Shown here piece after piece: positions 1 to 64,000 of a stretch of 64,000 nucleotides of DNA (within the stretch, counting starts at the first letter, position 1; the number at the start of each line of letters is the position of its first letter). Location of the stretch: the NCBI GenBank assembly GCA_937967805.1, contig CALBTC010000358.1, positions 24,050 to 88,049 on the forward strand, given 5' to 3'. Origin of the DNA: an uncultured Anaerolineaceae bacterium (GTDB lineage: Bacteria; Chloroflexota; Anaerolineae; Promineifilales; Promineifilaceae). The notes beneath the pieces are model-generated. The model searched no databases, had not been told where the DNA came from, and saw only the letters and a program-made list of their open reading frames with translations. The position numbers and the translations under genes were made by a program.

Positions 1-195
1 CCGGAGCATGACTCGATTTATAGAGATTTCCAGGGTCTGGAAAATGTGCCGCAGCAGCAGCTAGACGAGATCGCCCATTTTTTTACCCATTATAAAGATT
101 TAGAAAAGAAAAACGTGGCGGCCATTGGTTGGGAATCCCGAGAAGTTGCCCACGACCGCATACGCCATGCGCAGGCATTGTACGCAGACCTTTAG
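1..195 (+). CDS. ppa: Inorganic pyrophosphatase, C-terminal part (5' end outside window)
   Basis: The first 64 codons form an open frame with no start, ending in TAG at 193-195. The peptide contains IAHFFTHYKDLEKKNV followed by a GW-containing segment. This matches the C-terminal part of family I soluble inorganic pyrophosphatases (HFF.HYK.LE...). The enzyme hydrolyses PPi to phosphate in the cytoplasm and pulls biosynthetic reactions forward. The active-site aspartates lie upstream of the window, so activity cannot be judged. The family call rests only on this tail. Confidence 0.75.
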   Translation, partial: PEHDSIYRDFQGLENVPQQQLDEIAHFFTHYKDLEKKNVAAIGWESREVAHDRIRHAQALYADL

Positions 196-457
196 AGCGG
201 CTGCTGCTATGGCTGTGGCAAAGAGCGTAATCCTTTTATGCCAATTATGTATCGCTGATATATACCCTTATCCATATGGAACTCCGCGCCTAGTTTGTAC
301 AATGCCCCTAGATTGGCCGCTTGCTAAATGGAAAGCGGCAAACCTCTTCCGAAGCAGCTTGATTTACTAAATTTAACAAGGTAGGGAGCAACTATCGCTT
401 CGGTTGGCAAATTAATTTTGCACCCACACCAATCAGACACCAAGTATGGAGGTAAAC

Positions 458-664
458 GTGAACAAAGATATTTTGAAAGGAAAGTGGAATCAGTTTAAAG
501 GCGAGATTCAACAAGAATGGGGTAAATTGACCAACGATGATATGGACATCATTAACGGTGAGTATGACAAGCTGGTTGGCCGCATTCAAGAGCGGTACGG
601 CCGTACCCGTGAAGAAGCGGAGCGCGAAGTAAACCGTTACTTTGAGCGCCATCCGGCTTACTAA
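458..664 (+). CDS. CsbD family stress protein
   Basis: A 68-residue acidic, helical protein beginning MNKDILKGKWNQFKGEIQ, the hallmark N-terminus of the CsbD family (general-stress proteins of unknown biochemical role). I chose the GTG at 458 because GGAGG at 448-452 lies 5 bases upstream. An ATG at 446 in the same frame overlaps that ribosome-binding site, so it is unlikely to be used. The gene stands alone, follows the pyrophosphatase after about 260 bases, and is closed by a strong hairpin at 687-727. That suggests a monocistronic stress transcript. Confidence 0.85.
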   Translation: MNKDILKGKWNQFKGEIQQEWGKLTNDDMDIINGEYDKLVGRIQERYGRTREEAEREVNRYFERHPAY

Positions 665-686
665 TTTTCCCTGACAGCAAACAATT

Positions 687-731
687 AACGGCAAGGTGTA
701 TGGAGAACAACCATATACCTTGCCGTTGCAT
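687..731 (+). terminator. Hairpin terminator after csbD-like gene
   Basis: A near-perfect 17-base inverted repeat (687-703 with 711-727, loop of 7) carries one G-T wobble and is followed by GCATTTT. It sits 22 bases after the csbD-like stop codon, as expected of an intrinsic terminator. Confidence 0.65.
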
Positions 732-775
732 TTTAACATGGAGCGCACAATGGAACTGAAGAGACAGCAGATAGA

Positions 776-1921
776 ATGAGCGGATCATCGCAGCAATCGC
801 TGCGCGATAATTTTGTAAAGCATACCTTAATCGTTATTGGATTGGTAACGGCCGTTACCTTACTCCTTATTCTAGCCTGGCAAATAATTGATGTTTTTGT
901 CCTGCTGTTTGCCGGGATTTTATTAGGTGTCCTGCTGACCAGTTTGAGCGGTTGGGTACGAGAACATACGCCGCTTTCCCACCGGCAGGCATTGGCCGTG
1001 ATCACGCTGCTGTTGGTGGTGCTGCTGGTGGCCGTCGGTTCGTTTGCTGTGCCAAATCTGGTAACGCAAAGCGAGCAGTTGGGCCGCAACTTGCAAGAAT
1101 CTATCAATGACCTACAGACAACGCTGGAGGGCCAAAGCTGGGCACAGCCAATTCTTAATCTACTACCTGATCCTGAACAGTTGAGTAACTCATCCGGCGC
1201 CATTTTTAGCCAGATATCCAGCCTTTTTTCACGCACGTTCAACATGTTCACCAACCTGGTCGTCATTCTTTTTGTGGGATTCTACCTGGCATTTGAACCA
1301 GATTTGTATGCCAATGGCGTTATCAAGCTTGTGCCCAAGGGCCAACGACAACGCGCCGGTGAATTGTTAGACGAGATTGCCTACACGCTGCGCTGGTGGC
1401 TGGCTGGACGTTTTGCTTCCATGTTCCTGGTTGGTGTCTTGTCTGTTGTGGGGCTCGCCCTGCTGGGTGTGCCACTAGCATTTATTTTGGGCGTGCTTAC
1501 CGGCGCGCTGGCCTTTATTCCGATCATTGGCCCGGTATTGGGGGTAATCCCACCAATGCTGATCGCCTTTACCAACAGTCCCGCCCAGGCGCTCTATGTC
1601 TTTTTGCTGTACACGGGTATTCAGGTCGTCGAAAGCTACTTTATTACGCCGCTGATTCAGCGGAAGACTGTGGCGCTGCCACCGGTGCTGCTGATCATCT
1701 CCCAGGTGATCTTTGGCGTTTTCTTTAATTTTATCGGTGTTGCTATCGCGGCTCCTGTGTCGGCTACGCTCATCGTGGCCACAAAAATATTGTATGTAAA
1801 AGATGTGCTTGGCGACCACGAGATTGAGCTGCTAAAAGAAAATCCGGAGCCACATTTTGCCGCCAGCCAAAAAGCAGCACAAAGCAAACCGCGTGAACAA
1901 TACCGTCCTAGAGAATCGTAG
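776..1921 (+). CDS. AI-2E family transporter (PerM/YdiK-like)
   Basis: A 381-residue polytopic membrane protein of the AI-2E transporter family (old DUF20 group). It has several N-terminal hydrophobic segments, a central soluble stretch (about residues 85-150), and a C-terminal block with family-type glycine/proline patterns such as FIPIIGPVLGVIPP and YFITPLIQRKTVALPP. The C-terminus is polar. Family members export autoinducer-2 or act as Na+/H+ antiporters, and the substrate here is unknown. It is followed 20 bases later by the BrkB-like gene, so the two are probably cotranscribed. No strong ribosome-binding site is visible before the ATG. Confidence 0.88.
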   Translation: MSGSSQQSLRDNFVKHTLIVIGLVTAVTLLLILAWQIIDVFVLLFAGILLGVLLTSLSGWVREHTPLSHRQALAVITLLLVVLLVAVGSFAVPNLVTQSEQLGRNLQESINDLQTTLEGQSWAQPILNLLPDPEQLSNSSGAIFSQISSLFSRTFNMFTNLVVILFVGFYLAFEPDLYANGVIKLVPKGQRQRAGELLDEIAYTLRWWLAGRFASMFLVGVLSVVGLALLGVPLAFILGVLTGALAFIPIIGPVLGVIPPMLIAFTNSPAQALYVFLLYTGIQVVESYFITPLIQRKTVALPPVLLIISQVIFGVFFNFIGVAIAAPVSATLIVATKILYVKDVLGDHEIELLKENPEPHFAASQKAAQSKPREQYRPRES

Positions 1922-1941
1922 TCCGTTAATTTTGTCGGAGG

Positions 1942-2868
1942 TTGGTTGAAATTAAGCTACTTAAACGAACATTCAAGGAATGGCGAGAGGATAAAGCCTC
2001 CCGGCTGGCAGCCGCCCTGGCATTCTTTGCCGTGCTTTCCATTCCACCGCTGCTGGTTCTAATCATTATGGTTGTGGGCCAATTTACCGGCGGCGAAGCT
2101 ACCCGGCAGGCCATTGAGCAGCAGGTTGAGCAGGTGGTGGGGTCACAAGGTGCCGGCGCCATTGAGATGATCTTAGATGCGGCCAGCCAGCCCACCGGCC
2201 TCTCGCTGGCGGCGCTCACCAGTGTGGCCGTTTTGCTGTTTACTGCCTCAAACGTTTTTGTGCAATTACAAGATGCGCTGAACACCGTCTGGAACGTCAT
2301 GCCTGATCCGGAACAAGGCATCATGAACACCCTCCAAAAGAGGGCCATCTCATTTGTAATGATATTGGCAATAGGGGTTTTGTTTTTAATTTTGCTGCTG
2401 CTTAGTTCTGTTGTGGCCTTTTTAGGCAGTCAGATTAATGAGGTGCTGCCCGGTTCGCTGCCCGTTTTTCAGGTATTGAATGTGGTTTTGGGCTTGCTGT
2501 TGTTGACGGGTGTATTTGCCCTCCTCTTCAAAACGGTGCCCGATGTGACAATTGCCTGGCGTGATGTAGGGCTGGGTGCGGCCGTTACGGCCGTTCTCTT
2601 TGTGCTCGGTGCGTTTGGCATGGGTTTTTACCTGCGCATTAGCGATCCGGCTTCTAGTTACGGTGCCGCCGGTTCGCTGATTGTTTTGATGATTTGGATC
2701 TACTACTCGGCTCAAATTTTCTTTCTGGGAGCCGAATTTACGCAGGTGTATGCCAACATGTACGGCTCAGACATTGTTCCTGAGGAAGGTGCGGTACGCA
2801 TTCGCAAAGTGACAGGACCCGCGCCTGGGCAAAAGGAGTCTTCCGAGCCGCAAAGAGAAGCCAATTAG
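1942..2868 (+). CDS. YihY/BrkB family inner-membrane protein
   Basis: About 308 residues with six predicted membrane segments. The N-terminal FKEWREDKASRLAAALAFFA and the C-terminal YGAAGSLIVLMIWIYYSAQIF are typical of the YihY/BrkB (formerly RNase BN) family, whose function is unsettled. The start is uncertain. GGAGG at 1937-1941 touches the in-frame TTG at 1942, which is too close for initiation, whereas an in-frame ATT at 1951 lies 9 bases after it. An upstream TAA at 1927 limits any extension. The tail is polar and charged. Confidence 0.88.
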   Translation: MVEIKLLKRTFKEWREDKASRLAAALAFFAVLSIPPLLVLIIMVVGQFTGGEATRQAIEQQVEQVVGSQGAGAIEMILDAASQPTGLSLAALTSVAVLLFTASNVFVQLQDALNTVWNVMPDPEQGIMNTLQKRAISFVMILAIGVLFLILLLLSSVVAFLGSQINEVLPGSLPVFQVLNVVLGLLLLTGVFALLFKTVPDVTIAWRDVGLGAAVTAVLFVLGAFGMGFYLRISDPASSYGAAGSLIVLMIWIYYSAQIFFLGAEFTQVYANMYGSDIVPEEGAVRIRKVTGPAPGQKESSEPQREAN

Positions 2869-3102
2869 CTTAACCCAGGCTGCTTTATGGATGCATGAAA
2901 GGGTGATTTCCCGGCAAAAGCCCAAAAAGAGACAAAGAATATATCCGGCTTGTGCCCTGGTTGGCTAGCGAGGCATATTGCCTTTTGAGGTCGTTCCACC
3001 GTACAGTAAATGAAAATCCGCAGTTTGGTGCAAATTGCGCACAGGTTGTTTCTCTGCGCCTCCGCGCCTCTGCGTTAAATTATTTGTTGAAGGAGAAACC
3101 AG

Positions 3103-3330
3103 ATGCCATATGATTCAATCAGGGAGTTGCCCGACTCGGTAAAAGACAATTTGCCCAAACATGCGCAAGAAATTTATAAGGAGGCATATAACAGCGCCTG
3201 GGATCAATATGCCGACCCGGAAGATCGGCGGGGCGATGCTTCCCGCGAAGAAACGGCTCACCGGGTAGCCTGGTCGGCGGTTAAAGAGAAGTACGAGAAG
3301 CAAAACGGCCGTTGGACTAAAAAAGAATAA
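3103..3330 (+). CDS. ChaB family protein
   Basis: A 75-residue protein starting MPYDSIRELPDSVKDNLPKH, with the ChaB pattern (LP..v...lP.hAq.iy..Af..A...y) and the closing AHRVAWSAVKEKYEK. ChaB was named as a putative regulator of a cation antiporter in E. coli, but its molecular role is unclear. A good AAGGAG lies 9 bases before the ATG. It is preceded by about 230 bases of noncoding DNA holding a low-complexity CTCTGCGCCTCCGCGCCTCTG phrase, and followed closely by the mgtC-like gene. Confidence 0.85.
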   Translation: MPYDSIRELPDSVKDNLPKHAQEIYKEAYNSAWDQYADPEDRRGDASREETAHRVAWSAVKEKYEKQNGRWTKKE

Positions 3331-3355
3331 GCCAATCTCGGTAAAGCAGCTATTC

Positions 3356-3811
3356 ATGGAAGAATTAATTGTAAACCTTACGGTATGGGACCGCATATTC
3401 CCAAATCTTGCCAAAATGGTAATTGCTTTTATCCTCGCCTTGCCTATTGCCATTAATCGTGAAAAATCAACGCGTATCATGGGTCTACGGACCTTCCCTT
3501 TGGTGGCAGTAGCCAGTTGTGGCTTTATGCTGATGGCCACCGCCATGATTGGCGCGAACCTGGACGCCACCTCTCGCGTTCTGCAAGGATTAATAACCGG
3601 CATAGGCTTTATTGGTGGCGGTGCCATTTTAAAAAATGATAGCGGTGTAAAGGGCACGGCGACCGCTGCCAGCATTTGGGGGACAGGCGCTTTAGGCGCA
3701 TCTATTGCTTTTGGGTACCTGGATATTGCCCTGATTATTACGGTTGTCACCTTCGTGGTTCTGCGCCTCTTTACGCCCTTGAAAGTAGACGTTGAGAAGG
3801 ATGAAGCATGA
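3356..3811 (+). CDS. MgtC/SapB family membrane protein
   Basis: A 151-residue protein with four to five membrane segments. It contains the MgtC landmarks REKSTRIMGLRTFPLVAVAS and GIGFIGGGAILK. The family is linked to magnesium limitation and to modulation of the F-ATPase or phosphate uptake in pathogens; the role in a free-living bacterium is inferred only. Its TGA stop overlaps the ATG of the next gene as ATGA (3808-3811), so the two are translationally coupled. The long hydrophilic C-terminal domain of Salmonella MgtC is absent, as in the short SapB-type members. Confidence 0.87.
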   Translation: MEELIVNLTVWDRIFPNLAKMVIAFILALPIAINREKSTRIMGLRTFPLVAVASCGFMLMATAMIGANLDATSRVLQGLITGIGFIGGGAILKNDSGVKGTATAASIWGTGALGASIAFGYLDIALIITVVTFVVLRLFTPLKVDVEKDEA

Positions 3812-4944
3812 ACACCCCACTTGTGCACATCGGTATCGTTTTGGCCACCGACCTGCGCGATTCCGATACGGTTTCGGCATATAAACAAACCGGCGACCGT
3901 TTGCAAAAGGTGCTGCGGGAGCAGTTTCCCCAATTCCGCTGGCAGGTTGATTTTGTCAACCGGAACCGATATGCCCCCCGCGGGGCCATCGATCCTTTGC
4001 CCCTGCTGACGTTTGGCGTGCAGGAAAAAATTAGTCGCCATTGGGATTATGCGCTGGTGCTGGTGCCTAACGCCCTGCAGCCGCGCAAACGGGTCCACAC
4101 CGTGGGCATTCCTTCTTCGGCATTGGAAACGGCCGTTCTCTCCTCAGCCGATCTGGATGAAACCTCAGCTCAATTTTGTGATCAACTGGTGGCGCTGGCG
4201 CTTCATTTGCTGGGCCATTTGTGGGGCCTGGAGCACCATGACAGCGGCCCCATGCGCCCGCCGGAAGAAGTAAACCAGCTTCAGATCAGCCACTTTCCTG
4301 ACTTTCAACAAACCATCACCGTCGATCGCCTGGAAGAGGTGGCCGATAAGCGGCTGGAGGAGCAGACCAAGCGGTGGAACCGGCTGGCATTTTACTGGCG
4401 CGCCTTTTGGGCCGATCCCAAAAGTATTTTGATCGACATCATTGGCTATTCCCCCTGGAAATTGCCTTTGCAGGCGGGGCGGCTTACGGCGGCAACGGCC
4501 GTATCGCTCATGCTCCTTTTGTTGGCAGCCGAGGCGTGGGAAGTAGGGGTGAACCTCTCGCTGCCCCTGCTCGTTCTTGGCGGCATCGTAGCCCTCATCG
4601 TGGCGGCGGCATTTATCTTTGCCGGGCAAAACCTGGGCGAGATATCCCGTGCCGTTGGCTGGCGCGAGCAGCTTACCCGCACCCGCATCGTCATATTCGG
4701 CACGGTTCTGCTGGGGATGCTCGCCCTGTGGCTGCTGCTGTTCGCCGTGAGTTTTTTCATTGGCTGGCTGCTGCCCGACGAAGTGCTGACCGCCTGGATT
4801 CGAGAGCCGACTTTGAGCACGCTGCAACTGGTGCGGCACGCAGCCTTCATGGCCATTCTGGGCGTACTGGCCGGGGCGCTGGGCGGCAACCTGGAAGACG
4901 AACATGAAATTAAGGCCGAACTGCTCTTTGACGAAGAGACTTGA
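3808..4944 (+). CDS. Membrane protein with degenerate zincin-like motif
   Basis: A 378-residue protein of two parts. Residues 1-190 are soluble and carry HLLGHLWGLEHHDSGPM near residue 135. That spacing fits the metzincin consensus HExxHxxGxxH except that Leu replaces the catalytic Glu, which suggests an archaemetzincin-like fold that binds zinc but may not cleave peptides. Residues about 225-360 hold four hydrophobic membrane segments arranged as two hairpins separated by a cytoplasmic RAVGWREQLTRTR-like stretch. The start overlaps the mgtC stop (ATGA), implying joint expression. I do not recognise a named family with this architecture. Confidence 0.7.
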   Translation: MNTPLVHIGIVLATDLRDSDTVSAYKQTGDRLQKVLREQFPQFRWQVDFVNRNRYAPRGAIDPLPLLTFGVQEKISRHWDYALVLVPNALQPRKRVHTVGIPSSALETAVLSSADLDETSAQFCDQLVALALHLLGHLWGLEHHDSGPMRPPEEVNQLQISHFPDFQQTITVDRLEEVADKRLEEQTKRWNRLAFYWRAFWADPKSILIDIIGYSPWKLPLQAGRLTAATAVSLMLLLLAAEAWEVGVNLSLPLLVLGGIVALIVAAAFIFAGQNLGEISRAVGWREQLTRTRIVIFGTVLLGMLALWLLLFAVSFFIGWLLPDEVLTAWIREPTLSTLQLVRHAAFMAILGVLAGALGGNLEDEHEIKAELLFDEET

Positions 4945-5032
4945 TCTGTACCCCTATTTATGTCCCCATCTATACCCAAGTTCATTTTGCCCGATCAGCA
5001 GGTTTGCTAAACTGCTCAGAATACAAGAGGGA

Positions 5033-6040
5033 ATGTTTGTGATTCCAAAAATTTCAGGCAAGTTTTTATCCATTTTTATACTGCTTTTAATCTTAAGCCT
5101 CTTGGGGCTGGCAGGCTGTGCCGGTGCGCCCTCCACCTTTGCCCCCAAGGGAACCGCAGCGGCGCAAATTGGCCGGCTGTGGTGGATCATGTTTGGCGTG
5201 GGCACGGCCGTTTACCTGGCGGTGATGGGGGTCATGATGCTGGCCCTCTTTCGCCCCGGCACCAAACTGCCTTTTGCATTAAACGGCCGTCGCCTGATAA
5301 TCGTCGGTGGTTTGATCATCCCGCTCATTATTCTGATTGTGATTTACGGCTTTACCCTCAGCACGCTCAGCGCCCTGGAACCGGAGAAAAACCAGGGACC
5401 ACTGACCATTGAAGTCATTGGTCACCAGTGGTGGTGGGAAGTGCACTATCCCGATCACCAGGTGACCACCGCCAATGAGATTCATATTCCCGTCGGCCAA
5501 CCCGTTACCTTTAAACTCGCTTCAGATGACGTCATTCACAGCTTTTGGGTGCCGGAACTGCACGGCAAACGAGACTTGATTCCGGGCCGGGTCAATCATT
5601 TTTGGCTGCAAGCGGATGAACCGGGCGAGTATTGGGGGCTTTGTGCCGAATATTGCGGCACGCAGCACGCCAAGATGCTTTTTGTGGTGGTGGCCAAACC
5701 GCAAGCGCAGTTTGACCAATGGCTGGCGCAGCAGCAACAGCCTGCCGCCACCCCAACAGACGCGCTTACCCAAGAAGGCTTTGACGTTTTCATGGACGCC
5801 GACTGTGGCCGCTGCCACACCATCAGCGGCACCGAGGCTGACGGGGATTTTGGCCCCGACCTGACCCATTTCGCCGGCCGGCTGACGCTGGGCGCAGGTG
5901 CCGCGCGCAACACGAGAGGCACCCTGGCCGGCTGGGTAGTTGATCCACATGGCATAAAACCGGGCAACCTGATGCCCTCGTCTGACGTTTCGGGGGCAGA
6001 GTTACAGGCATTGCTGGCTTATTTAGAATCACTCGAATAA
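5033..6040 (+). CDS. coxB: Cytochrome c oxidase subunit II fused to cytochrome c
   Basis: Accepts electrons from cytochrome c or its own haem and passes them through CuA to subunit I. The N-terminus is a lipoprotein signal (LGLAGC lipobox), followed by two membrane helices. The cupredoxin part has the VIGHQWWWEVHYP segment and the CuA site CAEYCGTQHAKM. A C-terminal cytochrome c domain carries CGRCH and a likely Met ligand in GNLMPS, so this is caa3-type. The ATG at 5033 directly abuts AGAGGGA, so GTG 5039 is an equally good start. An upstream ATG at 4904 would add 43 residues before the signal peptide and overlap the previous gene, so I rejected it. Confidence 0.93.
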   Translation: MFVIPKISGKFLSIFILLLILSLLGLAGCAGAPSTFAPKGTAAAQIGRLWWIMFGVGTAVYLAVMGVMMLALFRPGTKLPFALNGRRLIIVGGLIIPLIILIVIYGFTLSTLSALEPEKNQGPLTIEVIGHQWWWEVHYPDHQVTTANEIHIPVGQPVTFKLASDDVIHSFWVPELHGKRDLIPGRVNHFWLQADEPGEYWGLCAEYCGTQHAKMLFVVVAKPQAQFDQWLAQQQQPAATPTDALTQEGFDVFMDADCGRCHTISGTEADGDFGPDLTHFAGRLTLGAGAARNTRGTLAGWVVDPHGIKPGNLMPSSDVSGAELQALLAYLESLE

Positions 6041-6068
6041 ATACAGGAGTTTAGGCTTTAGAGAAAAT

Positions 6069-8666
6069 ATGACGACGACTTCACCTTCTTCAAGCAAGCA
6101 AGAATACGAAACGACGGAAATCGTTCCGGAAAATATCGAGACCCCCCATGCCAACCATCCCGATGAGGAGACCAAAACGGCATTGGAAAACGTTTGGGCC
6201 GATCCGCCGCCCGGGCTTGTGGGGGCAATCAAAGCGATTCAAAACGATGCCGTGGGCGGCCGTATCATGGGCACCGCTTTTCTCTTTTTTCTTATTGCCG
6301 GGGTGCTGGCATTGTTGATGCGCCTGCAGCTCATCGTGCCGGAAAATACATTGGTCGGACCGGATCGCTACAACGAGCTGTTCACCATGCACGGCTCCAC
6401 CATGATGTACCTCTTTGCCGTACCGATGATTGAGGGGATTGCCATCGTCATGCTGCCGTTGGTATTGGGCAATCGGGAGCTGCCGTTTCCCCGGCTGGGC
6501 GTGTTTAGCTACTTCACCTTCGTCCTGGGGGGGCTGCTCTTTTTCTCCAGCTTCCTGCTCAACGCCGTGCCCGATGCCGGCTGGTTTGCCTATGCGCCGC
6601 TCAGCGGCTTGAAATATTCGCCGGGTATTGCCCTCGACTACTGGCTGCTGGCCCTGGGGGTGGCCGAGGTGGCCGCCATCGCCGCCGGCGTAGAGATTAT
6701 CATCGCCATTTTGCGAATGCGTGCGCCGGGCATGTCGTTGGGGCGGATGCCGCTTTATGCCTGGGCGATGTTGGTAACGGCCGTATCCATCCTGTTCGCC
6801 TTTACCCCGCTCATCGTTGGCAGCCTGATGCTGGAGCTGGACCGCAAAATCGGCACCCAATTCTTTAACCCGGCCATGGGCGGCAGCCCTGTGCTGTGGC
6901 AGCACGTCTTTTGGATTTTCGGCCACCCCGAAGTGTATCTTCAATTTTTGCCCGCCACCGGCATGTTGGCCATGATTGTGCCCGTCTTTTCCCGCAGGCG
7001 CATCGTCGGCTACCCGTACATCGTCATGGCCATGGTTTCCACCGGCTTTGTCAGCTTTGCCCTGTGGGTACATCACATGTTTACCGTGGGCATTCCCCAA
7101 ATCGGCCTGGGCATCTTTACCGCCGCCAGCATTTTTATTGCCATCCCCACCGGCATCCAGATTTTTGCTTATCTGGCGACGATTTTAAGCGGCCGTCCCG
7201 TGTGGAAAACGCCTTTCCTGTTTGTGATTGGTTTTCTGGTGACATTTGTTCTTGGTGGCATTACCGGGGTGATGGTCGGCGCCGCCCCCTTCGACTGGCA
7301 GGCGCACGACTCTTACTTTGTGGTGGCCCATTTGCATTACGTGCTAATTGGCGGCGTGGTATTCCCTATTTTTGCCGCGCTTTATTACTGGATGCCAAAG
7401 TTCACCGGCAAGCTGCTGGATGAAAGATTTGGTAAATGGAACTTTTGGCTGATGTTTTGCGGATTTCATATCGCCTTTTTCCCGCAGCACATTGCCGGGC
7501 TGCTGGGCATGCCCCGCCGCATTTACACCTATCCGGCAAACTTTGGCTGGGATATTTACAACTTTATTTCCACAATAGGTGCCCTAATCCTGGGCGCCGG
7601 CGTGGCCGTCTTTGTCTACAATTTTTTCTGGAGCCATCGCCATGGTGAAGATGCAGGACAAAATCCGTGGGGGGCCGATTCGCTAGAATGGGCAACGGAT
7701 TCACCACCTTTAAACTTTGCCTTTTCCAAGCTGCCCATCGTGCGCAGCCGCCACCCTCTTTGGGACCAGCAAGGGCTGGATGAAGGCCAGTCTAAAACGC
7801 GCAAGCTGCTGAACGGGTTGGCCAACTGGCCCACCAAATGGCGCGCCGCCCTGATCACCTCTACGGTAGATGCCCGCCCGATGGAGATATTCCGCGTCTC
7901 GGGACCCTCCATCTGGCCCTTTATTGCCGCCGTCGGTTTGGTCACCATTTTCGGTTCAGAGATATTTAGTTTACGGCCGCTTTCCGTCCTGGGCATCGTG
8001 GTATTGGTGGTGGCCATTGTTGGCTGGAACTGGCCGTCTGAAACGCCCACCAGCGACGAAGAAGAACGCGCCTTTGAAGAAGAATACGATATTCCGGTGC
8101 GTACCTACGGCAGTCGCGTTGTTTCCCGCAGCGGCATGTGGCTGTTTATTTTGCTCATTTTCATTGCCCTGGCCAGCTTCCTTTTTAGCTACTTTTACAT
8201 TCGGATCGAAAGCAGCGCCTGGCCACAAGGCGGCCTCCCTCTGCCAAATTTGCGCTGGGTGGGGCTGGGCACGCTGCTCATCCTGGCCAACGTCCCCATT
8301 TTGCGCTGGACCTTTCGCAAAAGTCGGTATGACAACGACAAGGGCAAGCTGAGGCTGGGGCTGTTTTTAGGGTTCGTGGTGGAAGCCGGCGTATTGGCTT
8401 TGCTGCTTTACGATCTCAGCTTGTTAAATTTTGATTGGCGAATTAACGCTTATGGCTCGGTCTTTTTTGCCCTTAACGGCTATTTGCTGCTGCTGCTTAT
8501 TTTTGGTTTGGGCATCAACCTTTTCGCCCAATATTGGAGCTGGCGCGGTATTTACCATTCTAGACGGTACGTGGTGGTGGAAAACACAGCTTTGTACTGG
8601 ACGACGTTGGTAGGTGCGTGGCTGGCGCTTATCGGCGTGGTATACGTATCACCATACCTCATTTAA
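6069..8666 (+). CDS. Cytochrome c oxidase subunit I-III fusion
   Basis: 865 residues. The first 560 or so are subunit I, the haem-copper oxygen-reducing core. Visible ligand motifs are FTMHGSTMM (low-spin haem), WIFGHPEVY (CuB), WVHHMF (CuB) and VVAHLHYVLIGG (haem a3 and haem a ligands). From about residue 680 onward a five-helix block (SRSGMWLFILLIF..., GVALLLYDLSLLN...) resembles subunit III. Fusion of I and III is known in Thermus caa3 oxidase and several Chloroflexota. It lies 28 bases after coxB and is clearly in one operon with it. The ATG has only a weak upstream purine run. Confidence 0.92.
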   Translation: MTTTSPSSSKQEYETTEIVPENIETPHANHPDEETKTALENVWADPPPGLVGAIKAIQNDAVGGRIMGTAFLFFLIAGVLALLMRLQLIVPENTLVGPDRYNELFTMHGSTMMYLFAVPMIEGIAIVMLPLVLGNRELPFPRLGVFSYFTFVLGGLLFFSSFLLNAVPDAGWFAYAPLSGLKYSPGIALDYWLLALGVAEVAAIAAGVEIIIAILRMRAPGMSLGRMPLYAWAMLVTAVSILFAFTPLIVGSLMLELDRKIGTQFFNPAMGGSPVLWQHVFWIFGHPEVYLQFLPATGMLAMIVPVFSRRRIVGYPYIVMAMVSTGFVSFALWVHHMFTVGIPQIGLGIFTAASIFIAIPTGIQIFAYLATILSGRPVWKTPFLFVIGFLVTFVLGGITGVMVGAAPFDWQAHDSYFVVAHLHYVLIGGVVFPIFAALYYWMPKFTGKLLDERFGKWNFWLMFCGFHIAFFPQHIAGLLGMPRRIYTYPANFGWDIYNFISTIGALILGAGVAVFVYNFFWSHRHGEDAGQNPWGADSLEWATDSPPLNFAFSKLPIVRSRHPLWDQQGLDEGQSKTRKLLNGLANWPTKWRAALITSTVDARPMEIFRVSGPSIWPFIAAVGLVTIFGSEIFSLRPLSVLGIVVLVVAIVGWNWPSETPTSDEEERAFEEEYDIPVRTYGSRVVSRSGMWLFILLIFIALASFLFSYFYIRIESSAWPQGGLPLPNLRWVGLGTLLILANVPILRWTFRKSRYDNDKGKLRLGLFLGFVVEAGVLALLLYDLSLLNFDWRINAYGSVFFALNGYLLLLLIFGLGINLFAQYWSWRGIYHSRRYVVVENTALYWTTLVGAWLALIGVVYVSPYLI

Positions 8667-8671
8667 CGATT

Positions 8672-9046
8672 ATGAAATTATCCAGACAAAAACAGGTTGC
8701 CAGAGAAAGCATCACTTTGTTAGCCAGTCCCATTGCCTGGTCTGTCTACTTTGTGACGGTTTACCTGCTGGTGGAGTTTGCCTGCCATATGGGGCCGCTG
8801 CTTGGAGCTGTGCGGGCATTGACACTTATTTTGATGCTGCCCACCCTGGCTGTGGTTGCATACACCTGGCGGCGCGGCCGTTTGGCCCAGGAACGGGCTG
8901 CCCAAGCAGAAGCAGACCCTGAGAGTGAAGAGAATCCCGGCGAGATGCAATATTTTTCCGGCGAAGTGGGCATTTGGCTGAGCGGGCTTTTTGTGCTGTT
9001 GACGCTGGCTGTCGGCGCAACGGCATTGGTGCTGCAACCATGTTGA
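8672..9046 (+). CDS. Small membrane protein of the oxidase operon
   Basis: 124 residues with three hydrophobic segments (about residues 17-37, 43-62 and 101-121). A charged, Glu-rich loop (AQAEADPESEENPGEM) lies between the second and third. It follows the oxidase I-III gene by 5 bases and overlaps the next start, so it is probably an oxidase assembly factor or accessory subunit. No family is recognised. I start it at ATG 8672; an upstream in-frame ATG at 8618 would lie inside the oxidase gene. Confidence 0.7.
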   Translation: MKLSRQKQVARESITLLASPIAWSVYFVTVYLLVEFACHMGPLLGAVRALTLILMLPTLAVVAYTWRRGRLAQERAAQAEADPESEENPGEMQYFSGEVGIWLSGLFVLLTLAVGATALVLQPC

Positions 9047-9450
9047 CCACGTTGTTACCTGACAAATTGGGCGGGCGCTTTTTTATTTGCCTGCTTTGCA
9101 CTCTGACGCTTTTGCTGCTCGGTGCCTGTAGTGGACGGCCGTTGCGCACTACGTCCGATTTTGTTGCCGGCGGTAACCCACAGGCAGGCTGGCAGGCCAT
9201 ACAGGATTACGGCTGCCACACCTGCCACCACATTCCTGATATTCCCGGCCCGGAAGCATACGTGGGACCGCCGCTTGACGAGTGGGCATCGCGCAGCTAC
9301 ATCGCCGGCAACCTCAGCAACACGCCGGAGAATCTGGTGGAATGGATTCGTTTTCCCCAGGATTTTGAACCGGGCACGGCCATGCCTGATTTGGAAGTTA
9401 CCGAAGATGCCGCCCGGAACATCACAGCTTACCTCTTTAATTTACGTTAG
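9040..9450 (+). CDS. Cytochrome c lipoprotein
   Basis: A 136-residue exported monohaem cytochrome c. A lipoprotein signal ends in LLLGAC. The mature part carries CHTCH for covalent haem and a probable Met ligand in GTAMPDL, then the closing helix ITAYLFNL typical of class I cytochromes. It probably donates electrons to the oxidase encoded just upstream. ATG 9040 overlaps the previous stop (TGA 9044-9046), which supports coupling and fixes the start; a longer upstream reading would begin before the signal peptide. Confidence 0.88.
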   Translation: MLTTLLPDKLGGRFFICLLCTLTLLLLGACSGRPLRTTSDFVAGGNPQAGWQAIQDYGCHTCHHIPDIPGPEAYVGPPLDEWASRSYIAGNLSNTPENLVEWIRFPQDFEPGTAMPDLEVTEDAARNITAYLFNLR

Positions 9451-9462
9451 CGGATTCACGTT

Positions 9463-9921
9463 ATGAAACGACGAGACTGGCAATTTTTACGCGGATTTGT
9501 GCTGTTTTCGCTGCTGGCATTTGGCCTGCTGCAGCTTTGGCCGCGCAATCAAACCAATCCGCCCATTGTGAGCGTGCCCAATTGGGACAGCGAGCAAACG
9601 GCCGAACTGGTATACCGCGCCTGCTACGACTGCCACAGCCATGAGACACGCTGGCCCTGGTACACCAACATCGTACCGGTTTCCAGCCTGCTGGAGCATG
9701 ATGTGGCCGCCGGGCGGGAAGTCTTAAATTTTTCTGACTTAGAGGCCGGCTGCTGCACCGAGGACCAGATTGAGCGGATGGCCGCCATTGTGGGGCGCGA
9801 TCAGATGCCGCCTCCTTATTACGTCTTGCTGCATCCGGAAGCGCAGCTCACCAGCGAGGAGCGAGGCAAATTGATTTACGGCTTAATTGCCACCATGGAA
9901 AACGAGCTTAACGAGGAGTGA
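9463..9921 (+). CDS. Haem-binding domain protein (membrane-anchored)
   Basis: 152 residues with one N-terminal membrane anchor (residues 9-27). The rest matches the Haem_bd family: YRACYDCHSHETRWPWYTNIVPVS, including the CYDCH haem site, and a late DQMPPPYYVLLHP segment. It lies 12 bases after the cytochrome c gene and completes the oxidase operon. Its partner is unknown; members are often encoded near respiratory oxidases and are thought to be peripheral electron carriers or sensors. Confidence 0.85.
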   Translation: MKRRDWQFLRGFVLFSLLAFGLLQLWPRNQTNPPIVSVPNWDSEQTAELVYRACYDCHSHETRWPWYTNIVPVSSLLEHDVAAGREVLNFSDLEAGCCTEDQIERMAAIVGRDQMPPPYYVLLHPEAQLTSEERGKLIYGLIATMENELNEE

Positions 9922-9942
9922 ATGCAAATATAGGAGGTTACA

Positions 9943-10563
9943 ATTTCTCCCCTACTTGAACAGATACGCCAGTTAGCTGAACAAGTTATTCAAACAACGG
10001 GATATCCTGGCATCGTTTTTCTGATGTTCATCGAAAACTTGTTTCCGCCTATTCCTTCTGAAGTAGTGATGCCTTTTGCCGGCTTTTTAGTAAACAAAGG
10101 CGAGATGAGTTTTGCCGGCGTCATGCTGGCAGGCACCTTAGGTGCCGTATTGGGAGCTTGGGCCATTTACTATATTGGGATTCGCATGGGGGAAAAGCGG
10201 CTGCGCCGCTGGATAGACAAAAACGGCAAATATTTGCTGATGTCTGAAAATGAATTGGATTCAAGTTTAGAGACGTTTGAGGAACATGGTAAAAAGATGG
10301 TGCTGTTCGGCCGTCTTATTCCCACCATTCGCAGCCTCATCTCCATTCCTGCCGGTTTAGACAAAATGAACCTTTGGGTATTTCTGATTTTTACCATGAT
10401 TGGCACAACGTTATGGAACTTAGTGTTGGCCGGCGGTGGTGTTTATTTAGGACGAAATTGGCAGCAAATTTTAGGCTGGGTGGATACTTATTCCTACGTC
10501 ATCTATGCTATTTTGGGGGGATTGTTACTGTTTTACATTGTGAGGCAGGTGCAAAAAAGCTGA
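9943..10563 (+). CDS. DedA family membrane protein, apparent ATT start
   Basis: About 206 residues. It has the DedA/SNARE-associated core GYPGIVFLMFIENLFPPIPSEVV and the later GRLIPTIRSLISIPAG, which carries the functional arginines. DedA proteins are lipid flippases or proton-coupled carriers of the inner membrane. The conserved sequence extends upstream of the first ATG (10024), yet no ATG, GTG or TTG exists in frame before the TAG at 9931. AGGAGG at 9932-9937 lies 5 bases before an in-frame ATT at 9943, which I take as the start; CTG 10021 is the only other option. Confidence 0.85.
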   Translation: MSPLLEQIRQLAEQVIQTTGYPGIVFLMFIENLFPPIPSEVVMPFAGFLVNKGEMSFAGVMLAGTLGAVLGAWAIYYIGIRMGEKRLRRWIDKNGKYLLMSENELDSSLETFEEHGKKMVLFGRLIPTIRSLISIPAGLDKMNLWVFLIFTMIGTTLWNLVLAGGGVYLGRNWQQILGWVDTYSYVIYAILGGLLLFYIVRQVQKS

Positions 10564-10606
10564 TAAGGTGATGGGAGACGGCCGTTTCCAAAAATTCACA
10601 AGTTGG

Positions 10607-11617
10607 TTAGTCCCCCTCAGGTTCAGTAGTAAAAACCTGCTCGATCACTGCTTCTATGGGCGGGTCCTGAATGGTAAGATCGTTAATGGCCAGGTTGGTC
10701 AGCAGTTTGGTGGTGACTAGGGCCGTTTCCGCCTTGGGCACGCGCAAAACAGCCTGGCCTTCTGTGTAAGCGACCACTTCGCCAAACGGCCGTAATGCCT
10801 CCGCACCCCGCCCATTGGTCGCACCGGGCGCTAAATCCACCACAATCGTTTTGTGCGGCGAAAATCTTTGCACCAGCGCCGTCAAATCACCATCGAATAG
10901 AATTTTGCCATGATGGATCACAATCACCCGCTGGCACAGCGCCTCCACGTCCGCCATGTAATGGCTGGTCAGTAAAACAGATGCCCCATACCGCTGATTG
11001 TATTCAGCCACAAACTGGCGGATGCGTCGCTGCGCCGTCACGTCCAGGCCAATCGTTGGCTCGTCCAGAAACAGCACCTTGGGCCGGTGCAGCAGCGCCC
11101 CGGCAATTTCACACTTCATCCGCTCCCCAAGCGATAAATTACGCACCGGCTTGTGAATCAACGGGCCCAAATCCAGCAGTTCTGTAAGCTCAGCTAACGT
11201 TTGCCGGTATTCTTCTTCCGGGATGCTAAAAATGACCCGGTTCAGCTCAAAGGAATCGGCCGCAGGAATATCCCAAATGAGTTGATTTCTCTGGCCAAGC
11301 ACAAGCGTTATCTGCCGCAGAAATTCATTCTTCCTTTGCCACGGTGTAAAACCCAACACATCTGCTTGGCCGTCGCTGGGATGCAGCAGCCCGGTTAACA
11401 TTTTCAACGTCGTTGTTTTGCCCGCACCATTCGGACCCAAGAAACCAACAATTTCACCGGGAGCCACGGAAAAAGTGATGCCGTCTACTGCATGAACTTG
11501 TTTGGCTTTGCGTCTAACCAGGCTGCGCACGGCCGCACCTAACCCGGCTTCGCGTTCGTGGATGGTGTAAATTTTTTGTAGGTCGCGGATGGAAATATAG
11601 GGGGATGATGTGATCAT
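10607..11617 (-). CDS. ABC-2 type transporter ATP-binding protein
   Basis: A 336-residue ATPase with Walker A GFLGPNGAGKTTTL, signature LSLGERMKCEIA and Walker B KVLFLDEPTIGLD. A C-terminal 90-residue regulatory segment follows, of the NatA/YbhF-like ABC-2 exporter group. No permease gene flanks it: the neighbours face the other way or are separated by terminators. It may therefore serve a transporter encoded elsewhere, or be an orphan. ATG 11617 is preferred over an upstream in-frame TTG (11647), because a plausible promoter lies between them. Confidence 0.85.
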   Translation of the reverse strand: MITSSPYISIRDLQKIYTIHEREAGLGAAVRSLVRRKAKQVHAVDGITFSVAPGEIVGFLGPNGAGKTTTLKMLTGLLHPSDGQADVLGFTPWQRKNEFLRQITLVLGQRNQLIWDIPAADSFELNRVIFSIPEEEYRQTLAELTELLDLGPLIHKPVRNLSLGERMKCEIAGALLHRPKVLFLDEPTIGLDVTAQRRIRQFVAEYNQRYGASVLLTSHYMADVEALCQRVIVIHHGKILFDGDLTALVQRFSPHKTIVVDLAPGATNGRGAEALRPFGEVVAYTEGQAVLRVPKAETALVTTKLLTNLAINDLTIQDPPIEAVIEQVFTTEPEGD

Positions 11618-11623
11618 GGCTGG

Positions 11624-11651
11624 ATTATGGCACAGGTTGGTAATCAAGCAA
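11624..11651 (-). promoter_or_regulatory. Candidate sigma-70-type promoter of the ABC ATPase gene
   Basis: On the minus strand TTGCTT (11651-11646) is followed after 16 bases by CATAAT (11629-11624). The ATG at 11617 is only 6 bases beyond the -10 box, so transcription would be leaderless or nearly so. No Shine-Dalgarno is visible, which is consistent. Sequence pattern only. Confidence 0.35.
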
Positions 11652-11758
11652 AGGTCATAAGAGGTCAGGATTCGATTGCTTGTATCCTAGTCCGACCCCG
11701 GTGTCACGTCAACTTTCCCCACTCATGTATGGGAGCGTCCCATCGATCTTCAGATAAC

Positions 11759-11800
11759 AAGGGCCAACTCGTTTGATGAATGAGTTAGCCCTTATTATTC
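11759..11800. terminator. Intergenic hairpin in the 11.6-12.0 kb gap
   Basis: AAGGGCCAACTCGTT (11759-11773) pairs with AATGAGTTAGCCCTT (11779-11793) through 15 positions with two wobbles, followed by ATTATTC. It lies in a roughly 430-base gap between two divergent genes, upstream of both, so it is not a simple gene-end terminator. It could be a relic, or insulate the two promoters. Apart from this hairpin and the two promoter candidates I see nothing in the gap. Confidence 0.45.
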
Positions 11801-11971
11801 CCTGACCGACCTGAGAGAAACTTTATCATGCCGCCAACTGAAGATTTTGAAAAAGTTGAAGATTATTGCCCCTTCCAAAATCCAAGGCCGACAATCTTCA
11901 GAATAAGACCTACCGTTTGCTCTATCGTTTGATCTAGAAACCAATTTAATGAATTAATACTTAATTGATTG

Positions 11972-12000
11972 TTGAGAGTTGGTAGCGAATCCTTTACAAT
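11972..12000 (+). promoter_or_regulatory. Candidate promoter of the SARP-type regulator operon
   Basis: TTGAGA at 11972-11977 and TACAAT at 11995-12000, separated by 17 bases, fit the sigma-70 consensus closely. Transcription would begin near 12007, about 43 bases before the ATG at 12050. This also argues against a longer protein starting at the TTG at 11969. Confidence 0.55.
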
Positions 12001-12049
12001 AAATTTGTCGTACCAGTCACCAGCGTCCGATAATGAGACAGGTATTCAA

Positions 12050-15000
12050 ATGCTACAAGTGAAGCTGTTGGGAGCCACCAACATATCGCTTGACGGACAG
12101 GAGGTTTCCTTAACCGGCCGCCCGCTGGCTTTGCTTGCCTATCTCATGCTGGTTCGCCAATCTCATACGCGGCTAAAATTGGCGCAATTCTTCCATGAAG
12201 ATACCCAAAATCCCCAGGCGCAGTTCCGTTGGACCCTCAACAAACTAAAACAAGCGATAGGTCCAAAATACCTGATCATCGACCGGCATTCCGTTTCTTT
12301 TGCCTTTGATGCACCCCATGAGCTTGATGTCGTTTTGTTTGAAACGGGCGTGATTGAAGCTTATCGAGGGGAGTTGTTATCAGGCCTGCATCTTAACAAT
12401 GCGGCCGATTTTATGAATTGGCTCCTCTTTCGCCGCGAAGCATACAGGCAGGAATACGAATCTTTTCTGCTCAAACGATTAAATGCCAAATTGCAGGTTA
12501 GCGACTGGGAGGCTGTCATAAAAGTCGCACACCGTCTACTTGAACTGGATAATCTGCGTGAAGAGTGGCTGATGCCGCTTATGCAAGCCTACGAGAAAGT
12601 TGGCAATTCGGAACAGGCTTTAAATGTATATAAAGTGTATCAGCGTGGTTTGAAGAGGGATCTAAACCTACAGCCTGGGCCAGAAATACAGCGTTATGCC
12701 ACCCAACTAGCCACAATAACAGAGCAGAAGCAGTCGCTGCCGATTGATCAAAGACAGCGTCACTTACCCGCCTATTTACAGCCGGAAGGAGAAGAATGGG
12801 TCGACAACACGTTTGTAGCCAGGAAGTCACCGCTGCAACGATTAAACAATCTCCTTGACAAAGCTGTATATGGCAATGGGCAAGTGGGTTTCATCAAAGG
12901 CAATGCAGGGAGCGGCAAAACGACTTTGGTCCGGGCATTCATACAAAGGGCAACGAAAAATTATCCCAATCTCTTGATAGCCTACGGGCGGGGCACCGCA
13001 CTCAATCAGGTAGGAGTACCCTACCAACCTTTTATTGATATTCTGGCCATGTTGCTAGCTGATTTGGAAACGGCCGTAAATAATCAGCTCCTGCCACTTT
13101 CCCAGGCACGCCGCCTGTGGGAAGCTTACCCTCACACTTTCGCAACAATAGAAACTTTTGGACCGGATTTATTAAAAAATTGGTTTTCACACCTGGAGCA
13201 AACGGAAGGTTTGCCACAACCCGGACAATCTCAATCACAGGCAATTCTTTTTCAACAACTGGCAGTGACACTCACAGAATTATCCAGACATCATTCTTTG
13301 CTGCTTATTCTTGATGATCTTCATTGGGCCGATGAATCATCTATCAGTTTGTTCTTTCATTTATCCCAACGATTAGAGGGACACAAGATTTTTCTTGTCG
13401 GCGCCTATCGCGAGGAAGAGGTTTCCCCTGCAAAAACCAGTCATAATCAAACGATATTGGAAATTCAGCGAAGAAGTGGTAACCGGATGATCGACCTTGG
13501 GGCGCTCGGAGAAGATGAAAATAAAGATTTTGTCAATGCTCTTCTTGATAGAGACTTGAACCTCTATTCCGAACAATTTCGCAATGCATTTTTACAACAG
13601 ACCAATGGCCATCCTTTGTTTGCTACTGAATTACTTGAAGCCCTAAAACAGGAAGGGACACTCTTTCAGGACCAAAAAGGTTACTGGGACGACAAACGAG
13701 AGATTGTCTGGCAGCAGCTGCCAACCCGCGTCGAAGCGGTAATTGGCAACAGGATCAATAAACTAACTGAAGAAGTACAGCAAATATTAGCTGTTGCCTC
13801 TGTTGAAGGGAAAACATTTACAATTCAAGCAACAGCTCATGTAATGGGTTACGATAATCGCTCAGTACTAAAAATGCTTGAACCTGCTCTAACCCAATCA
13901 CCACGGATTATTCATCAAATTGAAGATGTTAAGCTGAAAGATTCACTTTTGCTTCAATTCAGTTTTTCACAGACTCTTTTTCAACAGTATCTGTACCAGC
14001 GAATCCATCCGGCAGAGGCCAAGCTTTTGCATGGAGAAATCGCAGAGGCATTAGAAACAGTTTATGGGGGCGCGGAAAAAGCTATCGGCTCCTTTCTTGG
14101 CCATCATTACGAAAAAGCCGGTCTGTTATTGAAAGCAGTTCATTATTATCAGGTGGCGGCGGAGACGGCCGTTTCACAATACGCGAATGAGGATGCAATC
14201 ATCTATTTTACCAAAGCCCTAGATTTATTGCCCCAAAACGATTTTTTGACCAGAGCTGATTTACTTCTGGCAAGGGAACGGCTCAGTGATTTATTGGGCA
14301 ATCGAGATGAGCAGGCAAGGGATATACAGTTGTTAAAGGAAATTGTGGATCAATCCCAGGAGCTGCAATTGGCGTCTGTTTACTTACTGCGAAAGGCAAA
14401 CTATTTCTTCCATCGCAACGACTTTGTAAAAGCAGAGGAACAAGCTGGTCAGGTTATCCAAAATAGCCAGAGCAATTTAGAGCTCAGATTAATGGCTTAC
14501 CAGATGCTAGGACGTATTCTCCTTATGCGAGGAAAGGTAGCAGAAGCCAGGACCGTCTTTACCGAAGCTTTAAAATGTGCTGAAGAGCTCACTGCGTTTG
14601 GCGTTGAGGCCACAATTTTTCGTAATTTTGGTTTGGTTTCATCTTTACAAGGTGAATTGACGATTGCCCGTTCCTATCTTGACAAAGCACATACCTTAAA
14701 TAGCCAGGCAAAGTCAACACTGGGTGAAGCTAAAACGTTACACAGCTTAAGTATTGTTGAGCATCAGTACGGGCATTATTCAAAGTCGCTTCAATACGCT
14801 GAACAAGCATTAACCGGCTTCCAAAAAGTTGGCTCCCGGAAGGAAGAAGCTGAAACATTGCAACATATCGGTGCGGTCAATGGGTCTTTGGGCAAACTCC
14901 AACATAGCATTCAATATTTGCAAAGAGCCCGACAAAATTTTCGTGTGTTGGATGATCAAGTGGGTGAGGCGATCTCTCTTGGTTACCTATGTGCAGCAAA

Positions 15001-15541
15001 TTATCAAAATAAACAATTTCTTACCGCTCAGGGATTTGCGGAAGAGGCCATTCAGCGTCTGGAGACGATCGATTTATTGTGGCACAAAAATTGGTTATAT
15101 ACGCTTTTGGCCAAAACAGTTATCAAACGCAATCAATGGGATGCTGCGCGATTGAATATTGAGGCTGCAAAAGAATGTTGGTTAGCGCTTGCTTTGTCGC
15201 CCTGGAATCTTTCTACACAGGCCGTCGAGCTCGAACTGGCTTATGAGACACGTGATCTTTACGCCGCAGAAAATATTATCCAGCCCATTGTAGACGAGTT
15301 AGAAGATCGTATGCCAAACGGAGCGGAAGATCCATTTTATATCTACGCTGTTTGCTACAAAGTTCTCATTAAGCTTAACAACAAGCAGGCTGTGCCGTTG
15401 CTCAAACGTGCCTATTTTAAATTGGACAAGATAGCTAAAAAAATCACAGACAAACAGGCTCGGCAAGCATTTCGCACAAATATATTAAGTAATCAAGAAA
15501 TCATCATGCGTTACAGTCAGGATGTGGAGGTGCAAAGGTGA
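12050..15541 (+). CDS. SARP/BTAD-family regulator with AAA ATPase and TPR repeats
   Basis: About 1163 residues. Residues 1-95 resemble the winged-helix DNA-binding region of SARP/AfsR proteins (LLGATNISLDGQEVSLTGRP...), and 95-240 the BTAD helical domain. An ATPase follows with Walker A GNAGSGKTTLV near 285 and Walker B LLILDDLHWADESS near 418. From about 690 to 1150 there are TPR-like helical repeats. Such proteins are ATP-dependent transcription activators whose repeats sense a partner. It opens a four-gene cassette: its TGA stop overlaps the GTG start of the lipoprotein gene. It probably controls the cassette or its targets; the signal is unknown. Confidence 0.85.
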   Translation: MLQVKLLGATNISLDGQEVSLTGRPLALLAYLMLVRQSHTRLKLAQFFHEDTQNPQAQFRWTLNKLKQAIGPKYLIIDRHSVSFAFDAPHELDVVLFETGVIEAYRGELLSGLHLNNAADFMNWLLFRREAYRQEYESFLLKRLNAKLQVSDWEAVIKVAHRLLELDNLREEWLMPLMQAYEKVGNSEQALNVYKVYQRGLKRDLNLQPGPEIQRYATQLATITEQKQSLPIDQRQRHLPAYLQPEGEEWVDNTFVARKSPLQRLNNLLDKAVYGNGQVGFIKGNAGSGKTTLVRAFIQRATKNYPNLLIAYGRGTALNQVGVPYQPFIDILAMLLADLETAVNNQLLPLSQARRLWEAYPHTFATIETFGPDLLKNWFSHLEQTEGLPQPGQSQSQAILFQQLAVTLTELSRHHSLLLILDDLHWADESSISLFFHLSQRLEGHKIFLVGAYREEEVSPAKTSHNQTILEIQRRSGNRMIDLGALGEDENKDFVNALLDRDLNLYSEQFRNAFLQQTNGHPLFATELLEALKQEGTLFQDQKGYWDDKREIVWQQLPTRVEAVIGNRINKLTEEVQQILAVASVEGKTFTIQATAHVMGYDNRSVLKMLEPALTQSPRIIHQIEDVKLKDSLLLQFSFSQTLFQQYLYQRIHPAEAKLLHGEIAEALETVYGGAEKAIGSFLGHHYEKAGLLLKAVHYYQVAAETAVSQYANEDAIIYFTKALDLLPQNDFLTRADLLLARERLSDLLGNRDEQARDIQLLKEIVDQSQELQLASVYLLRKANYFFHRNDFVKAEEQAGQVIQNSQSNLELRLMAYQMLGRILLMRGKVAEARTVFTEALKCAEELTAFGVEATIFRNFGLVSSLQGELTIARSYLDKAHTLNSQAKSTLGEAKTLHSLSIVEHQYGHYSKSLQYAEQALTGFQKVGSRKEEAETLQHIGAVNGSLGKLQHSIQYLQRARQNFRVLDDQVGEAISLGYLCAANYQNKQFLTAQGFAEEAIQRLETIDLLWHKNWLYTLLAKTVIKRNQWDAARLNIEAAKECWLALALSPWNLSTQAVELELAYETRDLYAAENIIQPIVDELEDRMPNGAEDPFYIYAVCYKVLIKLNNKQAVPLLKRAYFKLDKIAKKITDKQARQAFRTNILSNQEIIMRYSQDVEVQR

Positions 15542-16608
15542 ACCATTCTTCTTTGAACGATTCAAAATCCGTTTCATCAATCACTTTAAATAAGAAGTTG
15601 ACAAGACGTGAAATAGCGACAGCCAGAAAGAACAGATCGTGCTTTTCAAAAGCCATTCGGATTTTTGTCCTTATGGCCCTAGTGATTCCACTCTCATTCA
15701 TCTTTTCCGCTTGCCAACAAGAGGAAGAACCCATACAAATTGGCGTCGTCAACTTTCTTCCGGCTATGGACAAGGTGTTAGCCGGATTTCAGGAAAGCAT
15801 GAAGGATTTTGGGTATGAAGAAGGCACCGAAATTATATATATTTACGATGGCCCGGCAGCCAGTACAGAAGATTTACCCTCAATTGCGGAAGATTTGGTA
15901 AATGCAGAAGTAGACCTCATCTTGGCCTTTAGCACCGTTTCTGCACTGGCAACTAAGACGGCCACAGAAGGCACCAACATTCCTGTCATATTTGCGCCAG
16001 TGACCGATCCCAAGGGAAGTGGATTAATCGGGCCTGGCAGTAATCTGACAGGCGTCACCAATGGCGGCAGTGATCGCAAGCGGCTGGAATGGATGGTTGA
16101 GATTGTTCCCGACGTTCAAGTGGTTTATATCCCATATAATCCCAACAGCAGTGCCTTAAGTGCCCTGGCCGAAGTGAAGGAAACGGCCGAAGAATTGGGC
16201 CTGACCATTATTGAGCGGCAGGTTGAAGACCAGGCGGATATTATTACGGCCGTCTCGGAAATTCCAGAAACAGTTGACGCTATTTTTATATTACCGGACA
16301 TTGTGACTGTCGCAGAAATTCCCATATTTTACGAGGCAACCCTATCCAGGGAAATACCCATCGTTGGCGTAGAAACGGCCTCTGTTGAACAAGGCGCGCT
16401 GTTCTCATTTGGACTCGATTTTGAAGAAGTCGGTCACCAGGCAGCCGGCATGGCCGACCAATTACTAAAAGGTAACAGCAGCGTAAGTGAACTGCCAGTT
16501 GAGCCCACAGACTTCTTCCTGGACATCAATCTGGCTACGGCCGAAATCATTGGCCTGGAAATTCCCGACGAAGTATTGGAACAGGCACGGAATATTTATC
16601 GAGAATAG
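15538..16608 (+). CDS. ABC_sub_bind-type substrate-binding lipoprotein
   Basis: A 356-residue periplasmic binding protein of the ABC_sub_bind (TrpX-like) family. Family segments are IQIGVVNFLPAMDKVLAGFQ, DLILAFSTVSALATKTAT and IPVIFAPVTDPKGSGLI. The lipobox is FIFSAC (Cys about 59), after an unusually long, basic 40-residue N-terminus. GGAGG lies 7 bases before the GTG start, which overlaps the upstream stop, so the start is well supported. No permease or ATPase for import is nearby. In this context it probably presents a ligand to the membrane sensor encoded next, rather than feeding a transporter. Confidence 0.86.
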   Translation: MNHSSLNDSKSVSSITLNKKLTRREIATARKNRSCFSKAIRIFVLMALVIPLSFIFSACQQEEEPIQIGVVNFLPAMDKVLAGFQESMKDFGYEEGTEIIYIYDGPAASTEDLPSIAEDLVNAEVDLILAFSTVSALATKTATEGTNIPVIFAPVTDPKGSGLIGPGSNLTGVTNGGSDRKRLEWMVEIVPDVQVVYIPYNPNSSALSALAEVKETAEELGLTIIERQVEDQADIITAVSEIPETVDAIFILPDIVTVAEIPIFYEATLSREIPIVGVETASVEQGALFSFGLDFEEVGHQAAGMADQLLKGNSSVSELPVEPTDFFLDINLATAEIIGLEIPDEVLEQARNIYRE

Positions 16609-16685
16609 GTATCGCTTTCTTCACTTCCGTTTCACAGATCTCAACTCTCCTTAAAGGAATTGAAGATGAATCATCGTCATTCAAA

Positions 16686-19600
16686 ATGTTTAATCGCATA
16701 AGCTCTCGCCTTCGCATCACCTATATTTTATTGGCCGTACTGCCACTTCTCCTGGCCGGTGCCGTTATTTTGTGGATCAATTTTGATGCCTTAAGAAATC
16801 AGGCGCAAATTCTCCAGGAGGAGTTGGCCCGCAGAGTCGCGGCAGAGGTAGAGGCATATATTTTAAACATAGAAGAACAGATGAAGGTGATGATTGCGAC
16901 AACCGATTTAGAGCAGCGATCGGCGGCTGAGCAATTAGAAATATTCGATGAATTACGCGCCCAGCAGCCGGCCATCCGAGACCTCTATCTTTTAGACCGT
17001 CAGGGGAATGAAATTGTCCGTTCCTCCTTTTTAGCAATCAATCCGGAATCGACCCTGTCTAGCCGCGCCGGTTCCCCGGAGTTTCTGACACCGATACAAG
17101 AAAAAGAAACGTATTTTGGACCGGTATTAAAAGACGCGCCCATTCCCCAAATGATCATTGCTATTCCGCTTGAAAATCTTCGAACCGGTGAAATAGAATT
17201 TGTCCTCGTTGCTGATGTTTTATTCAATACCATCTGGGATCTGATCGAAAATATTGAAGTACGCGAAGGAGAAAACGTCTATATCATTGACAAAACCGGA
17301 ACAGTTGTGGCGCATCGCAACCCATCCGTCGTTTTGCGTGGACAAACGATCCCCTTACCCACGCAAAATCTGTTAATTGGCTTAGACGGGAACCCGGCAA
17401 TCGTCCAGTCCTGGTCAATTCAGTTAGGCGATGAAGCACTTGAGGTGGTGGCAGAAAAAGAATTTTCATCTGCCTTAAGTTTAGCCTATACAACTGTGGT
17501 TATCATTCTAGGCATTTTGGTATTGTCTTTAATAGTAGCCGCTGTATTAAGCCTGCTGGCGACCAATCATATGGTAAGGCCCATTCAGCAAATGGCAAGT
17601 GTGGCGCGAAAGGTGCAGGATGGGGATTTGGAACCACAAGCAAGAGAAAGTGGCCTGGTTGAACTCGACGAGTTGGCCAGGGCGTTTAATAGCATGACTT
17701 CTCAGTTACGAGGAATGCTGGCAAATTTAGAGAACCTGGTCGCTGAGCGAACGCACGCTTTGCGCAGCAGCGCCGAGGTCAGTCGTTATCTTTCCACAAT
17801 TTTGGAAAAAGATCTGCTCCTAACCGAAGTTGTTCATCGGCTCCACCGTGAAATGAAGTATGGGCTGGCTGAGATTTACCAGGCCAATGCCAATATTGCC
17901 AACTTAAAGCTGGTTGCTTCAAGCGAACAAGCAGCGGCCGGTACACCCTTGCCCCAACAAGATCAACTCCGCTCAGCTGCCATTATAAAAGCGGCCGAAA
18001 CGAGCCGCCCTGTTCATATTCCAGATACCCACGACAACAATGAGATTTCAGACGTTTATTCCCCATCTATGAAATTTCGTTCATTATTGGCCGTGCCCAT
18101 TGCTCGGGCAAACCAGGTCCTGGGCGTTTTGGCCGTGTACAAGCCGGGTCATCATGAAATTGGGTCCAGCGACGTAGATTTGGTGCAATCCATTGCCAAC
18201 CAGCTGGCGATTGCCTTGCAAAATGCCCAATCTTTTGAGCAGCTCGTTCAGGAGAAGCTGGACGAGGCGAAACAGCGCGAAGCGGCCCAAAATCAATTAG
18301 CCGCTTACCGCAATTCGCCGCTGGGCCGGGCCGATGCATTGGCGCAGACCTTGCTAGAACATCCAGAAAAATCACTGGTTTCGCTTTATAAGCTGGCCCA
18401 GGCGGTTGATGATGATCAGGATACGGCAAACCTGCTGGCAAATCTGCCGCGGGCCATCACAAATCGACACGCTGAGCAAGGATATAGCAACACTCTGGCC
18501 GCCGAATCGATAGGCAGCCTCATGTTTCGGCTGGCAGAAGGTTTTAATTTTTTGCACACCAGCCAGGACAATCCAGAGCTACTTTCTGTTGGTTTTCGTC
18601 AAATTTTGACCGCGCTAAAAAACGAAATGTGCCTCAACTGGGACGAAAGAGCGTCCATAAAGACAACCTTTGAACTGTGCCATCGCCTGATTTCGGCCAA
18701 CAGTGTTGAGCATATGACCGCCCTTGCATTGGATGATTGGACGGCCGCTTCAAAGACAACACCCACAAAAGCATTAATGGATGAATTACAGACATTGTCT
18801 CCAGTGCTAAACAGCTTGGCAGCCTACGAACGGGTCGAGACAGCCGAGGACAAAATTACCTATCTGGTGGCCGCAGTCGAGCAGTGGCAGCGAATTGACC
18901 GGCAGGCCCGCCAAAAACTGCAAGGGATTGACCGGATTTTATTGGAGCGAATTGGGCAAAAGGGTCTCAATATCGTCAATGGCGCATTAAGCGATCTCCA
19001 ATTGAAAGCCAAGATCGCCTACGAATTGTTGACGCGCCATACCTGGCAAAATGAATCGATTCCTCTCACCTTAATCCTGCGCAATGTTGGCCGCGGCGCC
19101 GCTTTTCATGTCCGTATCTCTTTGGTAGAATCCGCCGATTATTCCCTTATTGGTGAAGGTGCCGTTTTAGAACGAATCGGCCCTAAAGAAGAAACGAGGG
19201 TCACTCTCAATGTCCGCCCCCGATTGGAACAAGGTATTCGGGAATTTCGCGCGCGGTTTCTCATTCACTACACAGATCCACGTGGTGGAGAGCGGGTCGA
19301 GAATTTCGCAGATATTGTCCAGCTACTAGACAAATCTGAGCCATTTCAATATATCCAAAATCCATATGTTGTAGGCACTCCCCTGAAAGCAGGTTCCTCG
19401 CTTTTCTTTGGCCGAGATGATCTGGTTGTTTCTATCAAGGAAAATTTTTCCGGAGACCACCAACACAACCTTGTGCTTGTCGGGCAGCGGCGCATGGGAA
19501 AAACTTCCTTGCTTAAGCAGTTGCCCTTTCATTTCTCCGACGATTATGTGGTGGTTTATCTTGATGGTCAGGTAATGGGGTTAGATCCGGGGAGTGAGGC

Positions 19601-20513
19601 TTTCTTTCTCAATATCGCCACGGAAATCACGTTTGCGTTAGAAGACAAAGGTATCAAGTTACCGTTGCCGGAACCGGATGCTTTCACCCCAAATCCAGCC
19701 TCCTTTTTTGAGTACAAATTCCTGGCCCAGGTTATGTCGCTCATCGGCAAACGACATCTTTTGATCTTGTTTGATGAATTTGAGGAGTTGGAAAATACCG
19801 TTAACCGCGGCTTTCTCGATGCCACAATTTTTGGTTTTTTGCGGCACCTGATGCAGCATGTCCCGCGGCTTAGTTTTATCTTCTGCGGCACCCACCGGCT
19901 GGAAGAACTCTCAGCCGATTACTGGAGTGTATTCTTCAACATCACACTTTACCAGCATGTCGGCAATCTTTCCCTGGTAGACACGCTGCGATTAATTCAA
20001 GAGCCTGTGGCTGAGTATGGGATGCGGTACGATGATTTGGTGTTGGACAAAATCTGGCGTTTAACCTCCGGTCATCCCTATTTTTTGCAGCTTTTGTGCC
20101 ACAGCCTTGTTAACCAACACAACCGAACCAAACGCAACTATGTGACCATTTCTGACGTGAACAATGTGCTGGATGGCATCTTAGCCTCAGGTGAGGCTCA
20201 TTTTATTTACCTATGGTCGGAATCTTCTCCTAGCGAGCGTATGGTGCTGTTTGCCCTGAGTCGCATTATGCCCTTAACCGGCACCGCATCTGATATCACC
20301 ATTGGCGACTACCTGGCCGAGCGAGGGATGACGCTGCCGCGAATTCAAATTCGGTCTGCCTTATACCAGCTGGCACTGCGTGAAATCTTAATTGTGAACG
20401 ATCATGAGGAATCAGATAACAGCACCGTTTATCGCTGGCAATTGGGATTGTTGGGATTGTGGGTTGAGAAGTATAAATCTTACGGCAAGGTGATGGACGA
20501 GGCGCACGAATGA
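16686..20513 (+). CDS. Membrane sensor fused to STAND ATPase (Cache-HAMP-GAF-ATPase)
   Basis: 1275 residues. A membrane helix (about 11-31) precedes an extracytoplasmic dCache-like sensor (32-262), then a second helix (265-291), HAMP (295-348), a coiled coil and a GAF domain (370-510). A long helical region leads to a beta-rich stretch (about 790-890). A STAND-type ATPase begins at FFGRDD near 906, with Walker A GQRRMGKTSLL (about 932) and Walker B HLLILFDEFEEL (about 1025). There is no histidine-kinase or cyclase output; the ATPase replaces it. The start is uncertain because an out-of-frame ATG at 16666 has the better ribosome-binding site. The stop overlaps the next ATG. Confidence 0.85.
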   Translation: MFNRISSRLRITYILLAVLPLLLAGAVILWINFDALRNQAQILQEELARRVAAEVEAYILNIEEQMKVMIATTDLEQRSAAEQLEIFDELRAQQPAIRDLYLLDRQGNEIVRSSFLAINPESTLSSRAGSPEFLTPIQEKETYFGPVLKDAPIPQMIIAIPLENLRTGEIEFVLVADVLFNTIWDLIENIEVREGENVYIIDKTGTVVAHRNPSVVLRGQTIPLPTQNLLIGLDGNPAIVQSWSIQLGDEALEVVAEKEFSSALSLAYTTVVIILGILVLSLIVAAVLSLLATNHMVRPIQQMASVARKVQDGDLEPQARESGLVELDELARAFNSMTSQLRGMLANLENLVAERTHALRSSAEVSRYLSTILEKDLLLTEVVHRLHREMKYGLAEIYQANANIANLKLVASSEQAAAGTPLPQQDQLRSAAIIKAAETSRPVHIPDTHDNNEISDVYSPSMKFRSLLAVPIARANQVLGVLAVYKPGHHEIGSSDVDLVQSIANQLAIALQNAQSFEQLVQEKLDEAKQREAAQNQLAAYRNSPLGRADALAQTLLEHPEKSLVSLYKLAQAVDDDQDTANLLANLPRAITNRHAEQGYSNTLAAESIGSLMFRLAEGFNFLHTSQDNPELLSVGFRQILTALKNEMCLNWDERASIKTTFELCHRLISANSVEHMTALALDDWTAASKTTPTKALMDELQTLSPVLNSLAAYERVETAEDKITYLVAAVEQWQRIDRQARQKLQGIDRILLERIGQKGLNIVNGALSDLQLKAKIAYELLTRHTWQNESIPLTLILRNVGRGAAFHVRISLVESADYSLIGEGAVLERIGPKEETRVTLNVRPRLEQGIREFRARFLIHYTDPRGGERVENFADIVQLLDKSEPFQYIQNPYVVGTPLKAGSSLFFGRDDLVVSIKENFSGDHQHNLVLVGQRRMGKTSLLKQLPFHFSDDYVVVYLDGQVMGLDPGSEAFFLNIATEITFALEDKGIKLPLPEPDAFTPNPASFFEYKFLAQVMSLIGKRHLLILFDEFEELENTVNRGFLDATIFGFLRHLMQHVPRLSFIFCGTHRLEELSADYWSVFFNITLYQHVGNLSLVDTLRLIQEPVAEYGMRYDDLVLDKIWRLTSGHPYFLQLLCHSLVNQHNRTKRNYVTISDVNNVLDGILASGEAHFIYLWSESSPSERMVLFALSRIMPLTGTASDITIGDYLAERGMTLPRIQIRSALYQLALREILIVNDHEESDNSTVYRWQLGLLGLWVEKYKSYGKVMDEAHE

Positions 20514-20878
20514 ATAATCCATACATATCGCGGGGGCCTGTCAGGGATAGTTCGCTCTTTTTCGGTCGTCGCCATGAATTGCAGGAGATTACGGCTTTTC
20601 TGCTGGGGAACCAGTCTGTCTCCATTGTGGGGCCGCGAAAGATCGGCAAAACGTCCCTTTTGTTTCATTTGATCCGCCCTGAGACCAAGGCGTCGCTGGC
20701 GTTAGAGCAGCAATTTCTCTTTGTCTATTTGGATTGTGAGGTGTTGGGAGACAGTGAACATAGCGAGATTTTCGGTGTCTTTGCCTCGGAAATGGAGCTC
20801 GCCCTGGAGGAACAAGGGTTTGACCCGGAGCCCGCCTTAGAAAGAGCGATTGCCCATCCCGCTTGCATATCATTTTAA
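20510..20878 (+). CDS. STAND ATPase, N-terminal part of an interrupted STAND-kinase gene
   Basis: A 122-residue open frame starting MNNPYISRGPVRDSSLFFGR with Walker A VGPRKIGKTSLL near residue 41. It parallels the ATPase of the preceding gene, but ends at TAA 20876-20878 before Walker B. Walker B and the rest lie in the next reading frame segment in the same phase (20885 onward). Reading the stretch 20859-20890 one base out of phase gives PLAYHFNLLCA, which aligns with EYKFLAQVMSL of the neighbour ATPase. A surplus C near 20859 and a missing A near 20890 would explain the break. These may be real mutations or homopolymer sequencing errors. ATG overlaps the upstream stop. Confidence 0.75.
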   Translation: MNNPYISRGPVRDSSLFFGRRHELQEITAFLLGNQSVSIVGPRKIGKTSLLFHLIRPETKASLALEQQFLFVYLDCEVLGDSEHSEIFGVFASEMELALEEQGFDPEPALERAIAHPACISF

Positions 20879-20884
20879 TCTGCT

Positions 20885-22408
20885 GTGCGCAAGCTGAACC
20901 GGCGCGACATCCGCTTCGTAATCATTTTGGATGAATTTGAGAGACTTAGCTCGAATCCGAAGCTGAACGTCAATTTTTTCAATGCCCTGCGCTCTGCTGC
21001 CGGGCGCTTTCAGCTCGTTTATTTGACTGCCTCGACAAAACCTCTCATACACCTGACCTATGTGGAAAACCAGGAAGAGATTTTATCCAGCCCCTTTTTT
21101 AATATTTTTGCTCACCTTCATTTGGGCTTATTGTCCCAAGTGGAAGCGATACATTTAATAGAGGATCCAGCTAAAAATCATGGCAACCCATTTTCTCAGG
21201 ATGAGCAGTCCTTTATTTATGAGTTAGCCGGCGGCCATCCTTTTATGTTGCAGGTGGCTTGTTTTCACCTATTTTCATCTAAAGGAAACCGACTTAACCT
21301 TGAAGAAACCATACGCCAAGAACTGCAGGGCCATTATGAATATTATTGGCGCAATCTAACGCCTATTCAACAAAGTACATTAATGCGCTTACAAACCCTG
21401 CCTTTGGATCAGGAACCGGATACGACAATTGTTTCGGCATTACGCGATCTGAGTCAAAAATGTTTGATCGTTGAACAGGATGGGATATATCAATATTTCT
21501 CCCGCTCATGGCAAACATTTGTCTTTGAGCAAGAGGTGCCAACAATACAAAATCAATCTTCGGGCTCATTAAGTGGCAGCCATATCGCGCCATACGAAAT
21601 TGGAGATTTACTTGGGCGAGGAGGAATGTCTGAAGTATACAGGGGTATCCATATGCGGCTGGGGAAGCCGGTGGCCATCAAGGTTTTGCCCTCAATCTTT
21701 GCCAGCAAAGCGGACTTTCGCGCCAGGTTTCATAGAGAAGCCCGCGCAGTTGCTGCGCTCAGTCATCCCAATATCGTTCAGGTGTTTGATTTTGGTGATT
21801 TTCAGGGAGCCTATTATATGGTGATGGATCTGATTGATGGTCAGGATCTGATGGCCTTTCTCAATCAGTCTGATCCCCTTGCTTTGCCTCAAGTTCTTTC
21901 AATGGGAAAAGATATAGCCTCGGCATTAGATTATGCCCATAGTAAGGGCATCGTCCATCGCGATATTAAGCCTTCCAACATTTTACTGAGAGCCAACAAT
22001 GAAACAAATGGCGAATGGCCCTACAATTGCGTGCTGACTGATTTTGGCGTGGCAAAAATTCGCCAGGAGTCGACGAACTCCACCCAAACGGGCGGCATTT
22101 TAGGCACACTGAACTACATGGCGCCTGAACAAATACGCCAGACCAGCCAGGTGACCCACCACGCGGACATTTACGCGCTTGGCGTTGTTTTGTACCGGGC
22201 GCTGACTGGCAGGTTGCCCTTCACGGGTGACGATTTTGGTTCAGTGATTGACGGCCATTTGCACCGGGAGCCGCCAAATCCAAGAACGCTTAACGTCCAA
22301 ATTCCTGAAACCTGTGCTGCGGCTTTGTTGAAAGCTTTGTCCAAAGAGCCAGAAAAACGGTTTGAAACAGCCAATTCTTTCCTTGCTGCTCTAGAGCGCA
22401 ACGCTTAG
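20885..22408 (+). CDS. STAND ATPase C-terminus fused to Hanks-type Ser/Thr kinase
   Basis: 507 residues from a GTG that is probably not a natural start, since this is the continuation of the gene at 20510. Walker B RFVIILDEFERL appears within the first 25 residues. The STAND helical and winged part runs to about 225. A complete protein kinase (235-505) follows: glycine loop LLGRGGMSEVYRG, AIKVL lysine, catalytic HRDIKPSN, DFG as TDFGVAKI, and GTLNYMAPEQ. All catalytic residues are present. There are no PASTA repeats or membrane helix, so the kinase is cytosolic. The full protein would be about 632 residues and likely phosphorylates a target on signal from the cassette. A 50-base repeat begins at its stop codon. 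Confidence 0.85.
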   Translation: MRKLNRRDIRFVIILDEFERLSSNPKLNVNFFNALRSAAGRFQLVYLTASTKPLIHLTYVENQEEILSSPFFNIFAHLHLGLLSQVEAIHLIEDPAKNHGNPFSQDEQSFIYELAGGHPFMLQVACFHLFSSKGNRLNLEETIRQELQGHYEYYWRNLTPIQQSTLMRLQTLPLDQEPDTTIVSALRDLSQKCLIVEQDGIYQYFSRSWQTFVFEQEVPTIQNQSSGSLSGSHIAPYEIGDLLGRGGMSEVYRGIHMRLGKPVAIKVLPSIFASKADFRARFHREARAVAALSHPNIVQVFDFGDFQGAYYMVMDLIDGQDLMAFLNQSDPLALPQVLSMGKDIASALDYAHSKGIVHRDIKPSNILLRANNETNGEWPYNCVLTDFGVAKIRQESTNSTQTGGILGTLNYMAPEQIRQTSQVTHHADIYALGVVLYRALTGRLPFTGDDFGSVIDGHLHREPPNPRTLNVQIPETCAAALLKALSKEPEKRFETANSFLAALERNA

Positions 22409-22454
22409 TGCCCATTCGCAAATAAGTTAGCGGAATCGGCGAATGGGCTTAAAG
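22405..22454. repeat. 50-base direct repeat copy 1, with internal stem-loop
   Basis: Identical at 49 of 50 positions to 22836-22885. It contains a perfect 10-base stem (GCCCATTCGC 22410-22419 with 22439-22448) and a 19-base loop holding TAAGTTAGCG. It overlaps the kinase stop codon and lies between convergent genes, so it may act as a terminator for either. Confidence 0.8.
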
Positions 22455-22470
22455 GGCCAAACAAGCGAGC

Positions 22471-22821
22471 TTATTTCTGCAGGGCGCCATAGCGGATTTC
22501 TAACAGCAGGCAGCCGCTCCCGGACATAAAAGGGCCATGCCACATGCCAGGGGGACGACAGGCATACATGCCTTTGGTAAAAGTCTCTTGCAATGTCAGG
22601 TCGGTTAATTCTCCACTTATTATGTAAATCTCCTCCCAAAAATCGTGTACCAGCTTGCCAGATGAACTGGCATCGCTACCGGGATCAAAACGCAGCAATC
22701 TGGTGCAATCTCCCGTGTCAGGATCAAAGGAAAGAATCTGTTCGTTTACGCCCTCCACGCCGGGGAATGCCTGGCGCCACTCACCGGTTGGATGTTGAAA
22801 TTCTAGTTCCGGCTTTGCCAT
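22471..22821 (-). CDS. Cupin domain protein
   Basis: 116 residues with a single cupin barrel, resembling ChrR-type or 2,4'-dihydroxyacetophenone-dioxygenase-like cupins. The segment LVHDFWEEIYIISGELTDL and the later PPGMWHGPF supply His/Glu residues for metal binding. The product may be a small dioxygenase, isomerase or sensor; the substrate is not evident. It is bracketed by two copies of a 50-base repeat, which makes gene plus repeat look like a separately gained unit. It is the last gene in the direction of the uptake operon, but the hairpins between it and thioredoxin may separate their transcripts. Confidence 0.78.
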   Translation of the reverse strand: MAKPELEFQHPTGEWRQAFPGVEGVNEQILSFDPDTGDCTRLLRFDPGSDASSSGKLVHDFWEEIYIISGELTDLTLQETFTKGMYACRPPGMWHGPFMSGSGCLLLEIRYGALQK

Positions 22822-22835
22822 AAGCTTATCTCCGT

Positions 22836-22885
22836 TTAGTGCCCATTCGCAAATAAGTTAGCGGAATTGGCGAATGGGCTTAAAG
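22836..22885. repeat. 50-base direct repeat copy 2, with internal stem-loop
   Basis: Second copy of the repeat at 22405, in the same orientation with one C/T difference. Stem GCCCATTCGC 22841-22850 pairs with 22870-22879. It lies just upstream of the cupin start. Confidence 0.8.
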
Positions 22886-22887
22886 TA

Positions 22888-22927
22888 GCCGTTCGGTTCC
22901 GAAATCGCTAAGTTAATCCCGAACGGC
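22888..22927. repeat. Stem-loop of similar layout next to repeat copy 2
   Basis: GCCGTTCGG (22888-22896) pairs with CCGAACGGC (22919-22927) around a 22-base loop that also contains CTAAGTTA. The stem differs from that of the 50-base repeats but the layout is the same. It lies 8 bases beyond the thioredoxin stop and could terminate that transcript. Confidence 0.6.
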
Positions 22928-22934
22928 AACTTAG

Positions 22935-23258
22935 TCACCCGTTCAGCAAATTCTTGAGGGCCAGCCTGACGACCGGGGCCCGTTTGAAACCATGAATGCT
23001 TGCCTTGTGTTCACCATTTTTAAATAGAAGCAGCGTGGGTAATCCTTGAACTCCATACGTGTCCAACACGGCCGTATACAGCCCAACGTCCACACTGCCA
23101 AATGTCACTTTCCCTTCAAACTCGGGGGCGATCCGTTCCAAAACGCCTTCTTGTGGCCCACATTGGGGACACCAATCTGCATGCAAATCGACCAGCAGCA
23201 CGTTGCCCTGCTCAATAGCACGGGTCAACTCTTCATCATTCCATCTCTCTAATGCCAT
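22935..23258 (-). CDS. Thioredoxin-like protein
   Basis: 107 residues with a thioredoxin fold. The active site reads WCPQCG, where typical thioredoxin has WCGPC. The cis-proline is in GLPTLLLFKNGE. The altered dipeptide changes the redox potential and suggests a specialised reductant or a TlpA-like role, though no signal peptide is present, so it is cytosolic. AGGAG lies 6 bases before ATG 23258; a longer reading from 23282 lacks one. It is encoded 24 bases after the UbiD-like gene, in the same operon. Confidence 0.85.
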   Translation of the reverse strand: MALERWNDEELTRAIEQGNVLLVDLHADWCPQCGPQEGVLERIAPEFEGKVTFGSVDVGLYTAVLDTYGVQGLPTLLLFKNGEHKASIHGFKRAPVVRLALKNLLNG

Positions 23259-23282
23259 TTCATACTCCTGTGCATATCCCAA

Positions 23283-24665
23283 TCAGTTAAGATAATCTTC
23301 CAGATGAACTTTTCCCCAGTGCAAAGGCCAGGCGCGTTCGTAGTTTTTACGCTCTCGACGATAGGGTACCGGCATCGTGGCGTCTATGCCCCATTTGCCC
23401 ACAACGGCGGGAAAGCGGGTCTCTTCCGTATCTGGCAGGGCGCCGGGAATGGGTACGGCCGTTGGATCAAACGGCAGGCCCCGGGCATTGTCAACCGTAA
23501 TCACATGGCGGCTGGGATCAACCCGTGTCGCCAGCGCATAATGCACATCTCGGTAGTCGTAAATGTTGATGTCCGGATCGACCGCAATGGCCATCTTCAT
23601 GTTGAGGAAGGGTGCGCTCAAGACAGACAGCAGCGCGTCTGTCACCTGCCCATCCATGACCGGGGCCACCTGGATGATGCAAGAAAGCGAACCGCCGCCT
23701 TGAGGAAAGTGAACATCAAAGACGGGAATGCCCAGCGCCTCTAATCGTTCAAAAATAATCGCTTCGTGGAACAGTCGGGGCATTTCCTGGTGATCGGTGA
23801 AGGGCGTCATGAGATGATTACGGTAAATGGGATTATTGCGCTTGGTAATAGCCGTTACCTCAAAAACCGGCATTTGTGAGGCATAAGGCGTGAACAGCAT
23901 CGTTGGTCCGGGCGAAGGTCCATCTTGAGCCAAACGCGCCGGGTTCACAACCCCTTCAATTACAATTGAGGCGTCGGCCGGCACCATCAAGTCAATCGTT
24001 TGGCACGGCGTCACCTCTCCTGGCTGTCCCGTGATGGTTTCAAAAAGCTCTGCCTCCCACCAGTCGCGATGAGGATGTGAGTAGCAGCCAGCCAGCTCCC
24101 AGGCCGGATGGGCGCCGATCACCAATGCCTGCGGCATCTTGGTTTGAGCCACTCGATGCTTCCCCAAGATCATATTTGCTGTTCTTGTCACGAACGATGT
24201 CACCATTTCATTGCGACTCAACACGCCACAGCGAGGAAACATTTGATTGAATTTTTTAGTTTCTGGATCTTGGTGAAAAACAAAGCTGGTTGTGTAAGGG
24301 TATGGATCTTTGTCTGTGTGCGTGATAATGGGCAGCATGGATAGATCAACATCGTTCCCAACAAACAGTTGCTCCTGGCAACGGCCGTTGTCAACAATTT
24401 TCAACGGTTTAGGTCCTTGCCGAATTATCTCAGCCAGCCGCGGGACCACTTCCTTGGGTTCGCAATTGAGTACCCGCGACTGGGCTTCACGGTTTACAAA
24501 AAGCTGATCAACAATGCGATGCCCGGCAATCTCTTTAATGTTGTTAAATATGATAGGTCCATTAGCCTGAGCAGTAAGCGCACCGATATGTTCTAGCGCT
24601 ACTTCCTTGTTTATCTGGACGAAAATATCCGAATTCCCATCGACAAAAGATTGTAAATCTAACAT
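23283..24665 (-). CDS. UbiD family decarboxylase
   Basis: 460 residues of the UbiD/Fdc1 family, which uses prenylated FMN for reversible decarboxylation of aromatic or unsaturated acids. Family segments are SIVIEGVVNPARLA, PVFEVTAITKRNNPIYRN and the C-terminal VGKWGIDATMPVPY. The segment that usually reads EGPFG(E/D) downstream of IVIEG is DGPSPGP here. Catalytic acidic residues should therefore be checked, and this may be a divergent subgroup. No UbiX-type flavin prenyltransferase is in the window. The start at 24665 has GAAAGGAAAG upstream. It lies in one operon with DUF2848 and the Liv transporter. Confidence 0.88.
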   Translation of the reverse strand: MLDLQSFVDGNSDIFVQINKEVALEHIGALTAQANGPIIFNNIKEIAGHRIVDQLFVNREAQSRVLNCEPKEVVPRLAEIIRQGPKPLKIVDNGRCQEQLFVGNDVDLSMLPIITHTDKDPYPYTTSFVFHQDPETKKFNQMFPRCGVLSRNEMVTSFVTRTANMILGKHRVAQTKMPQALVIGAHPAWELAGCYSHPHRDWWEAELFETITGQPGEVTPCQTIDLMVPADASIVIEGVVNPARLAQDGPSPGPTMLFTPYASQMPVFEVTAITKRNNPIYRNHLMTPFTDHQEMPRLFHEAIIFERLEALGIPVFDVHFPQGGGSLSCIIQVAPVMDGQVTDALLSVLSAPFLNMKMAIAVDPDINIYDYRDVHYALATRVDPSRHVITVDNARGLPFDPTAVPIPGALPDTEETRFPAVVGKWGIDATMPVPYRRERKNYERAWPLHWGKVHLEDYLN

Positions 24666-24697
24666 GATGTTAACTTTCCTTTCGGCAAAATTACGAT

Positions 24698-24767
24698 TAC
24701 AGATTTCACGCCAGGCCGCCAGGTGCACCAAACGATCTTTGCGACTTTGCGTGAGGCTATTTACAGA
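24698..24767. repeat. Dispersed ~70-base repeat, copy A
   Basis: This stretch, from ATTTCACGCCAGGCCGCCAG to about CAGAGGAG, matches the reverse complement of 62876-62945 with few differences. It lies in the roughly 317-base gap upstream of the UbiD-like gene, which otherwise holds only the hairpin at 24932 and no recognisable gene. Confidence 0.65.
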
Positions 24768-24931
24768 GGAGACGACACCAACTGTCGTTGACCACCATGA
24801 ATCAAAATGGAACGCTGATTTACCTGATTCCCTTGACCATTTTTATCAGGCAAATCAGGGGAATCTGCGTCCTATTTTTGAAGGAGTTCCCCATGAGCGG
24901 GGCACACCACCATGAATGAAAATCTGTAGTC

Positions 24932-24968
24932 CGAACATCTCTGTTCGGACATCGAACAGAGATGTTCG
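24932..24968 (-). terminator. Perfect 16-base inverted repeat after the DUF2848 gene
   Basis: CGAACATCTCTGTTCG (24932-24947) pairs perfectly with CGAACAGAGATGTTCG (24953-24968) around GACAT. It starts 15 bases after the DUF2848 stop, so it may terminate or process the transcript between that gene and ubiD. There is no clear U-run. Confidence 0.5.
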
Positions 24969-24982
24969 ATTTACGAAGGAAG

Positions 24983-25657
24983 TCACCAGGGTTTCTCCAA
25001 TACATCGGCAATGACCCGAATCGTATATTCTAACTGTATGCTGTTTTCGGCTGCCGGGTCATGCAGTTCCGCCCAAAAGCGGCCGCTGCCACGAATGCCA
25101 CCGATGGCCGGCAAGGTTCCGGTGAGTAAGACAAAAGCGCCGGGTCTTCGTTTAAATGGCGTCATCGCCAGCAAATCGTCAGGCGACAGCAGGTCTCCCG
25201 CGGCGCCTTCTTGATACAGGACGCGATTACCAAATTCATCAATCCAGCTTCGCAGCAGCAGATTGTCCCATCGATCACGCACTTCTTTGATTGGCCACGC
25301 TTCCGCAGCAATCATTTTGGGACAGGCCAGCTTGGAAACAGCAATGTCTAATGTCTCAGCAGCCCGATCGGTATGGTCTGAGGCTAATGTTACGAGAATC
25401 TCATCCCGGTCAAAGATGAGGGCAATTTCCGCTTCGCCTGAAGTCCGGTGATGGGTCGTTACGAGTTCCTTTTCTTGCAAGAGCAGATGCGGTGGGGCAA
25501 GATAAAAGCTGGGCACACGTTCAGGCACCTGGATACCCGCAGCCGCCAATTCGGCAACATGAGCCTGTACCTGGGTTTGATTACGTCCGGTAAAGCCCGC
25601 GATAATGACTGCTTCAAAATCTATTTCCCTTCGATTCCCTGAAACCTTGAAAATCAT
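24983..25657 (-). CDS. DUF2848 family protein
   Basis: 224 residues resembling DUF2848 proteins, which are distantly related to fumarylacetoacetate-hydrolase-like folds and often accompany carboxylate-uptake operons. Visible features are the N-terminal GFTGRNQTQVQAHVAELAAAG, a central DHTDRAAET segment and a C-terminal GSGRFWAELHDP. The biochemical role is unknown; a C-C hydrolase or binding function is plausible. Its ATG overlaps the livF stop by four bases (25654-25657), so it is translationally coupled to the transporter. It probably acts on the imported compound before or after the UbiD-type enzyme. Confidence 0.78.
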   Translation of the reverse strand: MIFKVSGNRREIDFEAVIIAGFTGRNQTQVQAHVAELAAAGIQVPERVPSFYLAPPHLLLQEKELVTTHHRTSGEAEIALIFDRDEILVTLASDHTDRAAETLDIAVSKLACPKMIAAEAWPIKEVRDRWDNLLLRSWIDEFGNRVLYQEGAAGDLLSPDDLLAMTPFKRRPGAFVLLTGTLPAIGGIRGSGRFWAELHDPAAENSIQLEYTIRVIADVLEKPW

Positions 25658-26370
25658 GAAGGTGCTTCTCCCATATAGGTTGCCACCAGGCGAGGATCTT
25701 TGATCAGGTGAGCCGGGTCTTCACGGAGAACAATTTGGCCCAGATTGAGAACAACGGCCGTATCTGCCAATTGCAAGGCGCGCTGAATCTGCTGTTCAAC
25801 AATGATTAGCGTTAATCCCTGCTCATGTAAATTCTCAAGCTGGGCATAAACTTCATCAACGATTTTGGGCGCCAGGCCTAATGAAGGTTCATCCAGCAAA
25901 AGCAGTTTGGCGCCGGACATCAAGGCGCGTCCAATCGCCAGCATTTGCTGCTGTCCGCCAGAGAGCTGCCCGGCAGGATTATCAATACGCTCTATAAGCA
26001 CCGGGAATGAGTTTAAGATCTTTGCTCTTGTCGCCTTATACGCATCATTACTCAAATAAAAGGCGCCCAGGCGGAGATTTTCATCAACGGTAAGGTGCGG
26101 GAAAATCCGCCTCCCTTCCGGTACCAGGGCTATGCCCGAGCGTACCCGTTGATTGGCTGCCTTCCTGCTGATGTCTGTACCATTCCAGATGATCTTTCCC
26201 TTGCTTGGTCGAACGTCCCCGGCAATTGCTTTCAACAGGCTTGATTTTCCAGCGCCATTGCGTCCCAGCACGGCCAATATGCCACCCTTGTCAACCTCCA
26301 GAGAGAGATTTTGCAGGGCAATAACATTTCCGTACTTCACAGCCAAATCATTAATAACGAGCATAGCCAT
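25654..26370 (-). CDS. livF: Branched-chain amino acid-type ABC transporter ATPase LivF
   Basis: 238 residues with Walker A GRNGAGKSSLLKAI, signature LSGGQQQMLAIGRAL and Walker B LLLLDEPSLGLAP, all typical of LivF. It energises uptake with the LivG half of the fused neighbour. It starts where that gene stops (26370), indicating coupling. In operons of this type outside E. coli the substrate is often an amide, urea, or aromatic or aliphatic carboxylate, so the livF name describes family only. Confidence 0.93.
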   Translation of the reverse strand: MAMLVINDLAVKYGNVIALQNLSLEVDKGGILAVLGRNGAGKSSLLKAIAGDVRPSKGKIIWNGTDISRKAANQRVRSGIALVPEGRRIFPHLTVDENLRLGAFYLSNDAYKATRAKILNSFPVLIERIDNPAGQLSGGQQQMLAIGRALMSGAKLLLLDEPSLGLAPKIVDEVYAQLENLHEQGLTLIIVEQQIQRALQLADTAVVLNLGQIVLREDPAHLIKDPRLVATYMGEAPS

Positions 26371-28073
26371 TAGAGCGCAACCTCCGTACGCCCCAGGTAA
26401 GCCTGGCGAACCAGAGGGTCGTTGACGATTCGGCCGGGCGTTCCCTCTGCCAGCAGCGCGCCAAAATCAAGGACGGCCACGCGATCTGCCAGGGTGAAAG
26501 CCAGGTCCAGATTGTGGTCAACCAGCACAACGGCCGTTCCCCAACCGCTTACCTCTTTAATGAGAGAGGCCAATTCGGCCCGCTCCAGCTCGTTCATGCC
26601 CACGGACGGTTCATCGAGGAAGACCACAGCAGGTGATGAAGCAACAGCCCTGCCAATTTCTAATTTTCGCTGTTCAGCTAAAGTCAACGAATCGGGCAGG
26701 CTGTTGCGTTTACCCATTAAGCCAAGCAGCTTTATCAATTCATGAATCGACGGCGTTTCCCTTTCGCCCGAGGCCATCTTGCCCAGGCGAAGATTTTCTT
26801 CTACCGTGAGGTGGGCAAACATGCGGACGGATTGAAATGTTCGGGAAATCCCGGCTTTCACCCGCTGATCGGCCGCAACGGTTGACAGTTCTGACCCGTG
26901 TAATCGAATAGACCCATCCTGCAATTTGTAACGGCCGCATACAACGTTAATCAGGGTCGTTTTGCCGGCCCCGTTTGCCCCGATTAGCGCCACGATTTCA
27001 GAGGCATTCACAACAAGAGATAAATTCGAAAGGGCGACAATGCCGTTAAAGCGATGGGATACCTGATCAATATACAGAATTGGTGCGGAAGACGATTCAC
27101 CATTCCCTGTTCCTGTAAAACCAGAGGCAAGCGGCCGTTTGTTTTGTGGTGGAGAGGGCGCCTCTTCCCGACTCGAGGGTCGCAGGTTGAGTTTGAGTAG
27201 GCGAAATGGTCGGGTAATGGCCAAATCCCACTGCCGGCTGATGATGCCTTCCGGCCTGACGGCCATCAGCACCATGATAAAGGTGCCGTAAATGACCTGG
27301 CGCCAGGGACCGACAAACTGCAACCACGCTGGGGTTGCCTCGCTGCCGCCAAGCACGCGCAGAAGCTCCAGAAGATAGGTGACAAAAAAGGCGCCGAAAA
27401 TGGCCCCGAGCACGCTGTGGACGCCGCCAATCAGCGAAAAGAGGGCGATGCGAAAGGAAAGTTCGAGCCCAAAATTGTGGGGCGCAATAAACAGCAGCCA
27501 CTTGGCCATCACTCCCCCAGCCAGACCAACGACTGCGGCGCTGATGACGACTGCGGTAATCTTGACCCTGCGCGTTGGCACTCCGGCTGCGGCCGCGGCA
27601 TCTTCATCGTCAAAAATTGAGCGCATCCGTAACCCAAACGAACTGCTCATCAGCGCGGTTGTGAAGGCAATGGTTGTGATCAACACGGCCGTTGCCTGCC
27701 TCAGCGTCGCCGGCGTGATGCCAAAATATCCCTGCAAGCCGCCAATTGAGTCAACATTTCCGATCGTAATTCGGACCAACTCACCCACCGCCAGCGTGCC
27801 CATAATCAGATAAATCCCCCGTATTCGATTCGCACCCCAGGCTACAGGCAAGGCAACCAGGCCGGCAGCCACGGCGCCGGCGCCCAGGCTGGCCACAAAC
27901 GGCCAATCCCAAACGTTATCTGTCACTGCAGCGGTATAAGCGCCGACGGCCATAAAACCCGCCTGGCCCAGGTTCAACTGCCCCGTTGCATAAACGATAT
28001 TCATACCCAGCGCGGCGATGATGCTGAGCGCCAGAAGAAACAGGAAGGACTCATTGGTGAGAATGTCAATCAT
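26370..28073 (-). CDS. Fused LivM permease - LivG ATPase
   Basis: 567 residues joining two proteins that are usually separate. Residues 1-290 are a LivM-type permease of about eight helices (GMNIVYATGQLNLGQAGFMAVGAYTAA). Residues about 325-565 are a LivG-type ATPase with Walker A ALIGANGAGKTTLINVV, LTLAEQRKLEIGRAVA as signature, and Walker B AVVFLDEPSVGMNE. A Pro/Ser-rich linker joins them. ATG 28073 overlaps the livH stop (28066-28068). Reading from the upstream 28130 start would extend into livH without a ribosome-binding site. M-G fusions are known but uncommon. Confidence 0.92.
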   Translation of the reverse strand: MIDILTNESFLFLLALSIIAALGMNIVYATGQLNLGQAGFMAVGAYTAAVTDNVWDWPFVASLGAGAVAAGLVALPVAWGANRIRGIYLIMGTLAVGELVRITIGNVDSIGGLQGYFGITPATLRQATAVLITTIAFTTALMSSSFGLRMRSIFDDEDAAAAAGVPTRRVKITAVVISAAVVGLAGGVMAKWLLFIAPHNFGLELSFRIALFSLIGGVHSVLGAIFGAFFVTYLLELLRVLGGSEATPAWLQFVGPWRQVIYGTFIMVLMAVRPEGIISRQWDLAITRPFRLLKLNLRPSSREEAPSPPQNKRPLASGFTGTGNGESSSAPILYIDQVSHRFNGIVALSNLSLVVNASEIVALIGANGAGKTTLINVVCGRYKLQDGSIRLHGSELSTVAADQRVKAGISRTFQSVRMFAHLTVEENLRLGKMASGERETPSIHELIKLLGLMGKRNSLPDSLTLAEQRKLEIGRAVASSPAVVFLDEPSVGMNELERAELASLIKEVSGWGTAVVLVDHNLDLAFTLADRVAVLDFGALLAEGTPGRIVNDPLVRQAYLGRTEVAL

Positions 28074-28929
28074 GGGTGTTCGTACCAAATAAACCCTGTG
28101 GCCGAATGAGCAAAACCAGAATGAGGCCAATCCAGGGAACGGCCGCTTGATAACCGGTCAGGCCAAAGTAGCTGGTAAATGATTCCAGCAAGCCCAAACC
28201 AATGCCGGCGACCATGGCGCCGGGGATGCTGCCGATGCCGCCTACCGTCATAATTGCCAGGCCCACCAGGCCAATATTCAGCCCGGACAAAGGGGAAACG
28301 CTGCCGTTGCGCAGAGCCATCAAGAAGGCAGCCAGGCCGGCTAAGCCACCGGCAATCATCAGGGCCAAAACGGCCAGCCGGCGAACGGGAACCCCGAGCA
28401 ACTCAACCATGCCCGGATCATGGGCCAGGCCGCGCATCGCCATGCCCCATCTGGTTCTTTCAACAAAAAGATGGGTAGCCGCCATTACAACGAAGGCCAC
28501 AACAAGACTCACCGATTGGACAGACGAAATCAGGAGCGGCCCCAGCGTGAAGTCCGTTTCCGGGACGGCAAAAGGGATGGCAACGGCCGTAGACGATCCG
28601 CGTATCTGGAGAATGGCGCCCTGAATCACAATAGCCATACCAATGGTGGATACCGCTGCCGGTATCGGTTTATCATATCCGACCGGGCGGAACGAAAAGA
28701 GCTCCGTTGCCAGGCCTAAAAGGGCCCCAACGCCAACTGCGAAGAGGCCGGCCAAAAAGATGGGCGTGTCTGCTCCGGCCAGAATGAGCGCGATCAACCC
28801 TGCGGCCATAAATACCGCCCCGTGTGCCAGGGTAAGCAAGCGCATCACGCCAAACACCAGCGTGTAGCCCAGCGCCAGCAGCGCCAGGTTTGCCCCCAGT
28901 AGAAGGCCGTTAATAAATACCTGAAGCAT
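28066..28929 (-). CDS. livH: Branched-chain amino acid-type ABC transporter permease LivH
   Basis: 287 residues with about eight membrane helices. It starts MLQVFINGLLLGANLALLAL and contains the LivH loop MRGLAHDPGMVELLGVPV, which contacts the ATPase. GGGGAAG lies just before ATG 28929. A longer upstream frame overlaps the binding-protein gene and lacks membrane character, so I excluded it. It pairs with the fused LivM half to form the channel. Confidence 0.93.
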   Translation of the reverse strand: MLQVFINGLLLGANLALLALGYTLVFGVMRLLTLAHGAVFMAAGLIALILAGADTPIFLAGLFAVGVGALLGLATELFSFRPVGYDKPIPAAVSTIGMAIVIQGAILQIRGSSTAVAIPFAVPETDFTLGPLLISSVQSVSLVVAFVVMAATHLFVERTRWGMAMRGLAHDPGMVELLGVPVRRLAVLALMIAGGLAGLAAFLMALRNGSVSPLSGLNIGLVGLAIMTVGGIGSIPGAMVAGIGLGLLESFTSYFGLTGYQAAVPWIGLILVLLIRPQGLFGTNTHD

Positions 28930-28942
28930 ACTTCCCCTATTT

Positions 28943-30211
28943 TTATTCCAGCGGCACAGCTTCACCACCGATAACCACATAGACGTAAACGGTCTTGTCG
29001 GCATCATTGCTGCCGCCGAAAGTTGTTGCTCCAGCCACGCCATCGAAGCCGGACAGGGCCAACAGGCCGGCCTGAATGGCCTCTCGCGCTTCTTCGGGGG
29101 AGCTATTGCCGTCAATGCCGGCGGTGCGCATGACATCCGCCAGCATCAGGATGTTGTCATAGTAATTGGCAGCCTCGGGCACCGTCGGCGGCTCGCTGTC
29201 GGCGGCGCTGATGGCCGCGATGTAGGCCACGCTATCGGCGTCGCTCGTCCTGGGGTCAAAGATCGAGGGCAAGACCCAGTCGTTGATGTCTTCGCCACCC
29301 TGCTCAAAAAAGGTGTTGGAGTTTTGGGCCGGATGCCCAATAATGGGCCGCGTCTCGTCCTGACGCGCCAGCTCCCGGGCAATCAACCCCGCCTCTGACG
29401 GCGCCGACATCAGGATAATACCGTCTGCTTCGGTCTCCTTAATACGCTGCACCGTTGTGGCAAAATCTGTTTGCCCGCGGGCAAAGGTGATGGGATCATC
29501 AGCGTTCACAATCTGGATGCCTACCTGGGGGGCTACGCCAGGAATAGAGAATTGGGCGGCGGCGGCTGAGACAGGTTCTGCTTCATCAAAGACGAGAACG
29601 GCCGTTTCAATTCCGTAAGCTTCTGCCCAGGCCGGCAGCGCCACACTATACAGCGCCGTGTTGGTGGCCGTGTTGCGAAAAGCCCAGCCCTCACCCAGCT
29701 CAGTGATGCCTTCTTTGTTGGCCGTACCGGTCATCAGTGGAACGCCCAGCTGGGCCGCCTGCACAAACACCACTTCCGCTTCACCTGATGAGAGCGGGCC
29801 GCTAACGGCAAAGACACCATTGTCGGCCAGCTCACGCAAGCCAATAACAGCTTGGTCCGGTTCACCACCGGTATCGATCACCTCAATCTGCAACATAGAC
29901 CCGTTGATGCCGCCCGCTTCGTTCACCGCATCGACAGCCAGCGTGGTTGCCAGGTCAATATCCTTGCCAAAGGTCACAAAGCGCCCGGACAAGTCTGTAA
30001 TCAGCCCGATCGTAATAGGTGGTGCTTCCGCCATGGCCTCTTCCGCCAGCTCAATGGACGCCTCTTCTTCCTCAACAGGTGCGGCATCTTCCTGCTGCGT
30101 CTCAGCCAGCTCGCCAGAAGGTTCGTCTGTTGTCTGCGTGTCGCCAGCGCAAGCACCGAGTGTCAACAATGCGATTGTTAGAAAAAGGCAAAAAAGCTTA
30201 ATGCGTTTCAT
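28943..30211 (-). CDS. Periplasmic binding lipoprotein of the Liv-type transporter
   Basis: 422 residues. A signal peptide ends in the lipobox LTLGAC, followed by a 40-residue Glu/Thr-rich linker. The rest is a type I periplasmic binding fold (IGLITDLSGRFVTFGKDID, AVSGPLSSGEAEVVF, DGIILMSAPSEAGLIAREL). Such ANL-receptor-like proteins bind branched-chain amino acids, amides or aromatic acids; the local decarboxylase favours a carboxylate. As first gene of the operon it probably follows the promoter in the gap to 30284. Codons and GC resemble its neighbours. Confidence 0.9.
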   Translation of the reverse strand: MKRIKLFCLFLTIALLTLGACAGDTQTTDEPSGELAETQQEDAAPVEEEEASIELAEEAMAEAPPITIGLITDLSGRFVTFGKDIDLATTLAVDAVNEAGGINGSMLQIEVIDTGGEPDQAVIGLRELADNGVFAVSGPLSSGEAEVVFVQAAQLGVPLMTGTANKEGITELGEGWAFRNTATNTALYSVALPAWAEAYGIETAVLVFDEAEPVSAAAAQFSIPGVAPQVGIQIVNADDPITFARGQTDFATTVQRIKETEADGIILMSAPSEAGLIARELARQDETRPIIGHPAQNSNTFFEQGGEDINDWVLPSIFDPRTSDADSVAYIAAISAADSEPPTVPEAANYYDNILMLADVMRTAGIDGNSSPEEAREAIQAGLLALSGFDGVAGATTFGGSNDADKTVYVYVVIGGEAVPLE

Positions 30212-30283
30212 CGTAATTCACTCCTTATTCAATCTAAATGTAAGCCGATACGAAAACCTATTTGAATGACGCCTCTATAGCGG

Positions 30284-30898
30284 TTACTGGCCAAACCTGA
30301 CCCAATCGCGAAATTCCAAAGCGGGGTCTTCTATTGGGGCGGCCATTGCCAGGTGCATTGTGTTGTACATCTTCCAAAAACCAACAATCAAAACGATCTC
30401 CATCACTTCTTGATTAGAAAAGTGATTGGCCAGTTTGGCCCGGAGTTCGTCTGTTACCCCGGCGGGGTCCAGGCTGGCTTGATGCACAAACGCCATCGCC
30501 ACCGCCTCGCGTTCATCGGCCGGTTCATCCAATTGCAGGATATGCTCTAACGCCTCATCATCATGGCCCCAGCGCCGCTTTAGGGTCAAAACATTATGCG
30601 CCGTACAATAAGGGCATTCATTGTCCCTGCTGGCCAGCAGCGCCAGCCGATACTTCAGATGTTCACTGAGTGCGTTGCGTTCGTCTCGCATCACCGCATT
30701 ATTCAGTTTGAAAATATGCTCGGCAATCCAGGGTGTATGCAGGTAAAGTTTTAAGGTATTGGGGAGGAATCCCATTCTGGAAATGTAATAGTAGAGTTGA
30801 GGCCTGACCGTAATCGGCACATGTTCCAAATTCTCACCGATGGGCGCGTAATCAATAAACGCTTTTTGCTCATCCATTGTTTTTGTTTGTTCGCTCAT
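30284..30898 (-). CDS. AhpD-like/carboxymuconolactone decarboxylase family protein
   Basis: 204 residues, all helical, with ECPYCTAHNVLTLKRRWG. This is the CxxC...H redox motif of AhpD-like alkylhydroperoxidases within the carboxymuconolactone decarboxylase family. A second half contains ALEHILQL and a long EVMEIVLIVGFWKMYN helix. The role is likely peroxide reduction with a lipoyl or thiol partner. It stands upstream of the transporter operon in the same direction, separated by 72 bases, and could be cotranscribed. I start it at ATG 30898 (AAGGA upstream); the longer 30949 reading lacks support. Confidence 0.82.
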   Translation of the reverse strand: MSEQTKTMDEQKAFIDYAPIGENLEHVPITVRPQLYYYISRMGFLPNTLKLYLHTPWIAEHIFKLNNAVMRDERNALSEHLKYRLALLASRDNECPYCTAHNVLTLKRRWGHDDEALEHILQLDEPADEREAVAMAFVHQASLDPAGVTDELRAKLANHFSNQEVMEIVLIVGFWKMYNTMHLAMAAPIEDPALEFRDWVRFGQ

Positions 30899-31240
30899 TG
30901 GGAGTTCGATCCTTGTTGGAGACCATCCCGTAACTTGCTCACGCGGCATGACAAGCTGCTACGGTTAATCCCCGCATCTTTGGCTTATTGCGCCAGATTC
31001 TGTGGTTTACAGCAATAATAATGAGGATCGTTTGCAAAACCGTTTGCTAGGCTCGGTCAGGCCTTTTACGAAGGCGCGCGCTACGATGAAATAGGTAATC
31101 TGCGCAAAGCTATGGCGGGTGATCCATGACGTGAAGTCGCCCACTAAATAGAAACCGTACGAATAAAGCGATCACAACGGCGGTCCGGACGGCCGATCTT
31201 TTCAGCCACGGTAACGTGCAGGCCCTTTTAGGCAGATGCA
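30899..31240. other. Intergenic region without a recognisable gene
   Basis: Only short open stretches are present. One forward run of 34 codons at 31025-31129 has protein-like wording (RLGQAFYEGARYDEIGNLRK) but lacks a start and may be a remnant of a lost gene. No RNA gene or promoter stands out. Confidence 0.4.
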
Positions 31241-31282
31241 AAAAAAAACGGCCGTTTCTTAGTGAGAAACGGCCGTTTTTTA
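31241..31282. terminator. Bidirectional terminator built from two ACGGCCGT palindromes
   Basis: A run of nine A, then ACGGCCGTTTCT, loop TAGTG, then AGAAACGGCCGTTTTTT. The stem is about 18 base pairs and is flanked by A-run and T-run, giving an intrinsic terminator on both strands. Each arm carries one copy of the over-represented octamer. Confidence 0.75.
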
Positions 31283-31353
31283 CTGTTTCGTAATTGCCGA
31301 TGACAGTGCCCGTATAACCAGCAAGCATGACTGCCCTATTCAAATGAAAGGGC

Positions 31354-31605
31354 TCACTTACCCAGTCTCATTTCATAGGTAGCAAACTCTTTGATCTGCT
31401 CCAATAAAACCTCAGGAGTGAGGTCGGGGAAGAAGCATTCTAAAAACAACCAGCCAGAATAACTGGTTTGTAACGGCATAAACCCGCTGGTTCGTGGCAC
31501 TTCATTGGAATTAAAGCCGGTTCTTACCACTAAATCTGGGAATGGCTGCCCTCCTGTATCTAAATAATCAAATAACAATTCAAGATTATTTACGATATCA
31601 ATCAT
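31354..31605 (-). pseudogene. UppS-like prenyl transferase, C-terminal fragment after in-frame TGA
   Basis: 83 residues containing DLVVRTGFNSNEVPRTSGFM, an aromatic SYSGWLFLECFFPDL, and a final helix. These correspond to the C-terminal third of cis-prenyl transferases (DLxIRTSG...LWQxAYxE...WPDF). It begins with ATG directly after the TGA that ends the preceding fragment, in the same phase, so one base change would restore a roughly 270-residue protein. It may be a broken gene or be made as a second polypeptide. Composition is AT-rich compared with neighbours, suggesting transfer. Confidence 0.65.
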
Positions 31606-32166
31606 TCAATTTTTCGCGGAATCTTTTAATATTTTTTGCACAGCTCTGGCCAGCTCATCAACGCCGCCATAATCAAGCGCCATATTTAGAAAATATTTTT
31701 CAAACGAAGCAGTCTGCTTCTCTAAATCGGTTAAAGATTTCCTAATGCTGTAAGCCAGCTTATTTTTGCGGCCCAGATGGGTAAACTTTACCTTATTTTC
31801 TATTAATTGATCGACAATCTCTTTATCATTCAAATATTTTTTGGCAAGCTGCATTAAGAAGCTTACTTGCGTGTTGCTCCTGAGCCAATTTTCGGTGGAA
31901 AACGTCCAAAAAGTTGTATGTTTTATTTCCCATTGCCGACAAGCCTTGGCAATGCCCTTGATGACCTCTATGCCCAAACTGTACCCTTGATTTTCGTCCA
32001 GGCCTTTCAATCTTGCCGATCTGCGATTCCCGTCGCAAATGAAAGCAATATGCTTTATTTGTCTGATTGATTTATCGTCAGGAATCTCCGACCAGGCATC
32101 TTCTACGTGGTTTAACCAATATTCCAGATCTTTTTTTTGTTCATTGAGTTGAAGAATTTTCGGCAT
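31606..32166 (-). pseudogene. UppS-like prenyl transferase, N-terminal fragment
   Basis: 186 residues with the cis-prenyl transferase signature IKHIAFICDGNRRSARLKG, the family FSTENW in TFWTFSTENWLRS, and LNMALDYGGVDELARAV. The catalytic Asp and substrate-binding residues of this half are present. The reading frame ends at TGA 31606-31608 and continues in phase in the next fragment. The N-terminal extension of about 35 residues before the signature is longer than usual, so the protein is a divergent member rather than the housekeeping undecaprenyl diphosphate synthase. No partner genes flank it. Confidence 0.7.
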
Positions 32167-32612
32167 CTAAAAATGTACCTTAAAAAAGAGTAACTAGTTT
32201 TATGCAAATAAATGAAAACTGCTTTATGCGCTTTGTCACAAGGACATGCTGGACTAAGCAACGGCCGTTGCCCCCAGATATAAACCGGCAAATTTACATG
32301 GTCAACCAACCAGGCTAATCAACACGAAAGGCAACGGTTTTCCCCGTACCAAGTAAGTTAGATCATGATGCAATTCAGCACCAGAACCATTTTTTTAACA
32401 TGACAACCTGCCGCTTAAGCATACCTTATCATACTAGATAATAGGGGTGTTGCCAATGAGACAGAGGCAGGAGCGCTTACTCCACATTACCAGTTGTAAA
32501 CGCGGCAGCTAAAAGCGTATATGGCTGCACTATAGTAGGGTAACGGCCGTTTTGTTATCTTAAACAGGTTGCCAGGTCGTGCCCCCAGGAATGGCTAGAC
32601 TTTGTATTAGCG
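32167..32612. other. Intergenic region without a recognisable gene
   Basis: About 446 AT-rich bases with two ACGGCCGT octamers (near 32260 and 32540). No convincing reading frame, RNA or hairpin terminator is visible. Confidence 0.4.
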
Positions 32613-33305
32613 TCAAACAACGAGCGAAGGATAGTCCAACTCGGGGCAAAGGGTCATCGGTTTCATTTTTTTCTGTAACGGCTGATAGTAAGACTCCCCG
32701 GCACAGGCGCGGCAGAGGGTACGGCCGTCCCCCACCACCTCCCGCTCATTGATAATCTCCTCCCCGCAAACATCACACAACGCCCTGACACCGGGCCGGC
32801 TGATAATCGCGCTGACCGGTGTGTTTAACTGCACCGGCTGCCACTCTAGCAGCACGTCATCGGGCATCACCTGGTATGCTTCCAGGTAGGCGTGCCAGCG
32901 GCTGCGGGCACCTGGCGCGTACTCCGGAGCCAGTTCGCGTGACTGCACGCTGGGGGCTATGCGAATCGCCCGCCCCGTCATTGTATCGACAAACGTGGCT
33001 GCCATCTTGCCAAAATCCACCACGCGCAAGGTGCGCCGCCCCATGTGGCAGTCGGTGGCCACCGCAACCCCGTCGGCCCCACAGCCATCTGTTTCCATAA
33101 TGGTTAACAGCCGCTTTTTGGCATTGTCGAAAAGATACTCACCCTCGCTTAGCAAATTCAGGCGGCACAAACCCAGCAGCCCCATGCGCACGCCCAGCAC
33201 CTGACGCGGGCACAAATGACGGTGCCGCTCTGCCGAGGCGTCCAGCAGCGGAATTAAAGCTTCACGATTAAAAAGAGGAACGTTTTGGTCAACGGTGGCA
33301 ATCAT
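32613..33305 (-). CDS. FmdE-like protein with zinc-ribbon tail
   Basis: 230 residues. Residues 15-130 resemble the FmdE/TraR domain associated with formylmethanofuran dehydrogenase: RHRHLCPRQVLGVRMGLLG, then TDGCGADGVAVATDCHMGRRT with Cys/His metal ligands. The tail has CDVCGEEIINE and CRACAG, a four-cysteine zinc ribbon. Such proteins accompany molybdenum enzymes in non-methanogens and may handle metal or cofactor. It is the last gene of the Dms-type respiratory operon. The nearest upstream gene is 151 bases away, behind an inverted repeat, so separate expression is possible. Confidence 0.82.
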   Translation of the reverse strand: MIATVDQNVPLFNREALIPLLDASAERHRHLCPRQVLGVRMGLLGLCRLNLLSEGEYLFDNAKKRLLTIMETDGCGADGVAVATDCHMGRRTLRVVDFGKMAATFVDTMTGRAIRIAPSVQSRELAPEYAPGARSRWHAYLEAYQVMPDDVLLEWQPVQLNTPVSAIISRPGVRALCDVCGEEIINEREVVGDGRTLCRACAGESYYQPLQKKMKPMTLCPELDYPSLVV

Positions 33306-33357
33306 TTCTCAAATTTCCTTATGCTTGAATGCGTTGGCAAAATAACTGAGCTTTACA

Positions 33358-33422
33358 TTGTCATTCCCGCACAGGCGGGAATCCATACATCTGGACTCCC
33401 GCCTACGCGAGAGTGACACGGT
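33358..33422. repeat. Paired GC-rich inverted repeat of a common dispersed type
   Basis: ATTCCCGC (33363-33370) pairs with GCGGGAAT (33375-33382). A second, imperfect arm (CTCCCGCCTACGCGAGAG) follows about 15 bases later, and the outer ends GTCATTCCCGC and GCGAGAGTGAC are also near-complementary. This resembles small mobile inverted repeats seen in many bacterial genomes. Confidence 0.6.
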
Positions 33423-33456
33423 AGGTTGTTCCCGGATTAAATTCTTAAAGTATAAA

Positions 33457-34782
33457 CTATACATCCTGAGCAACGTCGAACACCTGCGGGCGCGTGAGAT
33501 CAAGTTTGAGCTCGCGCACCACCAAATCCTGCCCTCGCATTTCCAGCGTACTGGTAGAGATGCCAATTTCAATGTCCAGGTCGGCCAAATTTTGAATCTG
33601 GTCGATGTGGAATTCCAGATAGCGGTGCTCTTTATTTCGCTGGTAATTCCGGTAGCCGCTGCGGTTAAACACGTTACGCACCTTAGAAATGTCGCTACCG
33701 AATACCTTGGCGCTTTTCAGAAGATAATCTTTTTCAGAAAAGACGGCCGTTTTCGGCAAGGTACGGCCGTAATTCTGCTGGTAGTTTTGCCCGGTCAATT
33801 TGTTTTCCAACGAGCAGTAATGGACACCAATCGTTAACTGCTGCTCCAGGGCAAAGGCCATCAGGTCCAGGCAAACCAGTTCGCTTTCAGAGATGGATAC
33901 ACCCCCAGCATACCAGTAATTGTAAAGAATGTGAAACGGCCGTTTCTTCACCTTAAAACCGCGCTCTTTAAACGCCCGCGCCTGGGTAAAAGGATAGCAA
34001 AACTCCAACAAGTTGATACTGTGGATTTGCAGCCGTTCCAGCTCCAGCAGCACCTCTTTCATTTCCGCCAGCGTACCGGGCAGAATGGGCATCTCTACCA
34101 TGACGGTGGGAATGTACTGCTTGGCCAGGGCGATGCGGTCGAAGGTCAGCCGGTGGCCTTTGGCCAGATCGTGCATACGAATGCTGAAGCGAATTTCTTC
34201 CAGCCCGGCGGCTCGCAGCTCTTGAAGTGCCGCCTCGTTGGCGTGGTCGCCGGTTGTGTAAAGGCGGGTGTGCGCCTGAGGAAAAACCTCAGTGGCGGTG
34301 TGGAAAAAAGCAGCTGCTTCTGCCTTGTGCAGAAGCGGTTCGCCACCGGTGAGGGCCAGATAATCGACGCGATGACCCGCCGCGCCAATCTGCGCCAACT
34401 CCTGTGCCGGATTCACTTTATTCTGCTGAAAATAATCGTAATCAACCTGGTTGGGGTTGAAGCAGTAGTAACAATCCCGATGGCATTGCAGCGAGGCAAA
34501 AAAGGTGGCGCTGCCCACCCCCTTTTGGCAAGCCACGCAGGCCGGCGATATGGTGTTAATGTAAATGCTGCGGTCTGTGTTGCGCAGAATCGCTCCCTTG
34601 TGGCGCAGCTGATCGATTCTATGCGCCGTTTCCTGGCTGTAGTCCCGATCATCAATTTCAATGCCCGTTGCGGCAACCTGTTCCATGAAATCATCAAAAA
34701 TGCCCAGATAGATGGTGGCGTATTCCGCCAGCCGCCGATTTTTAATCTGCTTATGCGTTTCCCGCGTGATGTCAATAATCAC
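33457..34782 (-). CDS. Radical SAM protein of the respiratory operon
   Basis: 441 residues. The 4Fe-4S/SAM motif is CHRDCYYC (Cx3Cx2C) near residue 100, preceded by CVACQKG, an extra cysteine pair that could bind zinc or a cluster. The SAM-binding GGE follows in YLALTGGEPLLHK. The C-terminal 150 residues are of unknown function, with no SPASM Cys cluster. Its GTG overlaps the ferredoxin stop as GTGA, and GGAGG lies upstream. Position beside a TorD-like chaperone and FmdE hints at maturation of the molybdenum enzyme or modification of a partner peptide. Confidence 0.85.
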   Translation of the reverse strand: MIIDITRETHKQIKNRRLAEYATIYLGIFDDFMEQVAATGIEIDDRDYSQETAHRIDQLRHKGAILRNTDRSIYINTISPACVACQKGVGSATFFASLQCHRDCYYCFNPNQVDYDYFQQNKVNPAQELAQIGAAGHRVDYLALTGGEPLLHKAEAAAFFHTATEVFPQAHTRLYTTGDHANEAALQELRAAGLEEIRFSIRMHDLAKGHRLTFDRIALAKQYIPTVMVEMPILPGTLAEMKEVLLELERLQIHSINLLEFCYPFTQARAFKERGFKVKKRPFHILYNYWYAGGVSISESELVCLDLMAFALEQQLTIGVHYCSLENKLTGQNYQQNYGRTLPKTAVFSEKDYLLKSAKVFGSDISKVRNVFNRSGYRNYQRNKEHRYLEFHIDQIQNLADLDIEIGISTSTLEMRGQDLVVRELKLDLTRPQVFDVAQDV

Positions 34783-35972
34783 AATTCTATCCTCCGCGTT
34801 CCGGTGCGGTTCTTTTGCTTATGGTGGGCCGTCAATCCCGGCGGCATCAACGAGCCAAAAGGATTTTGGCGGCGGAATTCGCACACCGGGCACAGGTCCG
34901 TGCCGCTTCGCGCCGCAAACGGTGCCCGGCACTTGCTGCACGATGCTAAATCACCCTGCTGTACAACGTGATCAACTTCCCCGGCAAAAACCTGGCCAAA
35001 GGTAGGATCGTAGGTTAGCGTGAGGGCATCCGGGGCGCAAACGTGACGGCAAATATCGCAGCCGATGCATATCTGGGGTGAAAAGGTGAGCTGGAAGCTG
35101 GATGCGGCCGTTTCCATTTGCAGCGCGCCCGTCGGACAGGCGCGAGCACAAACGCCACAAGCCATGCAATCCCCATTTACGACAAGCAGGGCAAATCCCA
35201 GTCCAGCCAATGACGCTGCTGCCGCGCTCTCAACCGGTAGCGGCAGCCGCTTCACTACCCGCAAAAAGTGCACCCGTTCATGAAATTGAGTGGGCTCTGT
35301 GCTGGTGTCTGCTTCTGTTTTCTTCTCTCTGTCTTGTCTGCGGAACAGTTCCCGGCGGGACACAGGAGGAGAAGCAGCATTCCAAAACGGCCGTTTGCCA
35401 AAATCCTCCGCCGTTTCATAAAGACAATTTACAACCTCTGCCTTCTTCCACAAAGCCAGCAATTTTTGGGCCTGCGCCACCTGGGTTTCAACCTGGGGTC
35501 GCAGTTCGCTCCAGGGACAATCGGCACAGGCATCCAGCCGCACGATGACTTTTTCAATGCCTTGACTAACCAGACCAAGATGAGCAGACACACCAAGCCC
35601 TGCCAGACAACCGCGTAGGCGAACGGCCGTAGCCCCCGCAATCCCCACCTCCACAAACGGATTCAGCCCGCAAACAACTTCGCACGGTTCCGGAGCAATG
35701 CGTTCGGCGCAATTGAGCAATGCCTGCACCTCATCGTCGGCAGTAAAAGCTCCTGTAGGGCAAATCGGCAGGCAGGCACGGCAAGCCTGGCATCGTTCAC
35801 TGTCAAAACCTGGCGGTTTACCCGGCTGAATGGCATCAACCGGACAAACCTCATAACACGCTATGCAGGCAGAAAATTTATCGGCCGAATGCAGACAGCG
35901 CTCTGCTATGAAGCCAAACGGCTTGCTGGTCAGGGCCTCTCCCCAACGCTCCGCAAGCGACAACAGGTTCAC
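34779..35972 (-). CDS. 4Fe-4S polyferredoxin-like protein
   Basis: 397 residues. The N-terminal pair of clusters is CIACYEVCPVD and CQACRACLPICP; a second pair is CMACGVCARACP and CIGCDICRHVCAP. A final CSKC...CPVC resembles a rubredoxin or zinc-ribbon site. Between them lies an EPCEVVCGL segment. The protein likely shuttles electrons in the cytoplasm to the molybdenum enzyme's maturation or to the radical SAM protein. GTG 35972 overlaps the torD-like stop (TGA 35969-35971), so I start here; a longer frame to 36110 lies within that gene. Confidence 0.83.
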   Translation of the reverse strand: MNLLSLAERWGEALTSKPFGFIAERCLHSADKFSACIACYEVCPVDAIQPGKPPGFDSERCQACRACLPICPTGAFTADDEVQALLNCAERIAPEPCEVVCGLNPFVEVGIAGATAVRLRGCLAGLGVSAHLGLVSQGIEKVIVRLDACADCPWSELRPQVETQVAQAQKLLALWKKAEVVNCLYETAEDFGKRPFWNAASPPVSRRELFRRQDREKKTEADTSTEPTQFHERVHFLRVVKRLPLPVESAAAASLAGLGFALLVVNGDCMACGVCARACPTGALQMETAASSFQLTFSPQICIGCDICRHVCAPDALTLTYDPTFGQVFAGEVDHVVQQGDLASCSKCRAPFAARSGTDLCPVCEFRRQNPFGSLMPPGLTAHHKQKNRTGTRRIEL

Positions 35973-36679
35973 GACAGCCGACCCTCCGGCAGTGGTGTTT
36001 GCAGGATGCGGCTCAGTTCCGCCAGCGCGCCGCGAATAACCAGGGCCAGTCCGCGATAAAAATCGGTCCGGGCAAATTCCAAAATTTGTCCACACCAAAG
36101 CGGCACCCAAAGGAACAAATGTTTAGCCAGAAAATCACGCTGCGCCGCCAACAGCGCCGCAAATTCCGGCTCATCGCCCGCTTCCAGGGCAGCCAACCCC
36201 AACCGGGCTAGATGCGCCACAAACGTTAGCTCCAGCCCGATATGATCGTCCGGCTCCTTTTTTAAGTTGATGACTTCCAGCCCGTAACGACGATACCAGG
36301 CACGTACATCCATCGTTTGCTCTTGAAAAACCAGCCGTTCTTCATTGAAGTAAACTGATTCCCAGGGCGCGACGGGGAACTTCCTCATGCCGGTAAAGAG
36401 GTTTGTATAATCAACTTGCAGCTCTTTCAGCATGGAATCCGGGTAACTGTCCTGCTGGTAAGCTTGGCTCCATTTTTCCAGCAGGGCCAGGCCGCCCGTT
36501 ACGTCCGGTTGGGTCTCAGCAAATGGTGATTCGGTGAAAACTTCGTCATCCACCAGCGGCTGAAGCCATTCACGTGCAGGAATTTCATAGAGGATTTTGC
36601 CCAGCAAACCCAAAAGCAGCATCTCGCCCGTTAGCTGTGCTTGCCATTCTGTTACAGTTTGTTTCTCGGCCATCGTCAT
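35969..36679 (-). CDS. TorD/DmsD-like molybdoenzyme chaperone
   Basis: 236 residues, all helical. It has a TorD-type DYTNLFTGMRKFPVAPWESVY segment (Y..LF.G.....P.eS.Y) and a late helical block LAKHLFLWVPLWCGQI. Such chaperones hold the Tat substrate large subunit until the molybdenum cofactor and iron-sulphur cluster are inserted; the target is the DmsA-like protein of this operon. ATG 36679 has GGAG upstream; an in-frame TTG at 36694 is the only longer option. Confidence 0.87.
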   Translation of the reverse strand: MTMAEKQTVTEWQAQLTGEMLLLGLLGKILYEIPAREWLQPLVDDEVFTESPFAETQPDVTGGLALLEKWSQAYQQDSYPDSMLKELQVDYTNLFTGMRKFPVAPWESVYFNEERLVFQEQTMDVRAWYRRYGLEVINLKKEPDDHIGLELTFVAHLARLGLAALEAGDEPEFAALLAAQRDFLAKHLFLWVPLWCGQILEFARTDFYRGLALVIRGALAELSRILQTPLPEGRLS

Positions 36680-36745
36680 GATCGTTAACTCCAATCTCTT
36701 CAGATAAAGACCCTAAGGGTTTGGTACCGGTAGAATCTACTTGTC

Positions 36746-38662
36746 TCAAGGCAATCCCTTAGGGTCTGGGTATTCAATGGTTCGTTTTTTATTTTTCCAC
36801 CACCAGTATAGGGCTACAAAAGGAATGATGAACAGAGAGGTGAGCACTATAAAATAGGTGATAAATGTAATGAGTTGAGCCGTGCTGACGCCAACCCGGG
36901 CTGCGTGGTCGCGAATGCGCGCCTTAAGCGTTGGTTCCCAGCTAAGGGGCAAGGGTGACGATTGATCCGGGTGCAAAGCAGAGACGACCACGGAATCGAG
37001 CGGGACGGCCTGCAAACCAGCGATATTAAACAGGTTAACCATCTGCCCGGCTTCAACGTCGATGGGCGAAACTTCGCCTCGCTGACGCACCAGAGCACGG
37101 CCGTTCACCACAAACAACCAACCCTGCTTTCCCGGCAAATATTCCAGGGCAAACTGCCCGGCAGACAGTGAAATCTCAGCCGCAGCCGTGTGGATGATGA
37201 TTGGCTCGGCGCTGCCGCCGTGACCCCACAGCCAGCCATTCTCCAGGACAAATTCGCTGCCGGTAACCTCGACCCGGCTCCCGGCGGGGACAACGACGGC
37301 ACCATCTCCCCAGGACACTGTCTGCGTCCCCGGCTGCGGCGTCAGCATGAGGTCCACATCGGACACGGAGCCTGATGAGAGGTCTACTCGTTTGGCCCGG
37401 CTGTAGTAACCCGGCGCGCTGATCAACAGTGAAACGGCTTGACGCGGCAGTTCCGACAGCAAATAGTTGTCCGAGCCGGGCAAAACAGCTTGGGTAGCAC
37501 CCACCTGCTCCGGCGTGATCCAGGCAAAAGGCAGTGTTGTGCCGGTTTGGTCCAGGATACGGCCGTTTACCCACAATCCCGCCGCCGCTGCCACAGAAAT
37601 CTCGGCCGTCCCGTCATAATCAGCCAGCAAATCAACTTCGTCACCAACGCAGGTGAGCCCATCTTGAATCAGGGCAGCTTCATCCATCGTCAGCAAATAG
37701 CGATCAATGGGCAGCAGTGAAAAAGAAAAAGTACCCTGTTCGGCAACCGTTTGGTAGCTTTCGCCCGTCGGCAAACGGATAGCCCATACAGACCGTGGCT
37801 CAGTTGGGCTTAAACCCGAAATATTGCCGGTCACCTCACCGGTATGGGCTTTGACGGTTAGGGTGAGCGGGGTGGAAACGGTCGTTTCCCCCGGAGCCAA
37901 TGTTAATTCGGCCGTCGTAACGCCTTCATACAGCACGCCATCTACCACCGTCGGCTCTACACGAAAAACGTGGTCGGTCGGGGCCTCAGCCAGCGCCTCG
38001 GTGCGGATTAGCGCCTGTCCCTGCGCATCGCTCATGCCGCTAAAGCTGCGGCTGCGCCACAGGTACAGCCATGTAGCGGCGCTCACTTTCACCCCGGCCA
38101 CCGGCTGGTCGGGATCGTCGGCCAGATGCACCAGAATGGGAACGGCCGTATACGCCGAGCGATCAACGGTGATGTGGCGCTCCACCTGGGCTTGCTGGTT
38201 GGTTTGGCTGGATACGGCCGTTACCCGCAGCGTCACCGCCCCGGCCGGTAAATCCAGGTTCCCCGGCAGGTGGCAATAGTCGCCACAAGTCAAATGTTCC
38301 GCAGGAAAACGGCCGTCAGAGCCGTCTGGGTTCACCGTGACCAAAAATTCAAAAGTACCGTCTGGTTGGAGCGCACTGGTCAGTTCGCCAGACACTTCTC
38401 GATCTTGTAACAGTTCAAGGCGTACGGTTATCGTCGTCAGGTCGATGCCCGGTGCTTCTATCCACCCTTTAATCGGAATGCTGTACAACAGCGACGTCGG
38501 TCCGGCGTAAAACGTTTCACCCTCATTGGGCCATTCCAGGTGAACCACCAGTGTGCTCTCTTGCGCCGCCGCAGGTGGGCGATGCGCGCTGAAGGCCAAC
38601 GCCAACAGCAAACAGGCACCAAGCAGAAGGCGAGACCACCAATTAATCGGGTTTGTGTTCAT
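36746..38662 (-). CDS. Exported beta-rich protein with C-terminal membrane anchor
   Basis: 638 residues. A signal peptide (LLLGACLLLALAFSAHRPPAAAQ) is followed by several beta domains. Some resemble carboxypeptidase-regulatory-like repeats (VTVRLELLQDREVSGEL, LILAPGE-type turns). A segment near residues 470-575 resembles FecR-like beta domains (WGDGAVVVPAGSRVEVTG). A single membrane helix (about 605-630) precedes a Lys/Arg-rich tail, so the bulk faces outward. The start overlaps the multihaem cytochrome stop by about 20 bases, showing coupling. It may scaffold the cytochromes; no precise family is recognised. Confidence 0.72.
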   Translation of the reverse strand: MNTNPINWWSRLLLGACLLLALAFSAHRPPAAAQESTLVVHLEWPNEGETFYAGPTSLLYSIPIKGWIEAPGIDLTTITVRLELLQDREVSGELTSALQPDGTFEFLVTVNPDGSDGRFPAEHLTCGDYCHLPGNLDLPAGAVTLRVTAVSSQTNQQAQVERHITVDRSAYTAVPILVHLADDPDQPVAGVKVSAATWLYLWRSRSFSGMSDAQGQALIRTEALAEAPTDHVFRVEPTVVDGVLYEGVTTAELTLAPGETTVSTPLTLTVKAHTGEVTGNISGLSPTEPRSVWAIRLPTGESYQTVAEQGTFSFSLLPIDRYLLTMDEAALIQDGLTCVGDEVDLLADYDGTAEISVAAAAGLWVNGRILDQTGTTLPFAWITPEQVGATQAVLPGSDNYLLSELPRQAVSLLISAPGYYSRAKRVDLSSGSVSDVDLMLTPQPGTQTVSWGDGAVVVPAGSRVEVTGSEFVLENGWLWGHGGSAEPIIIHTAAAEISLSAGQFALEYLPGKQGWLFVVNGRALVRQRGEVSPIDVEAGQMVNLFNIAGLQAVPLDSVVVSALHPDQSSPLPLSWEPTLKARIRDHAARVGVSTAQLITFITYFIVLTSLFIIPFVALYWWWKNKKRTIEYPDPKGLP

Positions 38663-39809
38663 CGGGCGTGTCCTCAACGTCCAGCGGCAGCTCCCAGACA
38701 TTGTCGGGGAAGTGGCAGCGGCTGCACGCTACCTCCCGCTGCACGTTGTGTGATTGGTACGGAGCCGTCGACTCTCTGCCTAACAATGAAATCGTGCGAA
38801 ACGCGACCCATTGACCTTCGGTTGGGATGAGACCGACTTCAAGGGCGGCGCCATCGTGGCAGGCGATACAGGTCACGGCGGCATGGATGTTGCTGTGGGC
38901 CGCCTGGTAGCGCACCCCGGCATATTCACCCATCTGATATTCGTGGCATTCCAGGCAGGCCACCGGCGTTTCGTCTAGAATATTCATGTGAATGTCGGCC
39001 ACGCTGGAATGGCAGTCCTGGCATTCCTGTTCGGTTATTTGATCGATATGTTCGGGAATATCTACCGGGTAGCGCGTGGTGAAATCAGTATGGCAGCCGG
39101 CGGCCGTACAGCTGGCGGTGGTAGTGTGGGCATCGTGGCAGTCGGTACAGGTAAAATCGGCATGAACGCTGTTGGTGATGTGACGGCCGTGTTGCAATGT
39201 TTCTGAATCGGCGTGGCATTTTTCACACAGTTGTGTGGATGAGGCCACCGTCTCATAATAATTGGTGTTCATGTTCAGCCAGGCAATCTCAGGCTCAGCC
39301 ACACCATCTTCCACCCGGTGACAAACCGGACAGCCAATGTCTTGCCATTCTTCCTCGGCAATGAGCACGTTGCTCTCGGCGATGCGTGGTTCCGGCTCGT
39401 TGGGAAATTTGCAGGAGACGCAGTTAGGCGGCGGATCGATTTCTGCGGCCGTATTCCAGTTTTGCGGCGAATGACAGCAGGCGCAATAATCATTTGGCCC
39501 TTTTTCCAGCGCGTACGTGTTGGCGTGGGGGCTGCTCTCCCAGGCTGTCCAATAATCGGCCTGTGGCGAAACTGTCGGCTCGGCTGCTGTTTCTTCAATG
39601 GATGGCTCAGCACTCACCGGCTGCGTTGTTTCAGCCTGGCAGCCGAACAGGGCAGTCACCAGCAGCAATAAACTTATCTGACAAATGGTTTGCACTAAGT
39701 AACTATCCGAATATTGGCCACAGAGATTGCTGAGATTGGTCTCAACTCCTCTATCTTCTCTTTTTCCCCTGTGGCTTTTTCGGATAGATTCTAATTGATA
39801 GTTTCCCAT
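38643..39809 (-). CDS. Multihaem cytochrome c with CxxCK site
   Basis: 388 residues, exported with a lipoprotein-like LVTALFGC lipobox near residue 57. Ten candidate haem sites occur in order: CACCH, CVSCK, CPVCH, CEKCH, CTDCH, CTAAGCH (four-residue spacing), CQDCH, CLECH, CIACH and CSRCH. CxxCK binding is best known from nitrite reductase NrfA, where lysine is the proximal ligand. The paralogue downstream in coordinates (39892-40863) has the same second site. The protein probably passes electrons between the membrane Dms-like complex and an outside donor or acceptor. The start is uncertain because the N-terminal 40 residues are unusual for a signal peptide. Confidence 0.86.
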   Translation of the reverse strand: MGNYQLESIRKSHRGKREDRGVETNLSNLCGQYSDSYLVQTICQISLLLLVTALFGCQAETTQPVSAEPSIEETAAEPTVSPQADYWTAWESSPHANTYALEKGPNDYCACCHSPQNWNTAAEIDPPPNCVSCKFPNEPEPRIAESNVLIAEEEWQDIGCPVCHRVEDGVAEPEIAWLNMNTNYYETVASSTQLCEKCHADSETLQHGRHITNSVHADFTCTDCHDAHTTTASCTAAGCHTDFTTRYPVDIPEHIDQITEQECQDCHSSVADIHMNILDETPVACLECHEYQMGEYAGVRYQAAHSNIHAAVTCIACHDGAALEVGLIPTEGQWVAFRTISLLGRESTAPYQSHNVQREVACSRCHFPDNVWELPLDVEDTPDEHKPD

Positions 39810-39841
39810 GATATTCTTTCGTCATTTTCTGAATCTGCGGA

Positions 39842-39886
39842 GTCCGCATCCTCAGATGCGGACGGTGGGCATCTGAGGATGCCCAC
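39842..39886. repeat. Two adjacent hairpins with mutually complementary loops
   Basis: GTCCGCAT-CCTCAG-ATGCGGAC (39842-39863) and GTGGGCAT-CTGAGG-ATGCCCAC (39865-39886) are each perfect 8-base-pair hairpins. The inner parts GCATCCTCAGATGC and GCATCTGAGGATGC are reverse complements of each other, so one long alternative stem or a loop-loop contact is possible. It sits between the two multihaem genes. Confidence 0.75.
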
Positions 39887-39891
39887 TCCTC

Positions 39892-40863
39892 CTAGCGTGC
39901 ATTCGGATCGGGATTGCGCTCAAAATATTCACACCAGAACAAAGATGCCCCTTCTTGATGTTGATGACACGCCTCACAACTCACAGCTGGTACCACACTG
40001 GCCGCCTGCGGCCCTAGCGGATGATGGCAGCGCAAGCAGTCGACCTCAACCGTCAGGTTATGGGACGGCCAGGAGGTGAGCGTGTGGGCAAAACGACGCG
40101 TGATGTACTCGGCTTCATGCGGTCCGCCAGAAACAGGGTCTTGCCATATGGTGAGACGGCCGTTATCGTGGCAAGCTGTGCAGTTCACGCTCGGATGCCG
40201 TTCGTGTTCAAAGGCACCAGGTCCAGTTTGCGCATCGTGACAGTCTGTACAGGCTACCGGCGTGCCGTGCGCCCCGTGGCAGCGGGTACATTCCCAACCG
40301 GTGTGCGCCGGCGAAACCTCTTGCTCCTCAACCACCTCAAACCCATGTTGCCCTTCATGGCAGCGGGCACACAGTTCCATCACATCAGCAACAAGTTCGT
40401 ACTCCCCCAGCGCCTGGTTCCAAAAAGCAATGGACGTAGCATAAGAATCGCCCACCGGCACGTGGCAAATATCACAGGTAATGTGCTGCCACTCCGCCTC
40501 CGGCACCGGCACGCCGGAGGCTAACTCCGGACGCGGCGCGCCGGGGATGCGCTTGCAGGAACCGCAATCCAATGCTTCCTGGGCGGCACTGTCTTGTGAC
40601 GGATCCCAGTTGGCGGGTGATTTACAGCGGGCGCAGGTGGTGTTGGCTCCCATGCCGTCGTCGTAAGTTGCGGCGTGGGCCGACGCGGCCCATTCAGCTT
40701 CTGCCTGGGCCAGCTCTTCCTCTGTGGCTATCGGGCCGAGGGGCATCATGGTTGGTTCCAGGTTAGGTTGGGCGGGGAATGAGATTTGGGCAGCAACGGC
40801 CGTTGCCAACGGCACCACAATTGCCAGAACCACAGCTGCCATCCCCCATTTCTCCACTTTCAT
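39892..40863 (-). CDS. Multihaem cytochrome c, paralogue with two CxxCK sites
   Basis: 323 residues with an N-terminal membrane anchor or signal (MAAVVLAIVVPLATAVAAQ). Nine candidate haem sites run CARCK, CGSCK, CDICH, CARCH, CTRCH, CTDCH, CTACH, CLRCH and CEACH. The stretch around the first two (CARCKSPANWDP, CGSCKRIPG) parallels the other cytochrome (CACCHSPQNWN, CVSCKFPNE), so both derive from duplication. Lysine at two sites suggests unusual haem ligation or redox catalysis rather than plain electron wiring. It lies 82 bases before the sister gene and 120 after dmsC in one operon direction. Confidence 0.86.
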   Translation of the reverse strand: MKVEKWGMAAVVLAIVVPLATAVAAQISFPAQPNLEPTMMPLGPIATEEELAQAEAEWAASAHAATYDDGMGANTTCARCKSPANWDPSQDSAAQEALDCGSCKRIPGAPRPELASGVPVPEAEWQHITCDICHVPVGDSYATSIAFWNQALGEYELVADVMELCARCHEGQHGFEVVEEQEVSPAHTGWECTRCHGAHGTPVACTDCHDAQTGPGAFEHERHPSVNCTACHDNGRLTIWQDPVSGGPHEAEYITRRFAHTLTSWPSHNLTVEVDCLRCHHPLGPQAASVVPAVSCEACHQHQEGASLFWCEYFERNPDPNAR

Positions 40864-40983
40864 CTTGCTGTGCCGTCCTTCGCTCTGGGCAAGGCAATTG
40901 GTATCTGCGTAAAGAAAAAACGGTGACTGGCACTCCTCAAAAAATCGTTATAGCACCAGTCACCGAATCAATACAAAATCTGC

Positions 40984-41904
40984 TTAAATGCCGATGCTGA
41001 CGCGCGTGGCATAAAACAGGAATCGTCCCAAAACTTCAGACACTAGAACCAGGGCAAAGGCAGCGTACACCAGGTTGCCCATGATTCTTTCGCGGCCCGG
41101 GCTGCTGGCATTCTGATACAGGAAGAAGCCAAACACACCGGCACCGATGAAGGCCAGACCCAGGCGTAAACCTAGCAGCACGCCAAAATCTTCAACCATC
41201 ATGCGGGCGCTTTCCTGGGCAGCCGCATTCCCTACCGAGAGTGTCGTTAGGTAGATGGGAGCCACAACCAGTTCTACGCCAAGGACGAGAACGGCCGTCA
41301 CTGCAATCCAGCGCAGCGTGTCACGAAGTAGAGCACACTGCACCTCAGCACAGTCAGAGTCCTGCCGCTTCACAAAGGCATAGTTGGCAACCAGTGCTGC
41401 ACCTACGGCCAACAAACCCAACAGCAGCATGGTGGCAAAGAACGAGACAACCGTCGCCCAGCTGTTCCAGGCCGGCTGCGTCTCCAGCATGTAAATCTGC
41501 GACATGCTGTATACGGAGCCTATGCCCACCACCGTTGCTATCCAGGCAATGACATTGCGTACAGCAAAAGAACCGATTTTACGCCACTGCATCACGGCAA
41601 ACGCGCCGCCAAGCACCACAAAAACCACCGTAAAGAGGATTTCGCGGCTTAGCCACGAACTGGCCAGATTGGTCACAGCACGTGGCGCATTCATCGGGTT
41701 GCCCAGATGGAACAACGAGGCAATCAAAGCCAAAAACACAATTGGTCCAATAGCCAGCAAAGCTCGATCGCTCATCCGGTCCGCCTGCTCCATATCGGCC
41801 TTACGCGCCACAAAGAAGTGCACCAAACCCAGGATGAAGAAAGAACCGACCGACATCTGCGTCAAGATCGTAAACGTGATCAAAGAGAGTTGATGAACTT
41901 CCAT
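40984..41904 (-). CDS. dmsC: DmsC-like membrane anchor subunit
   Basis: 306 residues, about eight membrane helices, of the DmsC/dimethyl sulfoxide reductase anchor family. It starts MEVHQLSLITFTILTQMSVGSFF and contains LFHLGNPMNAPRAVTNLASSWLSRE, the family loop near the quinol site. It oxidises menaquinol and hands electrons to DmsB. One base separates it from the dmsB stop. Close similarity in layout to the second DmsC-like protein (46081-47001), which shares LSREILFT and the ending RFLFYATxVxxGI, shows the two are paralogues. Confidence 0.9.
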   Translation of the reverse strand: MEVHQLSLITFTILTQMSVGSFFILGLVHFFVARKADMEQADRMSDRALLAIGPIVFLALIASLFHLGNPMNAPRAVTNLASSWLSREILFTVVFVVLGGAFAVMQWRKIGSFAVRNVIAWIATVVGIGSVYSMSQIYMLETQPAWNSWATVVSFFATMLLLGLLAVGAALVANYAFVKRQDSDCAEVQCALLRDTLRWIAVTAVLVLGVELVVAPIYLTTLSVGNAAAQESARMMVEDFGVLLGLRLGLAFIGAGVFGFFLYQNASSPGRERIMGNLVYAAFALVLVSEVLGRFLFYATRVSIGI

Positions 41905-41905
41905 T

Positions 41906-42538
41906 TCACACCTCCTCCGGCATACTGGTAATTCGGCCCCTACCGTTACCGCTCATTTCTGCGTGACGGTGTGGCGTAATCACAATAGCCGGCTCGGTAA
42001 TGTTGGCTCTTGGCAATGGCTCAATCGCATCTACGTCGCCATACTTGGCGCGCAGTTCATCCAATTCACCAAAGTCAAGCGCACGCATCACGCAGGCATC
42101 CACACAAGCCGGGTTTTGGCCCTTGTCCAACAAATCAGCACACATGTTGCACTTGGTCATCACGCCTGCTTCTTCATCAAACTGTGGTGCACCGTAAGGG
42201 CAGGCCCATTCACAGTAGCGGCACCCAATGCACGCATCCTGATCTATGTCCACAACGCCATCTTCCCGTTTAGAGATACCACCGGCCGGACAAACATCTA
42301 CACACAAAGGATTCTGGCAATGCATACAGGCAACCGAAATTGCATAGCTAAACACATTGCTAGGCACCCACAACTCTTTGTTTCTACGATGAGGCACCCA
42401 GTGCCCGCCACCGTATTTGATAACTCGCCGCCAGTTAATACCTACCGGCAGGTCGTTTTTATCCTTGCAAGCCGCCATGCAAGCTTTGCAATCAGTACAG
42501 GCGCTCGCGTCTAAGTAGAAGGCCAATTGTTTACTCAT
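41906..42538 (-). CDS. dmsB: 4Fe-4S dicluster electron-transfer subunit DmsB
   Basis: 210 residues with four cysteine groups: CTDCKACMAACK, CMHCQNPLCVDVCP, CIGCRYCEWACP and CNMCADLLDKGQNPACVDAC. These correspond to four 4Fe-4S clusters of DmsB/NrfC-type subunits, linking the quinol-oxidising DmsC and the catalytic DmsA. No signal peptide; it would be carried out with the Tat substrate. It lies three bases after dmsA. A tail of about 50 residues beyond the last cluster is polar and of unclear role. Confidence 0.92.
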   Translation of the reverse strand: MSKQLAFYLDASACTDCKACMAACKDKNDLPVGINWRRVIKYGGGHWVPHRRNKELWVPSNVFSYAISVACMHCQNPLCVDVCPAGGISKREDGVVDIDQDACIGCRYCEWACPYGAPQFDEEAGVMTKCNMCADLLDKGQNPACVDACVMRALDFGELDELRAKYGDVDAIEPLPRANITEPAIVITPHRHAEMSGNGRGRITSMPEEV

Positions 42539-42541
42539 TGC

Positions 42542-45133
42542 TTATGCCTCCTTAAAGATGATTCGTTGCGGCCATTCGACATCAGGCTTCAAGTCAATTG
42601 GTCCGTCATATTTTGTAACCTGAACGTTACAACTGTTAAACCCAAGGTTGCCCTGGTCGGTGGCGATTGGCCCGTTGAGGATGTTGGTAGAGCCGGCTTT
42701 GTCAACACCGGTTTCTTCGTCCATTTCCACCCAAGCACCTTCGCCCAAGGTAGTCACGCCAGGAATCATTCGCTCGGTCACGTAAAGTGGCCGGATCACC
42801 GTGCCGTGACGGCTGGTGATCTGAACGATATCGCCTGAGCGCAGCCCGCGCACTCGGGCATCAATGGGGCTCATCATGAATTCTTGCGGGAAGAATTCTC
42901 TGAGCCAGGTAACGTTATCCAGAATTGAGTGACTCCGCCGTTTGTAATGGATGGTGTAAAGCTGGAGCGGATAGTCACCCTTCACTTTGTTATCCCAGTC
43001 AGCATAGGTATCTTCAATGCCTTCTTCGATATGATCCCAGGTAGCGATTGGTGATTTAGGCGTAAAGCCATACCCTTCAACCGTGTCTGCATACGTCTGG
43101 CAATGAATCTCAATCTTGCCGCTGGGGGTTTCACGGGCAAAGGTCTCCGGATCGTTGCGGAAATCTTCAAACTCCGTAAAGCCAAAGTTATCATCTTCAG
43201 AACGAGGTACCTGGTACGACCCTTTTTCCTTGAACTCACGATAGCTGATGCGTCCTTCTTGCGGTTCGCCTTCAACACCCATCTCAGCAATGTCTGCGGC
43301 CGTAATAGTGACCAGCGGCTCAAAATCAACGCCGTTTTCCTTGATAACCTGAGCCCCGGCCAATTGATTAAAGACCTGTTGCTCGGGCGATAGGGGATCG
43401 ATCTCCTTTGGATCAAGACCCAGACGCTTGCCAAGTTCTGCAGCTACCCACATATCGTCTTTGGTTTCAAACAGTGGCTCAACAACCTGGCTGGAGAAGA
43501 ACAACGCCTCACGGTTGCCGCTGGTAAACGTGCCGTACCGTTCCCACTGGGTGGTAATGGGCAGAACAACGTCAGAGTAGCGGGCGTCGGTGTTATAGAA
43601 GTGACCTTGCGTCACCACAAACTCAACGGCGCGATGTGCTTCAATGCCCTTTGTCAGGCCGGTGCATTGGTTCAGTGTGATATACCCACCGTGATAGATC
43701 ATCTGGATGTTGATATCCCGAACGTCATCCTTGCCGGCGATATATTTGCCATCCAGCACCGAGTTCCAAACCTGGTTGTAGTTGATTCTTGTCTCAACCG
43801 GGTTGGAGATACCGGGGACGCCGCTGCTACCGGCGCGCACAAGCGGTGGTCCCGCATTGCCGGCGCGGTTGTGGCAGCTGAGTCCAGTACCGGCACCAGG
43901 AATGCCGATGTTGCCGGTCATGCAGGCCAGGGTAATGAAAGCCTGCGAGGTGCTCGAACCGCGATGGATACGGGTGCTGGCACCACCACAAATGACCATG
44001 GTTGGCTTCGTAATAGCGTACTCAATTGCCAACTGACGGATAACTTCTGGCGGCGTGCCGCAGCGCTCAGCAGCCCAGGCCGGGTTCTTGGGAACACCGT
44101 CGTAGGTGCCTAACACGTAATCTTTGAAGTTTTCTTTGGGGTCGGCCCCTTCCGGCATGTGTTCGGCGTCAAAGCCGACGGTACATTTGTTGAGGAACTC
44201 CCAATCAATCAAGGGGTTGGTTACCGGATCATCTTCGGTGATCATAACGTAAGCCATGCCTAGCAACATGGCCAGGTCGGTGGCCGGACGGATGGGAATC
44301 CATTGGTCGGCCAGCACCTGGGCAGACTCGTTGTAGTAGGGATCGACGAAGATGAATTTGGCGCCGGCGTTCTTGGCTTGCAGGTAGTTGTAGGTGGGGC
44401 TGCCGTTACTGCTAACGGCCGGATTTGCTCCCCACATGATGATAAGCTTGGATTTACGCAAACGCAGCCGGTCATTGCCGGTGTTGGAATATCTGACTGT
44501 GTAGGAACCAACGATCTTAGGTGTATCGGTCCAGGTGCCCCAGGACGTCATACCCCAGCCGGATGAATGGCCACCAAACAGGCGCAGCGTGCGCTGAATT
44601 TCGCCAGGGGCAACAGCGTAGATGGATTCATTGCCATATTTTTCTGCGATTCTCTTGGTTTCGCTGGCAACGATGTCTAACGCTTCGTCCCAACTGATGC
44701 GCACCCATTCGTCTTTGCCGCGCAGCTCTTTACGGCCACCGCCCGGCTCCCAATTCTTGCGCTTCATGGGATACTTCAGGCGGTCAGCAGCAAAAACCTG
44801 CATACGCTGCGAACGGCCGCGTACACAACCTCTTTGCTGCGGATAATCGGGGCTGTCTGGGTGTGTGTCATCTGTTTTCACGCGGGTGACGACGCCATCG
44901 ACCACCTGGGCTTTTAAGAGACACCGCCCCCCACAGTTGTGCCAGCAGGCCGCGGCCACCCATTTTTCTTCAGCGGGTGCTGCTTCCCTGGCTGCCTCAA
45001 CTGCTTTAAAGCCGTAGCTCATGCCCCCGGCTAACACGGAAGTTCCACCCAGCGCGCCACTCCATTTGAGAAAACTTCGCCGGTTGAGAACTGTGTTGTC
45101 GAGGGCCTTGTTGAGGAAATTGTTTTCACTCAT
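42542..45133 (-). CDS. dmsA: Molybdopterin oxidoreductase, DMSO-reductase family catalytic subunit
   Basis: 863 residues. A Tat signal is visible as NRRSFLKWSGALGGTSVLAGG, so the enzyme is exported folded. The 4Fe-4S site is CWHNCGGRC with the fourth Cys in QQRGCVRGRS. Cofactor-binding patches include LIIMWGANPAVSS and GGASTRIHRGSSTSQAF. The C-terminal domain closes with GNLGFNSCNVQVTKY. The oxidant (DMSO, polysulfide, selenate, arsenate or other) cannot be told from sequence alone. GGAGG precedes ATG 45133; the 45148 ATG overlaps it. It leads the DmsABC operon. Confidence 0.93.
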   Translation of the reverse strand: MSENNFLNKALDNTVLNRRSFLKWSGALGGTSVLAGGMSYGFKAVEAAREAAPAEEKWVAAACWHNCGGRCLLKAQVVDGVVTRVKTDDTHPDSPDYPQQRGCVRGRSQRMQVFAADRLKYPMKRKNWEPGGGRKELRGKDEWVRISWDEALDIVASETKRIAEKYGNESIYAVAPGEIQRTLRLFGGHSSGWGMTSWGTWTDTPKIVGSYTVRYSNTGNDRLRLRKSKLIIMWGANPAVSSNGSPTYNYLQAKNAGAKFIFVDPYYNESAQVLADQWIPIRPATDLAMLLGMAYVMITEDDPVTNPLIDWEFLNKCTVGFDAEHMPEGADPKENFKDYVLGTYDGVPKNPAWAAERCGTPPEVIRQLAIEYAITKPTMVICGGASTRIHRGSSTSQAFITLACMTGNIGIPGAGTGLSCHNRAGNAGPPLVRAGSSGVPGISNPVETRINYNQVWNSVLDGKYIAGKDDVRDINIQMIYHGGYITLNQCTGLTKGIEAHRAVEFVVTQGHFYNTDARYSDVVLPITTQWERYGTFTSGNREALFFSSQVVEPLFETKDDMWVAAELGKRLGLDPKEIDPLSPEQQVFNQLAGAQVIKENGVDFEPLVTITAADIAEMGVEGEPQEGRISYREFKEKGSYQVPRSEDDNFGFTEFEDFRNDPETFARETPSGKIEIHCQTYADTVEGYGFTPKSPIATWDHIEEGIEDTYADWDNKVKGDYPLQLYTIHYKRRSHSILDNVTWLREFFPQEFMMSPIDARVRGLRSGDIVQITSRHGTVIRPLYVTERMIPGVTTLGEGAWVEMDEETGVDKAGSTNILNGPIATDQGNLGFNSCNVQVTKYDGPIDLKPDVEWPQRIIFKEA

Positions 45134-45329
45134 GTGATGCTCCTCCATGATATTGTCATCCTATTTACCTCTAAACTAACCAAACTTCCTTAAAAGAATG
45201 TGTCTAATCTCTTCCAATAGCGGCCTCCTAAAATGGTTCTTGTTGAGCCACCGGGCCCAATTTTATTAAAGTCACCATTTCAGAGTACGCGAAAAGGACC
45301 ACAAGCACATCCTGCGGTGGAGGAATTCC

Positions 45330-45351
45330 ATATCACCCAGGTGGGTGATAT
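45330..45351. promoter_or_regulatory. Nine-base inverted repeat upstream of dmsA, after the regulator gene
   Basis: ATATCACCC (45330-45338), spacer AGGT, GGGTGATAT (45343-45351). It is symmetric enough for an operator of a NarL-type dimer or FNR-like protein. It also lies 15 bases beyond the regulator stop, so a terminator-like role is possible. No T-run follows. Confidence 0.4.
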
Positions 45352-45365
45352 TTAGCAAAAATCGG

Positions 45366-46016
45366 CTATTCGGAGGAAACAATCCCTTTTTGGACGGCAT
45401 ACGTGGCCGCCTGGGTACGGTTTTCCAACTGCAATTTGGCCAGTATGTGACTGATGTGTGTCTTGACGGTGTTGATGGTGATAAAAAGCTCTTCGGCAAT
45501 TTGAGGGTTGCTGGCTCCTTGAGCCAATAAAGTTAAGACCTCTACTTCACGGTCTGTCAACTCGTTGGCGATGCTTGCCTCACCGTTGCCATTGTTGGCC
45601 ATAATTTTTAAGAGGCGGCTGGCCATAGCGCGCGTCATGGCGACCTCATTGCGGGTTACCCCCGCCAACAGCTCAAACAGTTCAGTAGCATCCAAATCTT
45701 TAAGTAGATAGCCAGCTACACCGAGGCGAACGGCTTCTTTTAGATGTTCATCTTCTTCAGAGGCAGTCAGCATCACAATGGCAATGTCCGGCAGAGATTG
45801 CCGGATTTCACGGGTGGCTTTTAACCCGTCCCCATCCGGCATCTGGATGTCCATGAGGATGACGTCCGGCCGTAACTGGTGGGCCAGTTGAACAGCTTCC
45901 TGCCCGGAGGAAGCCTCGCCAACCAATTCAACCAGATCATCGTGAGCGCGCATGAGGCCAATGAGCCCCTGGCGAAACAGCTTGTGATCATCGGCAACAA
46001 CAACTTTTAGGGTCAT
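45366..46016 (-). CDS. NarL/FixJ-type response regulator
   Basis: 216 residues. The receiver domain has the acidic pair at VVADDHKLFRQG and phosphoacceptor Asp in DVILMDIQMPDGDG. The C-terminal LuxR-type HTH runs LTDREVEVLTLLAQGASN...TVKTHISHILAKL. It likely controls dmsABC, the next operon in the same direction, in response to the sensor kinase at 47021. It lies between that kinase plus the DmsC-like protein and dmsA, separated from dmsA by about 230 bases with an inverted repeat. Confidence 0.93.
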   Translation of the reverse strand: MTLKVVVADDHKLFRQGLIGLMRAHDDLVELVGEASSGQEAVQLAHQLRPDVILMDIQMPDGDGLKATREIRQSLPDIAIVMLTASEEDEHLKEAVRLGVAGYLLKDLDATELFELLAGVTRNEVAMTRAMASRLLKIMANNGNGEASIANELTDREVEVLTLLAQGASNPQIAEELFITINTVKTHISHILAKLQLENRTQAATYAVQKGIVSSE

Positions 46017-46080
46017 AATCCTAATCCTTTTGCGATCCGTAGAAAATCAAATGCTCACTCCTCACTTCTTTTTTTTGCAC

Positions 46081-47001
46081 TTAGATTCCGGTCCGAACGT
46101 GGGTGGCATAAAATAAAAATCGTCCCAAAATTTCAGCGATTAGCACCAGTAAACAGGCCAGATAAATGGCCGTTGTCATTTCAAACGGCGGATTTTTGCC
46201 GCGCAGAAAAATAAAAGCGGTGAGGCCAAACCAGCCGACGCCGGTAAAAAGGGCGATGTAGCGCAATCCAAAGAGCGGTCTGTAAAGGCCCAACAGCAGA
46301 ACCAGGCTGGTTTGTGCCGATAGCTCTCCGTCGCTCAGGTTGGCGATGAGAATGAGGTTAAGGATCAGGGTGATAACGGCTGTTCCCCCCGCCACCACCG
46401 CCAGCCAGACAATTGATCGATGAACAATTTGCCGGCGTACATCCGTTCCTACCGCACCGGCCACTTCAGACACCTTTAAATCCATCACCAGCAGCACGGC
46501 AACGGCCGTTACCCCCAAAATCAAGGCCGACAGCAAGAAGGAAACAATCGTCAACGGCGAATTCCACGAGGAATGGGTTGGCAGCAAATAAATTTGGGAC
46601 ATGCAGTAAATACTCAAACTGCCCACGACGATGCCTGACCAGCCCAGGACCGTTATCCAACGAGAATGGCCGTAGGTAAACCATTGCAGGTAGGCAACAC
46701 CCCCAACTGTAAACAAAAATGAAATCGTAAAAAGAATCTCACGGCTTAGCCAGGAAGAGCGCAAATTGAGCGTGGCCAGCAGCGAGAAAAGAGGCTGGCT
46801 CAGATGAAAATGGGACCCAACAATAGCCACCACAACGGTCAAAAAAACAGCCAGCACGGGAATGCGAATGATGTGGTCTATGGTGGAACGGCCGTATTGC
46901 CGGATGGCCACCGCGCGAATGATCCACAAGCCCAGCATGGCGCCCACGGCCAACTGCATCAAAATTGTATAAACCGGCAAAGCCCACTCACGTACGTTCA
47001 T
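46081..47001 (-). CDS. Second DmsC-like membrane protein, in the regulator operon
   Basis: 306 residues, the same length as the DmsC of the enzyme operon. It has about eight helices and the same landmarks (ALPVYTILMQLAVGAM, NLRSSWLSREILFT, ending ILGRFLFYATHVRTGI). No catalytic or iron-sulphur partner lies beside it; its neighbours are a sensor kinase (20 bases upstream) and a response regulator. It may be an alternative anchor for DmsAB, or act as a quinone-pool sensor for the kinase. That role is inferred from position only. Confidence 0.85.
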   Translation of the reverse strand: MNVREWALPVYTILMQLAVGAMLGLWIIRAVAIRQYGRSTIDHIIRIPVLAVFLTVVVAIVGSHFHLSQPLFSLLATLNLRSSWLSREILFTISFLFTVGGVAYLQWFTYGHSRWITVLGWSGIVVGSLSIYCMSQIYLLPTHSSWNSPLTIVSFLLSALILGVTAVAVLLVMDLKVSEVAGAVGTDVRRQIVHRSIVWLAVVAGGTAVITLILNLILIANLSDGELSAQTSLVLLLGLYRPLFGLRYIALFTGVGWFGLTAFIFLRGKNPPFEMTTAIYLACLLVLIAEILGRFLFYATHVRTGI

Positions 47002-47020
47002 AATCTATTTTGCAGGAGTG

Positions 47021-49078
47021 CTATTGCAGCACCAGATTTTGCTTGCGCAGTTTTTCTTCTGCCAAACAAGGGAACCGACACAAGATCGAGGTTCCCTGGC
47101 CGGGAACCGAATGCACGGCCAGCTCACCGCCAACCGCCTGCGCCCGCTCGTGCATCGTTTGCAAGCCAAAGCTGCGCTTGCCCCCTTTTTGGCTGACAAA
47201 CCCTACCCCATCGTCCACCACCTCCATCATCAGATATTCACACTGGCCGGCCGTTTGCTTTTGCACGATGCGCACGCTGACAGCGCTGGCCTGGGCATGT
47301 TTACGCACGTTGGTCAACGCCTCTTGCAAAATACACACCAACTGCACTTCAGCCAAAGAAGCCAGGTTCAGCGAACCTTCCACTTCATTCATAAACCGGG
47401 CTTCGATCCGCGTTTGAATGCCAAACTCATTCAAATATTCATCAATGGCAGAGACCAGCCCCTTTTCATTGGCCAGCGTGGTGCGCAGGCTGAGGATATT
47501 TTCGCGGACGTCGGCGTGGGCCTGCTGAACAGCCTGGCGCATTTGGTCCAGCTCATGGCGCAAGGCGTCCTGCTTGCCCCGCTTGAGCAGCGTTTCCAGG
47601 GTTTGCACCTGCAAATTCAGGTAGCCCAAAACCTGGGCCAACCCGTCATGCATTTCGCGGGCAATGCGCCCACGCTCTTCAATGATGGAAAACGATTGCA
47701 GTTGGGAAGTCATCAGGCCGTGCTGAATGGCGATCACCACCTGGTCGGCCAGGCACTCCAGCCAGATGAGATCGGTTTCGGAATAAGGCTCCCCCTCGTG
47801 GCGGGCGATCCACAAAGCCCCAATTGGTCTATCATCCAGATCGAGCTGAACGATTGCGGCCATTCTGGCCATTTTTTCACTAAAAAAGCACAAATTCTCA
47901 AAGTTTGTTGGCGGTTCATCGGCGGGGGAACAGTAAGAGCCCGAATGGTATAAGGTTTTCAAGATAAGAGGATTTTCAACCTTGACCGGAGAATCAACAA
48001 TGCTGGTCTGATTATCATTGGCGTAACATTTCAGTTCCAAATCGGGCAGATCGCCGGTTAAAAGCGCCAGCCCCATGAAGTTGGAATGGAGCAGTTTACG
48101 GCCGTTAGCCACAATGTAAATCAGAATGTCATCTACATCTTCCAGCTCAGCAATGTGGCGGCTGATGCTGATGAGGGCGTCTGTCCAGTTTTCGGCCGTT
48201 TGCCGGGCAGCAATTTGCGCTTCAAATGCCAACTGCTGCGCCCGGTCCCGTTCACTTTGCAGTTCACGCATTTGCCGTTTTCGGATGGCATCAAAAACGT
48301 CCAGGCCCCGCACCACAAAAGCGGTTACGGCAAAAGCAGACAGCATCCGCCAAAATTGAATAGGCAGCCCGGTTGCTTCCAAAACACGATCATAATCGAG
48401 CCAGTTCATCAACCCGAATGGCTTTTCCGGTTCCGCCTGCTCGCCACTAAACGCATCATAAATCGTGCGGTTGTAGTTGTAGTAAGAAGCCGGTCCATAA
48501 GGGGCTGCCGGCACCACCAGGCCCACCACAAACGCCTCAAACAAAAAAGCCAGCCCGGTTGCCAGCATCAGGCCGGCTACATCATGGTAGCCCTCTCCTT
48601 TTTGCTCAAGCCACTGCCGCAAAAAACCAATGCCGGCCATGATGCTGCCGGGCAAATAAAGCAGATAGCGGGACCAAATGTCGATAGGAATTTCAATGGG
48701 CGACGGCGTGATGAAGGTTGTAGAGGCGTACGTGATAACAAAGGCGGTGGGAACAATCAACAGGCCGGGGATAAGGTGCGACCAGGCGGGCAAGGGCGTG
48801 ATTTTTGTCAGCACACCCCAGCCAAAAATCAGCAGCAGCAGCCCGCTGGTAGGCTGTAGCACCATCCTGATGACGTTGATCACCTGGCTGATTTCCGGGT
48901 TTGCGCCATAAGTCTGTAGCATATCTAGCCAGGCAATGGCGGCGTAGGCAAAACCAAACGCCGCCAACCAGGGAATCTGTTTCTGTAATGGCGTGTCGCC
49001 ACCGTGGCGCGATTGCAGACCGGCTGCCAATCCCAGCGTAAAAAAAGCTAAGCCATAAAAAAAGTAAACAGCAACCAT
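47021..49078 (-). CDS. Multi-helix membrane sensor histidine kinase
   Basis: 685 residues. The N-terminal 260 hold about seven membrane helices with a short exposed loop (EQAEPEKPFGLMNWLDYDR) in place of a large periplasmic domain. A coiled coil leads to a GAF domain (about 310-465). The HisKA_3 dimer domain follows, with phosphoacceptor His in RGRIAREMHDGLAQVLGYL. The ATPase has the N-box TNVRKHAQA and G-box DDGVGFVSQKGG. It pairs with the NarL-type regulator downstream. The signal may come through the membrane helices, e.g. quinone redox state. It is the first gene of the regulator operon. Confidence 0.9.
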   Translation of the reverse strand: MVAVYFFYGLAFFTLGLAAGLQSRHGGDTPLQKQIPWLAAFGFAYAAIAWLDMLQTYGANPEISQVINVIRMVLQPTSGLLLLIFGWGVLTKITPLPAWSHLIPGLLIVPTAFVITYASTTFITPSPIEIPIDIWSRYLLYLPGSIMAGIGFLRQWLEQKGEGYHDVAGLMLATGLAFLFEAFVVGLVVPAAPYGPASYYNYNRTIYDAFSGEQAEPEKPFGLMNWLDYDRVLEATGLPIQFWRMLSAFAVTAFVVRGLDVFDAIRKRQMRELQSERDRAQQLAFEAQIAARQTAENWTDALISISRHIAELEDVDDILIYIVANGRKLLHSNFMGLALLTGDLPDLELKCYANDNQTSIVDSPVKVENPLILKTLYHSGSYCSPADEPPTNFENLCFFSEKMARMAAIVQLDLDDRPIGALWIARHEGEPYSETDLIWLECLADQVVIAIQHGLMTSQLQSFSIIEERGRIAREMHDGLAQVLGYLNLQVQTLETLLKRGKQDALRHELDQMRQAVQQAHADVRENILSLRTTLANEKGLVSAIDEYLNEFGIQTRIEARFMNEVEGSLNLASLAEVQLVCILQEALTNVRKHAQASAVSVRIVQKQTAGQCEYLMMEVVDDGVGFVSQKGGKRSFGLQTMHERAQAVGGELAVHSVPGQGTSILCRFPCLAEEKLRKQNLVLQ

Positions 49079-49079
49079 T

Positions 49080-49544
49080 TCAGGCCGCTGGCAAACGTCC
49101 CATCGTGCCCAAGACCCATTTCATGCATTTGTGGAAAGGATCGAAGAACATCATGGGGCAGCCGCCGGCAATGACCTGAATGCCATTTTCCCGACAGACG
49201 GCCGTTGCCTCATCCGACACACTCGAAGGCATAAACGTATTGTTGTGCATCCAGACGCGGGGCACGCCAGCCGCGACGCAATCTTGCACAATTTGGGCGC
49301 TCACTTCAGGGGCGGTAACTAGAATTGCGCCATCCACCCCACCGGGAATGGCCTGCATGTTGGGGAAGCAGGGCATTCCCTCTACCGTTTCAGCATTGGG
49401 ATTCACGGCAAACGCTTCGTACCCTTTGTCGCGCAGCGTGCGGAAAATACCGTTGGCTGCTTCATTTTTATTACGCGAGACGCCGGCCACAGCGATCCTT
49501 TTTTGGGCAAGAAATTCTTTGGCTAATTCATCAAAATGGCTCAT
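49080..49544 (-). CDS. CoA-binding domain protein
   Basis: 154 residues forming one Rossmann-type CoA-binding domain (YccU-like): FLAQKRIAVAGVSRNKNEAANGIFRTL, AVNPNAETVEGMPCFPNM, and the VRVWMHNNTF-like stretch, closing with CPMMFFDPFHKCMKWVLG. These proteins bind acyl-CoA and are mostly uncharacterised. AGGAG lies 8 bases before ATG 49544; a longer frame reaches 49661 without support. It ends one base before the kinase ATG, so it may be the first gene of the two-component operon. Confidence 0.86.
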   Translation of the reverse strand: MSHFDELAKEFLAQKRIAVAGVSRNKNEAANGIFRTLRDKGYEAFAVNPNAETVEGMPCFPNMQAIPGGVDGAILVTAPEVSAQIVQDCVAAGVPRVWMHNNTFMPSSVSDEATAVCRENGIQVIAGGCPMMFFDPFHKCMKWVLGTMGRLPAA

Positions 49545-49866
49545 TTTCAAACTCCTGGATACGGCCGTACTTAATAAACCTTCTTCATCCAGCGCTAGTA
49601 TGTCACACAGGAGAGGTACCCTACAGTGAAGAAAGACATATGGGGCAATGTTAAAAGTCATCAGGAGCAGCCACTAGACCGGCATCGACCAGAAATTGGC
49701 TGCTGTTTATACCAAAAATTATGCCCGCTGCCTGTACACAGATACATTCATAAACCTGTTTAATTTGTTATGTTGACACTGCTTAAAAACCATGAATACG
49801 GGGAGCGTTAAATAGCGATTATCAATGCGCAGAATGTGGCACAGAAAATGAGGAGGAAACACAAAC

Positions 49867-50073
49867 ATGAATACCCAACAAAAAGATCGCACGCTGGCAA
49901 TTACAGGAGGTATCACAGTTACCCTCGTTTGGATCGCACTTGAACTTGCTTTTTCCCCTGATCCCACCTATATAGCGGGAATTGTGGCCGGATTGGCGGC
50001 CGGTGCGGCCTGGTATTTTGGCGCGCTCTTTTTTCGCGGGCAATTTCAGGAAACCAGCAGAGACGATACCTGA
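49867..50073 (+). CDS. Small two-helix membrane protein
   Basis: 68 residues with two hydrophobic helices (about 9-29 and 35-56) and polar ends. GAGGAGGA lies upstream of the ATG. It precedes the aldolase gene by 17 bases in the same direction. No family is recognised; such small proteins are common next to metabolic genes. Confidence 0.65.
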   Translation: MNTQQKDRTLAITGGITVTLVWIALELAFSPDPTYIAGIVAGLAAGAAWYFGALFFRGQFQETSRDDT

Positions 50074-50090
50074 TCAAGGAGGTTTAACCC

Positions 50091-51137
50091 ATGAAAAACA
50101 AATTGCACGACAATGGTGCAGCGCTGGCGTTTACGGCCCAGGCATTGGTCGTAACCGGCAAAGGCATCCTGGCAGCCGATGAGAGCGAGGGAACCATTAA
50201 AAAACGGTTGAACAGCATCGGCGTCGAGTCAACCGAAGATAACCGCCGTGCCTATCGGGAGCTGCTTTTTACCACGCTCAAAATGGAAGAGGCAATTAGC
50301 GGCGTTATTCTGTTTGACGAAACGATTCACCAGGAGAGCCTTGAGGAGGAACGGCCGTTTCCCCAACTGCTCCAGGATAAAGGCATCATCCCCGGCATTA
50401 AAGTAGACAAGGGCAAGGTGGACCTGCCCGGCTTTACCGGCGAAAAAGTCACCGAAGGGCTCGATGGCCTGGGTGACAGATTGGTTCACTATCGGGAATT
50501 GGGTGCGAAGTTTGCCAAGTGGCGCGCTGTTTTTACAATTGGCGAGCATTTGCCCACGCGCACCTGCATTCAGGTCAACGCCCACGCGCTGGCCCGGTAC
50601 GCCGCGCTGTGCCAGGCCAATGGCCTGGTGCCCATCGTGGAGCCGGAAGTGCTGATGGACGGCGACCACGACATTGAGCGATGTGAGGTCGTGACCGGTG
50701 CCGTACTGCAAGCCGTTTTTGCCGAACTGCTGGCCCAAGGCGTCATCTACGAAGGCATGTTGCTGAAACCAAACATGGTGCTGCCCGGCAAAGATTCCGG
50801 CCAATCCGTGACGCCAGAGGAAGTAGCCGAGGCCACCCTGCGCTGCTTTCGCCGGACCGTGCCGGCGGCCGTTCCCGGCATCGTCTTCCTCTCTGGCGGG
50901 CAAAGCCCTGAAGCAGCCACCGAACGCCTGAACGCTATGAATGCCGTAGACGAGCAGCAGCCGTGGGAACTCAGTTTTTCATACGGCCGTGCCTTGCAGC
51001 AGCCGGTTTTACAGGCGTGGCAGGGCAAACCGGAAAATGAAGCGGAAGCACAGCGGCTTTTTTACCACCGCGCCAAATGCAACAGCGCCGCCCGCCGCGG
51101 CAATTATTCGTCGCAAATGGAAATGGTAACGGCTTAA
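50091..51137 (+). CDS. Fructose-bisphosphate aldolase class I
   Basis: 348 residues, similar in length to the eukaryote-type class I aldolases that also occur in bacteria. The Schiff-base lysine lies in GMLLKPNMVLPGK; the family landmarks ADESEGTIKKR and FLSGGQSPEAATERLNAMN are present. It cleaves fructose 1,6-bisphosphate in glycolysis and gluconeogenesis. A very strong ribosome-binding site (AAGGAGG) lies 9 bases before the ATG. A long hairpin closes the unit. PEP synthase nearby (53.8 kb) suggests gluconeogenic capacity, but the two are not in one operon. Confidence 0.93.
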   Translation: MKNKLHDNGAALAFTAQALVVTGKGILAADESEGTIKKRLNSIGVESTEDNRRAYRELLFTTLKMEEAISGVILFDETIHQESLEEERPFPQLLQDKGIIPGIKVDKGKVDLPGFTGEKVTEGLDGLGDRLVHYRELGAKFAKWRAVFTIGEHLPTRTCIQVNAHALARYAALCQANGLVPIVEPEVLMDGDHDIERCEVVTGAVLQAVFAELLAQGVIYEGMLLKPNMVLPGKDSGQSVTPEEVAEATLRCFRRTVPAAVPGIVFLSGGQSPEAATERLNAMNAVDEQQPWELSFSYGRALQQPVLQAWQGKPENEAEAQRLFYHRAKCNSAARRGNYSSQMEMVTA

Positions 51138-51138
51138 A

Positions 51139-51198
51139 CGTGATGCGTGAAGCGTGAAACGTGATTTGGTTTTTCACGCATCACGTTTCACGCTTCAC
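51139..51198 (+). terminator. Long inverted repeat after the aldolase gene
   Basis: GTGAAGCGTGAAACGTGA (51147-51164) and its exact reverse complement (51181-51198) form a perfect 18-base stem. A second interleaved pair, CGTGATGCGTGA (51139-51150) with TCACGCATCACG (51174-51185), competes with it. The array of GTGA units suggests a small repeat element acting as terminator. Confidence 0.65.
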
Positions 51199-51273
51199 AT
51201 TCCCCCCTCTTTAATTCAGCAAAAACTATCTACTTGTCTCGGCCCGCGACGTGTGCCGGGGGGTGGGTGGCTT

Positions 51274-51429
51274 CTACGGCCGTGTATGAACCTCTTTCTT
51301 CTGACCCGGCTGCTCATCTTGCCACAGCCGCATCGCCAACGACGTGCCGGAAGCCAGATATTTTTGCCCCATCTCGCCGGTCGGCGAATGAGCCGAATCG
51401 ATCTTCTTGATGGTTGTATCGGTTGTCAT
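51274..51429 (-). pseudogene. Truncated cupin-domain gene fragment
   Basis: 51 codons from ATG 51429, with AAGGAG 6 bases upstream, to TAG 51274. The peptide contains GQKYLASGTSLAMRLWQDEQ and then PGQKKEVHTRP. This resembles the first strands of small cupins, which continue with YE.VGYV..G.AEL. Here TAG follows immediately and nothing cupin-like appears downstream, so the 3' two-thirds are lost. The break point coincides with an ACGGCCGT octamer. It could still be expressed as a short peptide. Confidence 0.5.
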
Positions 51430-51543
51430 TTTTTCTCCTTCAAAAATCAGCCGCAGAGAACGCAGAGGAAAAGAGAAAATAATCTGCGAATGGTTCGACT
51501 GCGCTCACCACAAGCCTGCGAAATCTGCGGATTTTCTCTTTAT

Positions 51544-51939
51544 TTATGCGTTTAGCTGACCCTCACTGCCGGCAGTGAACAGCGGACCAAACTCATCAGG
51601 CAGTTGGCCGCGCACATCGTCGATCTGGTTTGGCGTAACCGCCTCCGTAAGCACCGAAATCACCGCACGCGCATGGTGGGTGGCATCCGGTAAATCGACA
51701 TTTTCGCGCTTCGCCACCCGCTGGAAGAACTCATCCAGCGAAAAGCGATCTGTGGTATCAGCCTGTCGCAGATAAGCCCCAATTTCTTGTGGTAACTGCG
51801 ACGCCAGATGTCTAGCTTCATCTTCCACAATGCGCTCGCCTAACGTTTCCAGCGTGGCGTGAACAGCACGCACAGCCTCTCCTTGTGTGCCCAATCGGGC
51901 CCGGTCTTGTACATGACCAATAAATTCATTGTATTGCAT
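51544..51939 (-). CDS. DUF2267 domain protein
   Basis: 131 residues, helical, matching DUF2267: MQYNEFIGHVQDRARL, AVRAVHATLETLGERI, EARHLASQLPQEIGAYLR, and FFQRVAKRENVDL. The fold is a pair of helical bundles often found with stress or periplasmic-sensing genes; function unknown. GGAGG precedes ATG 51939 by 7-8 bases. An upstream in-frame start at 51993 lacks a ribosome-binding site. It follows the DJ-1/PfpI gene in the same direction. Confidence 0.85.
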   Translation of the reverse strand: MQYNEFIGHVQDRARLGTQGEAVRAVHATLETLGERIVEDEARHLASQLPQEIGAYLRQADTTDRFSLDEFFQRVAKRENVDLPDATHHARAVISVLTEAVTPNQIDDVRGQLPDEFGPLFTAGSEGQLNA

Positions 51940-51996
51940 AGGGTTACCTCCTACATGAGTGTACAAATCTTTATTTATGGTGAACAGCGACACCGT

Positions 51997-52560
51997 TTAA
52001 GGGACGCGTTCATGTTGTTCTTTGGCAAACTCGCCAATCATCTTTTGGTTAAAAGCCGGAATATCGTCCGGGCTGCGGCTGGTTATCAGGCCGTCATCGA
52101 CCACCACCTCCTCATCCACCCAGCGCGCCCCGGCATTTTTCAGGTCGGTTTGAATAGAATGGTATGAGGTGAGCCGGCGCCCTACAACCTGCTCGGCATC
52201 GATCAGGGTCCAGGGAGCGTGGCAAATAGCGGCCACCGGTTTGCCCTCGGTGAAGAAGTGCCGCACAAATGCCAGCGCCTGCTTGTTGCGGCGCAGGCTG
52301 TCCGGGTTCATCACGCCGCCGGGCAGCAGCAGCGCGTCAAACTGGTCCGGATTGGCATCGTCCAGCTTCACGTCCACCTTAAATTCATCCCCCCAATCGA
52401 CGTGGTCCCAGCCCTTAACTTTTTTCCAGGCGGGGGAAACTATTTGCGTTTCTGCGCCTGCTTCCTGTAGCGCCTGTCGGGGGCGGGTGAGCTCTTCCTG
52501 CTCAAACCCATTCTCTACCAGAATGGCTACCCGCTTGTTTTGCAATTGATTATTTGTCAT
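51997..52560 (-). CDS. DJ-1/PfpI family protein
   Basis: 187 residues with the DJ-1/PfpI fold. The nucleophile elbow is VAAICHAPWTL, with Cys as nucleophile, and the acidic partner lies in VENGFEQEELTRP. Members repair glycated protein, nucleic acid or other substrates, or act as intracellular proteases. Its ATG overlaps the TAA of the preceding zinc-ribbon gene (TAATG at 52560), so the two are coupled. Together with DUF2267 it forms a small stress cluster. Confidence 0.88.
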   Translation of the reverse strand: MTNNQLQNKRVAILVENGFEQEELTRPRQALQEAGAETQIVSPAWKKVKGWDHVDWGDEFKVDVKLDDANPDQFDALLLPGGVMNPDSLRRNKQALAFVRHFFTEGKPVAAICHAPWTLIDAEQVVGRRLTSYHSIQTDLKNAGARWVDEEVVVDDGLITSRSPDDIPAFNQKMIGEFAKEQHERVP

Positions 52561-52805
52561 TATGCCGACTCCTTGGCGCGATCTTTCAGCACCGTGACGC
52601 CTTCCCGTTCGGCGCAGTGGGCACAACAAAAGATGTTGCCATACGCTTCCACACCGTGCCCCACGATGGTGACACCACAGCTTTCACAGGTCGGAGCCAG
52701 CGCGTGGATGGCGCATTCAAAGCTGTCAAAGATGTGCGATTCACCATCCATCACAACCTGAAACGATTTATCATATTCATTGCCACATACTTCACATTTA
52801 GCCAT
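52560..52805 (-). CDS. Small zinc-ribbon protein
   Basis: 81 residues with CEVCGNEYD, CESCGVTIVG and CCAHC. These give at least one treble-clef zinc site with Cys pairs. AAGGAG lies 8 bases before ATG 52805. Coupled to the DJ-1/PfpI gene by TAATG. Its target is unknown; a nucleic-acid- or protein-binding adaptor is possible. Confidence 0.75.
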   Translation of the reverse strand: MAKCEVCGNEYDKSFQVVMDGESHIFDSFECAIHALAPTCESCGVTIVGHGVEAYGNIFCCAHCAEREGVTVLKDRAKESA

Positions 52806-52854
52806 TTTCAAACTCCTTGTGGTTCACGGCCGTTTCCGGCCATGTCCACATCTA

Positions 52855-53775
52855 TCAAATTCCTGTAACTGCTTCTTTTATCGTCACTTCGGGCAGCGGA
52901 CGGCCATGCCGGTCAATCTCCCGCCATGGATCCGCCTTTTGCCCCAGCCGCTGAAAAACATTGTTCACGGTATAGCTTTGCGAATGCAGGTCCGACCGGT
53001 CCAGCTCGTCCCAATCCAGCGGAGTGGCCACGGGCGCGCCGGGCAGCGGCCGCACGGCATATGGCACTACGGCCGTTTGCGCATACGCATTGCGCAAATA
53101 ATCCAGAAAGAGACGGCCGTTTCGCTTCTCTTTGCGCACTTCCGTGGTGAATTTGTCCGGCTGCTGTGCAGCCAGTTCCTCGGCCAACTGCCTGGCAAAG
53201 GTTCGCACCGTGTCAAAATCGGTACGGCCGTCCAGCGGAGCCACCACGTGCAGCCCGCGTGAGCCAGTGGTCATCACAAACGGCGTCAGACCAACGTCTT
53301 CCAACGCGATGCGCAGCACGCCGGCCGCCTCCCGCACCAGAACAAAATCGTCGCCCGGCGGATCCAGGTCAAAAATGAGCCGGTCCGGCCGGCGCAAATG
53401 ATCCACCCGGCTGAGCCAGGCGTGGGGCGTGATGCAGCCCTGGTTTACCAGGTAAACCAGCGTGGCGGCACAGTTGCACACCACCTGCGGCTGCGTTTGA
53501 TTATCATCTTCTTCCACGGGAATTTGCACCCGCTCGATCCAGTCGGGGAAGTAGTCCGGGAATTCCTTTTGGTAAAACCCTCCGGCCTCAATCCCTTCGG
53601 GAAAGCGCTGCAAAGATAGCGGCCGCTGCCGCACGTGGGGCAGCATCACCTCGGCAATGCGCCGGTAGTAAGAAATGAGGTTTGCTTTGGTCAGGCCGTC
53701 CTGGGGAAAATAAACCTTGTGCGGATGCGTGATTTCCAGGGAACGGCCGTCTATTTCCTCTATCTTGTCTGTCAT
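52855..53775 (-). CDS. LigD-type polymerase domain protein (stand-alone)
   Basis: 306 residues matching the primase-polymerase domain of bacterial end-joining ligase LigD: THPHKVYFPQDGLTKANLISYY, the catalytic acids in RLIFDLDPPGDDF, and TGSRGLHVVAPL. It adds nucleotides at double-strand ends and can prime DNA. No Ku or ATP-dependent ligase gene lies in the window, so its repair partners must be elsewhere. AGGAG precedes the ATG. The NAD-dependent ligase at 59.3 kb is a separate system. Confidence 0.9.
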   Translation of the reverse strand: MTDKIEEIDGRSLEITHPHKVYFPQDGLTKANLISYYRRIAEVMLPHVRQRPLSLQRFPEGIEAGGFYQKEFPDYFPDWIERVQIPVEEDDNQTQPQVVCNCAATLVYLVNQGCITPHAWLSRVDHLRRPDRLIFDLDPPGDDFVLVREAAGVLRIALEDVGLTPFVMTTGSRGLHVVAPLDGRTDFDTVRTFARQLAEELAAQQPDKFTTEVRKEKRNGRLFLDYLRNAYAQTAVVPYAVRPLPGAPVATPLDWDELDRSDLHSQSYTVNNVFQRLGQKADPWREIDRHGRPLPEVTIKEAVTGI

Positions 53776-53852
53776 ATTTCTCCTAAACTAACCTCAAGCA
53801 GGTTTCATAAATGAGCCTCATCCAGGCCGGAGCCTGCGGGAGGTTTCAGCTT

Positions 53853-56234
53853 CTAAAATTGTGCCTTTTCCACCTCAGCTACCCGTTCTTTCACGGTGAC
53901 AATACTGTCCGGATTGATGGAAATGGAATCGATCCCCTCGCGCACCAAAAAGGCGGCAAAGTCCGGGTAGTCGCTGGGCGCCTGGCCGCAGATGCCCACC
54001 GGCACACCGCCGGCGTGCGCCCGGCTGATCAGGTCACCTATGGCTCGCTTCACCGCCTCATCCCGCTCGTCGAACAGATCGGCCAGCCGGTCAGAATCGC
54101 GATCCACGCCCAGGATGAGCTGGGTCAAATCATTGGAGCCGATGGAAAAGCCGTCGAAGCGTTGGGCAAACTCGCGCGCCAAAATAATGTTGGCCGGGAT
54201 TTCTGCCATCACGTACACCTGCAAACCGGCTTCACCCCGCTTTAGGCCATTGTCAGCCATCACCTCAAGCACCCGGTCAGCCTCATCCAGCGTGCGGCAA
54301 AAGGGCAGCATCACAATGACGTTGTCCAGCCCAATTTCGCGGCGCACTTTTTGAATGGCGCGGCATTCCAGGGCAAAGCCGTTGCGGTACCCTTCGCTGT
54401 AGTAGCGGGAAGCGCCGCGCCAGCCAAGCATCGGGTTTTCTTCAGCCGGTTCGTAAAGATGACCGCCAATCAGATCGGCATATTCGTTGGTCTTAAAATC
54501 GCTCAGGCGCACCACCACATCATGCGGATGCTGGGCGGCAGCAATTTTGGCGATGCCCAGCGCCAGATTGTCAACAAAATAGGCAGTTTTATCATCGTAG
54601 CCCGGCGTTAATTCCTCGATTTGGCGGCACAATTCTTCGTCTTCCAGTTCGGCAAAGTCCACCAGGGCCAGGGGATGAACTTTGATGATGTTGTTGATGA
54701 TGAACTCCATACGAGCCAGGCCGATGCCTTGAACCGGCAACCGCCACCAGCGGAAGGCGGCGTCTGGGCTGGCAATATTCATCATGATTTGGGTGTTTGT
54801 TTGGGGAATGTCGTCCAGGTTGATCGCTTCCTCAGTGAACGGCCGTTCCCCTGCATACACCCGCCCCTGTTCCCCTTCAGCGCAGGAAAGCGTGATGATG
54901 TCGCCGTCGCCAAGCACATCGGTGGCATTCTCCGCGCCCACAATTGCCGGGATGCCCAGCTCGCGGCTGACGATGGCCGCGTGCGAGGTGCGCCCGCCGT
55001 GCTCGGTGATGATGCCCCTGGCCTGCTTCATGATGGGCACCCAGTCGGGATCGGTCATGCCGGTGACAAGGATGCTGCCCCGGCTGAAGCGCTCTCGCTC
55101 GTCCGGGCTGTGCAACACGCGGGCTTCACCCACGGCCACGGCCTGGCCAATTGCCAGGCCGTTCAGCAGCGGGTCGCCGGCTTCTTCCAGGGTGTACGTT
55201 TTGAGTACGGCCGTATCCTTCTGCGACTGCACGGTTTCCGGCCGGGCCTGAACGATGAACAATGCTTCGCTGTTACCATCTTTGGCCCATTCGATATCCA
55301 TGGGACGGCCGTAATGATCCTCAATGGCTACAGCCCAGCGGGCCAACTGCAAAATCTCTGCATCCGTCAGTACAAAAGCTTCCTGCTCCTGTGGCGAGGT
55401 GGCCACGTTGCGGGTCGAACCATTGCCCTGCCTGGTATATACCATCTTCTTTTCTTTATCCCCCGGCTGCTTGTCAATGATCGGCATCAGGTTTTCCTGA
55501 TCGAGCAGGGGCTTGAACACCCGGTATTCGTCCGGCGTTATTGTGCCCTGCACCACGTTTTCGCCCAGGCCCCAGGCGGCATTAATTACCACCACGCCGG
55601 GGAAACCGGTTTCGGTATCCAGGGTAAACATGACGCCCGCGCTGGCCTTGTCGGCCCGCACCATCTTTTGCACGCCGACAGAAAGGGCGACGTCCAGATG
55701 GTCAAAGCCCTGTTCCTCCCGGTAACTAATTGCCCGGTCGGTAAAAAGGGAGGCGTAACAGTGGCGGCAGGCATCTAGCAGCGCCTCGCTGCCGCGAATG
55801 TTGAGGTATGTTTCTTGCTGGCCGGCAAAGCTGGCCTCGGGCAAATCTTCGGCGGTGGCGCTGCTGCGGGCGGCAACGTCTACTTCGGTAGTCTGGTAAC
55901 GGCCGCTTAGCTCAGCATAAGCGTCACGAATGGCCTTCGCCACGTCAGGCGGAATCTCTGCCTGGCGAAAAAGCTGGCGAATTGTCTGGCCGGTTTCGGC
56001 CAACGACCGGTCATCTGCCTGCCACGCTTGAATCTGGTCGCGAATCTGGCTCTCCAGATTGTTCACCTTCAGCAAATGGCGATACGCCTGAGCTGTGGTG
56101 GCAAAGCCATCCGGCACACGAATGCCTTCTTTGTGCAGGGCAGCGATCATCTCACCCAGCGAGGCATTTTTACCCCCAACAAGGGGAACGTCATCAGAAT
56201 CCAGGTCGGCAAACCAGCGAATATGTTGATTCAT
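53853..56234 (-). CDS. ppsA: Phosphoenolpyruvate synthase
   Basis: 793 residues. The N-terminal ATP-grasp part begins WFADLDSDDVPLVGGKNASLGEM. The phosphohistidine domain carries the active His in TEHGGRTSHAAIVSRELG. The C-terminal PEP-binding barrel contains MAEIPANIILAREFAQRFDG and ends with the Cys motif GICGQAPSDYP. It converts pyruvate and ATP to PEP, AMP and phosphate for gluconeogenesis. ATG follows immediately after the TAA of the erythromycin-esterase-like gene (56235), suggesting one transcript. Full length for the family. Confidence 0.95.
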   Translation of the reverse strand: MNQHIRWFADLDSDDVPLVGGKNASLGEMIAALHKEGIRVPDGFATTAQAYRHLLKVNNLESQIRDQIQAWQADDRSLAETGQTIRQLFRQAEIPPDVAKAIRDAYAELSGRYQTTEVDVAARSSATAEDLPEASFAGQQETYLNIRGSEALLDACRHCYASLFTDRAISYREEQGFDHLDVALSVGVQKMVRADKASAGVMFTLDTETGFPGVVVINAAWGLGENVVQGTITPDEYRVFKPLLDQENLMPIIDKQPGDKEKKMVYTRQGNGSTRNVATSPQEQEAFVLTDAEILQLARWAVAIEDHYGRPMDIEWAKDGNSEALFIVQARPETVQSQKDTAVLKTYTLEEAGDPLLNGLAIGQAVAVGEARVLHSPDERERFSRGSILVTGMTDPDWVPIMKQARGIITEHGGRTSHAAIVSRELGIPAIVGAENATDVLGDGDIITLSCAEGEQGRVYAGERPFTEEAINLDDIPQTNTQIMMNIASPDAAFRWWRLPVQGIGLARMEFIINNIIKVHPLALVDFAELEDEELCRQIEELTPGYDDKTAYFVDNLALGIAKIAAAQHPHDVVVRLSDFKTNEYADLIGGHLYEPAEENPMLGWRGASRYYSEGYRNGFALECRAIQKVRREIGLDNVIVMLPFCRTLDEADRVLEVMADNGLKRGEAGLQVYVMAEIPANIILAREFAQRFDGFSIGSNDLTQLILGVDRDSDRLADLFDERDEAVKRAIGDLISRAHAGGVPVGICGQAPSDYPDFAAFLVREGIDSISINPDSIVTVKERVAEVEKAQF

Positions 56235-57587
56235 TTAGACCCCCCAGGGATACGTTTCCGGCGGTTCCGATGTCTTCGGTGCCAGGTGCAGCGGATGCAG
56301 CGCCTGGCTTTCCTCAATATAGAGAAAGGCGTCATAGCGATTGGGCAAAACGGTGGGGACATAATTACCTCGCTCGCGGTCGGGGTTATAAACTACCCCA
56401 ATCGCGCGATGCCCCCGCCGCTGCCGGCCTGCTTCCACCGAACGCAAATCGTCCATCAGCAGCAGCTTATCGGCCGTTTCCGTCTGGAACAGCACATCTT
56501 CCCAACTGTCGGGCCGGGCCTGGGGCATCTGCATAATTTGCATTCGTTCGCCCCATGCTTCACCGGCAATGACGGTGCCACGATGGGAGCCAAAGCCCAC
56601 CAGAACCACGCCATCGTCCATGTGTCTTTCGCGCACAAGCTGGCCTACGTTCACCATGTCGGCCCGGCTCATATCTGTGGCTCGGGCATCGCCAATGTGG
56701 GTGTTGTGCTCCCACACAATCGCTTTGGCCTGGGAGCCGTGATGGTCCATTAACCGGCCCAGCGTGTCGGCCATATGGTAGTCGCGCACGTTCCATGAGG
56801 CGGCACTGCCGCGCAGCATGGTGCGATAATAATGTTCGGCTTCGGCCACAACCCAGGCATTTTGTTCGGCATTGAAGGCTGCTTCAGGATCATCTTCCAT
56901 CTCGGTAAAGACGCTGGAGCCATTGGTCCGCTGGCGTATTTCACGCAGGAGGGCAACCACTTCATCTTCGCAAGATTTTGGCACCAGCGCTGTACCCCAG
57001 GCATATTCCTGACCGTTACGGCCGTAAGGCTCAAAACAACGGTACGCCTCTTTGGCCGCTGCCAGCGCCTCCGGTTCATGCTCGCCTAAGTAGTCGGTGA
57101 TGGCCGCCAGAGATTCATGCAAACTGTACACATCCAGTCCGTAAAAGCCGATCTGCTCCGTGGGAGAACTGGCACCGGCAAAGTTTTGGTTGAAATCACG
57201 CAGCCATTCGGCCAGGGCCACGACTTCCCAGTTAGCCCACATCCAGGTGGGCCAACGCCGGAAGGCATGGAGCACCTCGTAAGCACTCTGACCCTCACCA
57301 TTCCCCTTAATGTAACGGTTCAGGCGATAACAGTCGGGCCAATCCCCTTCTACGGCGATGAAGGAGAATCCTTTTTCCTGGATCAGCCGCTGGCTCAGGC
57401 GCGCACGCCAGGTGTAGTAATCAGACGTGCCGTGAGAAGCTTCACCGAGCAGCACAAAATTTGCATCACCAATTTTTTCCATGAGGGGGTCCAAATCGGC
57501 GTTGGTTGCCAGGGGATATTCGATTTCCCGTATGGCATCCACCAATGATCTTGTGCGGGCGTCTGTTGTTTGTTGCAAAGCATTCAT
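56235..57587 (-). CDS. Erythromycin esterase family protein
   Basis: 450 residues, resembling the EreA/EreB-like family: VLLGEASHGTSDYYTWRARL (catalytic His/Glu region), FIAVEGDWPDCYRLNRYI, and the conserved IVWEHNTHIGDARAT. Environmental members are widespread and need not act on macrolides; some are ancient hydrolases of unknown substrate. The family's typical active-site Glu and His are visible in these segments. AAGGAG lies 10 bases before the ATG. Position upstream of ppsA is probably incidental. Confidence 0.88.
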   Translation of the reverse strand: MNALQQTTDARTRSLVDAIREIEYPLATNADLDPLMEKIGDANFVLLGEASHGTSDYYTWRARLSQRLIQEKGFSFIAVEGDWPDCYRLNRYIKGNGEGQSAYEVLHAFRRWPTWMWANWEVVALAEWLRDFNQNFAGASSPTEQIGFYGLDVYSLHESLAAITDYLGEHEPEALAAAKEAYRCFEPYGRNGQEYAWGTALVPKSCEDEVVALLREIRQRTNGSSVFTEMEDDPEAAFNAEQNAWVVAEAEHYYRTMLRGSAASWNVRDYHMADTLGRLMDHHGSQAKAIVWEHNTHIGDARATDMSRADMVNVGQLVRERHMDDGVVLVGFGSHRGTVIAGEAWGERMQIMQMPQARPDSWEDVLFQTETADKLLLMDDLRSVEAGRQRRGHRAIGVVYNPDRERGNYVPTVLPNRYDAFLYIEESQALHPLHLAPKTSEPPETYPWGV

Positions 57588-57637
57588 TCTTAACCAACTC
57601 CTTAACAGCTAACTTTCACTTACATTGAAGGGCAGCT

Positions 57638-59155
57638 TTAGGGAGCAACAATCCGGTACACCTTGCCGGTGCTGCCGCTGGGTCCGGCCGTTTCGGTGGT
57701 GAGAGCGTACACTTCCCCTGCGTTATCCTGGCCAAAGGAGAGCAGGTATTCGTTTAGACGGCCGTTTTCATTCCCGGCCACCATTAACTCCTGCCATGTC
57801 CACATGGCACCGTCCATCTCTGGCGGTGTGGCAACCAGCAGCGTGCCATCCGGCCGGCCAAAGCTGGTACTCCAGTCACCAAAAATGTACCAACCGTCCC
57901 ACGCCGGCATGGCGCTGCCGCGGTAGACGTTGCCGCCAATCACCACCAGGCCCAGGCCGCCTTCAGCATTACCGTTTTGGTATTCAATGATGGGATCGAT
58001 GAGGGAAACGCCGTCGGCATCCATAGCCGGACATTCTTCTAAAGATTGGTCAGGATTGGCTGTGCTGAAGCAGTGAGTTCCTTCCTTCACGTTCCAGCCA
58101 TAATTGCCGCCTGCCTGCACAATGCTCACCTCTTCCCACAAATTCTGGCCGGCGTCACCAACAAAGAGCGCCTGGTCGCCGCCCATATCAAACGACATGC
58201 GGTACGGATTGCGGAAGCCGATGGCCCACACTTCTTCGGCCCCGGCCTGACTGGCAAACGGATTGTCATCTGGAATGGCATAAGCTTCGCCATTTGCCCC
58301 TTCCGCATCCACATTTATGCGCAAAATGCTGCCCAGCAAATTCTGGGCCAGGTCTTGTCCGTTGCCGCCTTCGTTCACGTCGTACCAATCGGCAACGTGG
58401 CCTGTACCCACGTCATTAGCTGCACCACCGTCGCCCAGGGGCACATAGAGGTACCCGTCTGGGCCAAAGGCGATGGAGCCGGCATTGTGGTTGCCCTGCG
58501 GCTGGTCCACCTGCATGATAATTTCTTCAGAAGCCGGATCGGCCGTGTCCGGATTGTCGCCAAAAACGGTGAAGGCAGATAGATGGCTGGTGTGGTCCCA
58601 ACCTTGTGGCGCTTCGGCCCGCAGAGGAGCGCTGTAGTAGATGAAGAAACGGCCGTTTTCCCCATATTGCGGATGAAATGCCAGGCCCAACAGGCCGCGT
58701 TCATCGTACCCCTCGCTCAAGGTCACCAGCCGATCCTGAACGTCCAGGAACGGCTCTGGCAGCACCTCACCGTCAGCGGAAATAATCCAGATTTGACCAA
58801 CCTGATCGACGACAAAAAGACGGCCGCTGTCATCCGGCGCGGGAACCAGCGCCACCGGCGAGGTGAATCCGTCGGCGACCAGTTGCAAGCCAACCGTCAG
58901 ACTCATCTCTTCCATTAACGCTTCCGTCGGTTCTTCGGTTGGCTCCTCCATTGCTTCTTCCGTCGGTTCAGCCATTAGCTCCTCTGTTGGGGTGGCCATT
59001 ACCTCTTCGGTAGGTTCAACCATCGGCTCTTCTGTCGGTAATGCTATCTCTTCGGTGGGTTCGGCCGTAGGTTCCAGAGTCGCCGTTTCTGTGCCGCAGG
59101 CAACAAGCAGAGCAATGCCTGCGATCATTATCAATATTAATAGGAAGCGACGCAT
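57638..59155 (-). CDS. PQQ-dependent sugar dehydrogenase-like lipoprotein
   Basis: 505 residues. The signal ends in the lipobox IALLVAC. Then comes an unusual low-complexity linker of about 70 residues rich in EPTEE repeats. The catalytic six-bladed propeller of the glucose/sorbosone dehydrogenase family begins near residue 93 (VADGFTSPVALVPAPDDSG). It includes GLLGLAFHPQYGENGRFF, GNHNAGSIAFGPDGYLYV and IGFRNPYRMSFD. It oxidises sugars or aldehydes in the periplasm with PQQ. AAGGAG lies 8 bases before ATG 59155. No PQQ biosynthesis genes are nearby. Confidence 0.9.
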   Translation of the reverse strand: MRRFLLILIMIAGIALLVACGTETATLEPTAEPTEEIALPTEEPMVEPTEEVMATPTEELMAEPTEEAMEEPTEEPTEALMEEMSLTVGLQLVADGFTSPVALVPAPDDSGRLFVVDQVGQIWIISADGEVLPEPFLDVQDRLVTLSEGYDERGLLGLAFHPQYGENGRFFIYYSAPLRAEAPQGWDHTSHLSAFTVFGDNPDTADPASEEIIMQVDQPQGNHNAGSIAFGPDGYLYVPLGDGGAANDVGTGHVADWYDVNEGGNGQDLAQNLLGSILRINVDAEGANGEAYAIPDDNPFASQAGAEEVWAIGFRNPYRMSFDMGGDQALFVGDAGQNLWEEVSIVQAGGNYGWNVKEGTHCFSTANPDQSLEECPAMDADGVSLIDPIIEYQNGNAEGGLGLVVIGGNVYRGSAMPAWDGWYIFGDWSTSFGRPDGTLLVATPPEMDGAMWTWQELMVAGNENGRLNEYLLSFGQDNAGEVYALTTETAGPSGSTGKVYRIVAP

Positions 59156-59346
59156 ACTGTTTCTCCTTGAGATCAAAAATTGCCGCTACTCTTCTACTGT
59201 ATAACGATTAAGAAAAAAAGAAATGTGTAAAGGTATGTACTACACAGCCAGGCAAGATATAGGTTAGATATAAGTCGGCCATCATTTTTTCTGCCCATCT
59301 TGCTGCCGCTTCCTTTACGACTGATCCGCCGGGATTCACCTACGGC

Positions 59347-62867
<3,521 letters not shown>

Positions 62868-62875
62868 GCGGTTCG

Positions 62876-62945
62876 GCTCCTCTGAAAACAGCTTCACGCA
62901 AAGTCGCGAAGACCATTTGGTGCACTTGGCGGCTTGGCGTGAAAT
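62876..62945. repeat. Dispersed ~70-base repeat, copy B
   Basis: Reverse complement of copy A at 24698-24767, with several mismatches. It lies between archease and rtcB, just upstream of the rtcB start. Confidence 0.65.
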
Positions 62946-62989
62946 TTTCATTCATGGTGTTGAGCTTGCGCTCATGTCGTCTTCTTGAA

Positions 62990-63045
62990 AAATGGGACAC
63001 AGTTGAACGCTGATGAACACAGATAAAAAAACTGTGTCCTATTCA
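62990..63045 (-). terminator. Hairpin between archease and rtcB
   Basis: GGACACAGTT (62995-63004) pairs perfectly with AACTGTGTCC (63030-63039). On the minus strand the stem is followed by CATTTTTC. It starts about 11 bases after the archease stop, as expected of an intrinsic terminator, so rtcB may need its own promoter. Confidence 0.55.
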
Positions 63046-63049
63046 CAAT

Positions 63050-63511
63050 TTAAATGTCGAAGAAGATGCGCGCCTGCCAGTTTTCGGCCGTTTGGCTGAC
63101 GTCAATTTGGTGGTAGGTCACGGCTTTGATGTGCATCGCCGGTGGCTGTTCGGGCGCGTCGCCGGTGACGGTGGCTTCGATGAAGGTCGGTTCCCAGGCC
63201 ACCACGTTATAACGGCGGTAAATGAGGCCGGTTGTCTCGAACAGGTAAAGCAGTTCACTCAGCCAATCGACCAGCAAACTCTCGGGGTCGTCAGCAGAGA
63301 GGGTAATTTGCCGCCATTCGGCATCTTCATCGGCGGCGGCATTTATATTTGACATGGGAGCAGACTCCGGCTGGATAAGATGAAACATCGCCTGGGCGGT
63401 GCAGGTGAAAAGGTTTTCGGCCGTTTCCGCCTCCAGCTCCAATCCAATCTCGGAGGTGTGGCCAAGTTCTTCATAGGTGCAGTCGGTTGATGGAATAGTA
63501 GGCATAAACAC
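63050..63511 (-). CDS. Archease
   Basis: 153 residues of the archease family, which loads GMP onto RtcB and allows multiple turnover. It shows the N-terminal YEELGHTSEIGLELEA and the later DPESLLVDWLSELLYLFET, typical for the family, and a C-terminal Asp in ARIFFDI. It starts at GTG 63511 or ATG 63505; AGGA lies upstream of both. It is next to rtcB, as in many bacteria. SixA ends two bases before its start. Confidence 0.85.
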   Translation of the reverse strand: MFMPTIPSTDCTYEELGHTSEIGLELEAETAENLFTCTAQAMFHLIQPESAPMSNINAAADEDAEWRQITLSADDPESLLVDWLSELLYLFETTGLIYRRYNVVAWEPTFIEATVTGDAPEQPPAMHIKAVTYHQIDVSQTAENWQARIFFDI

Positions 63512-63512
63512 T

Positions 63513-63983
63513 CTATCCTGGGTTCAACTGCCAATCGACCCGCCAACCTGTCGCTTCACGTGCCAGGCAAACGATGCCCGAATGGTCGAATTCGACAGGC
63601 GGCTTCTCGGCGTCCTGATTCACCATCTGGCCTGCCAGCCGCGGCATAAAAGGCAGGTGCCCAACCAACATCACGGGTCGGGTTTCGCCGGCCAGCCCAT
63701 TGGCGACGGGCTTCACGTCGTCGGTAGGGTGGAGGCCTTCAACAGACAAAACGCTTTTCTTTTCCAGGTTCATCAGACCCAAGGCGCTGCCGAAGATAGC
63801 GGCCGTTTCTGCCGCTCGCGTTTTGCCGCTGTGTCGAATCTCGGCCACGTCCAGGTCAAGCCGGGCAGCCAGATCAGCGATTCGAGATGTTTCGCGACGG
63901 CCCTGGGGGGTTAACGGCCGTTCCGCATCCTCTTCCTTATCTTTTGCCTGGCCATGTTGTACTAAATACACGCGGTTTTTCAT
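63513..63983 (-). CDS. SixA-type phosphohistidine phosphatase
   Basis: 156 residues of the histidine-phosphatase superfamily. The catalytic motif reads LVQHGQAKDKE (RHG in most members, QHG here), with ERPLTPQGRRE as second landmark and the second His in VGHLPFMPRLAG. SixA removes phosphate from histidine phosphotransfer proteins. The substitution of Arg by Gln at the motif start occurs in some members but may lower activity. AGAGGGG precedes the ATG. It is followed by archease. Confidence 0.85.
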   Translation of the reverse strand: MKNRVYLVQHGQAKDKEEDAERPLTPQGRRETSRIADLAARLDLDVAEIRHSGKTRAAETAAIFGSALGLMNLEKKSVLSVEGLHPTDDVKPVANGLAGETRPVMLVGHLPFMPRLAGQMVNQDAEKPPVEFDHSGIVCLAREATGWRVDWQLNPG

Positions 63984-64000
63984 TTATCTAATTCCCCTCT

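Follow-up and report, generated by a model that had tools for sequence, protein, structure and literature searches.

Four consecutive genes on the + strand of a 64,000-nucleotide stretch of DNA (hereafter the window) raise the question of whether a periplasmic ligand could be coupled, through two STAND ATPases, to a protein kinase and to transcription. The source bacterium is a relative of the Chloroflexota genus Candidatus Leptofilum. A sequence-only reading had proposed such a four-gene signaling cassette, and our ORF and domain scans of the window recovered the four genes, each with the domains ascribed to it (Table 1).

Table 1. Coordinates of the cassette genes and their features (positions in the window)
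Feature	Position	Strand	Basis
SARP-type regulator, 1163 aa (gene 1)	12050..15541	+	ORF, domain scan, relatives
BTAD domain of SARP	12356-12703	+	domain scan
AAA_16 domain of SARP	12812-13390	+	domain scan
ABC_sub_bind (PF04392) binding protein, probable lipoprotein (gene 2)	15538..16608	+	ORF, domain scan
Lipoprotein Cys codon	15712-15714	+	lipobox-like FSAC after hydrophobic stretch, by eye
Membrane sensor joined to STAND1, 1275 aa (gene 3)	16686..20513	+	ORF, domain scan, homologues
dCache_1 ligand-binding domain	16788..17330	+	domain scan
HAMP domain of sensor	17562..17711	+	domain scan
GAF domain of sensor	17817..18218	+	domain scan
All-beta (CARDB-like) region	19014..19328	+	AF2 model; PF07705 on homologue P0073
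STAND1 ATPase	19395..20510	+	domain scan, AF2 model
First piece of gene 4: N-terminal STAND2 half with Walker A, 122 aa	20510..20878	+	ORF, domain scan
In-frame TAA interrupting STAND2-kinase	20876..20878	+	sense position, conserved, in 13/13 aligned relatives
Second piece of gene 4: STAND2 Walker B half and kinase, 507 aa	20885..22408	+	ORF, domain scan, motifs
PknB-like Ser/Thr kinase domain	21593-22366	+	domain scan

We looked into the boundaries of the genes and into their co-occurrence elsewhere. The GTG start of the lipoprotein gene shares 4 bp with the stop of the SARP gene (GTGA, 15538-15541), and the ATG of gene 4 overlaps the sensor stop by the same length (ATGA, 20510-20513), as had been claimed, but the lipoprotein and sensor genes are separated by 77 bp. 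Promoter-like and terminator-like sites in the region were at shuffle level (16 versus 15.8 and 13 versus 13.8 in shuffles, respectively). The proposed arrangement recurs in pieces: a TPR protein, a lipoprotein, and a sensor are consecutive and in the window order in one locus (L002), a sensor and a STAND-kinase share the identical 4-bp overlap in another (L001), and a SARP relative (84%) and a STAND-kinase relative (85%) lie on contigs of equal size (34,438 bp); no other single locus read spans all four genes. A further search covered the family and the order of the genome that LigA places nearest (best identity, 58%) and gave matches at E ≤ 1e-100 in 0/24 genomes of the family and 4/48 of the order, the latter beginning at residue 457 or later and hence being without the dCache part. 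The viral contigs scanned held no relative, and the plasmids scanned gave a single partial match (26% identity). The next genes are those for a cupin and a thioredoxin in the window and for a methyltransferase in L001, and a bactofilin-like neighbor seen at other loci was for this reason rejected as a part of the dCache subtype.

The fourth gene had been read as a STAND-kinase fusion. Both the STAND and the Pkinase domains were found, but the in-frame TAA splits the STAND domain between its Walker A and Walker B halves, so in this assembly the kinase gene is interrupted. The gene is uninterrupted in each of five close relatives (632 aa; 82.9 to 87.0% identity across the protein), and a conserved recoding signal was rejected because the position is a sense codon in all the aligned relatives. 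With this nonsense codon in the assembly, either the kinase arm was lost recently or the sequence is in error. One explanation is that the locus is degenerate, the STAND2-kinase gene being a pseudogene and the cassette being lost, in line with the absence of the TAA from the 13 aligned relatives, with the clustering of 4/15 private differences of the window protein at residues 118 to 124, and with an in-frame stop in one further window gene (UppS-like, 31354-32166). However, there is no clear acceleration elsewhere in the STAND2-kinase gene (21 to 25 changes on its branch versus 17 to 28 on sister branches), and errors of assembly or sequencing reads would account just as well for a pair of premature stops in the window. 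The 507-aa piece also keeps the VAIK lysine, HRDxKxxN, and DFG, the motif set by which we class it as a putatively active Hanks-type kinase, and which is found in 110/112, 112/112, and 112/112, respectively, of the homologues of at least 600 aa. On balance, we regard degeneration as unlikely, yet deserving of real weight.

We then analyzed the sensor protein and its pairing with the STAND2-type partner. The sensor has hydrophobic segments starting near residues 5 and 270. A helical region of ∼250 residues precedes the all-beta region in the AF2 model (residues 520 to 1275, mean pLDDT 82), in which the C-terminal part of STAND1 appears winged-helix-like. The STAND1 motifs are intact (Walker A, GQRRMGKTS; Walker B, FDEFEE). 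In Anaerolineae-type genomes, a STAND2-type match lay on the same strand, at most 5.1 kb from the best STAND1 match, in 30 of 31 loci, with L055 as the sole exception; near-copies (e.g., L083 and L085) were counted separately, and L002, whose contig breaks off within the sensor, was excluded. Across 17 genomes, 34/38 STAND2-type matches were found within 6 kb, on the same strand, of a STAND1-type match (0.24 expected at random), and the pairing persisted when the best match of each genome was removed (17/21); rows lying inside STAND1 genes (20/58) or inside STAND2 genes (20/63) had been left out of this count. The STAND1-type matches without a STAND2-type match within 6 kb (13/43) all scored at most 155 bits. 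Among protein lists comprising 120 listed of 176 and 120 listed of 632, 31 of the 120 listed sensors came from a contig of exactly the same size in bp as that of a listed STAND-kinase, and control comparisons with sizes shifted by 1, 2, 3, 5, 7, and 11 yielded 0, 0, 0, 0, 0, and 1 matches. Distances between STAND1 proteins correlated with those between STAND2 proteins (r = 0.87 across 29 pairs; partial correlation controlling for the kinase, 0.54), and STAND1 versus kinase distances did so nearly as well (0.85). Gene order and correlated trees can also come from simple co-inheritance.

What the two STAND proteins carry is variable. The heads on STAND1 differ among loci (dCache, HAMP, GAF, or multi-TM), the dCache head having a single origin nested among multi-TM heads, and the outputs on STAND2 are, as matched to Pfam, a Ser/Thr kinase, an OmpR-type winged helix (Trans_reg_C in 10 STAND2 proteins), EAD7 (one protein, from L100, slightly below the cut-off), or none recognized. 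Neither HisKA nor HATPase_c nor REC was among the domains named in the window proteins and in the STAND1 and STAND2 proteins scanned. Given the strong conservation of the sensor-STAND/STAND-kinase pair, a two-STAND route to the kinase, as earlier proposed, is the best reading, qualified by the interruption described above.

Most work on STAND ATPases has dealt with single-protein switches that act in immunity or transcription. The nearest described relative of the pair is a predicted two-gene nSTAND2 counter-invader system of multicellular bacteria (PMC8195603; Kaur et al., eLife 2021;10:e70394). The paper describes adjacent genes, STAND cores in both proteins, variable fused domains, and a predicted hetero-multimer; our pair shares these features, its hetero-multimer likewise being a prediction. 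The nSTAND2 operon is further described as mobile, with an arginine finger conserved in both of its proteins. The paper also describes one STAND of that operon as having eroded NTP-binding motifs and being most commonly fused to GT4 or HEPN, neither of which was named in the proteins that we domain scanned. In contrast to that operon as there described, here Walker A is kept in 119/120 listed sensors and 114/119 listed STAND-kinases, and Walker B in 120/120 and 118/119, respectively; moreover, here a membrane sensor is fused to one STAND, and the other carries a kinase or a winged helix.

This kinship raises the possibility that the paired STAND genes form a conflict or defense module whose membrane head detects invasion-related signals. 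The EAD7 match, an effector-associated domain, would fit, as would strong matches of the kinase part to PADLOC kinase models (e.g., PD-T4-6), although these are confined to the kinase domain, as expected for a PknB-like kinase. PADLOC otherwise returned a TPR match for the SARP protein, two weak PDC matches for the 122-aa piece, and none for the sensor or the lipoprotein. Against defense, the outputs recognized comprise OmpR-type DNA-binding domains and kinases that have their active-site motifs, the scans of STAND2 proteins named no domain of the nuclease, NADase, or protease kind, and a number of the heads are sensor domains of the classical small-molecule type. We consider a defense role improbable.

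Periplasmic binding proteins can act together with membrane sensors, as in systems of the LuxP-LuxQ type. The sequence-only reading had assigned the lipoprotein to periplasmic sensing, and the neighborhoods that we examined agree: 7/8 dCache-type sensors, one of the seven being a histidine kinase (L090), have a gene for a binding protein immediately upstream, so the lipoprotein looks like a part of the sensing module. The eighth sensor (L091:5924) instead has a further sensor gene in that position. Likeness to LuxP-LuxQ resides in a binding protein being encoded next to a sensor that has an extracytoplasmic domain, docking being putative here, and the difference is in the output, a STAND ATPase instead of a histidine kinase. 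The lipoprotein might instead be an ABC importer subunit that is merely cotranscribed, with the sensor working alone through its own dCache domain: PF04392 includes TrpX of an importer (the NCBIfam TrpX model scores 143 bits against the lipoprotein, cut-off 390), and an ABC ATPase gene lies on the opposite strand (10607-11647, −). But no permease gene was identified among the scanned neighbors, the recurrence upstream of dCache-type sensors extends to the histidine kinase, and BLAST with the window lipoprotein (E ≤ 1e-6) found no relative beside the non-dCache heads examined. We give this alternative a slim chance. The window also contains Liv-type genes (25654-30211), the receptor of which belongs to another family than ABC_sub_bind.

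The first gene encodes a SARP/LAL-type regulator, with PF03704 (BTAD), PF13191 (ATPase), and PF13424 (TPR) all over the cut-off and with full-length relatives at 84% (P0242), 75% (P0243), and 47% (P0244). Its most likely start is the ATG at 12050, also chosen in the sequence-only reading, which gives the same length as in P0242. BTAD domains are abundant (195 matches in the 17 genomes), and among the 150 listed genes of these 195 matches, only 1 was near a STAND1 gene (within 7.5 kb start-to-start, versus the 6-kb gap used for STAND2), a comparison that also served as the control for the STAND1-STAND2 pairing. The idea that the STAND pair generally works with a SARP was therefore rejected; as far as gene neighborhoods indicate, the SARP linkage is limited to the dCache subfamily, with few loci behind it. 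That the four genes are merely adjacent signaling genes with no common pathway is very improbable given the 34/38 pairing and the gene overlaps seen both in the window and in L001, and applies mainly to SARP, whose position, with so many SARP-type genes, could be due to chance.

AfsK-AfsR of Streptomyces combines a Ser/Thr kinase with a SARP-type regulator containing an ATPase and TPR, and AfsK is not known to have a STAND domain. The window kinase and SARP both match the NCBIfam models of this pair, but their scores (95 of 1300 and 57 of 1430 bits) fall well short of the cut-offs. By sequence and by fold alike, the kinases nearest to the window kinase domain are of the PknB type; unlike PknB/Stk1, the 507-aa piece has neither PASTA nor a hydrophobic segment, and a STAND2 module stands in front of it. 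Searches of open-access literature for the combination as a whole brought up no description of it, PMC7159879, PMC8195603, and PMC10907252 being among the papers returned.

We consider it probable that the cassette is a dCache-headed member of a modular two-protein signaling system of Anaerolineae-type Chloroflexota. We propose that the lipoprotein would bind a small molecule and dock on the dCache domain, and that the signal would pass via HAMP and GAF to STAND1 and change its nucleotide state. STAND1 would then assemble with the nearby-encoded STAND2, a partnership suggested by gene order, and clustering of STAND2 would bring the fused kinase domains together, leading to their activation and to phosphorylation of targets. 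By analogy with AfsK-AfsR, the kinase would most likely have the coencoded SARP as its target or as a regulator acting downstream.

The system resembles two-component systems in its interchangeable sensor heads and outputs, the OmpR-type winged helix included, and differs from them in having STAND ATPases in place of phosphotransfer domains. Since the same pair occurs with other sensors or with a winged-helix output, STAND-STAND contact would replace His-Asp phosphotransfer. It is quite possible, though we stop short of calling it probable, that the pair represents a new class of two-protein signal transduction, recurring across Anaerolineae, in which a sensor-fused input STAND switches an effector-fused output STAND. 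With the same reserve, controlled coassembly of two AAA+ switches may replace phosphotransfer, the sensors and the effectors (Ser/Thr kinase or DNA-binding domain) being exchangeable. If so, this would add a signaling architecture to a poorly studied bacterial group, one whose heads and outputs are swapped in the manner of two-component systems, and would offer a testable way for sensor-less Hanks-type kinases to receive membrane signals.

Four genes, all on the plus strand, occupy positions 12050 to 22408 of the window (see table), with nearest named relatives in Candidatus Leptofilum, which NCBI places in Chloroflexota, Promineifilales (47, 68, and 65% identity for genes 1, 3, and 4, respectively). 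The overlaps by which the sequence-only reading tied the genes together exist between genes 1 and 2 and genes 3 and 4 (4 bp each), and 77 bp separate genes 2 and 3.

We found that sensor residues ∼470 to 1272, which include its STAND ATPase (STAND1), are common to many proteins with other N termini (roughly 40 to 55% identity), all of those with a name given being from Chloroflexota. In 30 of 31 stretches fetched around STAND1-type genes, a match to STAND2, the ATPase of gene 4, lay on the same strand at most 5.1 kb from the best STAND1 match; L055 was the single miss, and L002 was excluded because its contig stops inside the sensor. Within 17 genomes selected for having a STAND1 match, 34 of 38 STAND2-type matches were within 6 kb of a STAND1-type match, all on the same strand, versus 0.24 expected from random placement, and 17/21 still paired after removal of each genome's best STAND2 match. 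Seen from STAND1, 30 of 43 matches had a STAND2-type match within 6 kb, and the other 13 scored at most 155 bits each. As a control, BTAD genes are commoner than STAND2 genes in these genomes (195 matches); of the 150 listed, a single one was near STAND1, and it lay on the other strand. In an independent linkage test, 31 of 120 listed sensors were on contigs exactly equal in size (in bp) to contigs of the 120 listed STAND-kinases, versus 0 or 1 equalities with shifted contig sizes. The predicted core of the cassette is the pair of STAND genes. The proposed four-gene cassette is real and its pairing wider than stated; its kinase gene is broken in the assembly, and the SARP gene is, as judged from gene linkage, an accessory.

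Among the matches listed, Walker A was present in 119/120 sensors and 114/119 STAND-kinases and Walker B in 120/120 and 118/119; STAND-kinases of at least 600 aa had the VAIK lysine in 110/112 cases and HRDxKxxN and DFG in 112/112. AlphaFold2 models of sensor residues 520 to 1275 and of P0128, the Leptofilum STAND2-kinase, had a mean pLDDT of 82; the former best matched Cdc6/Orc1-type AAA+ proteins, with low TM-scores, and the kinase part of the latter matched PknB.

The STAND and kinase domains read in gene 4 are present, and an in-frame TAA overlooked in that reading divides the gene in two: Walker A falls in the first part (122 aa), Walker B and the kinase in the second (507 aa). The 507-aa product encoded in the window is itself a database entry, as are five intact 632-aa relatives (82.9 to 87.0% identical). 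Alignment to 13 relatives places the TAA at a site that is conserved as sense, and the frame continues ungapped. Apart from the stop, gene 4 has evolved much as its sister sequences have, and 4 of its 15 private differences fall within residues 118 to 124. A read or assembly error and a recent loss are both possible. A second premature stop interrupts a UppS-like (undecaprenyl diphosphate synthase-like) gene, through either decay or assembly error: the Pfam match of its 186-aa ORF covers only profile positions 1 to 140 of 219, and the same frame resumes past the stop.

Coordinates of features in the window and in loci of other genomes (L numbers)
Feature	Position	Strand	Remarks
Gene 1, SARP		+	1163 aa; BTAD, AAA_16, TPR
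Gene 2, lipoprotein candidate		+	356 aa; ABC_sub_bind; lipobox-like motif
Gene 3, sensor		+	1275 aa; dCache_1, HAMP, GAF, STAND ATPase
Gene 4, STAND2 and Ser/Thr kinase		+	in-frame TAA 20876-20878
UppS-like gene	31354-32166	-	in-frame TGA 31606-31608
UbiD-family gene	23283-24731
586-aa ORF	26370-28130	-
Peripla_BP_6 receptor gene	28943-30211
Bmp/NMT1 binding proteins	L087:5945-6949, L091:2297-3301, L094:4060-6117		directly upstream of membrane sensors
STAND2 with OmpR-type winged helix	L004:5435-6775, L053:13084-14424, L074:4734-6047, L107:9547-10905		no kinase; near sensor-STAND1 gene
EAD7-STAND2	L100:3652-5052
Very large sensors	L056:3798-8807, L004:7430-12178
Bactofilin-like proteins	L071:3735-5150, L076:8480-9868		∼460-470 aa

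The STAND1 module carries various heads: dCache-HAMP-GAF (window, L001, and L002), sensor-HAMP-GAF, and multi-TM, a class based on a simple hydropathy count, with GAF or, in L083, without a GAF match (Pfam). A propeller-type head (FG-GAP/PQQ-like) was found by Pfam in L056 and assigned by length and similarity alone in L004, L005, L054 (among the L053-L055 neighbors), and L057-L059. The L056 propeller part is N-terminal to STAND1 in a very large sensor, and lengths are similar in L004 and the L053-L059 loci (∼1580 to 1810 aa across these sensors). In a tree of 76 STAND1 modules (quick method, midpoint root), the dCache head has one origin, with support of 100, among multi-TM heads.

STAND2 outputs are likewise varied. 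Besides the Ser/Thr kinase, Pfam identified a Trans_reg_C winged helix in L004, L052, L053, L054, L056, L059, L074, L078, L080, and L107; those of L004, L053, L074, and L107 (see table) represent a predicted DNA-binding version of the pair. In L004, L074, and L080, one sensor is flanked by both a winged-helix and a kinase STAND2. An N-terminal EAD7 match in L100 (31.2 bits, just under the cutoff of 32) may link it to predicted conflict systems. Pfam recognized no output domain on STAND2 of L052 (359 aa), L095-L099, L103, L104, L106, and L108. Proteins with weak, below-cutoff Bactofilin matches adjoin STAND-kinase genes with multi-TM sensors in L071 and L076, and ORFs grouped with them by placement and length occur in L050, L072, L074, L075, and L081; such neighbors are possible outputs or targets.

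For eight sensors, the BLAST match spanned the dCache part and upstream sequence was fetched; in seven cases the next gene upstream, of like orientation, encoded a binding protein, either a relative of the window lipoprotein (L002, both sensors of L088, L089, and L090) or another kind (Bmp-type in L087, NMT1-type in L094). The exception, L091:5924, follows another sensor gene, upstream of which lies an NMT1-type gene. Pfam confirmed dCache in L088 (both sensors), L089, and L090, and the L090 sensor is a histidine kinase; binding protein and dCache therefore form a sensing module for more than one output. BLAST detected no lipoprotein relative beside the other heads of the locus comparison. Binding protein plus sensor is perhaps a general arrangement in the genomes of L087, L091, and L094. 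Solved structures of lipoprotein relatives are 3lkv, 6hni, and 3lft. Since the NCBIfam tryptophan receptor model matches below its cutoff, an aromatic amino acid as ligand is only a guess. Elsewhere in the window, residues 351 to 581 of a 586-aa ORF match LivG/UrtD-type ATPases, so it is perhaps a permease-ATPase fusion; Peripla_BP_6 receptor and UbiD-family genes are nearby.

A close SARP relative is on a 34,438-bp contig, equal in bp to that of a STAND-kinase relative; the Leptofilum SARP relative is on a 2.68-Mb contig equal in bp to that of sensor and kinase, which does not imply adjacency. The lipoprotein and sensor of L002 follow a TPR protein with 29% identity to SARP residues 491 to 1155; the contig end cuts the N terminus of the TPR protein, leaving its DNA-binding part unseen. 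From these cases, SARP is tied to the dCache subfamily only, at few loci.

The open-access literature that we searched held no account of pairing between sensor-STAND and STAND-kinase or STAND-winged-helix proteins. Of the systems described there, the closest is a two-gene nSTAND2 operon, a predicted counter-invader (PMC8195603). According to that source, one of its ATPases is eroded and most often fused to GT4 or HEPN, whereas the present pair shows neither that erosion nor those effectors.

STAND1 and STAND2 distances correlated over 29 pairs (r = 0.87, 0/2000 shuffles; 0.54 as a partial correlation controlling for the kinase), as did STAND1 and kinase distances (0.85); the former would agree with contact and also with plain co-inheritance. 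Beyond the directly observed domains, gene order, conservation, and motifs in relatives, we propose that the lipoprotein would dock on the sensor, the signal would run through HAMP/GAF, STAND1 and STAND2 would assemble, clustering would activate the kinase, and SARP might be phosphorylated.
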